A stretch of DNA of 43,887 nt from a virus. The translations under genes were made by a program, and so were the position numbers. How positions within the stretch are numbered: the first letter of the stretch is position 1; each line of letters begins with the position of its first letter. Below, in pieces: positions 1 through 43,887 of the stretch. The stretch is from positions 1 through 43,887 of IMG/VR virus record IMGVR_UViG_3300013103_000669, one strand, 5' to 3'. The notes below the pieces were generated by a model that was not told the origin of the DNA, made no database searches, and worked only from the letters and a program-made list of their open reading frames with translations.

Positions 1-1233
1 AGCCCAACTAAACGGAACTGAATATCCAGTCTTTTCTACAACAGCTTTCAAACTCCCCATATCCCCAACCATATCGCTAATAATCGAATCCGATATATCT
101 TGCTGAGCAAGGTGATAACGATCTGCAGGAACCATGGTACCAAAATTTATATTTTCAATAGGTGATAAATGATCCCAATTTCCTGTTACCATAGATCCAA
201 AATCAGTGCTATTTATTTCTTTCATATCATATGACGATTTCTCACCTGTATATTTAGACCCTCTCATTGCTTCTAAATATGCTTTGAGTGTGGGACGATC
301 TACATGTGAAGGAGTTTCTTGTGATATAATACTGCTATACAAACTTCCGAAATCTATCCTTACATCGACAATACCTAATCTCTGATTCCATGCAATTGAT
401 TGTTGATCTCCACCTTTTATAACACTTATATTTGAAATGTAACATGGGTTTAGAAAGTATATTCCTGGGCAATGAATTTTATGAAGAAAAGGATAATTAT
501 ATGTAGCTGTAGATCCTTTTGATCTCGGCAGACCCAATAATAGCAAAGCCGCCAACGGGCCAATAATATATTGATTTGTATCATCCTCGCTGCTAGGATT
601 GGGGTTATACAATCTTATTGTCATTGTATAAGATGGTGTATATGAACTGTCTGTCCATATCTGCGGAAAATCAACTCGAGCACCAGCAAGAACAGAATCT
701 AAAGTACTTGCAACATCCCCGAGCATGCCTGGGCCGCCAAGATTATTATTTTTAAAACTTTCAAGTTGTTTTGATTTATCTTGAATGGTTTGCCCCAAGG
801 TCCCAAGCGCAGTTCCTTTATTCCCATCTGACATCAACCCACCCATTTTAGCTCCCAAATCTATCGCACCCTTAGCCCCAAACATTTGACTCATTGATGA
901 AATACCCTGTGAAACAACTTTGGTGGTTTTATCTAAAAAACTTTCTGCGTATGAATTTGCAAAATTATCAGTTGGGAAACTATCGGCCTGAAAAGCAACC
1001 TTCAATGGGAGTTTTCCAGAATAGCCTAACCCACCCAATAAGCTTGAATATTCTGCTGCCCCAGAACTTTCGTCAAGAGTAAATGAAGCTATGCTTGCTT
1101 CAGCTTTTGGATTACAAGGTGTTATAGTTGCAACGGGCATTGCATACTTTCTTATTGTATCCAATTTATCCCCACCAGTAGAGCTTATTAAAGCTTCGGG
1201 TGGTAAACCTAAAATATCTGGTATCTGGGGCAT
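1..1233 (-). CDS. Tail/baseplate-like structural protein, C-terminus cut by window edge
   Basis: The frame is open from ATG at 1233 to base 1, giving 411 residues with no stop, so the C-terminus lies outside the window. The first 100 residues are Ser/Gly/Ala-rich. A predicted compact domain follows, with the stretch DFPQIWTDSSYTPSYTMTIR and a hydrophobic run GPLAALLLLGLPR, then several aromatic beta-strand-like segments. This style resembles baseplate or tail-initiator proteins of contractile-tailed phages (inference from general resemblance only). It starts three bases after the stop of the tape-measure-like gene, so the two are probably co-transcribed. No clear Shine-Dalgarno sequence precedes the ATG, which suggests translational coupling. 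The coding call is firm; the function is weak. Confidence 0.75.
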   Translation of the reverse strand, partial: MPQIPDILGLPPEALISSTGGDKLDTIRKYAMPVATITPCNPKAEASIASFTLDESSGAAEYSSLLGGLGYSGKLPLKVAFQADSFPTDNFANSYAESFLDKTTKVVSQGISSMSQMFGAKGAIDLGAKMGGLMSDGNKGTALGTLGQTIQDKSKQLESFKNNNLGGPGMLGDVASTLDSVLAGARVDFPQIWTDSSYTPSYTMTIRLYNPNPSSEDDTNQYIIGPLAALLLLGLPRSKGSTATYNYPFLHKIHCPGIYFLNPCYISNISVIKGGDQQSIAWNQRLGIVDVRIDFGSLYSSIISQETPSHVDRPTLKAYLEAMRGSKYTGEKSSYDMKEINSTDFGSMVTGNWDHLSPIENINFGTMVPADRYHLAQQDISDSIISDMVGDMGSLKAVVEKTGYSVPFSWA

Positions 1234-1236
1234 ATT

Positions 1237-4200
1237 TTAAAGTACCGTACAGTGTATTATTTGATCGATATATACATCAAATGATGATTTCTTTGAATCA
1301 TCATTTGATTGCGAATTGCTTACAGATGAACTGGTGTGCGTATTATTTACTACTGTCGAAGCCATGCTATTTACAGCATTGGATATATTCCCGCCCATAT
1401 TTCTCATTGCATCACCGGTATCCTGCCCAAATTTCTTCAAACTGTTTTTACCGGCTTCGGCGGTTTCTAGTGCTGTATTTTTTATTTCCGATGCTTTTTG
1501 TTTAGCATAAGAGGTTGCAATATATGTAGAATTAGCAACCGGGCCAATTTGCTTTTCAGCAATAGAATCAATATGTGATAAAATCTCTGCTCTAATAGTG
1601 TCTTCATCATTTGGTTTGGCTTTTAATCTAGCTAAATAAATATTAGCAGCTTTCTTCGGCAATACTTTGGCTAATTTATCAATTGGAATTCCTTTTAATA
1701 ATCTAGCTTTTGCAGAATATTGTAGCTGATCCATTTTACTTAAAGCTTTTAACCCACCCTGCTCAGCTATTCCAACTGAATATAAAGATGATGTTACAAG
1801 ATTATCAGATACTCTTTTCGGACTTGCAAGCATACTTTTGTATGAATCATATTCTGGCCCTTTGGCTGCCATTGCCTCACTGTGGATTCTATCAGAAACT
1901 GCATCCCTTTTTTTCAAAGATTGGGATACTTGCAAATCTCGATATAATCCCATTATAGCATTCTTTACATAAGCAGTTCCTTCTCTAACATCTACATTAC
2001 CAGCTTCACCTTGGCCAGCCATAGCAGCAGCTTCGAGACGCTGTTGATAATCTTTACCTTTTGCAAGCCCGCCTTTTAAAGCTTGCTTACCAATTTCGAT
2101 TAATTTTCTAGCATCAACATTCCCGGCTTCGGATTCACCGGCCATAGCAGAAGCTGCTAATCTCTGTTGCCAATCAACTCCAAAACTTTTAGTTTTATCA
2201 ATACCTGAATTTAAAGCTTGCTTACCAATTTCGATTAATTTTCTAGCATCAACATTCCCGGCTTCGGATTCACCGGCCATAGCAGAAGCTGCTAATCTTT
2301 GTTGCCAATCGGTTGCCGTTGATGTTATTTGCTGTTGTTTATTACCAAACCAATTTTTGCTGTCTGAATATATTTGTCGAGTATCAACGTTTCCAGCTTC
2401 GCTATGACCGGCCATAGCAGAAGCTGCTAATCTTTGTTGCCAATCGGTTGCCGTGGTTTTAGCTTGATGAAAATATCCAGAAGCTTTTTCGCTAACTTGT
2501 TGTTTGCCTGTTTGATATGAATTGGTTACATTTCTTATTTTTTCAGCTACATCAATATTACCCGCTTCACTTTCACCTGCCAGTAATGCAATTTTGATAC
2601 GTTCCCACTTATCTGAAAGAGAACCTTTCCCATCTGTATAAAATTTTAATAATTTCTTTTTCAATGCTGCCTTTGGCCCTGACACATCTTGCAACAAAGC
2701 CAAAATATCAACGTGGCCGGCTTCACTTCCCCCAGCCAATCGTGCAGCTTCAATTCTTTGAATTTTATCCATCAAAGTTTCTTTGGCGCCTTTGTATGCA
2801 CTTCGAACTCTCGACACACCGCCGGTCCACATTGCGCTCATTTTTTCTTCTGTAGTTTGTACATGTCCTGCTTTTCTTTCTGCCGCGATTTGAGCTGAAA
2901 TTCTATTTCTTTCATTAGTGGAATCACTACCGGTATAAGTTGTAGCAGCACCAATTGCTGAATTGAATTTGTTGCCATACAGTTTTGATCTTTTAACCAA
3001 CTCTGGTGTAACAGCTAAATCAATATCTTGAATTAAACCACCGGCTTCGTGTGCATATTCTTTTCCTTTACGATAACCAGTTGAAGCTAAATTGCCAACA
3101 GCTACAGCACCAGCAGTTGCAGCACCAGCCCAATCTGTATCAGGCGACATTAGAGAAGACCAAAAACCTTTTTTCTTATTTTCTTTTTTTGCTTTTTTAA
3201 CTTGAGTCGCTCCAGTTTTATCTTCAGGTTTTTTGTCGCCTGTAAACCAGCTTTTCAGCCAATTAAATGGTTTAACAACCATAGCTTTCATTAAATCTTT
3301 TATACTATTAACAACCCAATTTCCTAATTCAGAAATTGCGCCAGCAAACCCTTTTTCTTTAATTGATACAAATGCCTTTTTGATACCTCTGAATACACCA
3401 GCCATAATTGTAAAAGGAAAAGTAACCATTTTCCAAATTCCTTTTGCAAGCCATTCAACAGGTTTGAGGGCAATATTTAAAACCTTGGCTATATTTTTCC
3501 CACCGATAAATCCAAGCAACCCGCCAGCAATAGCACCAATGGCTCCACCAATCGCTGTTCCAAAACCTGGGACAATTGAACCAATCATTGCACCAATTGA
3601 TGCACCTTTGCCCATGCCTTTAACAGCACCACCAACTGTAAAACTATCCTCACCAGCACCACCAAGAAACCCACCGATGCCAGCAGCAGTTTTTGAAGTC
3701 CCCCATTTTTTAGCTTTATAGACTCCACGAGCTGCATCAGTTGCACCCATTATTAACCCAGGTGCGCCCATCATTGCGCCTGCTTTCGCCCCCAACAATG
3801 CCCGTCCAAGCATGGGGATAACTTTTAATATTTTACCTAATCCAAATTTACCTAATACATTTTTAAGTATTGTGGGCAAAGTCATTATGCCCATTAATAT
3901 CATCTTTCCGAAACTTCCGAATTTTTTCTTTATCTTATTTTGTAACCTTAAAGCAGCTCTACCCAACTTAAATCTTTTTAAACCAATTTTCAAAGCAGCT
4001 ACATTTGTACGATGAATTAATCGTAGCTCTCTTAATTGCTGTAAAGCAAAAGCCTTGGGCCTTTCGAATTTTTTATTTACGGAATCTTTTATTCTAGTTT
4101 TAATTTTACCAAATCTACTATTTTCATCCGAATGGCTTATAACATATTTATCAAGACGGTTATATTTATCTTTCGACCAACTGCCAAATCTATCCCTCTT

Positions 4201-6303
4201 TTGTTTTAGGCCTGGTGTGCCTGCTAGCGTAAGAATATCTTTTACTTTGTTTAATTTTTCTAGGCGTCTTTTTATACGTTCATCGATAATTAGATTTTTT
4301 AATCTAATTTTTTCTTCTTTTAATTTTTCTTTATTTTTTCGAAGTTCTTCTTTATATTTTATTTTTGCAAGCCGCGCTAATGTCTTTTCTTTTTCAAATA
4401 ATAATGTATCGGTTAATTTTTTTAATTTGGATTTTTTATATTTGGAATATTTACCCTTAGCTAATTTATTAGCTAATTTATTAGCTAATTTATCAGCTAA
4501 ATCCCCTGTTGTTTTTGATGGCTGGCCCCGCATTGAATAAGCCGGTCTAGATGACCTAACTAATTCATCTTGATATTGTCCTGTATCAAATGTTTTCCCT
4601 TTTCTTATTCTTTCTTTTTCTTTTGTTTCTCTACTGACAACTCGATCACTTGGTGAAAACCCAAATATCTTTCCAAAAATCGACCATTTACCAGAATGGA
4701 CATCATCGCTTTTATCAGATTTTTTACCATGAGCTTCAGATTGTACATCATATATTCTTTTCAGTTGAAGGATTATATTATCCATCCTCCACATACTATC
4801 CGCATATATCATATCCAAGACTGCGGCTGTATGTTCAATTCCCCCCAACCCTTTTGGAATTTTTGATATATACCCGCCACGTGCTTTTGTTCCCCATTTA
4901 AATACTTTCAATGGCATTGTAAATGGAACTTTCATTATCTTTAGCAATACGAGCGAATTTCTTAAAATGGCACTTTCCAAAATCATCCGATCACGAATAA
5001 CTGGCCATATCTTTCTTTCAGCAGCTAATGCGGATTTCATTTCAAGTGTTGCACGTAACATTTTATCTTTATATGACAAATCATATGTATCAGTTGCAAC
5101 TTTGTAGGCATGAACAAATTTTGTAATTAATCCCTTTTTATCATCACTGCCCAATTCAAATTGTGATTTGAATTGCATTTCTTCATTTACACCAAGTGCA
5201 GAAATCCCCCGCGCTCTTGTAAAATCCTTGAAGAATGAGCGAAGAGTTGGCGTCCAACTTGTTTTAAATTGAGCTACATTTAATTTATTAAGTTTAGCTA
5301 AATTTGATGGGTTGCCTTTGCTTACAATATTATTGCCAGCTTGGTCTTTTTGGATAATAGAAATTGATTCACTATCATTAGCGGCTAATCGTTTTGGTAA
5401 TCTAGATAATAGTTCAACAGTTTTTCCAGTGCTTGTTGCAATACTTTGTAACAATTGATGCTGACTAAATTTTGCAACAACGCTTTGTTGACTTGCAGGT
5501 TTTACAGTATTTGAAATTTGTTTCTTTAAGGTTTTGACTTTTTTCTTGGCTGCCATTTTTTGAGCTGAAGAAACCGCACCGCCACCGCCAATAACGGAAT
5601 GCTGGGAACCACCCAATTCTTGTGTTACATCACCAATTTCATCTATATCATTTATGCCAGATGACGATCTAGATGGTGAATTTGAATAATTGGATTTTAC
5701 AGACTTTACTTTTTCAAATGCTTTTCTACCAGATTCTTTTAGTTTACTTAATACAGCAGGACTGGCCATCCGTGATGCAAAATACCCAACCAAAGGATTG
5801 ATTCTATACATCGATGCCGCAATTAAATTTTCTTTATTAATACTTATATCTTCACCAACCTTGGCTGTCATTGTCGTCAAGGTTTCTTTGGTGGCATTTA
5901 ATGTGCCTTTTGCAATACCCGTGATATTATCCGTAGCATGTTTGAAAAGCCCAACTGTTTGTGAGGATATGGTTTTTGATGTTACCTCCAAATGTTTGGC
6001 TGCTTTTGAAACTGACCTAAGTGCAACATCCCCAGCTCGCTTTGCTTGAATTGCAGAATGATCTTTTGCTTTCGCAATTCCTTTTGTTGCAGAATTCGTA
6101 ATACTCCCGCGTGCTAGTTTTGCTTGATTGGCGACATTTGCTGTCGCCTTTCTTGCAGATGCAGTTAGATCGTTTATTGCTTTTAAGGGCTTTTCTTGTT
6201 TATTGCTCACACCAGGTTTAGAAATCGTTTTGCCTTTCACAACCTTTTTATTAGATGGGGGCTTTATTGGGGTGCCCTTAATTACATTTCTTGAGGCAAC
6301 CAT
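1237..6303 (-). CDS. Very large tape-measure-like virion protein (1688 aa)
   Basis: Lys/Ala-rich N-terminal 250 residues look helical (many Ala, Lys and Thr in heptad-like spacing). A highly charged Lys/Glu/Leu coiled-coil-like block lies near residues 600-720. A long Gly/Ala/Ile-rich hydrophobic block around 850-960 (for example GGAIGAIAGGLLGFIGGKN) is membrane-active-like. The last third carries six or seven copies of an Ala-Gly-Glu-Ser-Glu-Ala-Gly-Asn motif. Length, helicity, hydrophobic block and position among tail and packaging genes fit a tape measure protein or another injected internal virion protein. The start ATG overlaps the stop of the metallopeptidase gene by one base (TAATG). 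No lysozyme or peptidase motif was seen. It is certainly coding; the role is inferred. Confidence 0.7.
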   Translation of the reverse strand: MVASRNVIKGTPIKPPSNKKVVKGKTISKPGVSNKQEKPLKAINDLTASARKATANVANQAKLARGSITNSATKGIAKAKDHSAIQAKRAGDVALRSVSKAAKHLEVTSKTISSQTVGLFKHATDNITGIAKGTLNATKETLTTMTAKVGEDISINKENLIAASMYRINPLVGYFASRMASPAVLSKLKESGRKAFEKVKSVKSNYSNSPSRSSSGINDIDEIGDVTQELGGSQHSVIGGGGAVSSAQKMAAKKKVKTLKKQISNTVKPASQQSVVAKFSQHQLLQSIATSTGKTVELLSRLPKRLAANDSESISIIQKDQAGNNIVSKGNPSNLAKLNKLNVAQFKTSWTPTLRSFFKDFTRARGISALGVNEEMQFKSQFELGSDDKKGLITKFVHAYKVATDTYDLSYKDKMLRATLEMKSALAAERKIWPVIRDRMILESAILRNSLVLLKIMKVPFTMPLKVFKWGTKARGGYISKIPKGLGGIEHTAAVLDMIYADSMWRMDNIILQLKRIYDVQSEAHGKKSDKSDDVHSGKWSIFGKIFGFSPSDRVVSRETKEKERIRKGKTFDTGQYQDELVRSSRPAYSMRGQPSKTTGDLADKLANKLANKLAKGKYSKYKKSKLKKLTDTLLFEKEKTLARLAKIKYKEELRKNKEKLKEEKIRLKNLIIDERIKRRLEKLNKVKDILTLAGTPGLKQKRDRFGSWSKDKYNRLDKYVISHSDENSRFGKIKTRIKDSVNKKFERPKAFALQQLRELRLIHRTNVAALKIGLKRFKLGRAALRLQNKIKKKFGSFGKMILMGIMTLPTILKNVLGKFGLGKILKVIPMLGRALLGAKAGAMMGAPGLIMGATDAARGVYKAKKWGTSKTAAGIGGFLGGAGEDSFTVGGAVKGMGKGASIGAMIGSIVPGFGTAIGGAIGAIAGGLLGFIGGKNIAKVLNIALKPVEWLAKGIWKMVTFPFTIMAGVFRGIKKAFVSIKEKGFAGAISELGNWVVNSIKDLMKAMVVKPFNWLKSWFTGDKKPEDKTGATQVKKAKKENKKKGFWSSLMSPDTDWAGAATAGAVAVGNLASTGYRKGKEYAHEAGGLIQDIDLAVTPELVKRSKLYGNKFNSAIGAATTYTGSDSTNERNRISAQIAAERKAGHVQTTEEKMSAMWTGGVSRVRSAYKGAKETLMDKIQRIEAARLAGGSEAGHVDILALLQDVSGPKAALKKKLLKFYTDGKGSLSDKWERIKIALLAGESEAGNIDVAEKIRNVTNSYQTGKQQVSEKASGYFHQAKTTATDWQQRLAASAMAGHSEAGNVDTRQIYSDSKNWFGNKQQQITSTATDWQQRLAASAMAGESEAGNVDARKLIEIGKQALNSGIDKTKSFGVDWQQRLAASAMAGESEAGNVDARKLIEIGKQALKGGLAKGKDYQQRLEAAAMAGQGEAGNVDVREGTAYVKNAIMGLYRDLQVSQSLKKRDAVSDRIHSEAMAAKGPEYDSYKSMLASPKRVSDNLVTSSLYSVGIAEQGGLKALSKMDQLQYSAKARLLKGIPIDKLAKVLPKKAANIYLARLKAKPNDEDTIRAEILSHIDSIAEKQIGPVANSTYIATSYAKQKASEIKNTALETAEAGKNSLKKFGQDTGDAMRNMGGNISNAVNSMASTVVNNTHTSSSVSNSQSNDDSKKSSFDVYIDQIIHCTVL
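1987..2770. repeat. In-gene tandem repeats, strict 135-bp period in part
   Basis: Within the tape-measure-like gene, a motif read as A-G-x-S-E-A-G-N-V-D recurs at about 1990, 2119, 2254, 2389, 2555 and 2710, with a degenerate copy near 2860. Bases 2075-2163 are identical to 2210-2298 (89 bp, 135 bp apart). Bases 2272-2319 are identical to 2407-2454, again 135 bp apart, so three adjacent units keep an exact 45-codon period. The outer units are more diverged and spaced differently (56 codons between two of them). This indicates recent duplication inside an older repeat array. Each unit has the consensus WQQRLAASAMAG followed by SEAGNVD. Confidence 0.9.
4459..4500. repeat. 12-bp tandem repeat (3.5 units) in coding sequence
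   Basis: The unit agctaatttatt occurs twice exactly at 4459-4482, once with a final t-to-c change at 4483-4494, and as a half unit to 4500. It encodes the repeated LANK/LADK tetrapeptide before the Lys-rich coiled-coil block of the tape-measure-like protein. It keeps frame, so it is a simple in-frame slippage expansion. Confidence 0.9.
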
Positions 6304-7244
6304 TATTTAATTTTACTCCAGGCTTTTTTATATTTGGCATCATTGGAAATTTCTGTTTTAACACAAATTACTTCCGAAGGGTAAAAAAATTCTTGGATTG
6401 GGAATACGGATGGTGTGGTTTTGTTAAATACCACATATGAGTCATATAAAGAACCCAACAAAAATCTAACAATTGCAGAATTGGATTGCATATAATCAAT
6501 GATACCATCCAACCCTCGTCTAAAATACGCCGATAGTATTTTTTCATGGGCTTCTTCAATAACCATCTGAGAGGAAATTAAATCTTCATTTGATGATTTA
6601 TATGTAGCATGTATATCATTCATGGTTTTATTGAAGTTTTGTATCACAGCCTTACTTGCTGGCTTTCCAGCCATTTCAGATTTGACAAATAAATTTGTCG
6701 CATAATCCTCAATAATTTTTCCACCATCATCAGCCAGTAATTCCTTACAACCAGTTAAATTGTAAAACACTCTTGCATAAAAGGCTTTCAATTCTGGTAA
6801 AAATAAAGATAGAAATCCTTTCTTCATATGAGTTGCTGCCATATGTGTTAATTCGTGAGCAGTCAACTTGCCCATAAAATTAGCACTCACCCATCCCAAT
6901 GTCATATTATTATCTAACGCTATAATAATAATATTATCATTCGGCGAATAAAATCCACACATTGATTTTATATCAACATTTGCAAAAATTTTATAAATAG
7001 TTAGATGCATTATCCCTTTATTCATAAATACAGGAAGAATCAATCCCCTATTAATAAGAGAATTAATAATTTTTTCAGACCCGCGAAATTGTTTATGTTT
7101 AATCAATGCATGTTTGTATTTTGCTATTAATTTATTAGAAGAATACAGCGGAGTTGAATCAATCCTAACGACCTCTTTTAAACCAACCGGAATTGCAAAA
7201 AATTCCTGTATTAAATCCAATTCGGATTTGAGGTAACTATCCAT
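6303..7244 (-). CDS. Predicted zincin metallopeptidase (HExxH), 313 aa
   Basis: The sequence shows TAHELTHMAATHM near residues 130-142, an HExxH zinc-binding motif (His-Glu-Leu-Thr-His) with a third His five residues on. Downstream acidic residues (ELLADDGGKIIEDYA) could supply a further ligand or substrate contact. No signal peptide or transmembrane segment is obvious. The gene sits between terminase and the tape-measure-like gene, and its stop overlaps the next start by one base (TAATG). An AAGGA site lies upstream of its ATG. Context suggests a virion-assembly or virion-borne peptidase, although classical prohead proteases of T4-type phages are serine enzymes. The metallopeptidase motif is clear; the substrate is unknown. 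Confidence 0.75.
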   Translation of the reverse strand: MDSYLKSELDLIQEFFAIPVGLKEVVRIDSTPLYSSNKLIAKYKHALIKHKQFRGSEKIINSLINRGLILPVFMNKGIMHLTIYKIFANVDIKSMCGFYSPNDNIIIIALDNNMTLGWVSANFMGKLTAHELTHMAATHMKKGFLSLFLPELKAFYARVFYNLTGCKELLADDGGKIIEDYATNLFVKSEMAGKPASKAVIQNFNKTMNDIHATYKSSNEDLISSQMVIEEAHEKILSAYFRRGLDGIIDYMQSNSAIVRFLLGSLYDSYVVFNKTTPSVFPIQEFFYPSEVICVKTEISNDAKYKKAWSKIK

Positions 7245-7259
7245 TTTTAATTCCTTACT

Positions 7260-8945
7260 TTAATTTAAAAAATCAAGAGTATTTATAAATACCGTTTGAT
7301 CTATATTTGTATTATGTTCCGACGGGTTATTCAAAATGGTATCTAACATTTGCCCGGAAGTTGGTTTCTTTTTACCCCCGACTGCGCTAATTAAATCTGA
7401 TGATGTTTTCACCCCATCATTCAACCCACAAATTGCAGTGAACGAATCCATCGCCGGTGTATCAGCAATCAAATTAAATGGTGGATCATACTTCCTAACA
7501 TACGAACACATTGCACCTGTCATAGCAATATCATCATGACATCCAGAGTCGGCTTCAACTTTTCCATTCTTTTTATTTACAAGCCCGACCAATTCCAACG
7601 CTAAACGCTTAGATTTGACGCATCTAGGGTTTTCTTTAATATATGTATATAAGGCATCCATCATTAAAGGACGTGTCCTAGATGTGGTTGTTAACCCTTT
7701 TTTTGAGTCACTTTCTGCATATAGATATTTACATTCCTCAAGGTCAGAAAGATTTTCAATTAATTGATTACCATATGAATTGCTTTCAATAATTAAAGAA
7801 CCAGGATACATTTGAATTGCAAGTTGGATTACCTTTTGAAAATCTTTTACTTTTAATTTTCCTTGATATTCCCACACCTGTTCCATTGTCATATAATCCC
7901 ATACTGTTATGGCTGAATTATCGGCGCCATATTCAGGAGCCGTATCACCACCCACCAAATAAAATCTACCTTTAATAGGATTAGCATATTTTTCAATTGT
8001 GCCGTTATATAATCTATTTGTGCTTAACGGTATTATATCTCGGGTGTGTTCCTGCAAAACTTGACAAATGGTATCGTCGAAAAAAGAACCCTTAGATGGC
8101 AAAAACACCAACTCCAATTCTTGGTTGATTTTCTTTTGATCATAATTAAATAATTTACATTGGGTGTCATACCAGTCTGGGTCGTTTGCCAATTCATTAA
8201 TGTCGCGCCAATGAATAACAAATGGAGTTAAAATATCATTCCCACTTGCCGCATTTACATATCGTTTATAATAAAATGCTCCGGTTCCCATTGTTTTATT
8301 TGGAGTTGATAATATTATTGTCCCATACGGTACATCAGCCATTTTAGCTTGTTTTTGACTGGTTGACAAAGCAGGTACCATTGATGTCCATGCTTCTTCA
8401 ACTTTATTAACAAAGGCTGCTTCATCGACAACCAAAAATGTGATTGCTTTACCACGAAGAGTTTTTTCAGGAGCAATTGGGTTGACTGTGGCTGCAAAAC
8501 ATTTTGAGCCATTTGATAAAATAAAAGATTGTTCAGATCTTTTTTCAAATCCGCGTCGTTGACCTTGGCCACCACCTTTTGGTTTCATCCAATTGGGAAG
8601 TTTATCAATCATGCCTGCAATAGTTCTAGCAAATGTTGTGGCTTCCGGACCATCTTTTGAAATAATTCCTACAACAACATTAGCATGAAATACAAGAAGC
8701 CAACAACAATACGCCTGTATGGTTGTTGATATACCAACCTGTCTGGATTTTAATACAATAATATGTTTCATTTCTTCAATAACATCAATTAATGTTTTTT
8801 GAAGATCATACATTTTAAAAGGAACATCACCACCGGGTAATTCAAGCATGATATAAATAGCGCAAAAATATTCAAATGAAGCTGCACATTTTGCATATTC
8901 ATTTATATATGCTTGAATCTGGGCTTTCGTTACTGACTTCGCCAT
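7260..8945 (-). CDS. terL: Terminase large subunit (TerL), packaging ATPase-nuclease
   Basis: This is the motor that pumps DNA into the prohead and cuts it. The ATPase domain has a deviant Walker A, LKSRQVGISTT (about residues 65-75), Walker B LVVDEAAF (Asp174, Glu175) and the coupling motif STPNKTMG (about 213-220). The C-terminal RNase H-like nuclease shows VGGDTAPEYG (Asp334), IIESNSYG (Glu387) and CHDDIAM (Asp471/Asp472). The 561-aa length and motif order match the T4 gp17 group. The start ATG lies one base past the stop of the hub-like gene (TAATATG), suggesting coupling. No small terminase gene was recognised in the window. Confidence 0.95.
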   Translation of the reverse strand: MAKSVTKAQIQAYINEYAKCAASFEYFCAIYIMLELPGGDVPFKMYDLQKTLIDVIEEMKHIIVLKSRQVGISTTIQAYCCWLLVFHANVVVGIISKDGPEATTFARTIAGMIDKLPNWMKPKGGGQGQRRGFEKRSEQSFILSNGSKCFAATVNPIAPEKTLRGKAITFLVVDEAAFVNKVEEAWTSMVPALSTSQKQAKMADVPYGTIILSTPNKTMGTGAFYYKRYVNAASGNDILTPFVIHWRDINELANDPDWYDTQCKLFNYDQKKINQELELVFLPSKGSFFDDTICQVLQEHTRDIIPLSTNRLYNGTIEKYANPIKGRFYLVGGDTAPEYGADNSAITVWDYMTMEQVWEYQGKLKVKDFQKVIQLAIQMYPGSLIIESNSYGNQLIENLSDLEECKYLYAESDSKKGLTTTSRTRPLMMDALYTYIKENPRCVKSKRLALELVGLVNKKNGKVEADSGCHDDIAMTGAMCSYVRKYDPPFNLIADTPAMDSFTAICGLNDGVKTSSDLISAVGGKKKPTSGQMLDTILNNPSEHNTNIDQTVFINTLDFLN

Positions 8946-8946
8946 A

Positions 8947-10290
8947 TTATGCTGCCCTATTTCTATTGGTTCTTATTATTTTCAATGTCGAAAACATTTG
9001 CCATTCTGTAGATTTTTCCCACCGAATATCGCTTGAATGTAATATGTATCGTCCGGTTAATTTTACATAATCTGCGGTATTACTTATAAATTTAATTGGT
9101 TCACCAATCCATAACAATTTTTCAATTGGTGTATCTTTTTCCATTGTGATTGTTAAACGGCTCAATGTTGCAATTTTATTTATCAATTCTGAATAATGTT
9201 GTGTTGTATTAAAATCACCATTGCCATCCTCCTGATAACCATTTGTATCTAAATCAATTCGTTGACGATTTCTCAATATAGGATTTACAAACACTTCTTT
9301 ATCTGAACCATCAATTAAACCATACCCCTCTGTATTTGCAAATTCTTGTAAATTATAATCATGACGAATAAATAAAGAATTACTTGGCTTGCCGATGTAT
9401 GATACATTATTTGCTTCGGCTGCATAAATTGAATTTGCCATATATTCAGATAGTATAGGTTGATATGTAAATAAATCTTTACCATTGAACGGTGCATCAA
9501 TAATTGCATCTTCGCCTGTATTTGACAATTGGGTTACATTTAATAGAATTTCTTTTGCGCCTTCCTGCATACGATAAGATAAATCCAAACAACGCAATAC
9601 AATTCCTGATACCCCATTTTCAGCAGTCAGTGGGTCAATATTGCAAAATATTGAAGTCATGCCTTTATAGACACCGAAATTATTATTTATATATTCTATA
9701 CCATTTTTTAATGTTGTTGGTGGTATTATCAATTGTGGAATTGGGGTTTCGTTGAGGTTGGGTGATGATCTATCAAATTCGGTTCTAACTTGTTCAACAT
9801 CAGGCGCATTATCACCCATGGTTAAATCCAAAATTGCATCCATCGGTGTTATACTATTATATAATACATTTGAATAATTAGTCATTAAGCGAAATGCAAT
9901 CGCGGGCACAGCAATCATCCCAAACGGAATTAAATCTTTATTTGATATTTGATTTATAATATCTTCACTTATTGGTATATTAAAATCTGCAGATATATAC
10001 ATTAATTCAATTCTTAAATCATTGCTTATAGGCGATATGTTGTCGGGCCCAGTGTGCCCATATTGACGCATTGTAAGTTGAATTGATTTATGGCCATATA
10101 TTTGTTGAACTAAAATATCATTTGGGTTTAACAGCATGTTTAATGTAAATATAGAATATACCCCAGTTAAAGAAGAAGCAATCCGTAAGCTAATCATATC
10201 ATCTGTATAATCAAATTCTCCGATAATCACTTCAAACTGCCAACCCTCAGTTGGTTGAAATTGTGATTCTGTCCCGACGGGTCTTCCCAT
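8947..10290 (-). CDS. Baseplate-hub-like structural protein (447 aa)
   Basis: The N-terminus (WQFEVIIGEFDYTDDMISLR) is beta-rich and followed by repeated short strands. The C-terminus has YVKLTGRYILHSSDIRWEK and ends in TLKIIRTNRNRAA, a layout reminiscent of T4 gp27 or gpD-type hub proteins, where a terminal domain reads as tgrYiV..s.rh. This is a resemblance, not a proven homology. ATG at 10290 is preceded by GAGGA. It is followed directly by TerL. A hairpin with a T-run lies upstream at 10317-10347, so this gene probably begins the structural transcription unit (hub, TerL, peptidase, tape measure, tail). No clear promoter was found in the 80-base gap, although the AT-rich bases 10346-10357 could serve. 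Confidence 0.6.
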   Translation of the reverse strand: MGRPVGTESQFQPTEGWQFEVIIGEFDYTDDMISLRIASSLTGVYSIFTLNMLLNPNDILVQQIYGHKSIQLTMRQYGHTGPDNISPISNDLRIELMYISADFNIPISEDIINQISNKDLIPFGMIAVPAIAFRLMTNYSNVLYNSITPMDAILDLTMGDNAPDVEQVRTEFDRSSPNLNETPIPQLIIPPTTLKNGIEYINNNFGVYKGMTSIFCNIDPLTAENGVSGIVLRCLDLSYRMQEGAKEILLNVTQLSNTGEDAIIDAPFNGKDLFTYQPILSEYMANSIYAAEANNVSYIGKPSNSLFIRHDYNLQEFANTEGYGLIDGSDKEVFVNPILRNRQRIDLDTNGYQEDGNGDFNTTQHYSELINKIATLSRLTITMEKDTPIEKLLWIGEPIKFISNTADYVKLTGRYILHSSDIRWEKSTEWQMFSTLKIIRTNRNRAA

Positions 10291-10316
10291 TTTTATCCTC
10301 GCTATATTTTAAGAAC

Positions 10317-10347
10317 AAAAAAAAGCCGGTGTCAAAAACCCGCCAAC
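10317..10347 (-). terminator. Probable intrinsic terminator (weak stem, T8)
   Basis: On the minus strand, a 7-bp stem (GTTGGCG with CACCGGC, two G-U pairs, one mismatch) and a loop GGTTTTTGA run into eight Ts. The G-U pairs exist only in the minus-strand RNA. It lies just after the stop of the 329-aa gene at 10372, so it would end the 13050-10372 transcription unit. The stem is imperfect, hence moderate confidence. Confidence 0.55.
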
Positions 10348-10371
10348 CTTTCTTTATATTATGTTCCAAAC

Positions 10372-11361
10372 TTATGTTAGAGCTTGAATCATTCGAGCTG
10401 GGATAATAAGTGTTCTTTCTGCAATATTATCTAACAATTTTTTAGCATTGAGGTTTTCTTCTAATGCTGAAAATTTTGCAATAGCTTGGAACATTTTCCA
10501 CGCAGAAATTGCAGGTGGGTTTTCTAAATCAATTTCTTGATTATTATTTTGAGATGTTTCAGCTAAATTTGTTACAATTGATTTGTAACGCTTCTTACCC
10601 AATTTTTCAACCAATTTTAAAGATTTCATAACATCTTCAGGTGTGAGAATTGTTTCAAAACTCCCACTCACTAGATCAGCAATATTATTATCAAACGCTG
10701 TCATATATTCCCCAATATTAGCTGTCATTGAAGTACGACTTGTAATAATATGCACTTGTCTCATTGAAGCAATTTTTTCACGAAATGTAATACATTGTCG
10801 AATGTCGCCATCTACAATTTCAATGCCGAAAGCATATGATGCAGCCTTGCTTCCATTATATGAATTTTCAACTGTTACAGTTGGGATAACCATGCCTGCA
10901 TTTTCAATATTAATACCGCGACGCCTAATTGCAATATCTTCTCGAAATGAAACAAAATTATCTGATATATAATGGCGCTGTTCAATTTCTCCACCGCCCA
11001 ATTCACCAAGCGAATTGAGTATTGCATCAACTACAGTTTCATTGGCCATGAATTTATATTGATCAGTAACTACACCGCAAAATTCTCTGGTCGCTAGTTC
11101 GCCATCCGGTGATGTTGTGAAAATTCCATAAATAGGCGTATCTTCAACATCACGTTTGGTTGTAAGATGTTCAAACCAAATTTTTGAATATCGGTCTGCG
11201 TGAAAATACACATCTTGATTTGAGGATAAATCAATATTCTCAACGACTGGTGTTGCTGTTTCGGTTTCAACTTCTTGATTTTCTAATTGTTCAATTTCAT
11301 TAACTATAGCGGGTTGGGTGTCTTCACCCCATGTACCACCATCATAATCTGGCAAGCTCAT
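10372..11361 (-). CDS. DUF932-like phage protein of unknown function (329 aa)
   Basis: The first 45 residues are acidic and look disordered. The central part contains FCGVVTDQYKFMANETVV and VTVENSYNGSKAASYAFG. These recall the 'ryxvvqN' and 'NSHdGs' features of DUF932 / TIGR03299 phage-plasmid proteins, and the C-terminal region (ISAWKMFQAIAKFSA) is helical as in that family. This is a tentative assignment by pattern. No nuclease or NTPase motif is visible. ATG at 11361 has a strong AAGGAG site. It is the last gene of a four-gene unit (13050 to 10372) that ends at the hairpin at 10317-10347. In other phages DUF932 proteins are abundant but functionally obscure. Confidence 0.65.
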   Translation of the reverse strand: MSLPDYDGGTWGEDTQPAIVNEIEQLENQEVETETATPVVENIDLSSNQDVYFHADRYSKIWFEHLTTKRDVEDTPIYGIFTTSPDGELATREFCGVVTDQYKFMANETVVDAILNSLGELGGGEIEQRHYISDNFVSFREDIAIRRRGINIENAGMVIPTVTVENSYNGSKAASYAFGIEIVDGDIRQCITFREKIASMRQVHIITSRTSMTANIGEYMTAFDNNIADLVSGSFETILTPEDVMKSLKLVEKLGKKRYKSIVTNLAETSQNNNQEIDLENPPAISAWKMFQAIAKFSALEENLNAKKLLDNIAERTLIIPARMIQALT

Positions 11362-11373
11362 TTTTATTCTCCT

Positions 11374-12096
11374 TTAGAATAAATCATGCACAATAGCTTT
11401 AAAAAATGGTTCCAAATAAATGTGGAAATAATATTCCTTATCAATTTCATCTATTTGAATCATATTCGCGGATCTTTTACTTACATCTATTTTTCCATAG
11501 TCGATAATATAGATTCGAAATTTACCACCAATTGGAATTTTGAATAAATCTAAATTATCACTGGTTAAAAATTCCTCCTTTAAATATTTTAGGCTTCCAC
11601 TCAATCCAGTTTTAGACATAAAATTTATATTCAACAAACGGTGATAAAATTTAATCATATGTGTATATTCGTCACCATTTGGAATCCCTTTTACAAAAAA
11701 GTTCCCTCTAGTTGAATTTAATCCCATATACATACGTCGACAATTTGATAGCAGAAAAGTATCATAAAACTCCCTTTCCTCCAATCTAACTGGAAAATCT
11801 GGGTTGTGCATTAATTCTAATTTTCTGGTGACAAACATTCCATCATATTGACGTAATAAAATTTCACTTTTTTTCAATTTATTTAATTGAATATAATAAT
11901 CCATAACGCTTTTGGTTGTATTTCTTAAAAATTTACCAAATGATGGATCCTTACCAATCATTATTCCAATTAATATATTTCTTTTCTTTTTATCATCCTC
12001 AGGTAACATTGATACATCATACCCGCTATTTTTCATAATGTTATAATGACAAGCAGATATATCATACGAATAACAAACAGAATGATAAAAACTCAT
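11374..12096 (-). CDS. Unknown 240-aa protein with a YDISACHY motif
   Basis: Not recognised. The N-terminus reads CYSYDISACHYNIM, superficially like the metal-binding motif A of family-B polymerase palms (D-x-S-x-x-Y), but no motif B or YxDT-like motif C follows, so a polymerase role is not supported. The middle is helical and Lys/Arg-rich; the C-terminus (RIYIIDYGKIDV, YYFHIYLEPFFKA) is strand-like. ATG at 12096 has a GGAG site. It follows the 66-aa gene by three bases and precedes the DUF932-like gene by twelve, so the three are surely co-transcribed. Confidence 0.7.
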   Translation of the reverse strand: MSFYHSVCYSYDISACHYNIMKNSGYDVSMLPEDDKKKRNILIGIMIGKDPSFGKFLRNTTKSVMDYYIQLNKLKKSEILLRQYDGMFVTRKLELMHNPDFPVRLEEREFYDTFLLSNCRRMYMGLNSTRGNFFVKGIPNGDEYTHMIKFYHRLLNINFMSKTGLSGSLKYLKEEFLTSDNLDLFKIPIGGKFRIYIIDYGKIDVSKRSANMIQIDEIDKEYYFHIYLEPFFKAIVHDLF

Positions 12097-12099
12097 TAT

Positions 12100-12300
12100 T
12101 CATTTCTCCAATATTTTTGTAACCGATTGGCTTAATTTCATTTCATATAAATCTAAATTCGTTTTAATAGTTCGACAGAATAACATATTATTGCGTAATA
12201 TATTTATATCATTTGTAAGGATTGAATCATTTAGAATATCATCAATTTGACTTGTTATTATATCAGCTTGAGTATATGATTGATTAGCATCTGTTAGCAT
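12100..12300 (-). CDS. Small unknown protein (66 aa)
   Basis: Short, mostly helical, acidic at the start (MLTDANQSYTQADIITSQID) with Leu/Ile spacing that could form a small helical bundle. No known motif. A GAGGGG site sits upstream of ATG 12300. The stop lies three bases before the next start, and 12 bases separate it from the upstream gene. Tight packing and a proper ribosome site support a real gene. Confidence 0.65.
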   Translation of the reverse strand: MLTDANQSYTQADIITSQIDDILNDSILTNDINILRNNMLFCRTIKTNLDLYEMKLSQSVTKILEK

Positions 12301-12312
12301 ATTTACCCCTCT

Positions 12313-13050
12313 TTAATTTGACATATTTGTTGAAGAAATAAACATGGTTGAAATCAGCCTGTCAATTTTTAAGATATGACTTATATCACCTATGGTCTTT
12401 TTTCGATTCGTAAACCATTTGATACATTCCATCTTTGAATGATTATTTTCAGATGGGTATTTGGGATATGCCATTGTTATTTTGCCTTCATCGAAATCTG
12501 TCTCTGTATAAAGAATTCGAGATAAATCTGAAATAATAGGCAATTGAACATCAATAGCATCACCATGTTTTCTGCTAAAATTCAAAATATGAGTTGGGAT
12601 ATCACAACCGCTGATTTTAACATATACAATTATGTCAAATGAAGTTTTACTGCATAATTGTTTTATTGAAATTTGAGGTGAAATACTAAATTCAATAACA
12701 AATCCATTTCCCCCAAAAATTCTTAGTTCGATATCTGCAACGTCTGATCCCATATCAATAATTTGATAATCAACACCATCGCGGATTAATTTAACTTTTT
12801 CAGAATCTGAATTAGATTGCATTATAAATGTCCCAGGTTTGCTGCCTGGTATTTCGATAACATTACAAACGTTTTCTGTATTTGCAATCCATGATTGTAA
12901 ATCCGTAAAATTTAAACATATTACATCTTCATCGCTAACTTGAAATTCCTCTGGTTCGGTTTCCAATTCCATGGTCAATGGCTGAATTGGATCTACATAA
13001 TTGTTTTGAGCGTTGTTCGAAATCATCTCTGATAATGAAAGACTTTTCAT
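12313..13050 (-). CDS. Unknown 245-aa protein, first gene of a four-gene unit
   Basis: Not recognised. After a Ser/Asn-rich start, residues 30-150 are acidic and strand-rich (for example IELRIFGGNGFVIEFSISP). The C-terminal part contains the basic segment IKWFTNRKKTIGD. No catalytic motif is visible. ATG at 13050 has a long purine-rich site (GAGGGGGTAGGA). The promoter-like motif 13099-13112 and an AT-rich leader precede it, and the FolE2 terminator lies just upstream, so a new transcript probably starts here. The leader has a near-identical 19-base match (13072-13090) to the leader of the ubiquitin-like operon at 31459-31477. Confidence 0.7.
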   Translation of the reverse strand: MKSLSLSEMISNNAQNNYVDPIQPLTMELETEPEEFQVSDEDVICLNFTDLQSWIANTENVCNVIEIPGSKPGTFIMQSNSDSEKVKLIRDGVDYQIIDMGSDVADIELRIFGGNGFVIEFSISPQISIKQLCSKTSFDIIVYVKISGCDIPTHILNFSRKHGDAIDVQLPIISDLSRILYTETDFDEGKITMAYPKYPSENNHSKMECIKWFTNRKKTIGDISHILKIDRLISTMFISSTNMSN

Positions 13051-13098
13051 TCCTACCCCCTCTATGTATTGAAATTAAAATATTTTCTCTTAGAATTT

Positions 13099-13112
13099 AA
13101 TATATATAATAA
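13099..13112 (-). promoter_or_regulatory. Promoter-like motif TTATTATATATATT
   Basis: Minus-strand copy of a motif seen before three other leading genes (21331, 22182, 31488). Its 3' end is 48 bases upstream of the start codon of the 245-aa gene and immediately after the FolE2 terminator. No convincing sigma70 -35 box is visible. Downstream bases 13090-13072 (AGAGAAAATATTTTAATTT) nearly repeat the leader at 31477-31459. Confidence 0.55.
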
Positions 13113-13135
13113 TAATTCTTAATCTGCATTTGGGA

Positions 13136-13174
13136 TAAAAATAGCCGGGACTGTACATGAAATCAGCCCCGGCT
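13136..13174 (-). terminator. Intrinsic terminator after folE2
   Basis: On the minus strand an 11-bp stem (AGCCGGGGCTG with CAGTCCCGGCT, one G-U pair) and a 10-base loop is followed by ATTTTT. In the opposite direction the wobble becomes an A-C mismatch, and no T-run follows, so it acts on minus-strand transcripts. It ends the RNAP beta'-beta-FolE2 unit, 19 bases past the FolE2 stop. Confidence 0.88.
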
Positions 13175-13192
13175 TTAAAATTAAATTATATT

Positions 13193-14074
13193 TTATAAAT
13201 GCTTTCTTCCATCAAATCCATTTTCAACACCTTTCCACATTACAGCTATTGCATCATGTGTATGGATAGATTCTTCATGGGAACATTTTATAATCCAATC
13301 TTTAATATATTTAAATTCATCCATTCGTTCTGACAAATAACGAATTGCATCTTCAACAAACATTGGGTTTTCAGATGCTATTCTTGCTATCTCTTGTTCA
13401 TCCGGCCTTTTGATAATCGGATATGGTTGTGTTTTTAATACATGATTAACCATTCCGATAATATCTTCTAGCCATATATAATCTATAACATCTTTTACTT
13501 TATCTTCATCAGTTTCCATTTCAGCTAAAATATTTGCAAATGATCTTTGTGCATGGGGGTATCCATGATTGCCACCCTTGTTTTCAAGATCTTTCGAAAG
13601 TTCTGCTGAGCATGGACAATATGATGAATATTGAACAGTTACGCCTTGAAAAAATCTAAATGTTTTATTTGTCATTTTTCCAGCAAAAGAGCATTTATAA
13701 TAAATTGGAAATATATGATCGGTCAGTGGAGATTTCTTTTCAACCGGTAGATCAAATTCAAATTTAATATAACAATTTTCACTTTCGACTTCTTTAATGA
13801 TATCTTTCATTATATATTTTACAAGATTTCTATTTAATGGAAGATGTAGATGTTTATTGAGAGTAAGCAATAATCGAGACATTGAAATGCCCTTTTTATC
13901 CTTATGAACATCTGTGGTAATTGTAACATCAGCCACCAAATTACAATACTTCCCAGTTCCTGGTGATAAAGCCAAACTGAAAGGAAGTTTCAAATTTTCA
14001 ACACCAGCTTGGTTGATCATAATATTTACAGCTGGTTTATGTGTTTCTTGGACATCTGGTAAATCTACACTCAT
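13193..14074 (-). CDS. folE2: GTP cyclohydrolase type IB (FolE2)
   Basis: Converts GTP to 7,8-dihydroneopterin triphosphate, the first step of folate and 7-deazaguanine (queuosine/preQ0) synthesis. Family marks seen: N-terminal DVQET, KGISMSRL (about 61-68), YSSYCPCS (149-156, with the active-site Cys region), HGYPHAQRS (170-178) and ESIHTHDA (268-275). The 293-aa length fits the FolE2 family. Its ATG overlaps the RNAP beta stop (ATGA), and a strong terminator follows, so it is the last gene of the RNAP operon. With the QueD domain at 39147-40235 it points to a phage 7-deazaguanine route, likely for modified DNA (inference). Confidence 0.95.
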   Translation of the reverse strand: MSVDLPDVQETHKPAVNIMINQAGVENLKLPFSLALSPGTGKYCNLVADVTITTDVHKDKKGISMSRLLLTLNKHLHLPLNRNLVKYIMKDIIKEVESENCYIKFEFDLPVEKKSPLTDHIFPIYYKCSFAGKMTNKTFRFFQGVTVQYSSYCPCSAELSKDLENKGGNHGYPHAQRSFANILAEMETDEDKVKDVIDYIWLEDIIGMVNHVLKTQPYPIIKRPDEQEIARIASENPMFVEDAIRYLSERMDEFKYIKDWIIKCSHEESIHTHDAIAVMWKGVENGFDGRKHL

Positions 14075-17000
14075 AGGTCTAAACCCCCCATATCAATTGT
14101 TAATATTGCTATGTAATCTTCAAGGATAAAATTTGTTTCAGGTTTTGTATCAATGGCGACACCTATTTCCAACTCTTTCCCATATGATATTTCTTGAATT
14201 ATTTTATCTTTTATTTCAATAGAATCAGATTTAACAGTTCTATTTTCATTCAATACTGCAGGTATATCATACGCAATAACAGCCAAGGTTTCCATTTCAC
14301 CCATTTTTTGGCCGCCATTATTTTTCTTACCTGATAATGGCTGCATTGTTTTGGGTGATGTTATACCGACGCTTCTGGCCGACATTTTAGGTTCTGCTAA
14401 ATGAGCTAATTTCCCAAAATACATATGACCAATCGAAATTTCAGTTTCTACATTATCATTTAATAATGGGTCAAAAACTATTTGTGTAAATTTAGATTTG
14501 GCGTATGCTAATGCTTTCCGCAAATCATCTAATTTTACAGAATAGAATGGAGCTTGAACAACATACCATTCATTTATAAAATTATGATCGATTATTTGTG
14601 GAAGCTGTTCAACCAATTGTTTTGTATACCATCGATCATTTGTTTTATCAATAATACTGATAAACCCCAATAAATAATCTTTTAAATTTTCATTTGTCAT
14701 GCGATTATCATCTAACATCTCATGCATTTGAATTTTCATATTGGCAACCGCCTCGCATAAATGAAGTTCGAACAATTGCCCAGGATTCATTCTTGACGGA
14801 ACTCCCATATGACTTATGATAATATCAACCGGAACACCATTTTCATCTCTAGGCATTTTATCTTTCTCTTGGATGAGGGATATAATACCTTTATTGCCAT
14901 GTCGATTAGCCATCTTGTCGCCAATCTGTATTTTTCTTTCATAATATCCGGTCATCTTTACAAGAATGCCTTCAATTTTTTCTTCCTTTTCCTTGTATTT
15001 TCCGGTCGCTTCAAATATAGCTAAGTTATGATGTGATATAAATCTATCAGCATCATTGGCGTCCATACTATTTTTAACAATATTAATAATATTCTGATTT
15101 TTCAATTTCTGTAATTCAATTGTTTGCTCAACCCAATCCCTATATTCATGTATTGTTTTATTCCACGAATTAGCATACATTTCTACCGATGTAATAGTAG
15201 TTTTATATTGACTTATTAATTTAGTTGGCTCTTTAAACATATCTGTAAAATTAAGCTGACCAGATGGGATTTGTTTTAGGCAAGCATATATATCATTCTT
15301 TTCAATTGTTTCATGAACCAATGGTATTGGTTTGTAAACGTATGATTCTTCCATGCAATTTCTTATTTCATTTGGTTTCCAGCGATTGGTTAAAACTTTA
15401 TCTGAGGGTATTGTAAATGATAAATCCACATAATGCCCACTTGTTAAAACATTTTCTGTCACCAATCTATCTGAAATTACAATACCATCTTCATGATTGT
15501 AACCATAATAAGGCATAATCGCTGTTTTGAGATTAACTCCCCATATTGCATCTTTTTCTTTGATAAATATACTACTTGTTAATACTTCATGTTTTGAAAA
15601 TAAATCACCCTTTTCAAATGGTGATGTTAAAATATCCATATTATCAGTATTGATTGCTCTAAGACCAATTTGAAGCAACCGTATCTCACCGTTTTTGTAC
15701 CCAATTATCATTTTACTATAATCTTTGTATAACACTTCACCATCATCTTCAGCAATATTTAAAAAATCTGTGTATTTTGTATATAACCCATTACACCCAG
15801 AACTTATTAAAGGTCTTTCCATCGAACTTAATGCAATTGATTGTCGCATTTGGGACGAGGCCATTTGTAAACGAACTTGATCGTCATGTTCAAGAAATGG
15901 AGTCATCGAAACTGGGATGGAAGTAATGTTATCTTTATTTTCTACAATATTTGTAAATTTGTAATTATTATCCATACTGGCTGTAGATACCAGATTTTGC
16001 ACAACCCCACAATTCTCTCTGTCAGGGGTATCAACCGGGCAAACCCTACCAATCATTGATGGGTGAATATCACGCATTGCAGTTGGGACATTATCTTTGT
16101 TGAAACCATTTGGCCCGCCTAGTGTTGCTTGACATATTTTAACCATCTGGTCAACCGGGTTTATTGCAAAATCATAAATAATAATATCTGAAACATTGCA
16201 GTCAGATAAAATTTTACTTACTGAAACGTTAAATTTTGGTTTCTTTGTATTTCTACAAGTAATACACATATTATGTATATTGACAATGAAGTGTCGCAAA
16301 ATCATATATTCAATACAACGTATACGTTTATGTGCATAATTCAAATTATCAAATGATGGATTTTCAATATATATTATATTTAATAACAGATTAAGCATAT
16401 CGTCTGTTTTTAATAAATCTTGTGTGATAATATCAAACTTCAATAAATATTGTAAAGATAATAGAAAATCTTCACCCTTTTCTTTTGGGTTGAATTTATT
16501 GAAGTATTGTCCTACTTGTGTTATATATTCTTCAGTGGTGCGACCATCATACAATTCATAAATATCAAATAACAATGCATCCCATCTTGTTTTCAGTGGG
16601 CGTTTATGGATTGTCAATTCATTTTCAGGTATTATCTCACCAACACCTTCCTTAAAATATTCACCTTTTTTATACCCTTTGCGAAGCAAAAGCATATCTA
16701 CAACTTTTTGACAACCATAAATTGCAAATAATATTAAAGCAAATGGAATTTTCTTGCCTTCACATTCCAGCATTACAAACGGCGGCTTGGATTTTTTCTT
16801 ATTGTTTTTTGCTACTGTAATCGTAACCCGCTTTACATTTGTTTGAACACTCAATATATTATTGCCAGCTTTTGGGTTTCTTAAAAGTGGCATGTCAAAC
16901 ATTTGATATCTAGGTATTTTCTTTTTACCATTTATATAAATATGAAAATCATCATACATACATGGTATTTTCATTGAAAGATCAATAATATTTTTATTTG

Positions 17001-17235
17001 GGTCGTCTTCCTCTCCGCGTGAAAATATTAGATTGAGCGTTTCACTAAATGTATATGATAAAGCACCTTTTGAAATTTTAGGCTTTTTTACATCAAACGC
17101 CGATAACTTGAAATTAAAATCTTCAGCGATAGCTGTTAATCTTGTTATCTGATTAAGTATTTTAGAATATTGCTCTTTACGAAAATTAAATAAATTACGC
17201 TCTGGTAAATCATATTGCGGATTTCTATACTCCAT
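14071..17235 (-). CDS. rpoB-like: RNA polymerase beta-like subunit (phage-encoded)
   Basis: Core subunit of a phage multisubunit RNA polymerase, 1054 aa (bacterial beta is usually about 1150-1340). Motifs in order: MRDIHPSMIGRVCPVDTP (about 387-404), PFLEHDDQVRLQMASSQMRQ (about 455-475), PYYGYNHEDGIVISDRLV, KIQIGDKMANRHGNKGIIS (active-site lysine region) and GGQKMGEMETLAV near the C-terminus. Each matches a conserved block of RpoB. It is one intact chain, unlike the split subunits of phiKZ-type phages. The ATG at 17235 is chosen over the TTG three bases upstream because it is five bases from GGGGG; the TTG would be only two. It lies 11 bases after RpoC-like and overlaps folE2. No alpha, omega or sigma gene is seen. 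Confidence 0.96.
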   Translation of the reverse strand: MEYRNPQYDLPERNLFNFRKEQYSKILNQITRLTAIAEDFNFKLSAFDVKKPKISKGALSYTFSETLNLIFSRGEEDDPNKNIIDLSMKIPCMYDDFHIYINGKKKIPRYQMFDMPLLRNPKAGNNILSVQTNVKRVTITVAKNNKKKSKPPFVMLECEGKKIPFALILFAIYGCQKVVDMLLLRKGYKKGEYFKEGVGEIIPENELTIHKRPLKTRWDALLFDIYELYDGRTTEEYITQVGQYFNKFNPKEKGEDFLLSLQYLLKFDIITQDLLKTDDMLNLLLNIIYIENPSFDNLNYAHKRIRCIEYMILRHFIVNIHNMCITCRNTKKPKFNVSVSKILSDCNVSDIIIYDFAINPVDQMVKICQATLGGPNGFNKDNVPTAMRDIHPSMIGRVCPVDTPDRENCGVVQNLVSTASMDNNYKFTNIVENKDNITSIPVSMTPFLEHDDQVRLQMASSQMRQSIALSSMERPLISSGCNGLYTKYTDFLNIAEDDGEVLYKDYSKMIIGYKNGEIRLLQIGLRAINTDNMDILTSPFEKGDLFSKHEVLTSSIFIKEKDAIWGVNLKTAIMPYYGYNHEDGIVISDRLVTENVLTSGHYVDLSFTIPSDKVLTNRWKPNEIRNCMEESYVYKPIPLVHETIEKNDIYACLKQIPSGQLNFTDMFKEPTKLISQYKTTITSVEMYANSWNKTIHEYRDWVEQTIELQKLKNQNIINIVKNSMDANDADRFISHHNLAIFEATGKYKEKEEKIEGILVKMTGYYERKIQIGDKMANRHGNKGIISLIQEKDKMPRDENGVPVDIIISHMGVPSRMNPGQLFELHLCEAVANMKIQMHEMLDDNRMTNENLKDYLLGFISIIDKTNDRWYTKQLVEQLPQIIDHNFINEWYVVQAPFYSVKLDDLRKALAYAKSKFTQIVFDPLLNDNVETEISIGHMYFGKLAHLAEPKMSARSVGITSPKTMQPLSGKKNNGGQKMGEMETLAVIAYDIPAVLNENRTVKSDSIEIKDKIIQEISYGKELEIGVAIDTKPETNFILEDYIAILTIDMGGLDL

Positions 17236-17246
17236 CAATTCCCCCT

Positions 17247-20200
17247 TTAAAATTCCTTACCATTTAAAAATACATCAATAGGCCCTTCATATTGTTTATC
17301 AGTTCTTATGAGACCATTTATTAATTCCCTCCGCGTATTTGAAAAAGCAATACCTAACCTCCAGCTTTCTTTTGCTGGAATTGATTGAATTGATACAAAC
17401 GTAAACGGGGTTGTATCTCTATTTTTCTCCAATCTCCATTTTGTATTTTTATCTGTCCACATCAATTGTGAAACAAGACATTCAAAATGTATATGATTTA
17501 ATTTTCGACTTTCATTGTAAATATTATATAACTCTTCTGTAATTTGACCAGGATGTGTTATATTAGTAAATTTATGCAACAATTTAGAAATAGCCGATAA
17601 TGCACCAATAATATCTTGCTGTTGAATATCACCACTCCCTTTATTTTTTGATTTATCTTTTTTCTGGGTTTGTGTTATTTGAGCAACACCGGAATTATGT
17701 ATAAATACGCCAGCGCCAGTAGCAAAATTGTGATGTTCTGAATCAACAGTTAAGTCATATAAATTTTGTGGTTCATCATATGTTATTAATTCTATTTTTG
17801 TAATTTTATGATTATTTTGTAGAAAATCTAAACAATTTGGGGAAAGGCGATCCAATGCTTCCCTACCCCAACGAAATCGAGCATCTGGATATATTGTTGC
17901 ATTAGCGGCATCAAAATTAATTTCACTAAATTCTAAATTTTTATCTTTCAACACACAAAGAATTTTTGCTACTCGAGTTTCAGCTTGAATTTGATTATGC
18001 GGTTTAAAAACCGGTTCAATTATTATAAATTTTTCAATTAATTCTGGATAATTGTTTTGAACATATTCGAATGTTGGAATTTTTCTGTTATTTATTCGAA
18101 TTTCTTCATAACTTTCATTTGTTAACTCCAAACCATTATCAATTACTGCTTGAATATTGTTTTGAATCATTGTTAATCTTGCTTTTTGAAAACAAGCGCT
18201 ACCGTGATTTGGGTTAGCTTCAAAGAATTTTTTCCTTGATTCATTTATTTGATCGTATATATTATTATCTACCATTGTTTTATTTCGTTTTTCATTAAAT
18301 TTTTTAATAAAGTCAGGATTTTGACAACGTCTTTTATTTGATTCCGAAACAACAATTTTCATTTTTTCAGAATCTCTTGCTTTTACTGCGTCTGGTGAAT
18401 GTAATAATATATGATTATTTTCATTCATAATTAAAATATTTGTTGGAATATCATTTAATTTATTTTTATCAATATGATGACAATGGTGCTTTGAATCATT
18501 TTGTAAATTTTTATCAATATTTACATCGCCATGTTGAGCAGATAAATGATAAACAAAATCAATTCTAGAATTGGGATGGTATTTCATTTGAATGTTTTGT
18601 TTTACTGTTTTATATCCATCTTTGGTGTCAGAATATATTGGCATTAACGAATCACCAATTTTTAATTCATCGGCTCGTATGGCTTCACCATTTCTTTTTA
18701 TCCATTCATGATCAAGACTGGATTCAATAAATTCACCATTGTCCAAGGTAATTTTTAATACCGTTTTTTCAAATCGATCTCTGTGAGCATCAACTACTTT
18801 TGAAACTTCGATTTTACCTTCTGGCGAACAACTAAATGTATAAAAATCTCCACCCAATTTAACTTTGTTATAAACATCTTCAATTGTGTAGGTATTACAA
18901 TTTACATCCATAATAAGTGTATCAGATTTTAAACTGGTATGAAAAGTTCTCAAAACCAATTGGGTGTTTACTTCGCCGAGACTTTGGGCTGCAATTACCC
19001 CAACATAACGACTTCTGAAAACTCGCCAAGTCTCCCCAAAACATCTTTTGCAAAGACGCTCGTTTTTGCAATATATGGGTGTTCTTATAAATATTGTTTT
19101 ACCAATTACAGTTGTATAATTTTTGTGGGTTAAATTAAGCAATTCAGTTTCACCAGGATTATTAATGAACCATTTCCCAATTAATGAAAATGCTTTTTTT
19201 GCATCATTTACAAAAATTGATAAATAATCTGTGGTGCCACAATCAGAATCGTTTTCGCAATCGTCAAGCATTAAATTAACCATTGAATAAAGAGTCTTTC
19301 GGAATAGATAACCTGAGTCAGAAGTTTTAACTGCAACATCAAGCAATCCCTTTCTCGCCCCGTATGAGGAAATGAAAAATTCTTTTTTAGTCAACCCATC
19401 ACAAAAACTATTTTTAATTGGTGTTTGTACAATCTGACCTTGAAAATTTGAAACATAACCACGGCAAAATACCATTTGTTTAACCTGGTCCATTTTACCT
19501 CGAGCTCCGCATTTTACAATATATGAATATTCAAAATTATCTTCGACTTTTTCCATAATTGATTCATCATTTAAAAGCCGCAATTGTTCTTTGCTAGATT
19601 CGATTGCAAATATCTCACTTTTCAAATCTTTCATTTCATGCACATTTTCAAGAGACATTGTACAGCCAACAACCGTGGCATATTTAAAACCGACAAATTT
19701 AACTTTATCTAAAGTTTCAACAATCTCACCCGGATAATCCAAATAAACCAAATTCAAATGAAACCCAATTTTACTTGAATCAAGCGACTCCAAAATAGGG
19801 GGGTATTGTTCGGGAAAACATTCATTTAATATTTTCTGACCCTCGGTCATTTGAACCCCTTTATATTCTGTCATCATTGAAAGTTTTTTAACTTTATTGG
19901 ATGATAAATAATACAAACCCAAAACCATATCCTGACTTGGTTTTGTTGAAAGGGTTAAATTTCCGGGTGTTATTAAATTTCGAGAAGCTAGGGTTTTATC
20001 CAATACTTCAGCTTTTGCTTCTTTTGATAATGGTATATGAACTGCCATTGTATCGCCATCAAAATCTGCATTAAAACCTTCGCAAACTAAAGGGTGAATA
20101 TATATTACACTTACATAACGAACTTTAATATTAAATCCAACCATACCAAGACGATGCAATGATGGTTGGCGGTTTAATAAACAAACTTCATCTTCAACAA

Positions 20201-21278
20201 TTTTTTCACAGACCGATAATAACATTGGGTCGTTTTTTACAATACAATCATCAATCAATTTCAATGCTCTATTTGTAAATCGAAATGCCCCAGATTCTGT
20301 TAAATACCGTGAAATACGCAAACGAAATAACTCCAATACCATTTTATATGGGAGAACACATTCATTTAGCGAAAGAGTTGGGTCAGGCGCAATTACTGCT
20401 CGAGCAGAAAAATCCATTCTCTTACCTAAAATATTGGATCTAATAATACCTTCTTTTTTAGATAATTTTTCAATAACATGCTCAAACAATTCATTTACAA
20501 TTTTTTGAAATTGGATATAATAGGTATAATACAGACTTCGATTTGTATTAATATTGAAATCAGTTTTAATGAATAATTCTTTTTTATTCAATAACCGATA
20601 ATAAAATTCATTCATTTTATCAACATTTTTTGAATCTGTTTTTTGAATGATTGGGCGAAAATCAGGTGGGTTAATAAATACATCTTCAATAAATAGATGG
20701 TCAATATTATTGAGAATCTGTTGATATTCGGACATTCCAATGGAGATTAATTCTTCACAATTGTCTTTTACGAGATAATCAATTGATTCATGCAATGTTA
20801 ATAGCTTTGCTTCTGGTGATGGCATTTCTTCATCATCAACGCCAGAATAATAATATAAAATAACATCATCACTACCCTCACGATCCTTATCCCAATAGAA
20901 ATAATTATGTTCATTATTCATCAGGTTTTTGATGGTTTTTATTAATGTATGATTTTCACCAAATATTTTAGAAATGTATTTTAGGAAAAATGGATTTACA
21001 ACTTTAATTGGAAGGTTAATTCTTGCGTGTTGTCTTCTTCTTTTGAATTTGGAATAAGTATAATTTACACCACATACTTTGCAATGTACATCTGGATCTT
21101 CTTCAATTGGCTTGCCATGATATTTTCCGCAGGCACATCTATAATTATATGTCGGGCCAAAAATAATTTCGGAAAATAAACCTTCTTTATGGAATCGCTT
21201 TTTCTTACTCGCCAAATAAGCCGAGTTTTTTACTTCTGGTAACTTTCTAACAATTTCTTTGGATAGAAATTTTAGCAT
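17247..21278 (-). CDS. rpoC-like: RNA polymerase beta'-like subunit with intein
   Basis: Catalytic subunit, 1343 aa as translated and 929 aa after predicted splicing. N-terminal zinc site: Cys48, Cys50, Cys66, Cys69. Then RQHARINLPIKVVNP (lid/clamp region), GKRMDFSARAVI, NRQPSLHR (about 369-376) and the metal-binding NADFDGD (403-409). A second cysteine group (CKNERLCKRC) precedes the trigger-loop segment TQLVLRTFHT, where His780 is the catalytic trigger-loop His. An intein interrupts directly after (782-1195). The C-terminal extein (ESWRLGIAFSNTRR) matches the end of beta'. ATG 21278 has AGGGGG upstream. It heads an operon with beta and FolE2 from a promoter-like motif at 21331. Confidence 0.96.
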   Translation of the reverse strand: MLKFLSKEIVRKLPEVKNSAYLASKKKRFHKEGLFSEIIFGPTYNYRCACGKYHGKPIEEDPDVHCKVCGVNYTYSKFKRRRQHARINLPIKVVNPFFLKYISKIFGENHTLIKTIKNLMNNEHNYFYWDKDREGSDDVILYYYSGVDDEEMPSPEAKLLTLHESIDYLVKDNCEELISIGMSEYQQILNNIDHLFIEDVFINPPDFRPIIQKTDSKNVDKMNEFYYRLLNKKELFIKTDFNINTNRSLYYTYYIQFQKIVNELFEHVIEKLSKKEGIIRSNILGKRMDFSARAVIAPDPTLSLNECVLPYKMVLELFRLRISRYLTESGAFRFTNRALKLIDDCIVKNDPMLLSVCEKIVEDEVCLLNRQPSLHRLGMVGFNIKVRYVSVIYIHPLVCEGFNADFDGDTMAVHIPLSKEAKAEVLDKTLASRNLITPGNLTLSTKPSQDMVLGLYYLSSNKVKKLSMMTEYKGVQMTEGQKILNECFPEQYPPILESLDSSKIGFHLNLVYLDYPGEIVETLDKVKFVGFKYATVVGCTMSLENVHEMKDLKSEIFAIESSKEQLRLLNDESIMEKVEDNFEYSYIVKCGARGKMDQVKQMVFCRGYVSNFQGQIVQTPIKNSFCDGLTKKEFFISSYGARKGLLDVAVKTSDSGYLFRKTLYSMVNLMLDDCENDSDCGTTDYLSIFVNDAKKAFSLIGKWFINNPGETELLNLTHKNYTTVIGKTIFIRTPIYCKNERLCKRCFGETWRVFRSRYVGVIAAQSLGEVNTQLVLRTFHTSLKSDTLIMDVNCNTYTIEDVYNKVKLGGDFYTFSCSPEGKIEVSKVVDAHRDRFEKTVLKITLDNGEFIESSLDHEWIKRNGEAIRADELKIGDSLMPIYSDTKDGYKTVKQNIQMKYHPNSRIDFVYHLSAQHGDVNIDKNLQNDSKHHCHHIDKNKLNDIPTNILIMNENNHILLHSPDAVKARDSEKMKIVVSESNKRRCQNPDFIKKFNEKRNKTMVDNNIYDQINESRKKFFEANPNHGSACFQKARLTMIQNNIQAVIDNGLELTNESYEEIRINNRKIPTFEYVQNNYPELIEKFIIIEPVFKPHNQIQAETRVAKILCVLKDKNLEFSEINFDAANATIYPDARFRWGREALDRLSPNCLDFLQNNHKITKIELITYDEPQNLYDLTVDSEHHNFATGAGVFIHNSGVAQITQTQKKDKSKNKGSGDIQQQDIIGALSAISKLLHKFTNITHPGQITEELYNIYNESRKLNHIHFECLVSQLMWTDKNTKWRLEKNRDTTPFTFVSIQSIPAKESWRLGIAFSNTRRELINGLIRTDKQYEGPIDVFLNGKEF
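17694..18935 (-). other. Intein with HNH domain in RNAP beta' trigger loop
   Basis: In-frame 414-residue insertion between RTFHT and SGVAQI of beta'. It starts with Ser (SLKSDTLIM, block A), has a block-B-like region with LDHEW, an HNH-like core (HHCHHIDKNKLN...N..H), and ends FATGAGVFIHN followed by Ser (+1). Terminal His-Asn plus a nucleophile after it is the standard splicing signature; Ser instead of Cys at position 1 is the less common variant. The extein joins perfectly to the RpoC consensus FHTGG. The insertion is one residue after the catalytic His, so the polymerase should be inactive until spliced. The HNH core suggests homing ability. Confidence 0.93.
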
Positions 21279-21330
21279 CCATATACCCCCTATTCCTTTT
21301 AAAATTTAAAAGAACGTCGCAAAGTTAACC

Positions 21331-21344
21331 TATATATTAAGTCA
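21331..21344 (-). promoter_or_regulatory. Promoter-like motif upstream of RNAP operon
   Basis: Minus strand TGACTTAATATATA, a diverged member of the TRACTATATATATT group, 52 bases upstream of the RpoC-like ATG. A TTGATT box lies further upstream (near 21350-21355), which could give a sigma70-like promoter for the host polymerase. This is plausible because the phage core subunits are made from it. The region between it and the hairpin at 21381-21423 is AT-rich and has no gene. Confidence 0.45.
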
Positions 21345-21380
21345 ATAAAAAAATCAAGAACTATATAATTAATAATTTTT

Positions 21381-21423
21381 AATGACCTTGCGTTAATAAA
21401 TATAACATTAACACAAGGTCATT
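21381..21423 (-). terminator. Long hairpin (17 bp) ending the 21435 gene, no clean T-run
   Basis: Minus-strand RNA forms a full 17-bp stem (AATGACCTTGTGTTAAT with its partner, one U-G pair) and a 9-base loop. It starts 12 bases past the stop of the 232-aa gene. In plus-strand RNA the wobble becomes a C-A mismatch, so selection appears to act on the minus transcript. The following bases are AAAAATTATTAATT rather than a T-run, so it may be a non-canonical terminator or a 3'-end-protecting or processing structure. Confidence 0.65.
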
Positions 21424-21434
21424 ACGGAGAAAAC

Positions 21435-22133
21435 TTATGTTGTCGAAATCTGACATTTCACTTTCCACCACACATATTCAACCCAATTTCCAAGCGTTAT
21501 TAAAGGCCACGCTACAACATCAACTAACTTTGAAAGTTTGCTAAAACGAATTGCGCAAAGTTCTTCAAACTTATTAGTTGAACGAAATTTTGAATTGAAA
21601 CACCCTGTTGTCGACCTTACCCACATATGGGCAAATATTTTAGCCGATAAATATTTATCACCGACATCGCGCAACCAGCGGCGAGAAGGTCGACAATAAT
21701 GTGTTCCCTTTCGATGAGAACGCATCACAGGATTCCAATTAGCTGTAAAGCAAGAATCAAAATTCCATGTTTCTAACTTTGACAAATTTGAACCTTCGAT
21801 CCCGTCCGGAGTTAAAACACCCAAAGGATGGCAAATTTTTCGTACCATGGTCCCATCTTCAATTATATCGTCACGCCGAAGAAAGTCATAAATATCCCAA
21901 TCCATATACGACTGAGGATGCATATGGTCAATTACCCAGCCTGACTTAATATTAAAATTATCATTGTCAAGCAAGTCTCCTTGCAAAACAATATTGCGAA
22001 GAATTGATTTCTCACATCCTTGTTTCTTTTTAACCGCAACAGCCATCCCATCAAAAACAACTGTTGCTGGGTGGCTAATTACTTCTAACAATAACCACCC
22101 GTGTTTAATCTTTGTAATGTTAATAACCTTCAT
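21435..22133 (-). CDS. Unknown 232-aa protein rich in Trp, Cys and His
   Basis: Not recognised. Visible features: DHMHPQSYMDWDIYDF near residues 70-85, eight or so cysteines, SHRKGTHYCRPSRRW (about 138-152), and a C-terminal Trp-rich hydrophobic stretch (WPLITLGNWVEYVWWK) that could be a weak membrane or packing segment. The His/Cys pattern could bind a metal, but there is no known motif. AAAGGAG precedes ATG 22133. It has its own promoter-like motif overlapping the end of the upstream E1-like gene and its own 3' hairpin, so it may be a single-gene unit. A 9-bp hairpin (22152-22160 with 22174-22182) lies in its leader. Confidence 0.7.
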   Translation of the reverse strand: MKVINITKIKHGWLLLEVISHPATVVFDGMAVAVKKKQGCEKSILRNIVLQGDLLDNDNFNIKSGWVIDHMHPQSYMDWDIYDFLRRDDIIEDGTMVRKICHPLGVLTPDGIEGSNLSKLETWNFDSCFTANWNPVMRSHRKGTHYCRPSRRWLRDVGDKYLSAKIFAHMWVRSTTGCFNSKFRSTNKFEELCAIRFSKLSKLVDVVAWPLITLGNWVEYVWWKVKCQISTT

Positions 22134-22181
22134 TTTTTCTCCTTTTATTAATTATTGAAAGACAACTTTTTATTTTCAATA

Positions 22182-22195
22182 AATATATATAGTCA
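22182..22195 (-). promoter_or_regulatory. Promoter-like motif TGACTATATATATT
   Basis: Differs at one base from the motif at 31488-31501 and sits 48 bases upstream of ATG 22133. It overlaps the TGA stop of the E1-like gene (22193-22195). A 9-bp inverted repeat (TTATTGAAA with TTTCAATAA) lies directly downstream in the leader. Confidence 0.6.
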
Positions 22196-23011
22196 CGCTG
22201 CCCCATTTGCAACCAAAATTTGAACCGATATAAATATATCATCTGTATAAGAATAATAAAATTCCGGATACCCAACATATTCATCTAAATTTAAATATGA
22301 TTTTATATCAGCGACCAAATTTTGGGATTGCAATTTTGGGTCGGTTATTTTTTTAATAAGGCGTTCTGCAATAATCATTGAATCTTCAAAAATTGCTACC
22401 CTAAATGGTTTTTGAGAAACCATCGCTTTATTCATCAAATTTTCAAAATCTATTTTTTCAAATGTCGGAGCTGCTAAATAATCTTTAACATTATAGCGGG
22501 TTATAACATATAGCGGATTGTCTTTCATTCGGCTGTGTATTATATCTCTATCAAATAATATTTCAACCAATTGTTTGGTTAAATTATCAATATCATTAGG
22601 TGGGCATTTTGTAAAATATTCACCTTTTACATCAAATTGGTATTTATGGTTAACTCGTCGATCTACGATTAATCTCTCACCGCTTAAAAATAACTTAATT
22701 GTATTTGGGTTTGTTGATAATCTATCTATCATATCTCGGCAATCAAAAACTAAATCATATTTTTCAAAATTTGGTATGTCATTTTCTACTACAAGTTGAT
22801 TTTTTGCTTCAATTTTATTATTGCTAATTTGTTTAAGAATATTAACTTTAGGTTGCCCAATATCATTAGCGCCGTATACATTATTAATATTTCTTTCTTC
22901 AACGCAGTCATTATCAAATATTGAAATATGACAATCATCTATATAGTTTACCATGCTCGATACTAAAGATGACCCAACTGCACCGACGCCAATTACTGCT
23001 ATATTTGACAT
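22193..23011 (-). CDS. Second E1/ThiF-like Rossmann protein (272 aa)
   Basis: Likely an adenylating enzyme of the ThiF/MoeB/E1 superfamily. It has the nucleotide-binding GVGAVG near the N-terminus (Gly8-Gly13), the end-of-strand acid pair FDNDCVEERNINN (Asp33, Asp35, Arg40, Asn43), a Lys at 55 and FDCRDMIDR around 89-97 in place of the usual D-x-x-x-x-R. No CxxC zinc knuckle is visible. The second half is not recognised and lacks an evident catalytic Cys, so it could be a non-catalytic E1 partner. The start at 23011 is chosen because AGGAGG lies six bases before it; an upstream TTG at 23056 would begin inside the terminator hairpin. It is separated from the first E1-like gene by the 173-aa gene. 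Confidence 0.82.
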   Translation of the reverse strand: MSNIAVIGVGAVGSSLVSSMVNYIDDCHISIFDNDCVEERNINNVYGANDIGQPKVNILKQISNNKIEAKNQLVVENDIPNFEKYDLVFDCRDMIDRLSTNPNTIKLFLSGERLIVDRRVNHKYQFDVKGEYFTKCPPNDIDNLTKQLVEILFDRDIIHSRMKDNPLYVITRYNVKDYLAAPTFEKIDFENLMNKAMVSQKPFRVAIFEDSMIIAERLIKKITDPKLQSQNLVADIKSYLNLDEYVGYPEFYYSYTDDIFISVQILVANGAA

Positions 23012-23017
23012 ATATAA

Positions 23018-23023
23018 CCTCCT
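23018..23023 (-). promoter_or_regulatory. AGGAGG ribosome site deciding the 23011 start
   Basis: A perfect AGGAGG lies six bases before ATG 23011. It excludes the upstream TTG at 23056, whose extra residues do not fit the ThiF fold, which begins SNIAVIGVG. Confidence 0.85.
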
Positions 23024-23032
23024 AAAAATTTG

Positions 23033-23075
23033 AAAAAAATCTGGTCCCCACGCCAACAGTAGGGGACCAGATTTT
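23033..23075 (-). terminator. Strong intrinsic terminator after the 173-aa gene
   Basis: A 14-bp perfect stem (AAAATCTGGTCCCC with GGGGACCAGATTTT) and a 12-base loop is followed by a run of seven Ts on the minus strand. It stands about 30 bases past the stop of the 173-aa gene and only ten bases before the AGGAGG of the next gene. Expression of that gene would therefore need read-through, or a promoter not seen. Confidence 0.95.
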
Positions 23076-23107
23076 CAGTAAATCGCGATTTAATTACTAC
23101 TTATATT

Positions 23108-23629
23108 TTATTTTTTACCGCGGTAACTAGGATGTTTCCGCAAATATAGGACCCAACAGCCCTTGCTTCCATCGGATTTGGGAAATGAAACTTCCCGACC
23201 ATTCTGGACAATATAATCATCATCCACAACACCGAAATCGTCACCACATCCAGCTTTAAATTTAACATATGCTGCTGCTGATGCAGGCGGGCGAACTGTA
23301 GATGTCCGACGAATATCTTTGACCGTAATCGGCCCTTCCATTAAATCAAACTTGACCCCAAGAGAAACCTTGACGATCGGCTTGGCAACCGAGCCAGCTT
23401 CTTCTTCTTCAAACCCTTCATCCGAAAGATCAACACTTTCGACCGGTTCAACAGTAGCAGCAGGTGCAGATACAGGTTTGTCTTTTTTAGACTCCCCATC
23501 GGCTGCCAGAAGCATAGCAATAACAACGTCTTTGGGTTTCTTGGAATACCCAACCAGCCCTTTTTCTTTAGCTGCGTTCTTCAGATCTTTTACCGTCATT
23601 TCCTGCAATTGCTGTTTTGTTTTCGCCAT
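23108..23629 (-). CDS. SAP-like domain plus compact C-terminal domain (173 aa)
   Basis: Residues 1-45 (LQEMTVKDLKNAAKEKGLVG, then KKPKDVVIAML) look like a SAP/Rho-N-type helix-extended-helix nucleic-acid-binding domain. Residues 46-85 are a Pro/Ala/Glu-rich linker. Residues 86-173 are strand-rich with two Cys and end SYRGKK. The gene is visibly richer in G+C (25-27 per 60 bases in two lines counted) than its neighbours and has AAGGAG plus a strong terminator, all suggesting high expression. It lies between two E1-like genes downstream of a JAMM peptidase. It is therefore a candidate modifier or substrate of that system, possibly with a beta-grasp C-terminal domain (inference, untested). It could instead be an unrelated abundant DNA-binding or virion protein. 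Confidence 0.75.
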   Translation of the reverse strand: MAKTKQQLQEMTVKDLKNAAKEKGLVGYSKKPKDVVIAMLLAADGESKKDKPVSAPAATVEPVESVDLSDEGFEEEEAGSVAKPIVKVSLGVKFDLMEGPITVKDIRRTSTVRPPASAAAYVKFKAGCGDDFGVVDDDYIVQNGREVSFPKSDGSKGCWVLYLRKHPSYRGKK

Positions 23630-23659
23630 TGTATTTCTCCTTTATATATTGGCGTTGTT

Positions 23660-23672
23660 GGCTGATTCAGCC
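23660..23672. repeat. 13-base palindrome GGCTGATTCAGCC in gene gap
   Basis: A perfect 6-bp inverted repeat with a single central base lies in the 72-base gap upstream of the 173-aa gene, 31 bases before its ATG. It is too tight to fold as an RNA hairpin, so if functional it would be a protein-binding site. It may be chance. Confidence 0.35.
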
Positions 23673-23701
23673 TTTTAAGAGACCCCTTTGGCCCATAAAA
23701 T

Positions 23702-24418
23702 CTAAACTGGTAATTCGGATTTTGCAGTTGCCATTTCAACTACATCAAAATAGATTTCGGAAGTTTTATTTAATTCCTCATCTTTTAATATATATAGCAA
23801 ATATTTATAAACACCCCAGCAAATAATAAGGGAAGCCGAAGCATTTGCAAAAATCAGTTGTGGGTCAGACCCCATTGCAATCATTTCTTCACACCCAATA
23901 TCAGCCGGGTTTTTATCAGCAGGGTTAGCTATTTCATCATGGTATTTTTCAATAGGTGGAAGTTTATCAACACCACCTTCACGATGGTAAAACAATACAG
24001 CCCCATCAACATAATCATTACCACCAGAAATTAAAATAACATCATCCAATGTTTGACAATATTGGCTGACAGCCAATCTGCTTGCGCGATTATCAACGCC
24101 CATTAAAACCATTGTATTTGTCCCAAATACTTCTTCAATGTTTTGCTTGGTGATGTAATGGGGATAGCAATTTATTTTAATATTACCTTCGTATGTTTCT
24201 TCTAGTTCGGCAGCTTTCATCTGAGCTTTATTTTTACCAATTGTATCCTTGGTGAAAGATTGGCGTTCAATATTTTTATTTTCAACACCATCTCCATCAA
24301 CAAGAATAATAGGTATATCATATTTCAGATGACTAACATATCGAGCCAGCAAATCAGTCAGATGGGTACCAATACCCCCAATTCCAATAATAACAATTTT
24401 TAAATTTTCAATTTTCAT
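23702..24418 (-). CDS. E1/ThiF-like adenylating enzyme (PRTRC-ThiF type), 238 aa
   Basis: Predicted to adenylate the C-terminus of a ubiquitin-like or sulfur-carrier partner. The Rossmann motif is GIGGIGTH (Gly12-Gly17), followed by LVDGDGVENKNIERQS (Asp41, Asp43, Asn48, Arg52 as in ThiF/MoeB), then GKNKA (Lys62/Lys64) and MGVDNRASR (Asp109), all in canonical order. Cys176 in IGCEEMIAMG is a possible thioester or thiolate residue. No CxxC zinc pairs are visible, as in the PRTRC-ThiF family. The layout D-x-D-x-V-x-x-x-N-I-x-R-Q matches that family well. It is two bases from the JAMM peptidase gene, with a good GGAG site. It is the clearest enzyme of the putative conjugation operon. Confidence 0.9.
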   Translation of the reverse strand: MKIENLKIVIIGIGGIGTHLTDLLARYVSHLKYDIPIILVDGDGVENKNIERQSFTKDTIGKNKAQMKAAELEETYEGNIKINCYPHYITKQNIEEVFGTNTMVLMGVDNRASRLAVSQYCQTLDDVILISGGNDYVDGAVLFYHREGGVDKLPPIEKYHDEIANPADKNPADIGCEEMIAMGSDPQLIFANASASLIICWGVYKYLLYILKDEELNKTSEIYFDVVEMATAKSELPV

Positions 24419-24420
24419 TT

Positions 24421-25734
24421 TTACTCCTTGGTGGGTTTTGTATCATTTGATTTTACACCTGTAATTGGCGAAAACTCTTTTCGATTTGCTTCCTGCATAA
24501 TCTGACTTGGTGTTTGAGATTCTGATTCGACTGGCGGTGTATCAAAATTATCATCACCTACACCATAGCCACACATTTCCAAATAGTCATAATCATCATC
24601 CGCAGCAAAACCTATTGGGGTGTGGCTGTTGAAATTTCGATTATATGGATATTTTTGGGGGGTTAAATAGTTTTGATGTTTAAATTCAACAATTGTTTCA
24701 TACCACCCTTCTGGATATCCCAGGTTTTCATCAAACCCTTCGAAAGTTTTAAAATTCGTGGTTGAAATAATTGGTGTTTTTGAAATTGATTTTGCGCTAT
24801 AATCAGGTTTGGTGTGTGTTCTTGTTTTTATTACACCCGGTTTAATATTCGTAGGTGGCGTAGTTTTGGTTTTAATTATTAAATTTTTTCCACTAGGAGA
24901 TTTAATTATTAAATTTTTTACAGTTGTAAAAATTTTATTCAATGCTGGTTCTTGTTTTTTAGGAGGTTCGGATTTTACAATATTGGTTTTGTTAGGAGAC
25001 TTTTGTGGCTCAACTAATTTTCCATTCTTAGCTGAATATGAATTTACACCAATGGATGGGTTTTTGGGGCATGAATACCCACCCCCATAACCATAGTGTC
25101 CATAATTATAAATGCGTGATGCATTCTCACGAGGTGCCTCAATAAATTTTTCACCTTCAAACCAATCTTTAACATCATATTTGAACCGATTTGAATCAAC
25201 TACAATTTCAGATGAAAATGTAAATAAATAATCATCGGTATTAAAATTTCCCAATGTGATATGTAAACCGTCAAAATCCATTTCATCTGCTACATCCGTT
25301 GCTGAATGAAAAGCATTCATTGAAGCATGAGAATGAATTGACCCACATAAAACAAAATCATCAGATTGAATATCAACTTCGTAACTGATTGATGCAGCCG
25401 TTACAGATTGAACTTCTGGAGGTCTAACTATCATCTCCTTGGTTTCAAAATTATAATATAAGAGAACCATTACTTCGGATTTTCTTTTATCATAGACGTC
25501 TTTGAAAAAGCACACCACCTGACATAATTGTTCAACAGTCAATTTGGGGAGATTTATTTTTGCGAATGTTTGCACATCTTTCAAATGGCGCAGATTTTTC
25601 ACTGGCGTAATTGAATTAAACATTGATGTTCGCTGTTTTAAATAAGTTCCATTGTGCGCTACGATGTAACATGACCGCTCTTTTTTAAGGGCGGCCAGGT
25701 CACAATCATCATCCATTATATATGTTTTTATCAT
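24421..25734 (-). CDS. JAMM/JAB metallopeptidase (PRTRC protein A-like), 437 aa
   Basis: Zinc isopeptidase-type domain that in related systems trims or removes ubiquitin-like proteins. It has the exact JAMM signature HSHASMNAFHSATDVAD (His134, His136, Ser144, Asp147), with Glu87 in KSEVMVLLYYN as the probable catalytic acid. The preceding VRPPEVQSVTAASISYE strongly recalls PRTRC protein A. Residues beyond about 200 are low-complexity, Lys/Pro/Thr-rich, and probably disordered up to a Tyr-rich tail. ATG 25734 is chosen because AAGGAG lies five bases upstream; an in-frame ATG at 25764 lacks a site and would overlap the previous gene. It sits between the E2-like gene and the E1-like gene. Confidence 0.92.
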   Translation of the reverse strand: MIKTYIMDDDCDLAALKKERSCYIVAHNGTYLKQRTSMFNSITPVKNLRHLKDVQTFAKINLPKLTVEQLCQVVCFFKDVYDKRKSEVMVLLYYNFETKEMIVRPPEVQSVTAASISYEVDIQSDDFVLCGSIHSHASMNAFHSATDVADEMDFDGLHITLGNFNTDDYLFTFSSEIVVDSNRFKYDVKDWFEGEKFIEAPRENASRIYNYGHYGYGGGYSCPKNPSIGVNSYSAKNGKLVEPQKSPNKTNIVKSEPPKKQEPALNKIFTTVKNLIIKSPSGKNLIIKTKTTPPTNIKPGVIKTRTHTKPDYSAKSISKTPIISTTNFKTFEGFDENLGYPEGWYETIVEFKHQNYLTPQKYPYNRNFNSHTPIGFAADDDYDYLEMCGYGVGDDNFDTPPVESESQTPSQIMQEANRKEFSPITGVKSNDTKPTKE

Positions 25735-25739
25735 TATTT

Positions 25740-25745
25740 CTCCTT
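25740..25745 (-). promoter_or_regulatory. AAGGAG ribosome site deciding the 25734 start
   Basis: AAGGAG lies five bases before ATG 25734, in the short gap after the E2-like gene's stop. It argues against the longer reading from 25764, which has no comparable site and adds a MPNHWHKGEI segment not expected of the fold. Confidence 0.85.
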
Positions 25746-28171
25746 TATGCCAATGGTTCGGCATTGTTTAATACAACATTAATAAAATTCTCTGGTACAA
25801 TTACATTAATTAAGCCAAAACAACAATTTGCATCTTCAATTCTATAACGGTTGCAAGATGTAACATCTACCCCGCCTCTACGTTTTCGATAATGAGATGT
25901 TGGGTTACTTATGTATGCTTTTAAATTGCCACTTTTTAAAATACGTGTTTCAGTCGTCCCATGCGAATTATCAAAAAATCTGTCAAGTACTTCACACGGT
26001 ATGGTAACACCGTTATCAAAAACAGCATTAAAGAATTCTTCACCATTTACACCACGTTTTTTAACAACAGCAATAATTGTATAAATCCTAGTTGAATAAA
26101 AACCATAATCAGATATTTTTATTTTGCCTTTCTGCCCGACGAATGCAAATAAAGACTCATCTTCAATTTTTGTTATCCATGTTATATCATCATAATCAAA
26201 ATTAAAAAAGGTAAATGCACCCTGTCGAATTAATGAAAATGAATAAATTGTGCCATCGTCTGCTAAAAGTTCAACAAACATATTATTATCATCTGTATAA
26301 AATCTTACAATTTCACAAGGACCACGATAATAATCATTAATATTCCTCAGCCAATTTTTCTCAGTTATTAAAACTTTATCGCCGACAGCTAAATCTACTT
26401 CAATAAATGGTCTTTCTGCAACTACTTCATCCCCTTGGAATCTAAAAGGAATATTATAACCATAGTTTGTAGCAACATCAAGAGCTATTTTAAATGTTTG
26501 GGTGTTAATGCAATCTATAATAAAGGTACGTATAAAATTAGGAGTAAACCCGTCTTCCCAACGATCTCTATTTCTATTACCTATATCAAATATTGATTCA
26601 AAATGGCAACTATTATTACGAGCTTCATTAAATGTTTCTGGCAATGCTATTGTGTGAATTATTTGCCCCTGCGATAAATATTCCACAATTATCATATTTT
26701 TCAAAATAACCATTCTTGGAATATCAACGCCCGCCACATATGATTTTAATTGATTAGGGTAAAATGTGCTTAACCCTTCATTTTTATGTATGTCAAGGTC
26801 TTCGTTTTCATAAACAATTTTATCAATTCTTACCCCATACATTGATTGTTTGTATAATAATTGACATTTGTTAATCTGAATCATGTTTACATTATATTGT
26901 GATATAAACCCAAACGCATCTCTAGAATTTAAATGCGCACACGCTATAACACCATCGTGTTTTATATATTCTCTTAAAACTGATTGATTTGTTCTATATT
27001 GCAAGCCTTCTGAAATTAAATTGACAATAGCAGGATTTGATTTCGCTGATTCAATATCGGAATAAACAATATCATACCCTGAATCCCCACAATTTGTTAA
27101 AACGTATTTATCACTAACTGCAATAACAATTTCATATTCGTGTCTGCTGCCAGAAATTACGGCTTGTCTAATGCTAAATCCATTCACAATGCCTGATATT
27201 TTCATATTAGGCAAACCGCAAATCATCAAATCATATTCACCGCATGTTAAATATTCAATATATTTTTCACGACTTATTTGAATTGTTGTATTTGACTCAA
27301 GCGAATACATCTGAAAATATAATTTATGAGATAAACCGCCTGCACTCAAACACATTTGTAATTGGCCATCTTTAAATAATTCAACTTTTGAAAATATCAA
27401 AGGTTCATCTAAATTGAAAATATCATCAGTATTTTTAACAGTAATATCATTTTCAAAAATATTTTCCGCATTAGATAATGATGTATAAAACCTATTATCA
27501 TATTCCACATAGTTAATTAATTCAACAAATTTACGTTTGCGGTATGTTTCTCTAACTCCAATATTTAAAAATACTTTTGGATGATCCGCCAATCTTGATG
27601 AAAGCGTAAATGATTCCAACGGATTCTCAGTCATTGGGGTAATTGCAGTGTCTGATAAATCCGTATTAAAATCACGATTCCAAAAAGTTTCAATTAAAAT
27701 ATTACATACCAATTTGGCTTGAGGTGTTTTATACATAGCATCTTCAACTAAGGATGGCATATCGCCCATACAAACCTTCCAATCTCCAGAATATATATTT
27801 GGGTAATTTAACCTACCTACAAAATCTCCGGGTCGAGTAAATTTAGTTTGTGAACGAACGATTTTCAATGTATAATAAGCATCACCAGAATTATAATTTG
27901 AATGCACAATGTAAAATAATCTTGGCAATTTTACATTATAAGCTACATGTCGGTCTGAATTAATATCAATTGATTCAGGGTGTAATACGCTCGGTAATGC
28001 ATTAACAATCTGACTATATGTCGCCCTGGTTATTGTAATTATTCTATCTTCAGGTGGCATCTCAATAACAGCAATCCATTTGGTTGAGCCGCTTGCTGAA
28101 AAATAAATACAATTTTCCGGCCTTTCATCAAATAAACCAAATCTTTGTAAATCTCTAAATTTATTTATCAT
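25745..28171 (-). CDS. E2-like (PRTRC protein B-like) protein fused to a large C-terminal region, 808 aa
   Basis: Residues about 85-175 resemble the E2/UBC fold as proposed for PRTRC protein B: strand-rich LFYIVHSNYNSGDAYYTLKI, then YPNIYSGDWKVCMGD with Tyr123-Pro124-Asn125 and Cys134 placed like the His-Pro-Asn...Cys of E2 enzymes. This is followed by IETFWNRDFNTDLSD, like the Phe/Trp-rich helix after the Cys. PRTRC-B proteins are about 240 aa, so the remaining 600 residues (beta-rich, unrecognised) are an unusual extension. It starts inside the stop of the next paralogue (ATGA) with a GAGGT site. It is followed by the JAMM and E1-like genes. The E2 assignment is an inference from the motif and neighbours. 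Confidence 0.75.
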   Translation of the reverse strand: MINKFRDLQRFGLFDERPENCIYFSASGSTKWIAVIEMPPEDRIITITRATYSQIVNALPSVLHPESIDINSDRHVAYNVKLPRLFYIVHSNYNSGDAYYTLKIVRSQTKFTRPGDFVGRLNYPNIYSGDWKVCMGDMPSLVEDAMYKTPQAKLVCNILIETFWNRDFNTDLSDTAITPMTENPLESFTLSSRLADHPKVFLNIGVRETYRKRKFVELINYVEYDNRFYTSLSNAENIFENDITVKNTDDIFNLDEPLIFSKVELFKDGQLQMCLSAGGLSHKLYFQMYSLESNTTIQISREKYIEYLTCGEYDLMICGLPNMKISGIVNGFSIRQAVISGSRHEYEIVIAVSDKYVLTNCGDSGYDIVYSDIESAKSNPAIVNLISEGLQYRTNQSVLREYIKHDGVIACAHLNSRDAFGFISQYNVNMIQINKCQLLYKQSMYGVRIDKIVYENEDLDIHKNEGLSTFYPNQLKSYVAGVDIPRMVILKNMIIVEYLSQGQIIHTIALPETFNEARNNSCHFESIFDIGNRNRDRWEDGFTPNFIRTFIIDCINTQTFKIALDVATNYGYNIPFRFQGDEVVAERPFIEVDLAVGDKVLITEKNWLRNINDYYRGPCEIVRFYTDDNNMFVELLADDGTIYSFSLIRQGAFTFFNFDYDDITWITKIEDESLFAFVGQKGKIKISDYGFYSTRIYTIIAVVKKRGVNGEEFFNAVFDNGVTIPCEVLDRFFDNSHGTTETRILKSGNLKAYISNPTSHYRKRRGGVDVTSCNRYRIEDANCCFGLINVIVPENFINVVLNNAEPLA

Positions 28172-30756
28172 TCGATTACCTCATTGTTTTCAATATTTTT
28201 TACATCACCAAAAATGTATCTATCATTTCTGCCATAGTTGGCTACAAACCCAGCTATATTTCCTAATTCATTTTCATCATTCGAACTCCAAGTATTTACA
28301 AAACCATTAAATTTATTCCAACAAATTTTTCCATTTTTTAACAATTCGCTAGCAAAACTAATGCGAGTATCATACCTTGATATTTTTGTAATCTCTGGTT
28401 CAGGAATTCCTGCATAAATATCTACAGTCGTTTTAACGGTTTGTGTAGCTTTTGTTTTTACATCAGCTAATTTCATATACATCCGAACAAACCCCAATGG
28501 TAAAGTTCTTCCATTATGAAATAATACAATTGAATTATCTTTAGATAGGTGTGGAATAATCATCTTAATTTGAAAATAACATTTTTTAGATTTGAAATGC
28601 ATTGCGTTATGCGCAACATTTTCAAGCATTTGCAATTTAGCTCCCATTTTAATATGACCTTGTGAAAAATCAAACCACGGAAGAACTTCAAATTTAAATT
28701 GGTAACCATGAAAAGAATAAACAGGCAGGATTGAGCTAAAAATTACAGTTTCTAAAACATCACCGGTTATTTCATTTTCGATTGTTGCCATTACTGCAAA
28801 TTCGTCGTCATTAAACCGATATTTTTTAGGTGTGGTAATTGTCAACCGTGTAAATGATTTATCTACAATATAAATATCTTTTATAATATAACTATCTGAA
28901 AGCAATTGTTGGGTTAATCGTTTTGTATAAATACATTTTTCACCAACCCTATATGTTAAATTAATTCCATTTACCACAATAGACATATATTGCTGCTCAA
29001 TCATTTCCATTACCATATCTTCAAACAACTTCTCGGCTGAAAATGGAGGATCATTAGGCTCATCTATAAATAATCTAACATTCATTATATCATCTACATC
29101 TGGATCATCAGATACAATTCGTTCAATATGCTCAACAACATTTCCGATATAAGTATCCATATATGAACCTAATTTGAATATAAACATAAGTTCCGGCACA
29201 GTCTCAATTTTATAATCATCAATTACATGAATATTATTTATAAACCCACTCCCACACCCAATTGCTTCTGTTTTGTAATAATATAACAATTTAAATTGGG
29301 TATCGGCCATAAAAATTTTAAATTTATAATCACCAATCTCAACACATTTAATATCACTTTTATATTCCATTTTGGTTTCAAATTCTGCATTTAAATCATC
29401 TGTAAAATCGCTCTTTTTAACCAAACTAAAATTATTGGACACCGTATATCCATGTGATATTGGGCCTGACATTGCTTTACAATATAGCCTGTCAAAATTT
29501 CTAGCATGTCGATTTGTAAACCCACCAAATGCTTGCATGAACACATAATCTTGATTAATTTGAATCACAGGTTTTTTCATAGTTCCGATTTCATCCAACC
29601 CAGCGATTTTAACAAATTCATCAACTGTCACACAATTAAAATCTTTATCTGAACACTCTAAAAATTTATCACTCGTATTATTTGCATTTGGGTTTCTCAT
29701 CAGGTTTAAAAATGGAATTGTATCTAAGGTCATATTCTTTTTATTAAAATAACCTGTTAAATGATATTGCCTAGAATCAGTTAATACAATATCACCATTC
29801 AATTTTGTTTTGATAGGAGCTGCTGTTCTTAAAAACATTTTTTTAAGATTATCTAACTCAACCAATACAATTTTTCTATCGGTAGCATTAAACATTTCAA
29901 CATGCGTTGCAATTGTAAACTTATTTTTCATCTGACTATATACATTTTGGGAATATTTATAAACCGCTACATCATTTAATTCACTTATATCAAAATCACA
30001 TTCAGGCACCGTTAATTTTGGGCGGAATGATTTTACAACATATTTTTTGCCACCGATTTTAAATGATTCACCGATCACAATATGCCGAAATATTTCATTC
30101 GATAATTTTAAATCAATATCATAACCAGGGGAGAATATATTTTTTTCATTAATCAATCCCATATATTGATTAAATTTTGAATTTTCATCAATGGTATCTT
30201 CTAATGGTTCAAATTCCATAATGTGTTGAAAATAATAATCCCTAATCGTATCTGAAATTTTTGAATCTTTAATATCATACCCGGAGCTAGCATTTTTATC
30301 CAAAATCAAATGGGTGTTAAAATAAAATCTATGAATATAATATTCTAACATCTTAGGCATAAATATATTATCAATCGTTAATTGGGTTTTTGGCAATTGG
30401 AATTCAATTTGGTTTCCCATATAAAATTGGTCAGGAATATTATAAATCGTCATTTCACTGTGCCCATTGACACATACTGATATTGTTATAATTTCATTTT
30501 CAATATTATAAATGCCACGAATACATATTGCAGGAAGATTAATTAAATTCATACCTTCCTGAAGATCTTCCTGGTGTGGAAAAACATTTTCTTTTTCAAA
30601 CCATTCAGCAAGATGGCTATCTATTGACAATGGGTATGATGATTCCTTATACGCCGAAGCCATTAATATTTCATTTTTGCCATGTAAATAATATCTACAA
30701 TTTTCTGGAATCGTGCCCACCTCAACTCCAATGCCCATCAATTCACTTTTATACAT
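28168..30756 (-). CDS. Paralogue of the E2-like protein with Tyr in place of the active Cys, 862 aa
   Basis: Shares several marks with the 808-aa neighbour: an N-terminal PENC (17-20 here, 18-21 there) followed by Tyr and a strand, then an x-M-G motif (FYMGNQ, Tyr112) exactly 34 residues before FNTHL. In the neighbour, CMGD (Cys134) lies exactly 34 residues before FNTDL. The putative catalytic Cys is thus Tyr112 here, and the Pro-Asn-Ile preceding it is lost. This looks like a catalytically dead, UEV-type partner produced by duplication (inference). The remaining 700 residues are beta-rich and unrecognised. ATG 30756 has a GGAGG site, and the stop overlaps the next start. The second gene of the operon. 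Confidence 0.75.
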   Translation of the reverse strand: MYKSELMGIGVEVGTIPENCRYYLHGKNEILMASAYKESSYPLSIDSHLAEWFEKENVFPHQEDLQEGMNLINLPAICIRGIYNIENEIITISVCVNGHSEMTIYNIPDQFYMGNQIEFQLPKTQLTIDNIFMPKMLEYYIHRFYFNTHLILDKNASSGYDIKDSKISDTIRDYYFQHIMEFEPLEDTIDENSKFNQYMGLINEKNIFSPGYDIDLKLSNEIFRHIVIGESFKIGGKKYVVKSFRPKLTVPECDFDISELNDVAVYKYSQNVYSQMKNKFTIATHVEMFNATDRKIVLVELDNLKKMFLRTAAPIKTKLNGDIVLTDSRQYHLTGYFNKKNMTLDTIPFLNLMRNPNANNTSDKFLECSDKDFNCVTVDEFVKIAGLDEIGTMKKPVIQINQDYVFMQAFGGFTNRHARNFDRLYCKAMSGPISHGYTVSNNFSLVKKSDFTDDLNAEFETKMEYKSDIKCVEIGDYKFKIFMADTQFKLLYYYKTEAIGCGSGFINNIHVIDDYKIETVPELMFIFKLGSYMDTYIGNVVEHIERIVSDDPDVDDIMNVRLFIDEPNDPPFSAEKLFEDMVMEMIEQQYMSIVVNGINLTYRVGEKCIYTKRLTQQLLSDSYIIKDIYIVDKSFTRLTITTPKKYRFNDDEFAVMATIENEITGDVLETVIFSSILPVYSFHGYQFKFEVLPWFDFSQGHIKMGAKLQMLENVAHNAMHFKSKKCYFQIKMIIPHLSKDNSIVLFHNGRTLPLGFVRMYMKLADVKTKATQTVKTTVDIYAGIPEPEITKISRYDTRISFASELLKNGKICWNKFNGFVNTWSSNDENELGNIAGFVANYGRNDRYIFGDVKNIENNEVIE

Positions 30757-30767
30757 TCGTTCCTCCG

Positions 30768-31436
30768 TTATTTAAATCGATTCATAACTTCTTTCAATTT
30801 TACAACGAACTTAGTTATGATGTCTTTGCTTTTTGCAGGACGATCACCATTTAAGTCATCGTAAATTTTGATTTTAGTTTTTTGAATTAATTGTATATCA
30901 TCCCCATGACCATCCATTGAAAACAATGTCATATGAAATGTATCACCAAGCAAATCTTTACTAAGACAACAGATTTTTGGATTTCCCAGTGAGTCAATTT
31001 TAACTTTCATAATATATTCGGAGCTTTTTAACCGTATTAGAACTCCGCTAAATTCAGGATTTTCCCAAAATTTTTCATTCTTTTTATTTTCTTCTAATTG
31101 CATTTTCCTAAAAAAATCAATTATTTTATCACCCTCGGATAATTCTTTCGGCATTTCGTTAACAATCTGGTCTAAAACTGTCATTTTATCCCCCCCGTTG
31201 GTTGCAAGACAAATGCGAATATCCCTACTTATATTTAAGTATAACAATTCGATTTCATCTTCAGTTAATATTTTTGAATTTATTATATCACCAAGTGTTC
31301 TGCAAAAATTTACAATAAATTTTTTAAACCCGCGAATTTTTTCTAGTTCGCGAAAAGTACCGTTGAAAGAAACCGGATAAACAATTTTTGACTTATTGTT
31401 TATCCGGTTTCTGAAATTGAGATGTTTCAACATCAT
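30768..31436 (-). CDS. Unknown 222-aa protein leading the ubiquitin-like operon
   Basis: Not recognised. Basic N-terminus (HLNFRNRINNKSK), helical middle, and a C-terminus ending KFVVKLKEVMNRFK. No catalytic motif seen. AGGAGG precedes a start cluster in which a two-codon reading ATG-AAA-TGA overlaps the real ATG-ATG start, so ribosomes may terminate and re-initiate here. The first 35 codons fold as three successive hairpins in the mRNA (see 31331-31440). Eleven bases separate it from the next gene. The promoter-like motif at 31488-31501 lies 51 bases upstream of its start. As the first gene of the operon it may be regulatory or a component of the system; neither is shown. Confidence 0.75.
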   Translation of the reverse strand: MMLKHLNFRNRINNKSKIVYPVSFNGTFRELEKIRGFKKFIVNFCRTLGDIINSKILTEDEIELLYLNISRDIRICLATNGGDKMTVLDQIVNEMPKELSEGDKIIDFFRKMQLEENKKNEKFWENPEFSGVLIRLKSSEYIMKVKIDSLGNPKICCLSKDLLGDTFHMTLFSMDGHGDDIQLIQKTKIKIYDDLNGDRPAKSKDIITKFVVKLKEVMNRFK

Positions 31437-31440
31437 TTCA
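31331..31440 (-). promoter_or_regulatory. Three tandem hairpins at the start of the operon's first gene
   Basis: Minus-strand RNA from 31440: hairpin 1 (31412-31440) has 6-bp and 6-bp arms (TGAAAT, then GATGTT with AACATC and ATTTCA) and holds the start codons. Hairpin 2 is a perfect 18-bp stem (31368-31385 with 31395-31412, arm AGAAACCGGATAAACAAT) with a 9-base loop. Hairpin 3 (31331-31336 with 31347-31352) pairs CGCGAA with TTCGCG. All lie in coding sequence directly after the AGGAGG site at 31445-31450. They could block or pace translation or attenuate transcription. A perfect 18-bp repeat in this AT-rich coding DNA is unlikely by chance. Confidence 0.75.
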
Positions 31441-31487
31441 TATTGCCTCCTACTGGAAAAATTAAAATAATTTCTCTAACACAAGGC

Positions 31488-31501
31488 AATATATATAGTT
31501 A
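31488..31501 (-). promoter_or_regulatory. Promoter-like motif TAACTATATATATT before the ubiquitin-like operon
   Basis: Minus strand, 51 bases upstream of ATG 31436, and one base different from the motif at 22182-22195. It is followed by AGAGAAATTATTTTAATTT (31477-31459), nearly identical to the leader at 13090-13072. It begins directly at the stop of the WYL_2-like gene. No -35 box is evident, so a phage-specific promoter is likely (inference). Confidence 0.6.
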
Positions 31502-31840
31502 TTATTTCTTAATTCTATATGTAATATTTGTTTTTATATCTTTTACCCATTCTGCGGTTTTAAAATTAATTGTTCGCCACCCCATTTTTTCTAAATCATA
31601 TGCTCTAATCTGTTGATGAACTTCAGCGCGTTTCATCATTTGACTTGGTTTCCATGGTTCACCCTTTTTTAATCCTTTGGGGTAATCTTTCTTTGGTACC
31701 AATTTCAAATTGATTGTGCATTTCATAATGCGAACAGACCCATCTTTCTTTATAAATTTAACCGTTGCTATATCTAAATCCTCCAATAACCTCATTAACT
31801 CCCAAGCACTGGTGATAATACGTTTTTCATCAACTGGCAT
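31502..31840 (-). CDS. WYL_2/DUF2693-like SH3-fold phage protein (112 aa)
   Basis: Pattern VKFIKKDGSVRIMKCTIN near residues 27-44 and IRAYDLEKMGWRTINFKTAE near 78-97 match the two conserved blocks of the WYL_2 (DUF2693) SH3-beta-barrel family common in T4-like and large phages, which typically read 'vtFtKkDGt.R.m.ctl' and 'vyDlek.gWRsfr'. Function is unproven; nucleic acid or nucleotide binding is often guessed. The ATG at 31840 has AAAGGAG. It is the last gene before the promoter-like motif at 31488. It starts 27 bases downstream of the radical SAM stop. Confidence 0.82.
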   Translation of the reverse strand: MPVDEKRIITSAWELMRLLEDLDIATVKFIKKDGSVRIMKCTINLKLVPKKDYPKGLKKGEPWKPSQMMKRAEVHQQIRAYDLEKMGWRTINFKTAEWVKDIKTNITYRIKK

Positions 31841-31867
31841 CTTAATTCTCCTTTAAATTAATTATAT

Positions 31868-32848
31868 TTATTTGCGTTTTTCGGTATGTTTTAATTCATC
31901 ATCCATACCCGATATCGCAAGCTGACTCATTAAACAACATGTCCAATTGCACTTTTCGCAAAGTAATTTTTTATCAATTGAAAATTTTGCATGACACATT
32001 AATTGATTGGATAATAATTCGACCACATTAATTGATTTAACCAGCTTGCCATCAATCCTTAAACATAGCCGCAAATAGCCATCAGCATCTACAGTTAAAT
32101 TGTGCAAACATTCTTCAAATTTGCAATCGTAATTAGCTGGAAGTATGTCAACAACCCTATCCATCAAAGCTTTACCCATATGAACATCCAGTCCGTCATT
32201 AACAAGATTGGTTAATACAGATTGGATTTTATCAGAGTTTTCAACCAGCATTGATTCGTCAGTCACATTACTAAAATCATAATAATCATTTTTCTTAACA
32301 TCAATAAATGTAATACTTGATGATATATTATTATAAGATAATTCATAAACCAATGGGTATAAATAATCAATGCTATCATTATCAACCGTAATTTCAGCAA
32401 CTAAATCCTTTATCCTTTTAGTTTTTGATAGGTGTATTAATCTATTATAACCTAATCGACTTTTTGTTAATCGATCACCTTTTTCTGCAAGCGGGTTGAA
32501 AATAATAGGATCGATTGATGATGTTAATCCTTGAATATAATCAACCTCATCCATTAATTTTTTGAGACGTTTTTGAACTCCATCAGAATTATTGGTAATA
32601 ATTGTATATGGTATATTGACCCGATTACATGAAAAAATAAGTTTTCCTAAATCATCATATAATAATGGCTCGCCACCATATAAAATATGAAATGGCTTAT
32701 ACACCTTATCTAACAATTTCATATCATACAATATATCTTCCCAATTTCTTTCTTCTACTTTTTTGTCAATGATTCCGCAGTATGAACATTTTAAATTGCA
32801 TCTACGAGTCAATAACCAGTTTACTATTTTTATATCAATTTTCTTCAA
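31868..32848 (-). CDS. Radical SAM protein with C-terminal cysteine cluster (SPASM-like), 326 aa
   Basis: The 4Fe-4S radical SAM motif is TRRCNLKCSYCG (Cys17, Cys21, Cys24), followed by HILYGGEPLLY, the usual GGE(P) SAM-binding strand. The C-terminal third has several Cys groups (CKFEECLHN, RLCLRI, CEKCNWTCC), as in SPASM/twitch enzymes that bind extra clusters and modify peptides or proteins. QueE (7-deazaguanine) was considered, but it is shorter and lacks these C-terminal cysteines. The start is TTG at 32848, five bases after GGGGG; no in-frame ATG fits before Cys17. It overlaps the 119-aa gene by 14 bases. Substrate unknown; the small neighbours are candidates. Confidence 0.87.
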   Translation of the reverse strand: MKKIDIKIVNWLLTRRCNLKCSYCGIIDKKVEERNWEDILYDMKLLDKVYKPFHILYGGEPLLYDDLGKLIFSCNRVNIPYTIITNNSDGVQKRLKKLMDEVDYIQGLTSSIDPIIFNPLAEKGDRLTKSRLGYNRLIHLSKTKRIKDLVAEITVDNDSIDYLYPLVYELSYNNISSSITFIDVKKNDYYDFSNVTDESMLVENSDKIQSVLTNLVNDGLDVHMGKALMDRVVDILPANYDCKFEECLHNLTVDADGYLRLCLRIDGKLVKSINVVELLSNQLMCHAKFSIDKKLLCEKCNWTCCLMSQLAISGMDDELKHTEKRK

Positions 32849-33194
32849 TTATTCCCCCAAAATTATATATTTCGTTTGGATAATTCATATTTTCTTTTAT
32901 TTTATCAAAATGTTGAATGAAGATCGCATCTACATATTTTGATAAAATTGGAAAAAATGTTTTCTCAATTACGGTATAATGTCTTTCGAATTTACTTTCT
33001 TTATAATAATAAAATTCAATCTGGGGGCGGCCGCTTATTGGGTCAATCTTAAATGGGATATCTAGAATTTCTATCTTCGAATTAAATATAATATCAAAAT
33101 GACCTTTATATCTAAATTCAACTTGGTGAATATTCGTTTTAAATTCAAGTTTTAAACGAACGTCATAGCTTTTCACATCCAATAATTTACCCAC
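32835..33194 (-). CDS. Unknown 119-aa protein overlapping the radical SAM gene
   Basis: Not recognised. Alternating strand-like sequence (VRLKLEFKTNIHQVEFRYKG) and an aromatic segment (IEFYYYKESKFERHY) suggest a small beta-rich domain with a C-terminal helix. The start is GTG at 33194, five bases after GGGG; the next in-frame Met is far downstream. It lies 13 bases after the gp46-like gene. The 14-base overlap with the radical SAM gene indicates coupled translation, making it a possible substrate or partner of that enzyme (inference). Confidence 0.65.
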   Translation of the reverse strand: MGKLLDVKSYDVRLKLEFKTNIHQVEFRYKGHFDIIFNSKIEILDIPFKIDPISGRPQIEFYYYKESKFERHYTVIEKTFFPILSKYVDAIFIQHFDKIKENMNYPNEIYNFGGIIEEN

Positions 33195-33207
33195 AGCCGC
33201 CCCTTAA

Positions 33208-35907
33208 TTAATATTCAAAATTATAAACTTCATCAGCTTCGATTTGGTCAATATGCCGATGAGTAACAATGTTAATTGATTTATCTTCATTCAATATTCG
33301 TCTTAATAAGTTGGAAACATTTACAATATTTTGTTCATCGAGAGCATCGAAAATTTCATCAAACAATAATATGTTTGTTTTAAAACCCTGGATGTTTTCC
33401 TGTAAATCAGATAATGTTAAAATTGTGGCAATGTCAATTAATCTAGTTTGGCCTCCTGAGAAGCCTTCTCTTGAATTAGAATGAGTCACCGTATCATAAA
33501 CATTAACATTTATTTTATCGCGGAATTCTCCAGATTTGTTAGCCTTCATTGTATCAAATGAAACTTTATATCGACCATTGCTCATTTTTTCAAGATATTC
33601 AGAAATTCGCCTATTCATAAATGGAATGGCTTCATCAATTAACATCGATTGAATACCAGATGCTGAAAATCCAGTAACCCAAAATTTTAAAGCTTCTGAC
33701 ATTTTTTTGCCTTCCGCATCTTTATTTTGAATTTCTTTTATATCAGCTAATATTTTATCAACAATGTTTTTGATTTGAAGAGACTTTTCTGTGGTTTCAT
33801 TTATTATTTTTTTATGGTCTTTTATTACGGTTTCATGTGTTCTAATTAATGATCTATTTGATTCAATTTGTCTTATTAAATCATTATTCACTTCAATAAG
33901 TTTCTGCAATTCATCAAGATCATATTTCAATTTTTCATTTTCGGTTTTAACAACAACCCAAGATTCATTATATTGTTTTTCAATATCGTCAATATAACCT
34001 TTTAATTTATTATTTGTTGCGACAATCGCAGAACCCAACCTTTCATCTATTTTTATAATTTCTTTTTCTTTTTTTGCATCCGCTTTAATTATATCTTCAT
34101 TACAAATACTTATTTGTCTCTGTATCAAATCTAATTGTTTATTTCGTGAGATTTCAACATTTTCAATAATTGAAATATTTTCATTGTAATTACTATGAAA
34201 TACATCAGGACACCCAATCGGATATTTGGTTTGCCATTTTTCGCCATCAAATACACAATACAAACTTGTTTCATCATTAATGTAAATATAAAAAATATTA
34301 TCATCAGACGATACAGGAAGAGATTGTTTAAATGTAGCAAACAATTTTACTTCTTGTGATAAATGTAATAACTCATTTTGGTCTACGGCTTTTAATGCTT
34401 CATCTTTAGCCTTTTTATTATTTGAAATATCTAAATTAAGTTGTGTTGTTTGAATTTCAAATTTACTTTTTTCAACTTTGTATTCGGCTTCTATGCTAGC
34501 AATTGTTGCATCTACAGTATTACATTTTTCAGCACTTTCAAGATTTTCTTTTTTCAAGATATCAATTTCATTTAATAATGCAGATGGATCATCCCATTTT
34601 TGTTTACACTGAGGACATATTGATTGTTTGGTCTCAATCAGATGATTGTATTTTCCAATTGCTTCCAAATTTGCATTTATGGTTTGTACAATTAACTCTC
34701 GCTCTTGACTGAGTTTATTATTTTGAGTTACATATAAATTATATGATTTGGTCTGTATTTCTTTTAGTTTTTCTAAATTTTCATTTAACTCAACCAAAAC
34801 TAAATCAAATGAATCTTCCGTATCTTTTTTCAATGTATAAAATTTAGTTACATTTACATGACCTTGTTCATTTGCCATTTTTTGCAATTTGGCTATTTCA
34901 TCGCCGTGTGTATTATTAATAGAATTAATTTGTTTATTTAAATCCAATATTTTTGTATTTGTTATATCACATTCATTTTTATGTTTATCAAAAACTTCCT
35001 GTTTTAACTCAACAGCTTGATTAGTCATGCTTGATATTTTTTTATCACACGCAGTTTGAATAAATGTTATATCTGTAGATCTTTTTGTTGTTAATAATTC
35101 TTGCTTTGCTCTTATATCATTTTGTTTTTCAATTAATTGATTTTGAACTTTTTCAAGATTTGGGTTAGCTGAAATTGTTGTGTTTAATTTATCAATTGTA
35201 GAATCCAATACAACAATAGCTTTTTCTAAATCATATACAGTTTTTAAATTTGTATCTACCGTTAATTTATTATCAGCTATTTGAGTTTCGTGTATGACTT
35301 TCATTGCCCTAAACCGCTCAATTTCATGGACTCCATCATCCAAACTTTCTTGCAATTCTTTTAATTTATTTGAGGCAATTTCTTTATATGTTACATACAT
35401 ATCTAATTGAAGTATTTTTCGAAAGATTTCTTTTTGTTTTGAATCAGGCAAATCCGTAAAGAAATCTTTTACATTTTGCCCAAATAAAATCGTATTGAAA
35501 AATAATTCTTTTGGTACGAGAATTTTTTCCATTTTATTTGTGACTTCCGCAAATCCGCGAGCAATTATTTCACCATTCTCACGAACAAATGCAGTCGACC
35601 CAAATTTTTTATACTTAACATATCGTTCAACTAGGTATTCATTTACAACATCACCATCAGCTACTGTAAATTCACAAGAAACTTTACAATTTTTTCCAGT
35701 TTTATTATTAACAACACTTCCTGATTTTTGCCCGCTCTGTGTTACGCCAAAGCATGAAAAAGGAATAGCTGAAAAAATTGTTGTTTTACCTACACCATTT
35801 GCGCCGGTAATTGAAACTAGTTTATTGTTTTCAAATGTAAATTCCATCGGGTCTTGATACCCGCAATAATTTTCCATGTATACTTTTGTAAAATTTATAA
35901 TCTTCAA
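33208..35907 (-). CDS. 46-like: Recombination endonuclease subunit gp46 / SbcC-Rad50 type ATPase (899 aa)
   Basis: SMC-type ATPase that works with the gp47-like nuclease in DNA end processing, recombination-dependent replication and host DNA breakdown. The Walker A is GANGVGKTTIF (about 35-45). Long coiled coils flank a zinc hook CPQC (about 430-433). The ABC signature is FSGGQTRLIDIA, and Walker B is NILLFDEIFDALDEQN. The start is TTG at 35907 with GGGG nine bases upstream; TTG-AAG gives MKIINFTKV, a normal family N-terminus, and it overlaps the preceding stop (TTGA). Part of a gp47 - small gene - gp46 series as in T4-like phages. Confidence 0.95.
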   Translation of the reverse strand: MKIINFTKVYMENYCGYQDPMEFTFENNKLVSITGANGVGKTTIFSAIPFSCFGVTQSGQKSGSVVNNKTGKNCKVSCEFTVADGDVVNEYLVERYVKYKKFGSTAFVRENGEIIARGFAEVTNKMEKILVPKELFFNTILFGQNVKDFFTDLPDSKQKEIFRKILQLDMYVTYKEIASNKLKELQESLDDGVHEIERFRAMKVIHETQIADNKLTVDTNLKTVYDLEKAIVVLDSTIDKLNTTISANPNLEKVQNQLIEKQNDIRAKQELLTTKRSTDITFIQTACDKKISSMTNQAVELKQEVFDKHKNECDITNTKILDLNKQINSINNTHGDEIAKLQKMANEQGHVNVTKFYTLKKDTEDSFDLVLVELNENLEKLKEIQTKSYNLYVTQNNKLSQERELIVQTINANLEAIGKYNHLIETKQSICPQCKQKWDDPSALLNEIDILKKENLESAEKCNTVDATIASIEAEYKVEKSKFEIQTTQLNLDISNNKKAKDEALKAVDQNELLHLSQEVKLFATFKQSLPVSSDDNIFYIYINDETSLYCVFDGEKWQTKYPIGCPDVFHSNYNENISIIENVEISRNKQLDLIQRQISICNEDIIKADAKKEKEIIKIDERLGSAIVATNNKLKGYIDDIEKQYNESWVVVKTENEKLKYDLDELQKLIEVNNDLIRQIESNRSLIRTHETVIKDHKKIINETTEKSLQIKNIVDKILADIKEIQNKDAEGKKMSEALKFWVTGFSASGIQSMLIDEAIPFMNRRISEYLEKMSNGRYKVSFDTMKANKSGEFRDKINVNVYDTVTHSNSREGFSGGQTRLIDIATILTLSDLQENIQGFKTNILLFDEIFDALDEQNIVNVSNLLRRILNEDKSINIVTHRHIDQIEADEVYNFEY

Positions 35908-36197
35908 TTATTATTTCCCCTTTCATCCGCTATTCTACCCCAATGATAACCAAATTCTTGCGTTAGAAGCCATTTGTTTTGACTTTTGACCTTGGGGTGG
36001 TTATCAATTTTATACCCTGCATTTGCCGTTATATTGTGATAATCGCTCAATTCACAAAATGAATAATTGGCTGAGCTTGGTGAATATCTTATAATAACAA
36101 CCACGGGTTCTTCTTCAGTTCCTAGGACATCTTTATGACGAAATTTGCTAATATCCTTTTCTTTAATTTTTTCAATGTAATCGCTCATATTTTCCAT
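35904..36197 (-). CDS. Small unknown protein between gp47 and gp46 (97 aa)
   Basis: Not recognised. The N-terminus is charged (SDYIEKIKEKDISKFRHKD), then PVVVIIRYSPSSANYSFCEL suggests a beta hairpin, with an aromatic C-terminus. T4-like phages also carry small genes between 47 and 46 (46.1-type), a positional parallel only. The first ATG at 36197 has no clear ribosome site; ATG at 36188 (MSDYIEK) may be the real start. It starts four bases after the gp47 stop and overlaps gp46 by four. Confidence 0.65.
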   Translation of the reverse strand: MENMSDYIEKIKEKDISKFRHKDVLGTEEEPVVVIIRYSPSSANYSFCELSDYHNITANAGYKIDNHPKVKSQNKWLLTQEFGYHWGRIADERGNNN

Positions 36198-36201
36198 ATC
36201 A

Positions 36202-37218
36202 TTAAGTTGTCACAGAATTAATAATATGAATCCCCGCAGATATATAATATTCCATATCATCTTCCGGGATTTCTTTTATTTCACAATAGGCTTTTAATTT
36301 TGCAGCCTCATCCATATCTGATGTAATTCCGCGATTTGTAATATCAACATCTCGTTTATCAATAATACGAAATTCACCATCATCAACATCAAGTTCTGTG
36401 TTTGTCAAAATTTCAAGGGATACAACATGCCCTTCATCTTTCAATTTCTTTGCTTCAACAATGACTTCATTTACATCGGTTGTTTCATCAATTTTAAATT
36501 GGTAAAACTTTTTATATCCCTCAGTTGAAATACTTAATATTTCATGTGTTTCAAAGTTGACATCCAAAAACCGCTTGTCTTCATTCTTTTCACCCATATC
36601 TAATTGTATTGGTGAACCAACATAATACAATGTGGTATTCCCTTTTACAATTTCCTGGGGTTTGTGATAATGACCCAATAAAACATGGTTGTATTGTTTC
36701 AAATCTTTCATTCCCAAATCTGAAACAATTGAAATACCAGAAGATAGTGATGCTTCATTCAACCCAAAATGCGAAATAAGATAATCACATTTTTTGTGGG
36801 TTGTAACATTTTTAATCATTTTGTAATTCCACGCTACCATATAAATATTTTCAATTTCAAGGGTATTGTGGATAACGGTTACATTTAATTCTCTGGATAA
36901 AGATTTCAAAGCAGATACACCATCACCACTCATTTTTGAATGATCATGATTTCCATCAATTAAATAAAAATGAATACCTGGGAAATCTCTAATTACATTG
37001 ACAAATGTTGCCATTGCCAAAGAATGAATTATACTTTTATTGTGAAATATATCGCCAGCAACAATACAATTATCAATTTGATTATCAATTGCATATTGTA
37101 AAATTGAACCGCGAAAGACTTTATCAATATAATAAAGTCTTTCGTGCAAATCATTTTCCACAATTGGGTCAGACCCATACAATGAAAAATGCAGATCGCC
37201 TGTAACAACTGCTCTCAT
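36202..37218 (-). CDS. 47-like: Recombination nuclease subunit gp47 / SbcD-Mre11 type (338 aa)
   Basis: Calcineurin-like metallophosphoesterase partner of gp46. Phosphoesterase motifs in order: VTGDLHFS (near residue 5), VAGDIFHNK (about 50), IDGNHDHSK (about 87), then ISHFGLNE and LLGHYHKPQE (about 145-190), giving the metal-binding Asp, His and Asn set. The 338-aa length matches T4 gp47. ATG 37218 has GGAG; it overlaps the upstream 61-aa gene's stop (ATGA). Confidence 0.95.
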   Translation of the reverse strand: MRAVVTGDLHFSLYGSDPIVENDLHERLYYIDKVFRGSILQYAIDNQIDNCIVAGDIFHNKSIIHSLAMATFVNVIRDFPGIHFYLIDGNHDHSKMSGDGVSALKSLSRELNVTVIHNTLEIENIYMVAWNYKMIKNVTTHKKCDYLISHFGLNEASLSSGISIVSDLGMKDLKQYNHVLLGHYHKPQEIVKGNTTLYYVGSPIQLDMGEKNEDKRFLDVNFETHEILSISTEGYKKFYQFKIDETTDVNEVIVEAKKLKDEGHVVSLEILTNTELDVDDGEFRIIDKRDVDITNRGITSDMDEAAKLKAYCEIKEIPEDDMEYYISAGIHIINSVTT

Positions 37219-37400
37219 TTTGTCTCCTCTATTATACTTTTCTTCAATTTATAATTTTTATAATAATTAAATTCTGCAAGAGCTGTTTCATATGATGTTT
37301 GATTAATTATTTGTGTATTCCACCAAATTCCTAAAAATTTACGTTGAACAGAATATTCTGTGCTAGATCCATCTTCTATTTTTACCAATCTGCATTTCAT
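37215..37400 (-). CDS. Small unknown protein (61 aa)
   Basis: Not recognised by name. VQRKFLGIWWNTQI followed by a helical AEFNYYKNYKLKK is a style common in small T4-like phage proteins. It lies seven bases after the 98-aa gene and overlaps gp47 by four bases (ATGA). No strong ribosome site, so coupling is likely. Confidence 0.65.
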   Translation of the reverse strand: MKCRLVKIEDGSSTEYSVQRKFLGIWWNTQIINQTSYETALAEFNYYKNYKLKKSIIEETK

Positions 37401-37407
37401 TGATTTA

Positions 37408-37704
37408 TCACCATGACCTGTAAACTCTAAGAGCTTGTTTTAGTTCACTATCCGGATCCGTAAAAATATCATTGACATTAATAGCCCATTCATTGAGCGC
37501 CTGAAGTTCGCTTATTGCACCTTCATACAAATCTTTAAATAGTGCACCTTTATTAAACTCTATTTGCTTTTTATATTTATCGGTTCTTTTGATAATGAAT
37601 TTTTCAAAATCTTTAATTAATTTTTCATGATATTTTTTTAAATCTTTTCTCAATCTAAGACGATTGTTTTTATCAAATTCTTTTAGCGTCAATGTAGTAA
37701 TCAT
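37408..37704 (-). CDS. Small helical unknown protein (98 aa)
   Basis: Not recognised. Strongly helical and basic (RLRLRKDLKKYHEKLIKDFE), then ALFKDLYEGAISELQALNEW, probably a short coiled-coil or helix-bundle protein. A good AAGGAG site precedes ATG 37704. It starts nine bases after the helicase gene. Confidence 0.7.
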   Translation of the reverse strand: MITTLTLKEFDKNNRLRLRKDLKKYHEKLIKDFEKFIIKRTDKYKKQIEFNKGALFKDLYEGAISELQALNEWAINVNDIFTDPDSELKQALRVYRSW

Positions 37705-37713
37705 TTTTGCTCC

Positions 37714-39141
37714 TTAATCCAAACTCCTTGCTTGAATCTCATTTATAGATTTTCTAACCATATCTTTATCATAATGGAAAAATAATACATCCCACCCCTT
37801 TTCAATATAATAATTATAACGATTCTTCCAAAAGGGGAATCTCATTTGTTTTGTTTTATAATCAACAAAATCAAAAATGATTGGTTGATCTTTTCCTGGG
37901 TGAGTTCTAACAATTCTTCCTGCTGCTTGGATGATGTTTGAAATATTCGATGTCAAAATCATTGCATCCTTCCAAGGAGCATCAACACCATCTCGCATTT
38001 TACCAGGTGTTGTAAAAACTATTTTCTTTGTTAATACACTATTACCAACCCCACCTGTAAATTTAGCAACATCCTGGGTTGAATAATGATCCATAAATAC
38101 ATCAATATCTTTTATACGCTCAAGCATCATAACAATATTTCTATCACGCTGAATACACAAATCCAAAATATCTTTTGAAACTTTGTAAAATGGTTTGGAT
38201 TTATTATACAAATTATAATACCGAGCATATTGGAATACATTACCCCAATTTAAATATCTATACCTTTTCGATATATTAATTTCAAAATCAAAAAGGCAAA
38301 CAAAAACTTTTGGTGACATTGTATCTGTTGCAAATTGATCACAATTATAAACTTCACCGAGATGCTGTAAAAGATAACCATACCCAACTTTTCGTTGCGG
38401 CGTTGCGCTGAGTCCTATTACCCTTTTTGCAGGAACCATTAATGACGCCTTTGAAAATTCTGGGGCACCAACTGCTGTATGAACTTCGTCTGCAATAAAC
38501 AAACCAATTCCAGAATTTTTCATTACTATTTCAAATTCGGGCAATGCTTTTTTTATAATTGAAACAATGGTTTGTGGTGTAGCAAGAATAATTGATTTTG
38601 TTTCAATTATCTCTTTGTATTTAGAACTCTTCAAAACCCCAATATCGTCTTTTGAGGCATTTGTGAATTGAAGCAACCTATCAATCCATTGTTCAACTAA
38701 AGCGGATCTATGGGTCAATATTAAGGTTTTTAAACCTAATTTACACATGGCAGCGATTGCGATAACAGTTTTACCGGAACCCGGCCCAAGTTGCAAAATA
38801 CATTCCGGATTATCTATAAGGTAATCTACGGCATGAAACTGCATTTTATTTCTGAGCTCCCCAACAAAACTAACTGATATAGGTTTTGGAATATTTTCAT
38901 TTGCTGGAATATTAGAAACCCCAACAAAATCTTTTAACGGATAAAATCTGGGGACGTAGAGATAGTTTTCGGTTTCTATAAAATATTTTATTTGATTTTC
39001 TTCAATATCATCACCAATGGGCGTTGAACCAAAACCTTTATTCTCGGTAGTCAAGCTATCCCTAATAGCGGAATATATTGTCGGATTAATCTGCCGAGGT
39101 ATTTTATAACAAGTGTCGAAAACTATCTCTACATTTTTCAT
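37714..39141 (-). CDS. uvsW-like: UvsW-like SF2 DNA helicase (475 aa)
   Basis: Helicase of the Rad25/XPB/UvsW type, used in T4 to unwind branched DNA and R-loops and switch replication mode. Motif I GPGSGKT (119-125), Ia ILTHRSALVEQW, motif II ADEVH (217-221), motif III GLSATPQRK (about 243-251) and motif VI QAAGRIVRTHPGK are in order, followed by the IIFDFVDY typical of this group. The roughly 90-residue N-terminal region includes the small domain seen in UvsW. It begins five bases after the HNH-QueD gene's stop, with a weak GGTGA site. Confidence 0.93.
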   Translation of the reverse strand: MKNVEIVFDTCYKIPRQINPTIYSAIRDSLTTENKGFGSTPIGDDIEENQIKYFIETENYLYVPRFYPLKDFVGVSNIPANENIPKPISVSFVGELRNKMQFHAVDYLIDNPECILQLGPGSGKTVIAIAAMCKLGLKTLILTHRSALVEQWIDRLLQFTNASKDDIGVLKSSKYKEIIETKSIILATPQTIVSIIKKALPEFEIVMKNSGIGLFIADEVHTAVGAPEFSKASLMVPAKRVIGLSATPQRKVGYGYLLQHLGEVYNCDQFATDTMSPKVFVCLFDFEINISKRYRYLNWGNVFQYARYYNLYNKSKPFYKVSKDILDLCIQRDRNIVMMLERIKDIDVFMDHYSTQDVAKFTGGVGNSVLTKKIVFTTPGKMRDGVDAPWKDAMILTSNISNIIQAAGRIVRTHPGKDQPIIFDFVDYKTKQMRFPFWKNRYNYYIEKGWDVLFFHYDKDMVRKSINEIQARSLD

Positions 39142-39146
39142 AATTT

Positions 39147-40235
39147 TTATTCACCAACATCAATTGATTTTAATAATGATAACATACCAGACCAATCTAA
39201 TTCAGCCATGCTATCTCGTGATTCCCATAAGCGTATTGTATGAATGCCTTTTAGCAGGCCCTCGAACATCAATTTTTCCCAAACCCAAATTAAAATATTT
39301 TCTGCGGTAGGGTTAAATAAATTTTCATTTAAATTACTATGATCCAAAACATCAATAACATATTTTTTTACACATTTTTTAAGATCTGAAAAATCCATTA
39401 CCATACCGGTATCAGGATTAATACGTTTACGAACAACCACTTCTAATTTCCACTCATGTCCATGTAAGTATTGACACAGACCCTCGTGAAATGGCAATTG
39501 GTGTGCAGCCGCGAAATAAAATGTTTTACCAATTGCCACATACGGTCTTTTGGTTCGAGAATAATGATATTTCATATGACAAGGAACACACAATGGCTCT
39601 AAATTTGAAGGCAAGAAATTTTTATGATTTTCATCAATATGATGAATATTCATATTTCCATCTTTATTTTCACATCCGCATAATGAACATACATTAATAT
39701 CTTGAAAACCAGATAAAAATTCAGCAAAATAAGTTTTCCCAATATAAGCGAGAGAATGTTTTGAAGCATCAAAATTTGGGCGTTCCGCACCATGTTTATT
39801 TAACATACCATTTATTCGATCTGCGTATGTACCATATTCCCATAATTCTTTTACGGTTTGTGATATTTTTTCTTTAACACCCGGTTTATGCACCGGATTT
39901 CCCAAACCCTGCCTTGTTTTTCCCAATGCTTTTCTTGGATTCAATCCCAGATCTTTAATTCGCTGACGTATTTTTCCAGCAACATAATAACGATCTAACC
40001 ATGGATATTGAGTTCGCACAATTTCATTTATTTCAATTCCCAATTTCGTTTCCGCAATTGGGTCGATTATATTGTTTAAAATATTATTGATTTCATTATT
40101 AAAATCAATATGTTTTGCATCTTTATTTTTTGTGATATGTGCAAATAAATTTATACATTGTTTTTGACAAACTGGGCAAATTAAATATTCTCCGTTTGTC
40201 AACAAAGTATCTTTTAATCTCTCAATAGCATTCAT
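39147..40235 (-). CDS. queD-like: HNH homing-endonuclease-like region fused to QueD (362 aa)
   Basis: Residues 234-362 are QueD (6-carboxy-tetrahydropterin synthase): FYFAAAHQLP (His245), CQYLHGHEW (Cys254, His258, His260), GMVMDFSDLK, LDHSNLNE (Asp298, His299) and RLWES (Glu338). This is a full zinc and catalytic set. Residues 1-230 are different: a CPVC...H zinc-finger-like start (19-41), a NUMOD3-like stretch GKTRQGLGNP with KEKISQTVKELW, and an HNH core CSLCGCENK...IHHIDENHKNF...CVPCH. QueD alone is about 120 aa, so this is a fusion or an in-frame capture of a homing endonuclease. No internal ribosome site was seen. AGGGGG precedes ATG 40235; the ATGA overlaps the topoisomerase stop. Confidence 0.9.
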   Translation of the reverse strand: MNAIERLKDTLLTNGEYLICPVCQKQCINLFAHITKNKDAKHIDFNNEINNILNNIIDPIAETKLGIEINEIVRTQYPWLDRYYVAGKIRQRIKDLGLNPRKALGKTRQGLGNPVHKPGVKEKISQTVKELWEYGTYADRINGMLNKHGAERPNFDASKHSLAYIGKTYFAEFLSGFQDINVCSLCGCENKDGNMNIHHIDENHKNFLPSNLEPLCVPCHMKYHYSRTKRPYVAIGKTFYFAAAHQLPFHEGLCQYLHGHEWKLEVVVRKRINPDTGMVMDFSDLKKCVKKYVIDVLDHSNLNENLFNPTAENILIWVWEKLMFEGLLKGIHTIRLWESRDSMAELDWSGMLSLLKSIDVGE

Positions 40236-43200
40236 TGCAATCCCCCTAAAACTTTTTTATTAAATTCTTTATAATTAGCTACAACATTCTTTTTTATATC
40301 ATTCTTTATTATGTTAAGATTTTTCAAGTTCTTATCTAAAGATACTTTATCAATTTTTATTCGCAAGATTTTGCTGATTGTATATTTTCTAAGAATATCT
40401 AAAATAAAATCTTCAGGTTCATTTATCAATTTTGATAATAATGCAGCAACTTTAGCATCATCATAATCTGAACCATTATTAAAATATGTTGGTATACGAT
40501 CTCTTATTTTTGCAAGCACATCAAGAGTATAAATATCACTTTCAATTTTTGTAATCTGGGATGTAATACTTTCGGTAAAATGCTCTACATATAATTCATA
40601 CGTTTTCAAAAGCATTATATCCACAGACATAATTTTTAATACATATGCTTTATTATCAACAAGATCAATTTGATAATTTAAAAATGATATTTGTGACGTA
40701 ACACATTTTTCTAATAACTTCACCATTGTTTTGAATAAATCATCAACCTTTCTTTTTCTATCAGGGTCAACAACAAATTCAATTTGAGTTCCAACTTCAC
40801 CGCTTGACTGATCCATATACAAAAATTCTTTTCCCAAAACTGCTTTCTCAATTTTGGAAAATGAAATATTCGGTGGGATGGATCTTAAAATCGCTTTTCG
40901 TTTTGTTTTTGATACATCAATAACACCGCGATATTTAATAATACCTTTACCAGTTGTTAATAATTCAATAGCTTGTTGCTTATCAGGAATGATTTTACAC
41001 CCAAATGTTTTTGGATAAATAATTGGTTCGCTTTTTCTTTCTCCAATTAGCCACATCAATCGTTTGAATAAATCACCAATATCATATGTGGGAACTGTAG
41101 TTTTTACACCAAAACCAATACCCGTTATATAATTTTCACTAAATAAACAAAATGGAAAAGGTGTCGGGATATATTCAGGTTCGAAGTATCCTTTCATCTC
41201 ACCCTCAACCATCGGGGCAAATTTCATAAATTCAAATGCCATTGAAATTGATCTTGATAAACGAGCTTCTGTATAACGAGGAGCCGCAGCACCAATCTTT
41301 TCAACACCTAAATTTGTACCAAAATTACCCTGTCCAGTCATAAAATTTTGACCAACTAATTGGCATAGAGTGCCGTAAATGCTCGAGTTGTGAGCAACCA
41401 CACATTGAATGGTTTGTTTGCCATCAATTTTTGTTTCATGGCCAACAATTAACATATTCTCCAAACCATTTACTGTAAAATCATACATTGGTTCATAAAT
41501 TGTAGTTTCTTCAATTTCAATTTTTTCAACAAATGTAAAAATCTGTTGAATTGTTTCATTTAAATAATTTTTATAGCTGCCGTACACAGACATATTATCA
41601 ATAAGATGTAATTGCCCCCTTGCCCCAACATCACGTAATGTTAAATCAAGGGTCCTATCCCATTCATTTTCACCTGGGACACGGCCTGCTTTAGATAAAA
41701 TAAAATGAATTATTGCTCTATTGAGAGCGCTTGTTTTAAAATCAAAATCATCTGCAAAACCACAATGATTATCTTTCGATTGTTGTTCCTTCAATATAAG
41801 ATTTCCACCGATTGCTTCAAAGAAGGATGTGTGTTTATATACATCATGCAAGTCAATTAATTCTTCAAACTTTATAAAATAACCTTTTTCTTTTAGGGTA
41901 TTTAAATATGTTCCATTATACACTTTATCTCGATGCAGCACATAATTAACTTCATTAATATCTATTTCATTTTCATTTAAATAATCCAATACTTTAAATG
42001 CTTTCAATAAACAATGATGTTTATTGATAATTGCCATTTTTTGTTTATTTAAATTTTTAATATACTCTGAAATAATAGGGTCGGATTTCATTGTTTCCCG
42101 GCCTTTTGCAAGAGCTTCTAAAGCAAAACCATCATCTACATGAATTTTTGCATGTTCAGCTCTGGTTATCAAATCCAGATTAATTGAATTATTATTTAAT
42201 CTATTTTTATCAATATGGTGTCTAACCATACCTATTGTAAATTGTTCATATTGATATAATTCCCACAATGAAAGTAATGTGCTTTTATATTCAGCCATTC
42301 CTTTTGCTCGACAATATAGATTACACAATTTTAAATTTACACCGGCTGTATTTTTTTCCGGTTCTAAAAATGCAGTCATGCCCAGGAATACATCACCATA
42401 TACCAACTTTTCAGCTTTAACCCACCCTTTATCAAATATATAAAAAGGGTGGTTATTTGTACATTTGATAATTGAACCATTATTTAAATAAATGTTATAA
42501 ATTCTTTTGGTTCGTTGACCAATTCTAAAATTTGTAGCAGTCGCATATTTGAATCTCCCATCAGATGGGTCAAATGCGTAAACTTCAACATCTTGTTGAT
42601 CTTTGTATAATTGACGTATAGTTTTAATTTCACCATTTGTCAATAGAACACGAGTATTTCCATGTAAGCAATCACCATGCGGATGATAACGCATAGCATG
42701 ACCGACTATTGTAGCAGATTTTGCAAATTTATCTTTTGCCATTTCATATGCTGAAAATAAAACACGTCTTTCAACAGGACGTAAACCATCTGCATAAAAT
42801 GGAATCATTCTTTCCATATTTACATGGTTGCCATATTTTCGATAATTATGACGAATGAAATTATCAATTCGATCATATGCTTCTTCATAATCAGTTTCAA
42901 AATCTTCAACTAATTTTCGTTTTACAGATGAATCTTTCAATAACAATATCAAATCTGCCATTACTTCATCATCCCAACGAATTTGTGTAAGACTTCTTTT
43001 TTGTTCATTTAACAAACATTCTTTTAAATCAATTGGGTTAAATTCACCCAATCCTTTAAATCTAAATATCTTTAATTTATCTTTAGCTGCTTTATCTAAT
43101 TGTTCATTTGACCAAATCGGAACAAATTCTTTTTTAATTCTGGTTCCATACAAAGGAGTATTTGCAATATAATACCTTCCACTTTTAATAATTTCAGGTG

Positions 43201-43887
43201 CCATTATAGCAATAACCATAGTTAATAAAACTGCAATATGCCCACCATCAGGATCAGCATCACAACAACATATCAATTTCTCATAACGCATATTGGTTAA
43301 ATTAAAATCCGGCTCAACACCAGTTCCCAATGCTTGAAACAATTCTTTAATTTCAAGATTAGCGAGCATATCTTTTTTATTTACAATAGACGGAATTTTA
43401 CCCTTCAATGGTAATACAGCAACTTTAGTTGAAGTTCCACGACATTGAATAATACCACCTGCTGCAGATTCGCCTTCAACTACAAACAATTCACCATCAC
43501 GACTTTTACAATCTCGCAATTTTGTAAATTTATTTGCAACTTTGGTTTTTATTTTACTTGTTTTCGATTCTAATTTTTTTCTATATAAATGAAAATGATT
43601 TAAAATATTGTCAGATGAATCAGGATTTGATTTAAAATAATCATCTAATTGTATTGTAATACCATCCAAAAGAACTTTTAATTGTTCTCTTGAATTTTCA
43701 AGTCTTTCTTTTGATTGTCCTTTAAATTTAGGTTCAGTCATTGATAAAGAAAAATAGCATCTCAACCCAACATTAGCATCACCTGGTAAAAAATGGTATT
43801 CGCTTTTTTTAGCAAGCGTTGAAAAATAATTGCGTAATATTTCTAAAAAATAAACTGAATGACTTCCGTTTTGCTTTATTGGAAGTA
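40232..43887 (-). CDS. Single-chain gyrase/topoisomerase IV-like type IIA topoisomerase with intein, N-terminus outside window
   Basis: The frame is open to the right edge (it extends past the TTG at 43765, with upstream residues continuing in GyrB style: PGDANVGLRCYF). Visible parts: the end of the GyrB transducer region, TOPRIM (EGESAAGGI, then CCCDADPDGGHIA), FKGLGEFNP, then directly the GyrA-like part (DGLRPVERRVLFSAY, HPHGD, and AAPRYTEARL with the catalytic Tyr). The GHKL ATPase domain must lie beyond the edge. Phages such as T4 split these subunits; here they are fused as in eukaryotic topoisomerase II. An intein of 428 aa splits HPHGD from SSIYGT. It overlaps the QueD gene by four bases. 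Confidence 0.93.
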   Translation of the reverse strand, partial: LPIKQNGSHSVYFLEILRNYFSTLAKKSEYHFLPGDANVGLRCYFSLSMTEPKFKGQSKERLENSREQLKVLLDGITIQLDDYFKSNPDSSDNILNHFHLYRKKLESKTSKIKTKVANKFTKLRDCKSRDGELFVVEGESAAGGIIQCRGTSTKVAVLPLKGKIPSIVNKKDMLANLEIKELFQALGTGVEPDFNLTNMRYEKLICCCDADPDGGHIAVLLTMVIAIMAPEIIKSGRYYIANTPLYGTRIKKEFVPIWSNEQLDKAAKDKLKIFRFKGLGEFNPIDLKECLLNEQKRSLTQIRWDDEVMADLILLLKDSSVKRKLVEDFETDYEEAYDRIDNFIRHNYRKYGNHVNMERMIPFYADGLRPVERRVLFSAYEMAKDKFAKSATIVGHAMRYHPHGDCLHGNTRVLLTNGEIKTIRQLYKDQQDVEVYAFDPSDGRFKYATATNFRIGQRTKRIYNIYLNNGSIIKCTNNHPFYIFDKGWVKAEKLVYGDVFLGMTAFLEPEKNTAGVNLKLCNLYCRAKGMAEYKSTLLSLWELYQYEQFTIGMVRHHIDKNRLNNNSINLDLITRAEHAKIHVDDGFALEALAKGRETMKSDPIISEYIKNLNKQKMAIINKHHCLLKAFKVLDYLNENEIDINEVNYVLHRDKVYNGTYLNTLKEKGYFIKFEELIDLHDVYKHTSFFEAIGGNLILKEQQSKDNHCGFADDFDFKTSALNRAIIHFILSKAGRVPGENEWDRTLDLTLRDVGARGQLHLIDNMSVYGSYKNYLNETIQQIFTFVEKIEIEETTIYEPMYDFTVNGLENMLIVGHETKIDGKQTIQCVVAHNSSIYGTLCQLVGQNFMTGQGNFGTNLGVEKIGAAAPRYTEARLSRSISMAFEFMKFAPMVEGEMKGYFEPEYIPTPFPFCLFSENYITGIGFGVKTTVPTYDIGDLFKRLMWLIGERKSEPIIYPKTFGCKIIPDKQQAIELLTTGKGIIKYRGVIDVSKTKRKAILRSIPPNISFSKIEKAVLGKEFLYMDQSSGEVGTQIEFVVDPDRKRKVDDLFKTMVKLLEKCVTSQISFLNYQIDLVDNKAYVLKIMSVDIMLLKTYELYVEHFTESITSQITKIESDIYTLDVLAKIRDRIPTYFNNGSDYDDAKVAALLSKLINEPEDFILDILRKYTISKILRIKIDKVSLDKNLKNLNIIKNDIKKNVVANYKEFNKKVLGGLQ
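41387..42670 (-). other. Intein with HNH domain in topoisomerase, at HPHGD/S
   Basis: In-frame 428-residue insertion starting CLHGNTRVLLTNG (Cys1, block A), with a block-B-like TNNHPFYI, an HNH-like core (HHIDKNRLNNN...H), and an end CVVAHN followed by Ser. The joined extein HPHGD-SSIYGTL matches GyrA HPHGD-S-A-x-Y-x-T. The insertion falls immediately before the Ser83-equivalent of E. coli GyrA, inside the quinolone-resistance region and about 35 residues before the catalytic Tyr. Activity of the fused enzyme thus depends on splicing. Confidence 0.94.

Follow-up and report, generated by a model that had tools for sequence, protein, structure and literature searches.

Phages suffer from bacterial ubiquitin-like (Ubl) conjugation and use a JAMM–Ubl pair in tail assembly; can a phage also carry a whole conjugation cascade of its own? 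We found no description in the literature of a phage with its own E1–E2–Ubl–deconjugase cascade, or of one beside a viral RNA polymerase (RNAP). To answer this for one gene cluster, we analysed it within its window, the whole 43,887-nucleotide stretch of DNA, and conclude that it is probably a self-contained, reversible Ubl conjugation system of the phage. Judged by sequence, the operon looks like a full cassette, able to attach and remove a small Ubl protein; no E3 was found in it.

The operon consists of eight minus-strand genes arranged head to tail between positions 21,435 and 31,436, whose junctions overlap or leave gaps of 2–72 bp and whose products are, in order, 222, 862, 808, 447, 238, 173, 287 and 232 aa long (Table 1). 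An earlier note on this DNA had described one minus-strand unit running from an E2-like pair through a JAMM peptidase, an E1/ThiF protein and a small protein to a second E1-like protein; that unit and its order hold, the order recurring in 64 loci. The structured leader that it reported is likewise present, as a hairpin over the ribosome site. Of its terminator the hairpin stands, possibly as the transcript end, but the U-tract is missing, and for its promoter-like motif we found no evidence, as the operon region holds 82 matches against 74.8 ± 9.3 in shuffled sequence. The repeat CCTTGTGTTA, which occurs at either end of the operon, was considered as a phage promoter and rejected, its count being within chance.

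Table 1. Features of the operon and its flanks, in window coordinates
Feature	Position	Strand	Basis or remark
Leader hairpin	31439..31493	-	Pairs Shine-Dalgarno AGGAGG and start region of the 222-aa gene; MFE -21.4 kcal/mol, z -4.5
222-aa protein	30768..31436	-	C-terminal half resembles ~123-aa family c9; same gene position
862-aa protein	28168..30756	-	Without family matches; occupies the place of the duplicated E2-like protein in relative L136
808-aa protein, N-terminal E2 (Prok-E2_D-like) domain, residues ~15-175, and ~600-aa C-terminal part	25745..28171	-	Profile, relatives
JAMM/JAB peptidase, 447 aa, catalytic domain residues ~22-175	24421..25764	-	PRTRC_A 1.4e-9
E1-like activating enzyme ThiF1, 238 aa	23702..24418	-	Pfam ThiF 4e-22; PRTRC_ThiF 3e-14
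Predicted Ubl modifier precursor, 173 aa, SAP/Rho_N domain, linker and beta-grasp Ubl	23108..23629	-	Relatives' profile E 2.8e-16; Rho_N 7e-4
Ubl domain, residues ~85-157, end SDG-S-K-G157	23159..23377	-	Invariant GxKG, profile score, predicted fold
C-terminal tail after G157, 16 aa, CWVLYLRKHPSYRGKK	23111..23158	-	Putative cleavage by JAMM
Second ThiF-like protein E1b, 287 aa, C-terminal GAA	22193..23056	-	Pfam ThiF 5e-10; relatives matched to 1e-19
232-aa protein, motif HPN..C..DDCYFxPW	21435..22133	-	Position 3′ of E1b as in relatives
19-bp hairpin 3′ of the 232-aa gene	21380..21424	-	MFE -25 kcal/mol, z -7.5; without U-tract

The JAMM and E1 proteins, which the earlier note had recognised by their motifs, are confirmed by family matches and conservation. 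In the JAMM protein the motif residues E97, H144 and H146 (HSH, 144–146), S154 and D157 are 100% conserved in 35 relatives. ThiF1 carries GxGGxG, DGD and NIERQ, and its nucleotide site (D41, D43, R52 and K64) and candidate catalytic Cys176 are 100% conserved in 33 relatives, which indicates an E1 with both of the sites expected of it. In a tree, the window's E1 groups with those of L032, L041 and L043 (support 100/99).

Recognition of the E2 depended on relatives. The window's 808-aa sequence by itself has no direct Pfam or NCBIfam family match to E2, and scanning viral contigs with the single 808-aa or JAMM protein returned nothing; relatives needed an alignment query. Against an E2 profile built without the window, the 808-aa protein scores 54.5 bits (best shuffle, 11.9), and relatives of its N-terminus match Prok-E2_D in 33 of 38 cases (best 8.9e-15) and PRTRC_B in 16 of 38. 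Its candidate catalytic Cys134 and Asn125 (motif YPN..VCMG) are invariant among relatives; the Prok-E2_D homology thus points to an E2 domain with Cys134, for which the fold model is moderate. A UBC-like fold, on which the earlier note had staked its reading, drew no significant PDB match when this model (pLDDT 71) was searched with Foldseek, Rad6 and UbcH7 appearing only among the weak matches. A BFVD search of the models returned unnamed phage proteins only. The 862-aa protein, the other member of the proposed E2-like pair, was rejected as a paralogue of E2. It scores −9.6 bits against a profile built from 56 relatives, a value reached or exceeded by 834 of 1000 shuffles. Relative L136 has two E2 copies, of 785 and 814 aa, and the 862-aa protein might, by its position, be their kin. 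The 222-aa protein gives a weak profile match across the full length of c9, the family encoded 5′ of E2 in relatives; none of 2000 shuffles was as good, the best coming within 0.1 bit.

Missed by the earlier note, the 173-aa small protein is, on the evidence of its sequence family, the modifier itself. Its relatives match TGS (17 of 27), ThiS (14 of 27) and Ub-Mut7C (4 of 27), and G154, K156 and G157 are invariant (n = 27 sequences). The family is thus that of a beta-grasp modifier with a C-terminal Gly, of which the window's copy is a divergent member: its whole-profile match comes mostly from the SAP part together with the final 24 residues, the Ubl domain scores 12.8 against 7.6 for the best of 1000 shuffles, and the fold b-b-a-b-b-b is predicted with moderate confidence (mean pLDDT 66.9). 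Foldseek of the Ubl model against the PDB gave no significant match and returned only Rho, for the N-terminus; when the Ubl profile was run against PDB sequences, the matches were mainly to Rho, in the SAP part. In most relatives the Ubl ends exactly in GxKG and in others a tail of 1–9 aa follows; such tails, together with tandem Ubl copies, imply a need for a peptidase, and the window's 16-aa tail would be expected to be removed by the JAMM protein.

The ThiS and TGS matches of the Ubl relatives, like the ThiF/MoeB profile matches of ThiF1, would also suit a sulfur carrier, in which the E1 makes a ThiS/MoaD-like Ubl thiocarboxylate for thiolation of a phage nucleotide, cofactor or tRNA and the JAMM only trims, as JAB peptidases are thought to do for some bacterial sulfur carriers (PMC1779556). 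We consider this quite unlikely, because the operon holds a conserved E2 domain with an invariant Cys, the modifier is a SAP fusion that is tandemly repeated in relatives, and the window genes scanned include no rhodanese, cysteine desulfurase or thiotransferase.

The second E1-like protein of the earlier note is upheld by its ThiF match but not by its active site, as conservation analysis indicates that E1b has neither the Arg of E1 enzymes nor their catalytic Cys; its relatives end in an invariant TG[AG]A. The last gene, whose resemblance to a second E2-like family had also been overlooked, encodes the 232-aa protein, probably a divergent member of that family (13.1 bits; best of 2000 shuffles, 8.2). 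The motif alone weakly suggests that this family is E2 in nature; a comparison with Pfam gave nothing useful, and its profile matched PDB sequences outside the catalytic region, matches that we disregarded.

In the 64 related loci the order E2–JAMM–E1–Ubl–E1b–E2b–RNAP beta′–beta is kept, which marks the cassette as a core module of a single lineage of jumbo phages. In their tree distances, E1, E2, JAMM and Ubl follow RNAP beta (0.33–0.54) as closely as RNAP beta′ does (0.40), and this indicates co-inheritance. The proximity to the RNAP genes may reflect just two sets of core genes. A search of GTDB gave one match, a contig in a Thermoplasmatales bin that is possibly misbinned. A chance gathering of Rossmann and metallopeptidase genes that have nothing to do with each other would fit the lack of direct family matches for the E2, the Ubl and the second E2-like protein of the window, but it is refuted by the synteny; its probability is negligible, as the core is also shared with plasmid PRTRC (B–A–ThiF) and the catalytic residues of the JAMM, E1 and 808-aa E2 domain are all invariant in 31–35 relatives.

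The neighbourhood also bears on virion maturation, in which the JAMM would sever the Ubl part of an assembly factor at a defined stage, without conjugation, much as gpK acts on gpI in lambda; JAMM–Ubl pairs serve tail assembly in lambdoid phages (PMC1779556, PMC12908700). This is very improbable here: the lambda modules, although they too combine a phage Ubl with a JAMM, have no E1 or E2 and lie in tail operons, whereas in the present cassette E1 and E2 are conserved with catalytic residues intact, next to genes for RNAP subunits, SbcCD and radical SAM rather than tail genes. Counter-defence by the same biochemistry is unlikely, though its chance is appreciable; the system would tag or compete with host immune factors, or the JAMM would strip Bil or CBASS Cap2 conjugates off phage proteins. 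Anti-defence genes are usually small, accessory and patchy, unlike a syntenic cassette co-inherited with RNAP in 64 loci, and its own E1, E2 and Ubl would be superfluous for a mere deconjugase. Yet host Bil and CBASS do conjugate Ubl or cyclase during infection (PMC10097602, PMC11153139; see also Hor 2024 on host conjugation during infection, to the extent cited in PMC12660748), and JAMM proteins are multiplied in Borg elements (PMC12660748).

For the conjugation system that we favour, we infer four steps from the families, catalytic residues and synteny. The JAMM would trim the SAP–Ubl precursor after G-x-K-G, which would also split the tandem forms of relatives; ThiF1 would adenylate the C-terminal glycine of the Ubl and probably accept the Ubl on Cys176; the 808-aa E2 domain would take it on Cys134 and pass it to an amine of a target; and the JAMM could take it off again. 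More speculatively, the 232-aa protein is most likely an accessory E2-like factor and E1b the inactive partner of E1, in the way that SAE1 partners UBA2 or that BilD joins an inactive to an active adenylation half (PMC11354881). Given the SAP/Rho_N domain of the modifier and the fixed place of the cassette next to the phage RNAP genes, the likeliest targets, also speculatively, would be proteins on phage or host DNA or RNA, whose tagging would serve to control transcription or genome handling; a nucleic-acid-binding domain on the tag thus gives a concrete, testable idea about target choice. A bolder picture, unlikely and with a modest chance of being right, is a SUMO-like core pathway of the phage, in which an E1 built from two subunits, a pair of E2-like proteins and a nucleic-acid-binding modifier would tag phage or host transcription machinery, steering infection; the TG[AG]A end of E1b might then be a second charged or conjugated tail, like CBASS cyclase tails.

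The closest known kind is PRTRC (TIGR03734–03742), carried by plasmids and chromosomes, which resembles operon type 6d of Iyer 2006 (PMC1779556). The earlier note's PRTRC label stands for the families of JAMM (protein A), of ThiF E1 and, as far as the relatives show, of E2 (protein B, Prok-E2_D), with the Ubl end G-x-K-G, and for the order B–A–ThiF, the same as in plasmids L151 and L152. It does not stand in scores, which all lie below the NCBIfam cut-offs, including those of the JAMM against TIGR03735, its best family match (E 1.4e-9, 37.8 bits; cut-off 101.8), and of ThiF1 against TIGR03736 (E 3.2e-14, 52.9 bits; cut-off 144.75). PRTRC_C (TIGR03738, a stand-alone Ubl) has no match in the operon, where the SAP–Ubl would fill that role (direct profile comparison with PRTRC_C-like repeats is weak, probability 7–18%), and the PRTRC ParB-related, E and F proteins have none in the operon or the scanned flanking genes of the 43.9-kb fragment. 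Relative to PRTRC, the apparent novelties are a Ubl that is fused to SAP and placed after E1, a giant E2 with its ~600-aa extension, a second pair of ThiF-like and E2-like genes, and fixed linkage to phage RNAP.

Simpler PRTRC-like cassettes occur in Bacillus phage KLEB27-3, Vibrio phage D69, Salmonella phage Arash and many metagenomic phages (IMG/VR loci L032, L043 and L045–L086). They comprise E2–JAMM–E1, mostly with a Ubl nearby and some with 2–4 tandem Ubl copies (KLEB27-3 gp199, with four repeats, matches TIGR03738 at 8.8e-17), and share the plasmid PRTRC order Ubl–x–E2–JAMM–E1, but have no SAP domain, giant E2, E1b, E2b or RNAP synteny. The novelty claimed earlier therefore survives for the literature, in which we found no paper describing PRTRC-like cassettes in phages, but not for phages themselves, as others carry such cassettes with genes mostly annotated as hypothetical proteins in public records. 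These compact systems, including those of Bacillus and Vibrio isolate phages, offer a way to ask what PRTRC-like Ubl systems are for, a question that dates from 2006.

BilABCD and type II CBASS Cap2/Cap3 likewise combine bacterial E1, E2 and JAMM, and the target of CBASS Cap2 is joined via its own C-terminus; they differ in being host defence, in their E2 families and in having no SAP–Ubl. PADLOC models matched the window only in the Rossmann core of E1–E2 models, weakly (best 4e-9), and found no JAMM, Ubl or E2, which places the operon outside BilABCD and type II CBASS. Eukaryotic SUMO, with its active and inactive ThiF-type subunits, E2 and reversible tag on nucleic-acid proteins, offers an analogy only. 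SUMO ligases include SAP-domain proteins; in contrast, the phage operon has the SAP domain on the modifier itself, and a JAMM protein would act as the deconjugase.

The window (43,887 bases) comprises one entire IMG/VR virus record. It also encodes a terminase, a helicase, SbcC/SbcD-like proteins and the beta and beta′ subunits of RNA polymerase (RNAP), and is a piece of a jumbo-type phage genome. Eight minus-strand genes (21435-31436) form a single unit, as an earlier note on this DNA proposed, with JAMM and ThiF members: in family scans the JAMM matches NCBIfam PRTRC_A (1.4e-9) and ThiF1, the E1, matches Pfam ThiF (4e-22). Residues E97, H144, H146, S154 and D157 are invariant across 35 aligned JAMM sequences, as are GxGGxG, D41, D43, N49, R52, Q53, K64, D109 and C176 across 33 E1 sequences, and in the tree the window E1 clusters with simpler phage cassettes (L032, L041, L043; support 100/99). 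Both operon hairpins are real folds, and the first, the structured leader predicted in that note, spans the ribosome-binding site; burial of the Shine-Dalgarno and start suggests translational control of the first gene. The proposed promoter-like motif did not hold up, as such matches are no more numerous in the region than in shuffles.

Individual family scans of the 808-, 862-, 222- and 232-aa proteins gave no usable match. We identify the 808-aa protein as an E2 because its relatives match Prok-E2_D (33/38) and PRTRC_B (16/38), and because it scores 54.5 bits against a profile built without it (top shuffle, 11.9). C134 and N125 are invariant in 31 aligned sequences; the E2 is the N-terminal part of a protein of ~850 aa, with ~600 aa remaining without an assigned family. 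Only this half of the pair of E2-like paralogues claimed earlier survives, as the profile shows no relation between the 862-aa protein and the E2 family. Since a locus with two E2 copies exists (L136; 785 and 814 aa), the 862-aa protein could be an ancient duplicate.

The candidate modifier is the 173-aa protein, whose N-terminus scans as Rho_N/SAP-type and whose family joins an N-terminal SAP/Rho_N domain to a C-terminal domain matching, in its relatives, the beta-grasp families TGS (17/27), ThiS (14/27) and Ub-Mut7C (4/27). G154, K156 and G157 are invariant, and most members terminate at GxKG; the window copy continues for 16 residues and others for 1-9. The window copy is divergent; its ubiquitin-like (Ubl) half scores 12.8 bits against the profile (7.6 for the top of 1000 shuffles), with a predicted b-b-a-b-b-b structure (block pLDDT about 45-77). 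One relative is SAP-Ubl-SAP-Ubl in a single protein (L019), and another has three consecutive Ubls (L032).

Locations of the leader hairpin and of side observations in the window and relative loci (L-numbers)
Locus	Position	Strand	Feature	Remarks
Window	31439-31493	-	Leader hairpin	Strong; buries Shine-Dalgarno and start of first operon gene
Window	17247-21278	-	RNAP beta′ gene	Contains an intein at residues about 820-1195 (Intein_splicing 2.4e-11); relatives ~900 aa, without intein
Window	31868-32848	-	Radical SAM protein	Nearest family prokaryotic viperins: pVip 1.9e-12; far under cut-off for NCBIfam viperin_w_prok (7.8e-12)
Window	13193-14074; 39147-40235	-	FolE2-type GTP cyclohydrolase; QueD/PTPS protein, preceded by HNH-like stretch	Possible 7-deazaguanine pathway, perhaps DNA modification
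L003	2147-2854		Tandem Ubl protein ('polyubiquitin-like')	Tandem Ubl proteins: 2-4 copies ending GTKG or GVKG, in phages including Bacillus and Vibrio isolates
L001	3415-4206		Tandem Ubl protein
L070	6135-6884		Tandem Ubl protein
L071	5877-6629		Tandem Ubl protein
L045, L058, L062			Further tandem Ubl loci
L088	5423-5785		Additional SAP/Rho_N-type protein	No Ubl domain; directly 5′ of E2 gene
L091	5324-5764		Additional SAP/Rho_N-type protein	As L088

The second ThiF-like protein, E1b (5e-10), retains GxGxxG, D48, D50 and K70. The E1 arginine is missing from it, and no cysteine is conserved where E1s have their catalytic one; the Cys106 that is invariant within E1b falls in a DCRD motif, and E1b forms a single clade distant from every E1 (support 100/100). 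Its C-terminal end is usually TG[AG]A, near-invariant in 60+ loci (window, 22193-23056). The loci contain 1738 ORFs of 100 aa or more; 69 of them have a GAA end, and E1b accounts for 68 of those. An activated tail, a degron-like end or an active-site insertion might explain this end. E2b is putatively E2-like, given the motif HPN..C and DDCYFxPW in its relatives; the window's 232-aa protein scores 13.1 bits against the E2b profile (top shuffle, 8.2). In its C-terminal half, the 222-aa protein matches c9, a family preceding the E2 gene in relatives, but only marginally (12.4 versus 12.3 for the top shuffle).

By tblastn, JAMM-ThiF pairs occur in Vibrio phages D69, D148 and D181, Salmonella phage Arash, Bacillus phage KLEB27-3 and a faecal phage contig. 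The KLEB27-3 cassette starts with gp199, four tandem PRTRC_C copies (8.8e-17), and that of D69 with three similar repeats, each ending G-T-K-G. The JAMM alignment retrieved 80 IMG/VR loci, and the SAP-Ubl alignment 63 loci and one GTDB contig. The close-group order is SbcC, radical SAM, WYL_2, c9, E2, JAMM, E1, Ubl, E1b, E2b, RNAP beta′, RNAP beta; the radical SAM gene adjoins the cassette in 56/64 loci. Both RNAP genes and E1b are present in 64/64, JAMM and E1 in 63, E2b in 62 and E2 in 58, many absences being contigs that end within the cassette. The Ubl was called in 56; because every locus was retrieved through a Ubl match, the other eight reflect contig ends or ORF picking. Distances on the cassette-gene trees follow those of RNAP beta (0.27-0.54) to a degree comparable with RNAP beta′ (0.40), which argues that the cassette is a co-inherited core module. 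The GTDB contig (L087, DAOVGR010000079.1) bears a complete phage cassette and was assigned to the MAG of a Thermoplasmatales archaeon, reflecting either misbinning or an archaeal host, and two large Bacillota plasmids (Lysinibacillus, L154; Sporosarcina, L155) carry a JAMM-ThiF pair immediately before dnaX (DNA polymerase III gamma/tau).

We propose that JAMM would mature the modifier precursor, E1 would activate it, E2 would transfer it and JAMM would subsequently remove it. Our guess is that E1b may be an inactive E1 partner and E2b a helper, by analogy with SAE1/UBA2, where an inactive partner is likewise found. BilD offers a further analogue (PMC11354881). Nucleic-acid-bound targets are suggested by the tag's SAP domain and by the constant location of the cassette next to the RNAP genes.

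Operon type 6d was described in bacteria, and for phages only a lambda-type Ubl-JAMM pair (Iyer 2006, PMC1779556); ThiF, JAB, E2-like and Ubl proteins are absent from the main text of a jumbo-phage survey (Iyer 2021, PMC7824862). The novelty suggested for a jumbo-phage version is narrower, since JAMM-ThiF pairs occur in other phages as well. The cassette in the window is real, encodes a predicted phage Ubl conjugation system and had gone unannotated; the papers searched for an earlier description were those in open-licence PMC, and one may exist outside it. Plasmid PRTRC cassettes have the order ParB-E-C-F-B-A-ThiF, and the B-A-ThiF order and protein families are common to both, which is the part of the proposed PRTRC-type assignment that stands. 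However, all scores fall under every curated cut-off, the Ubl has no PRTRC_C match, and family scans of the operon and scanned flanking genes in this 43.9-kb fragment found no ParB, E or F. These differences argue that the window cassette is PRTRC-like rather than PRTRC proper.
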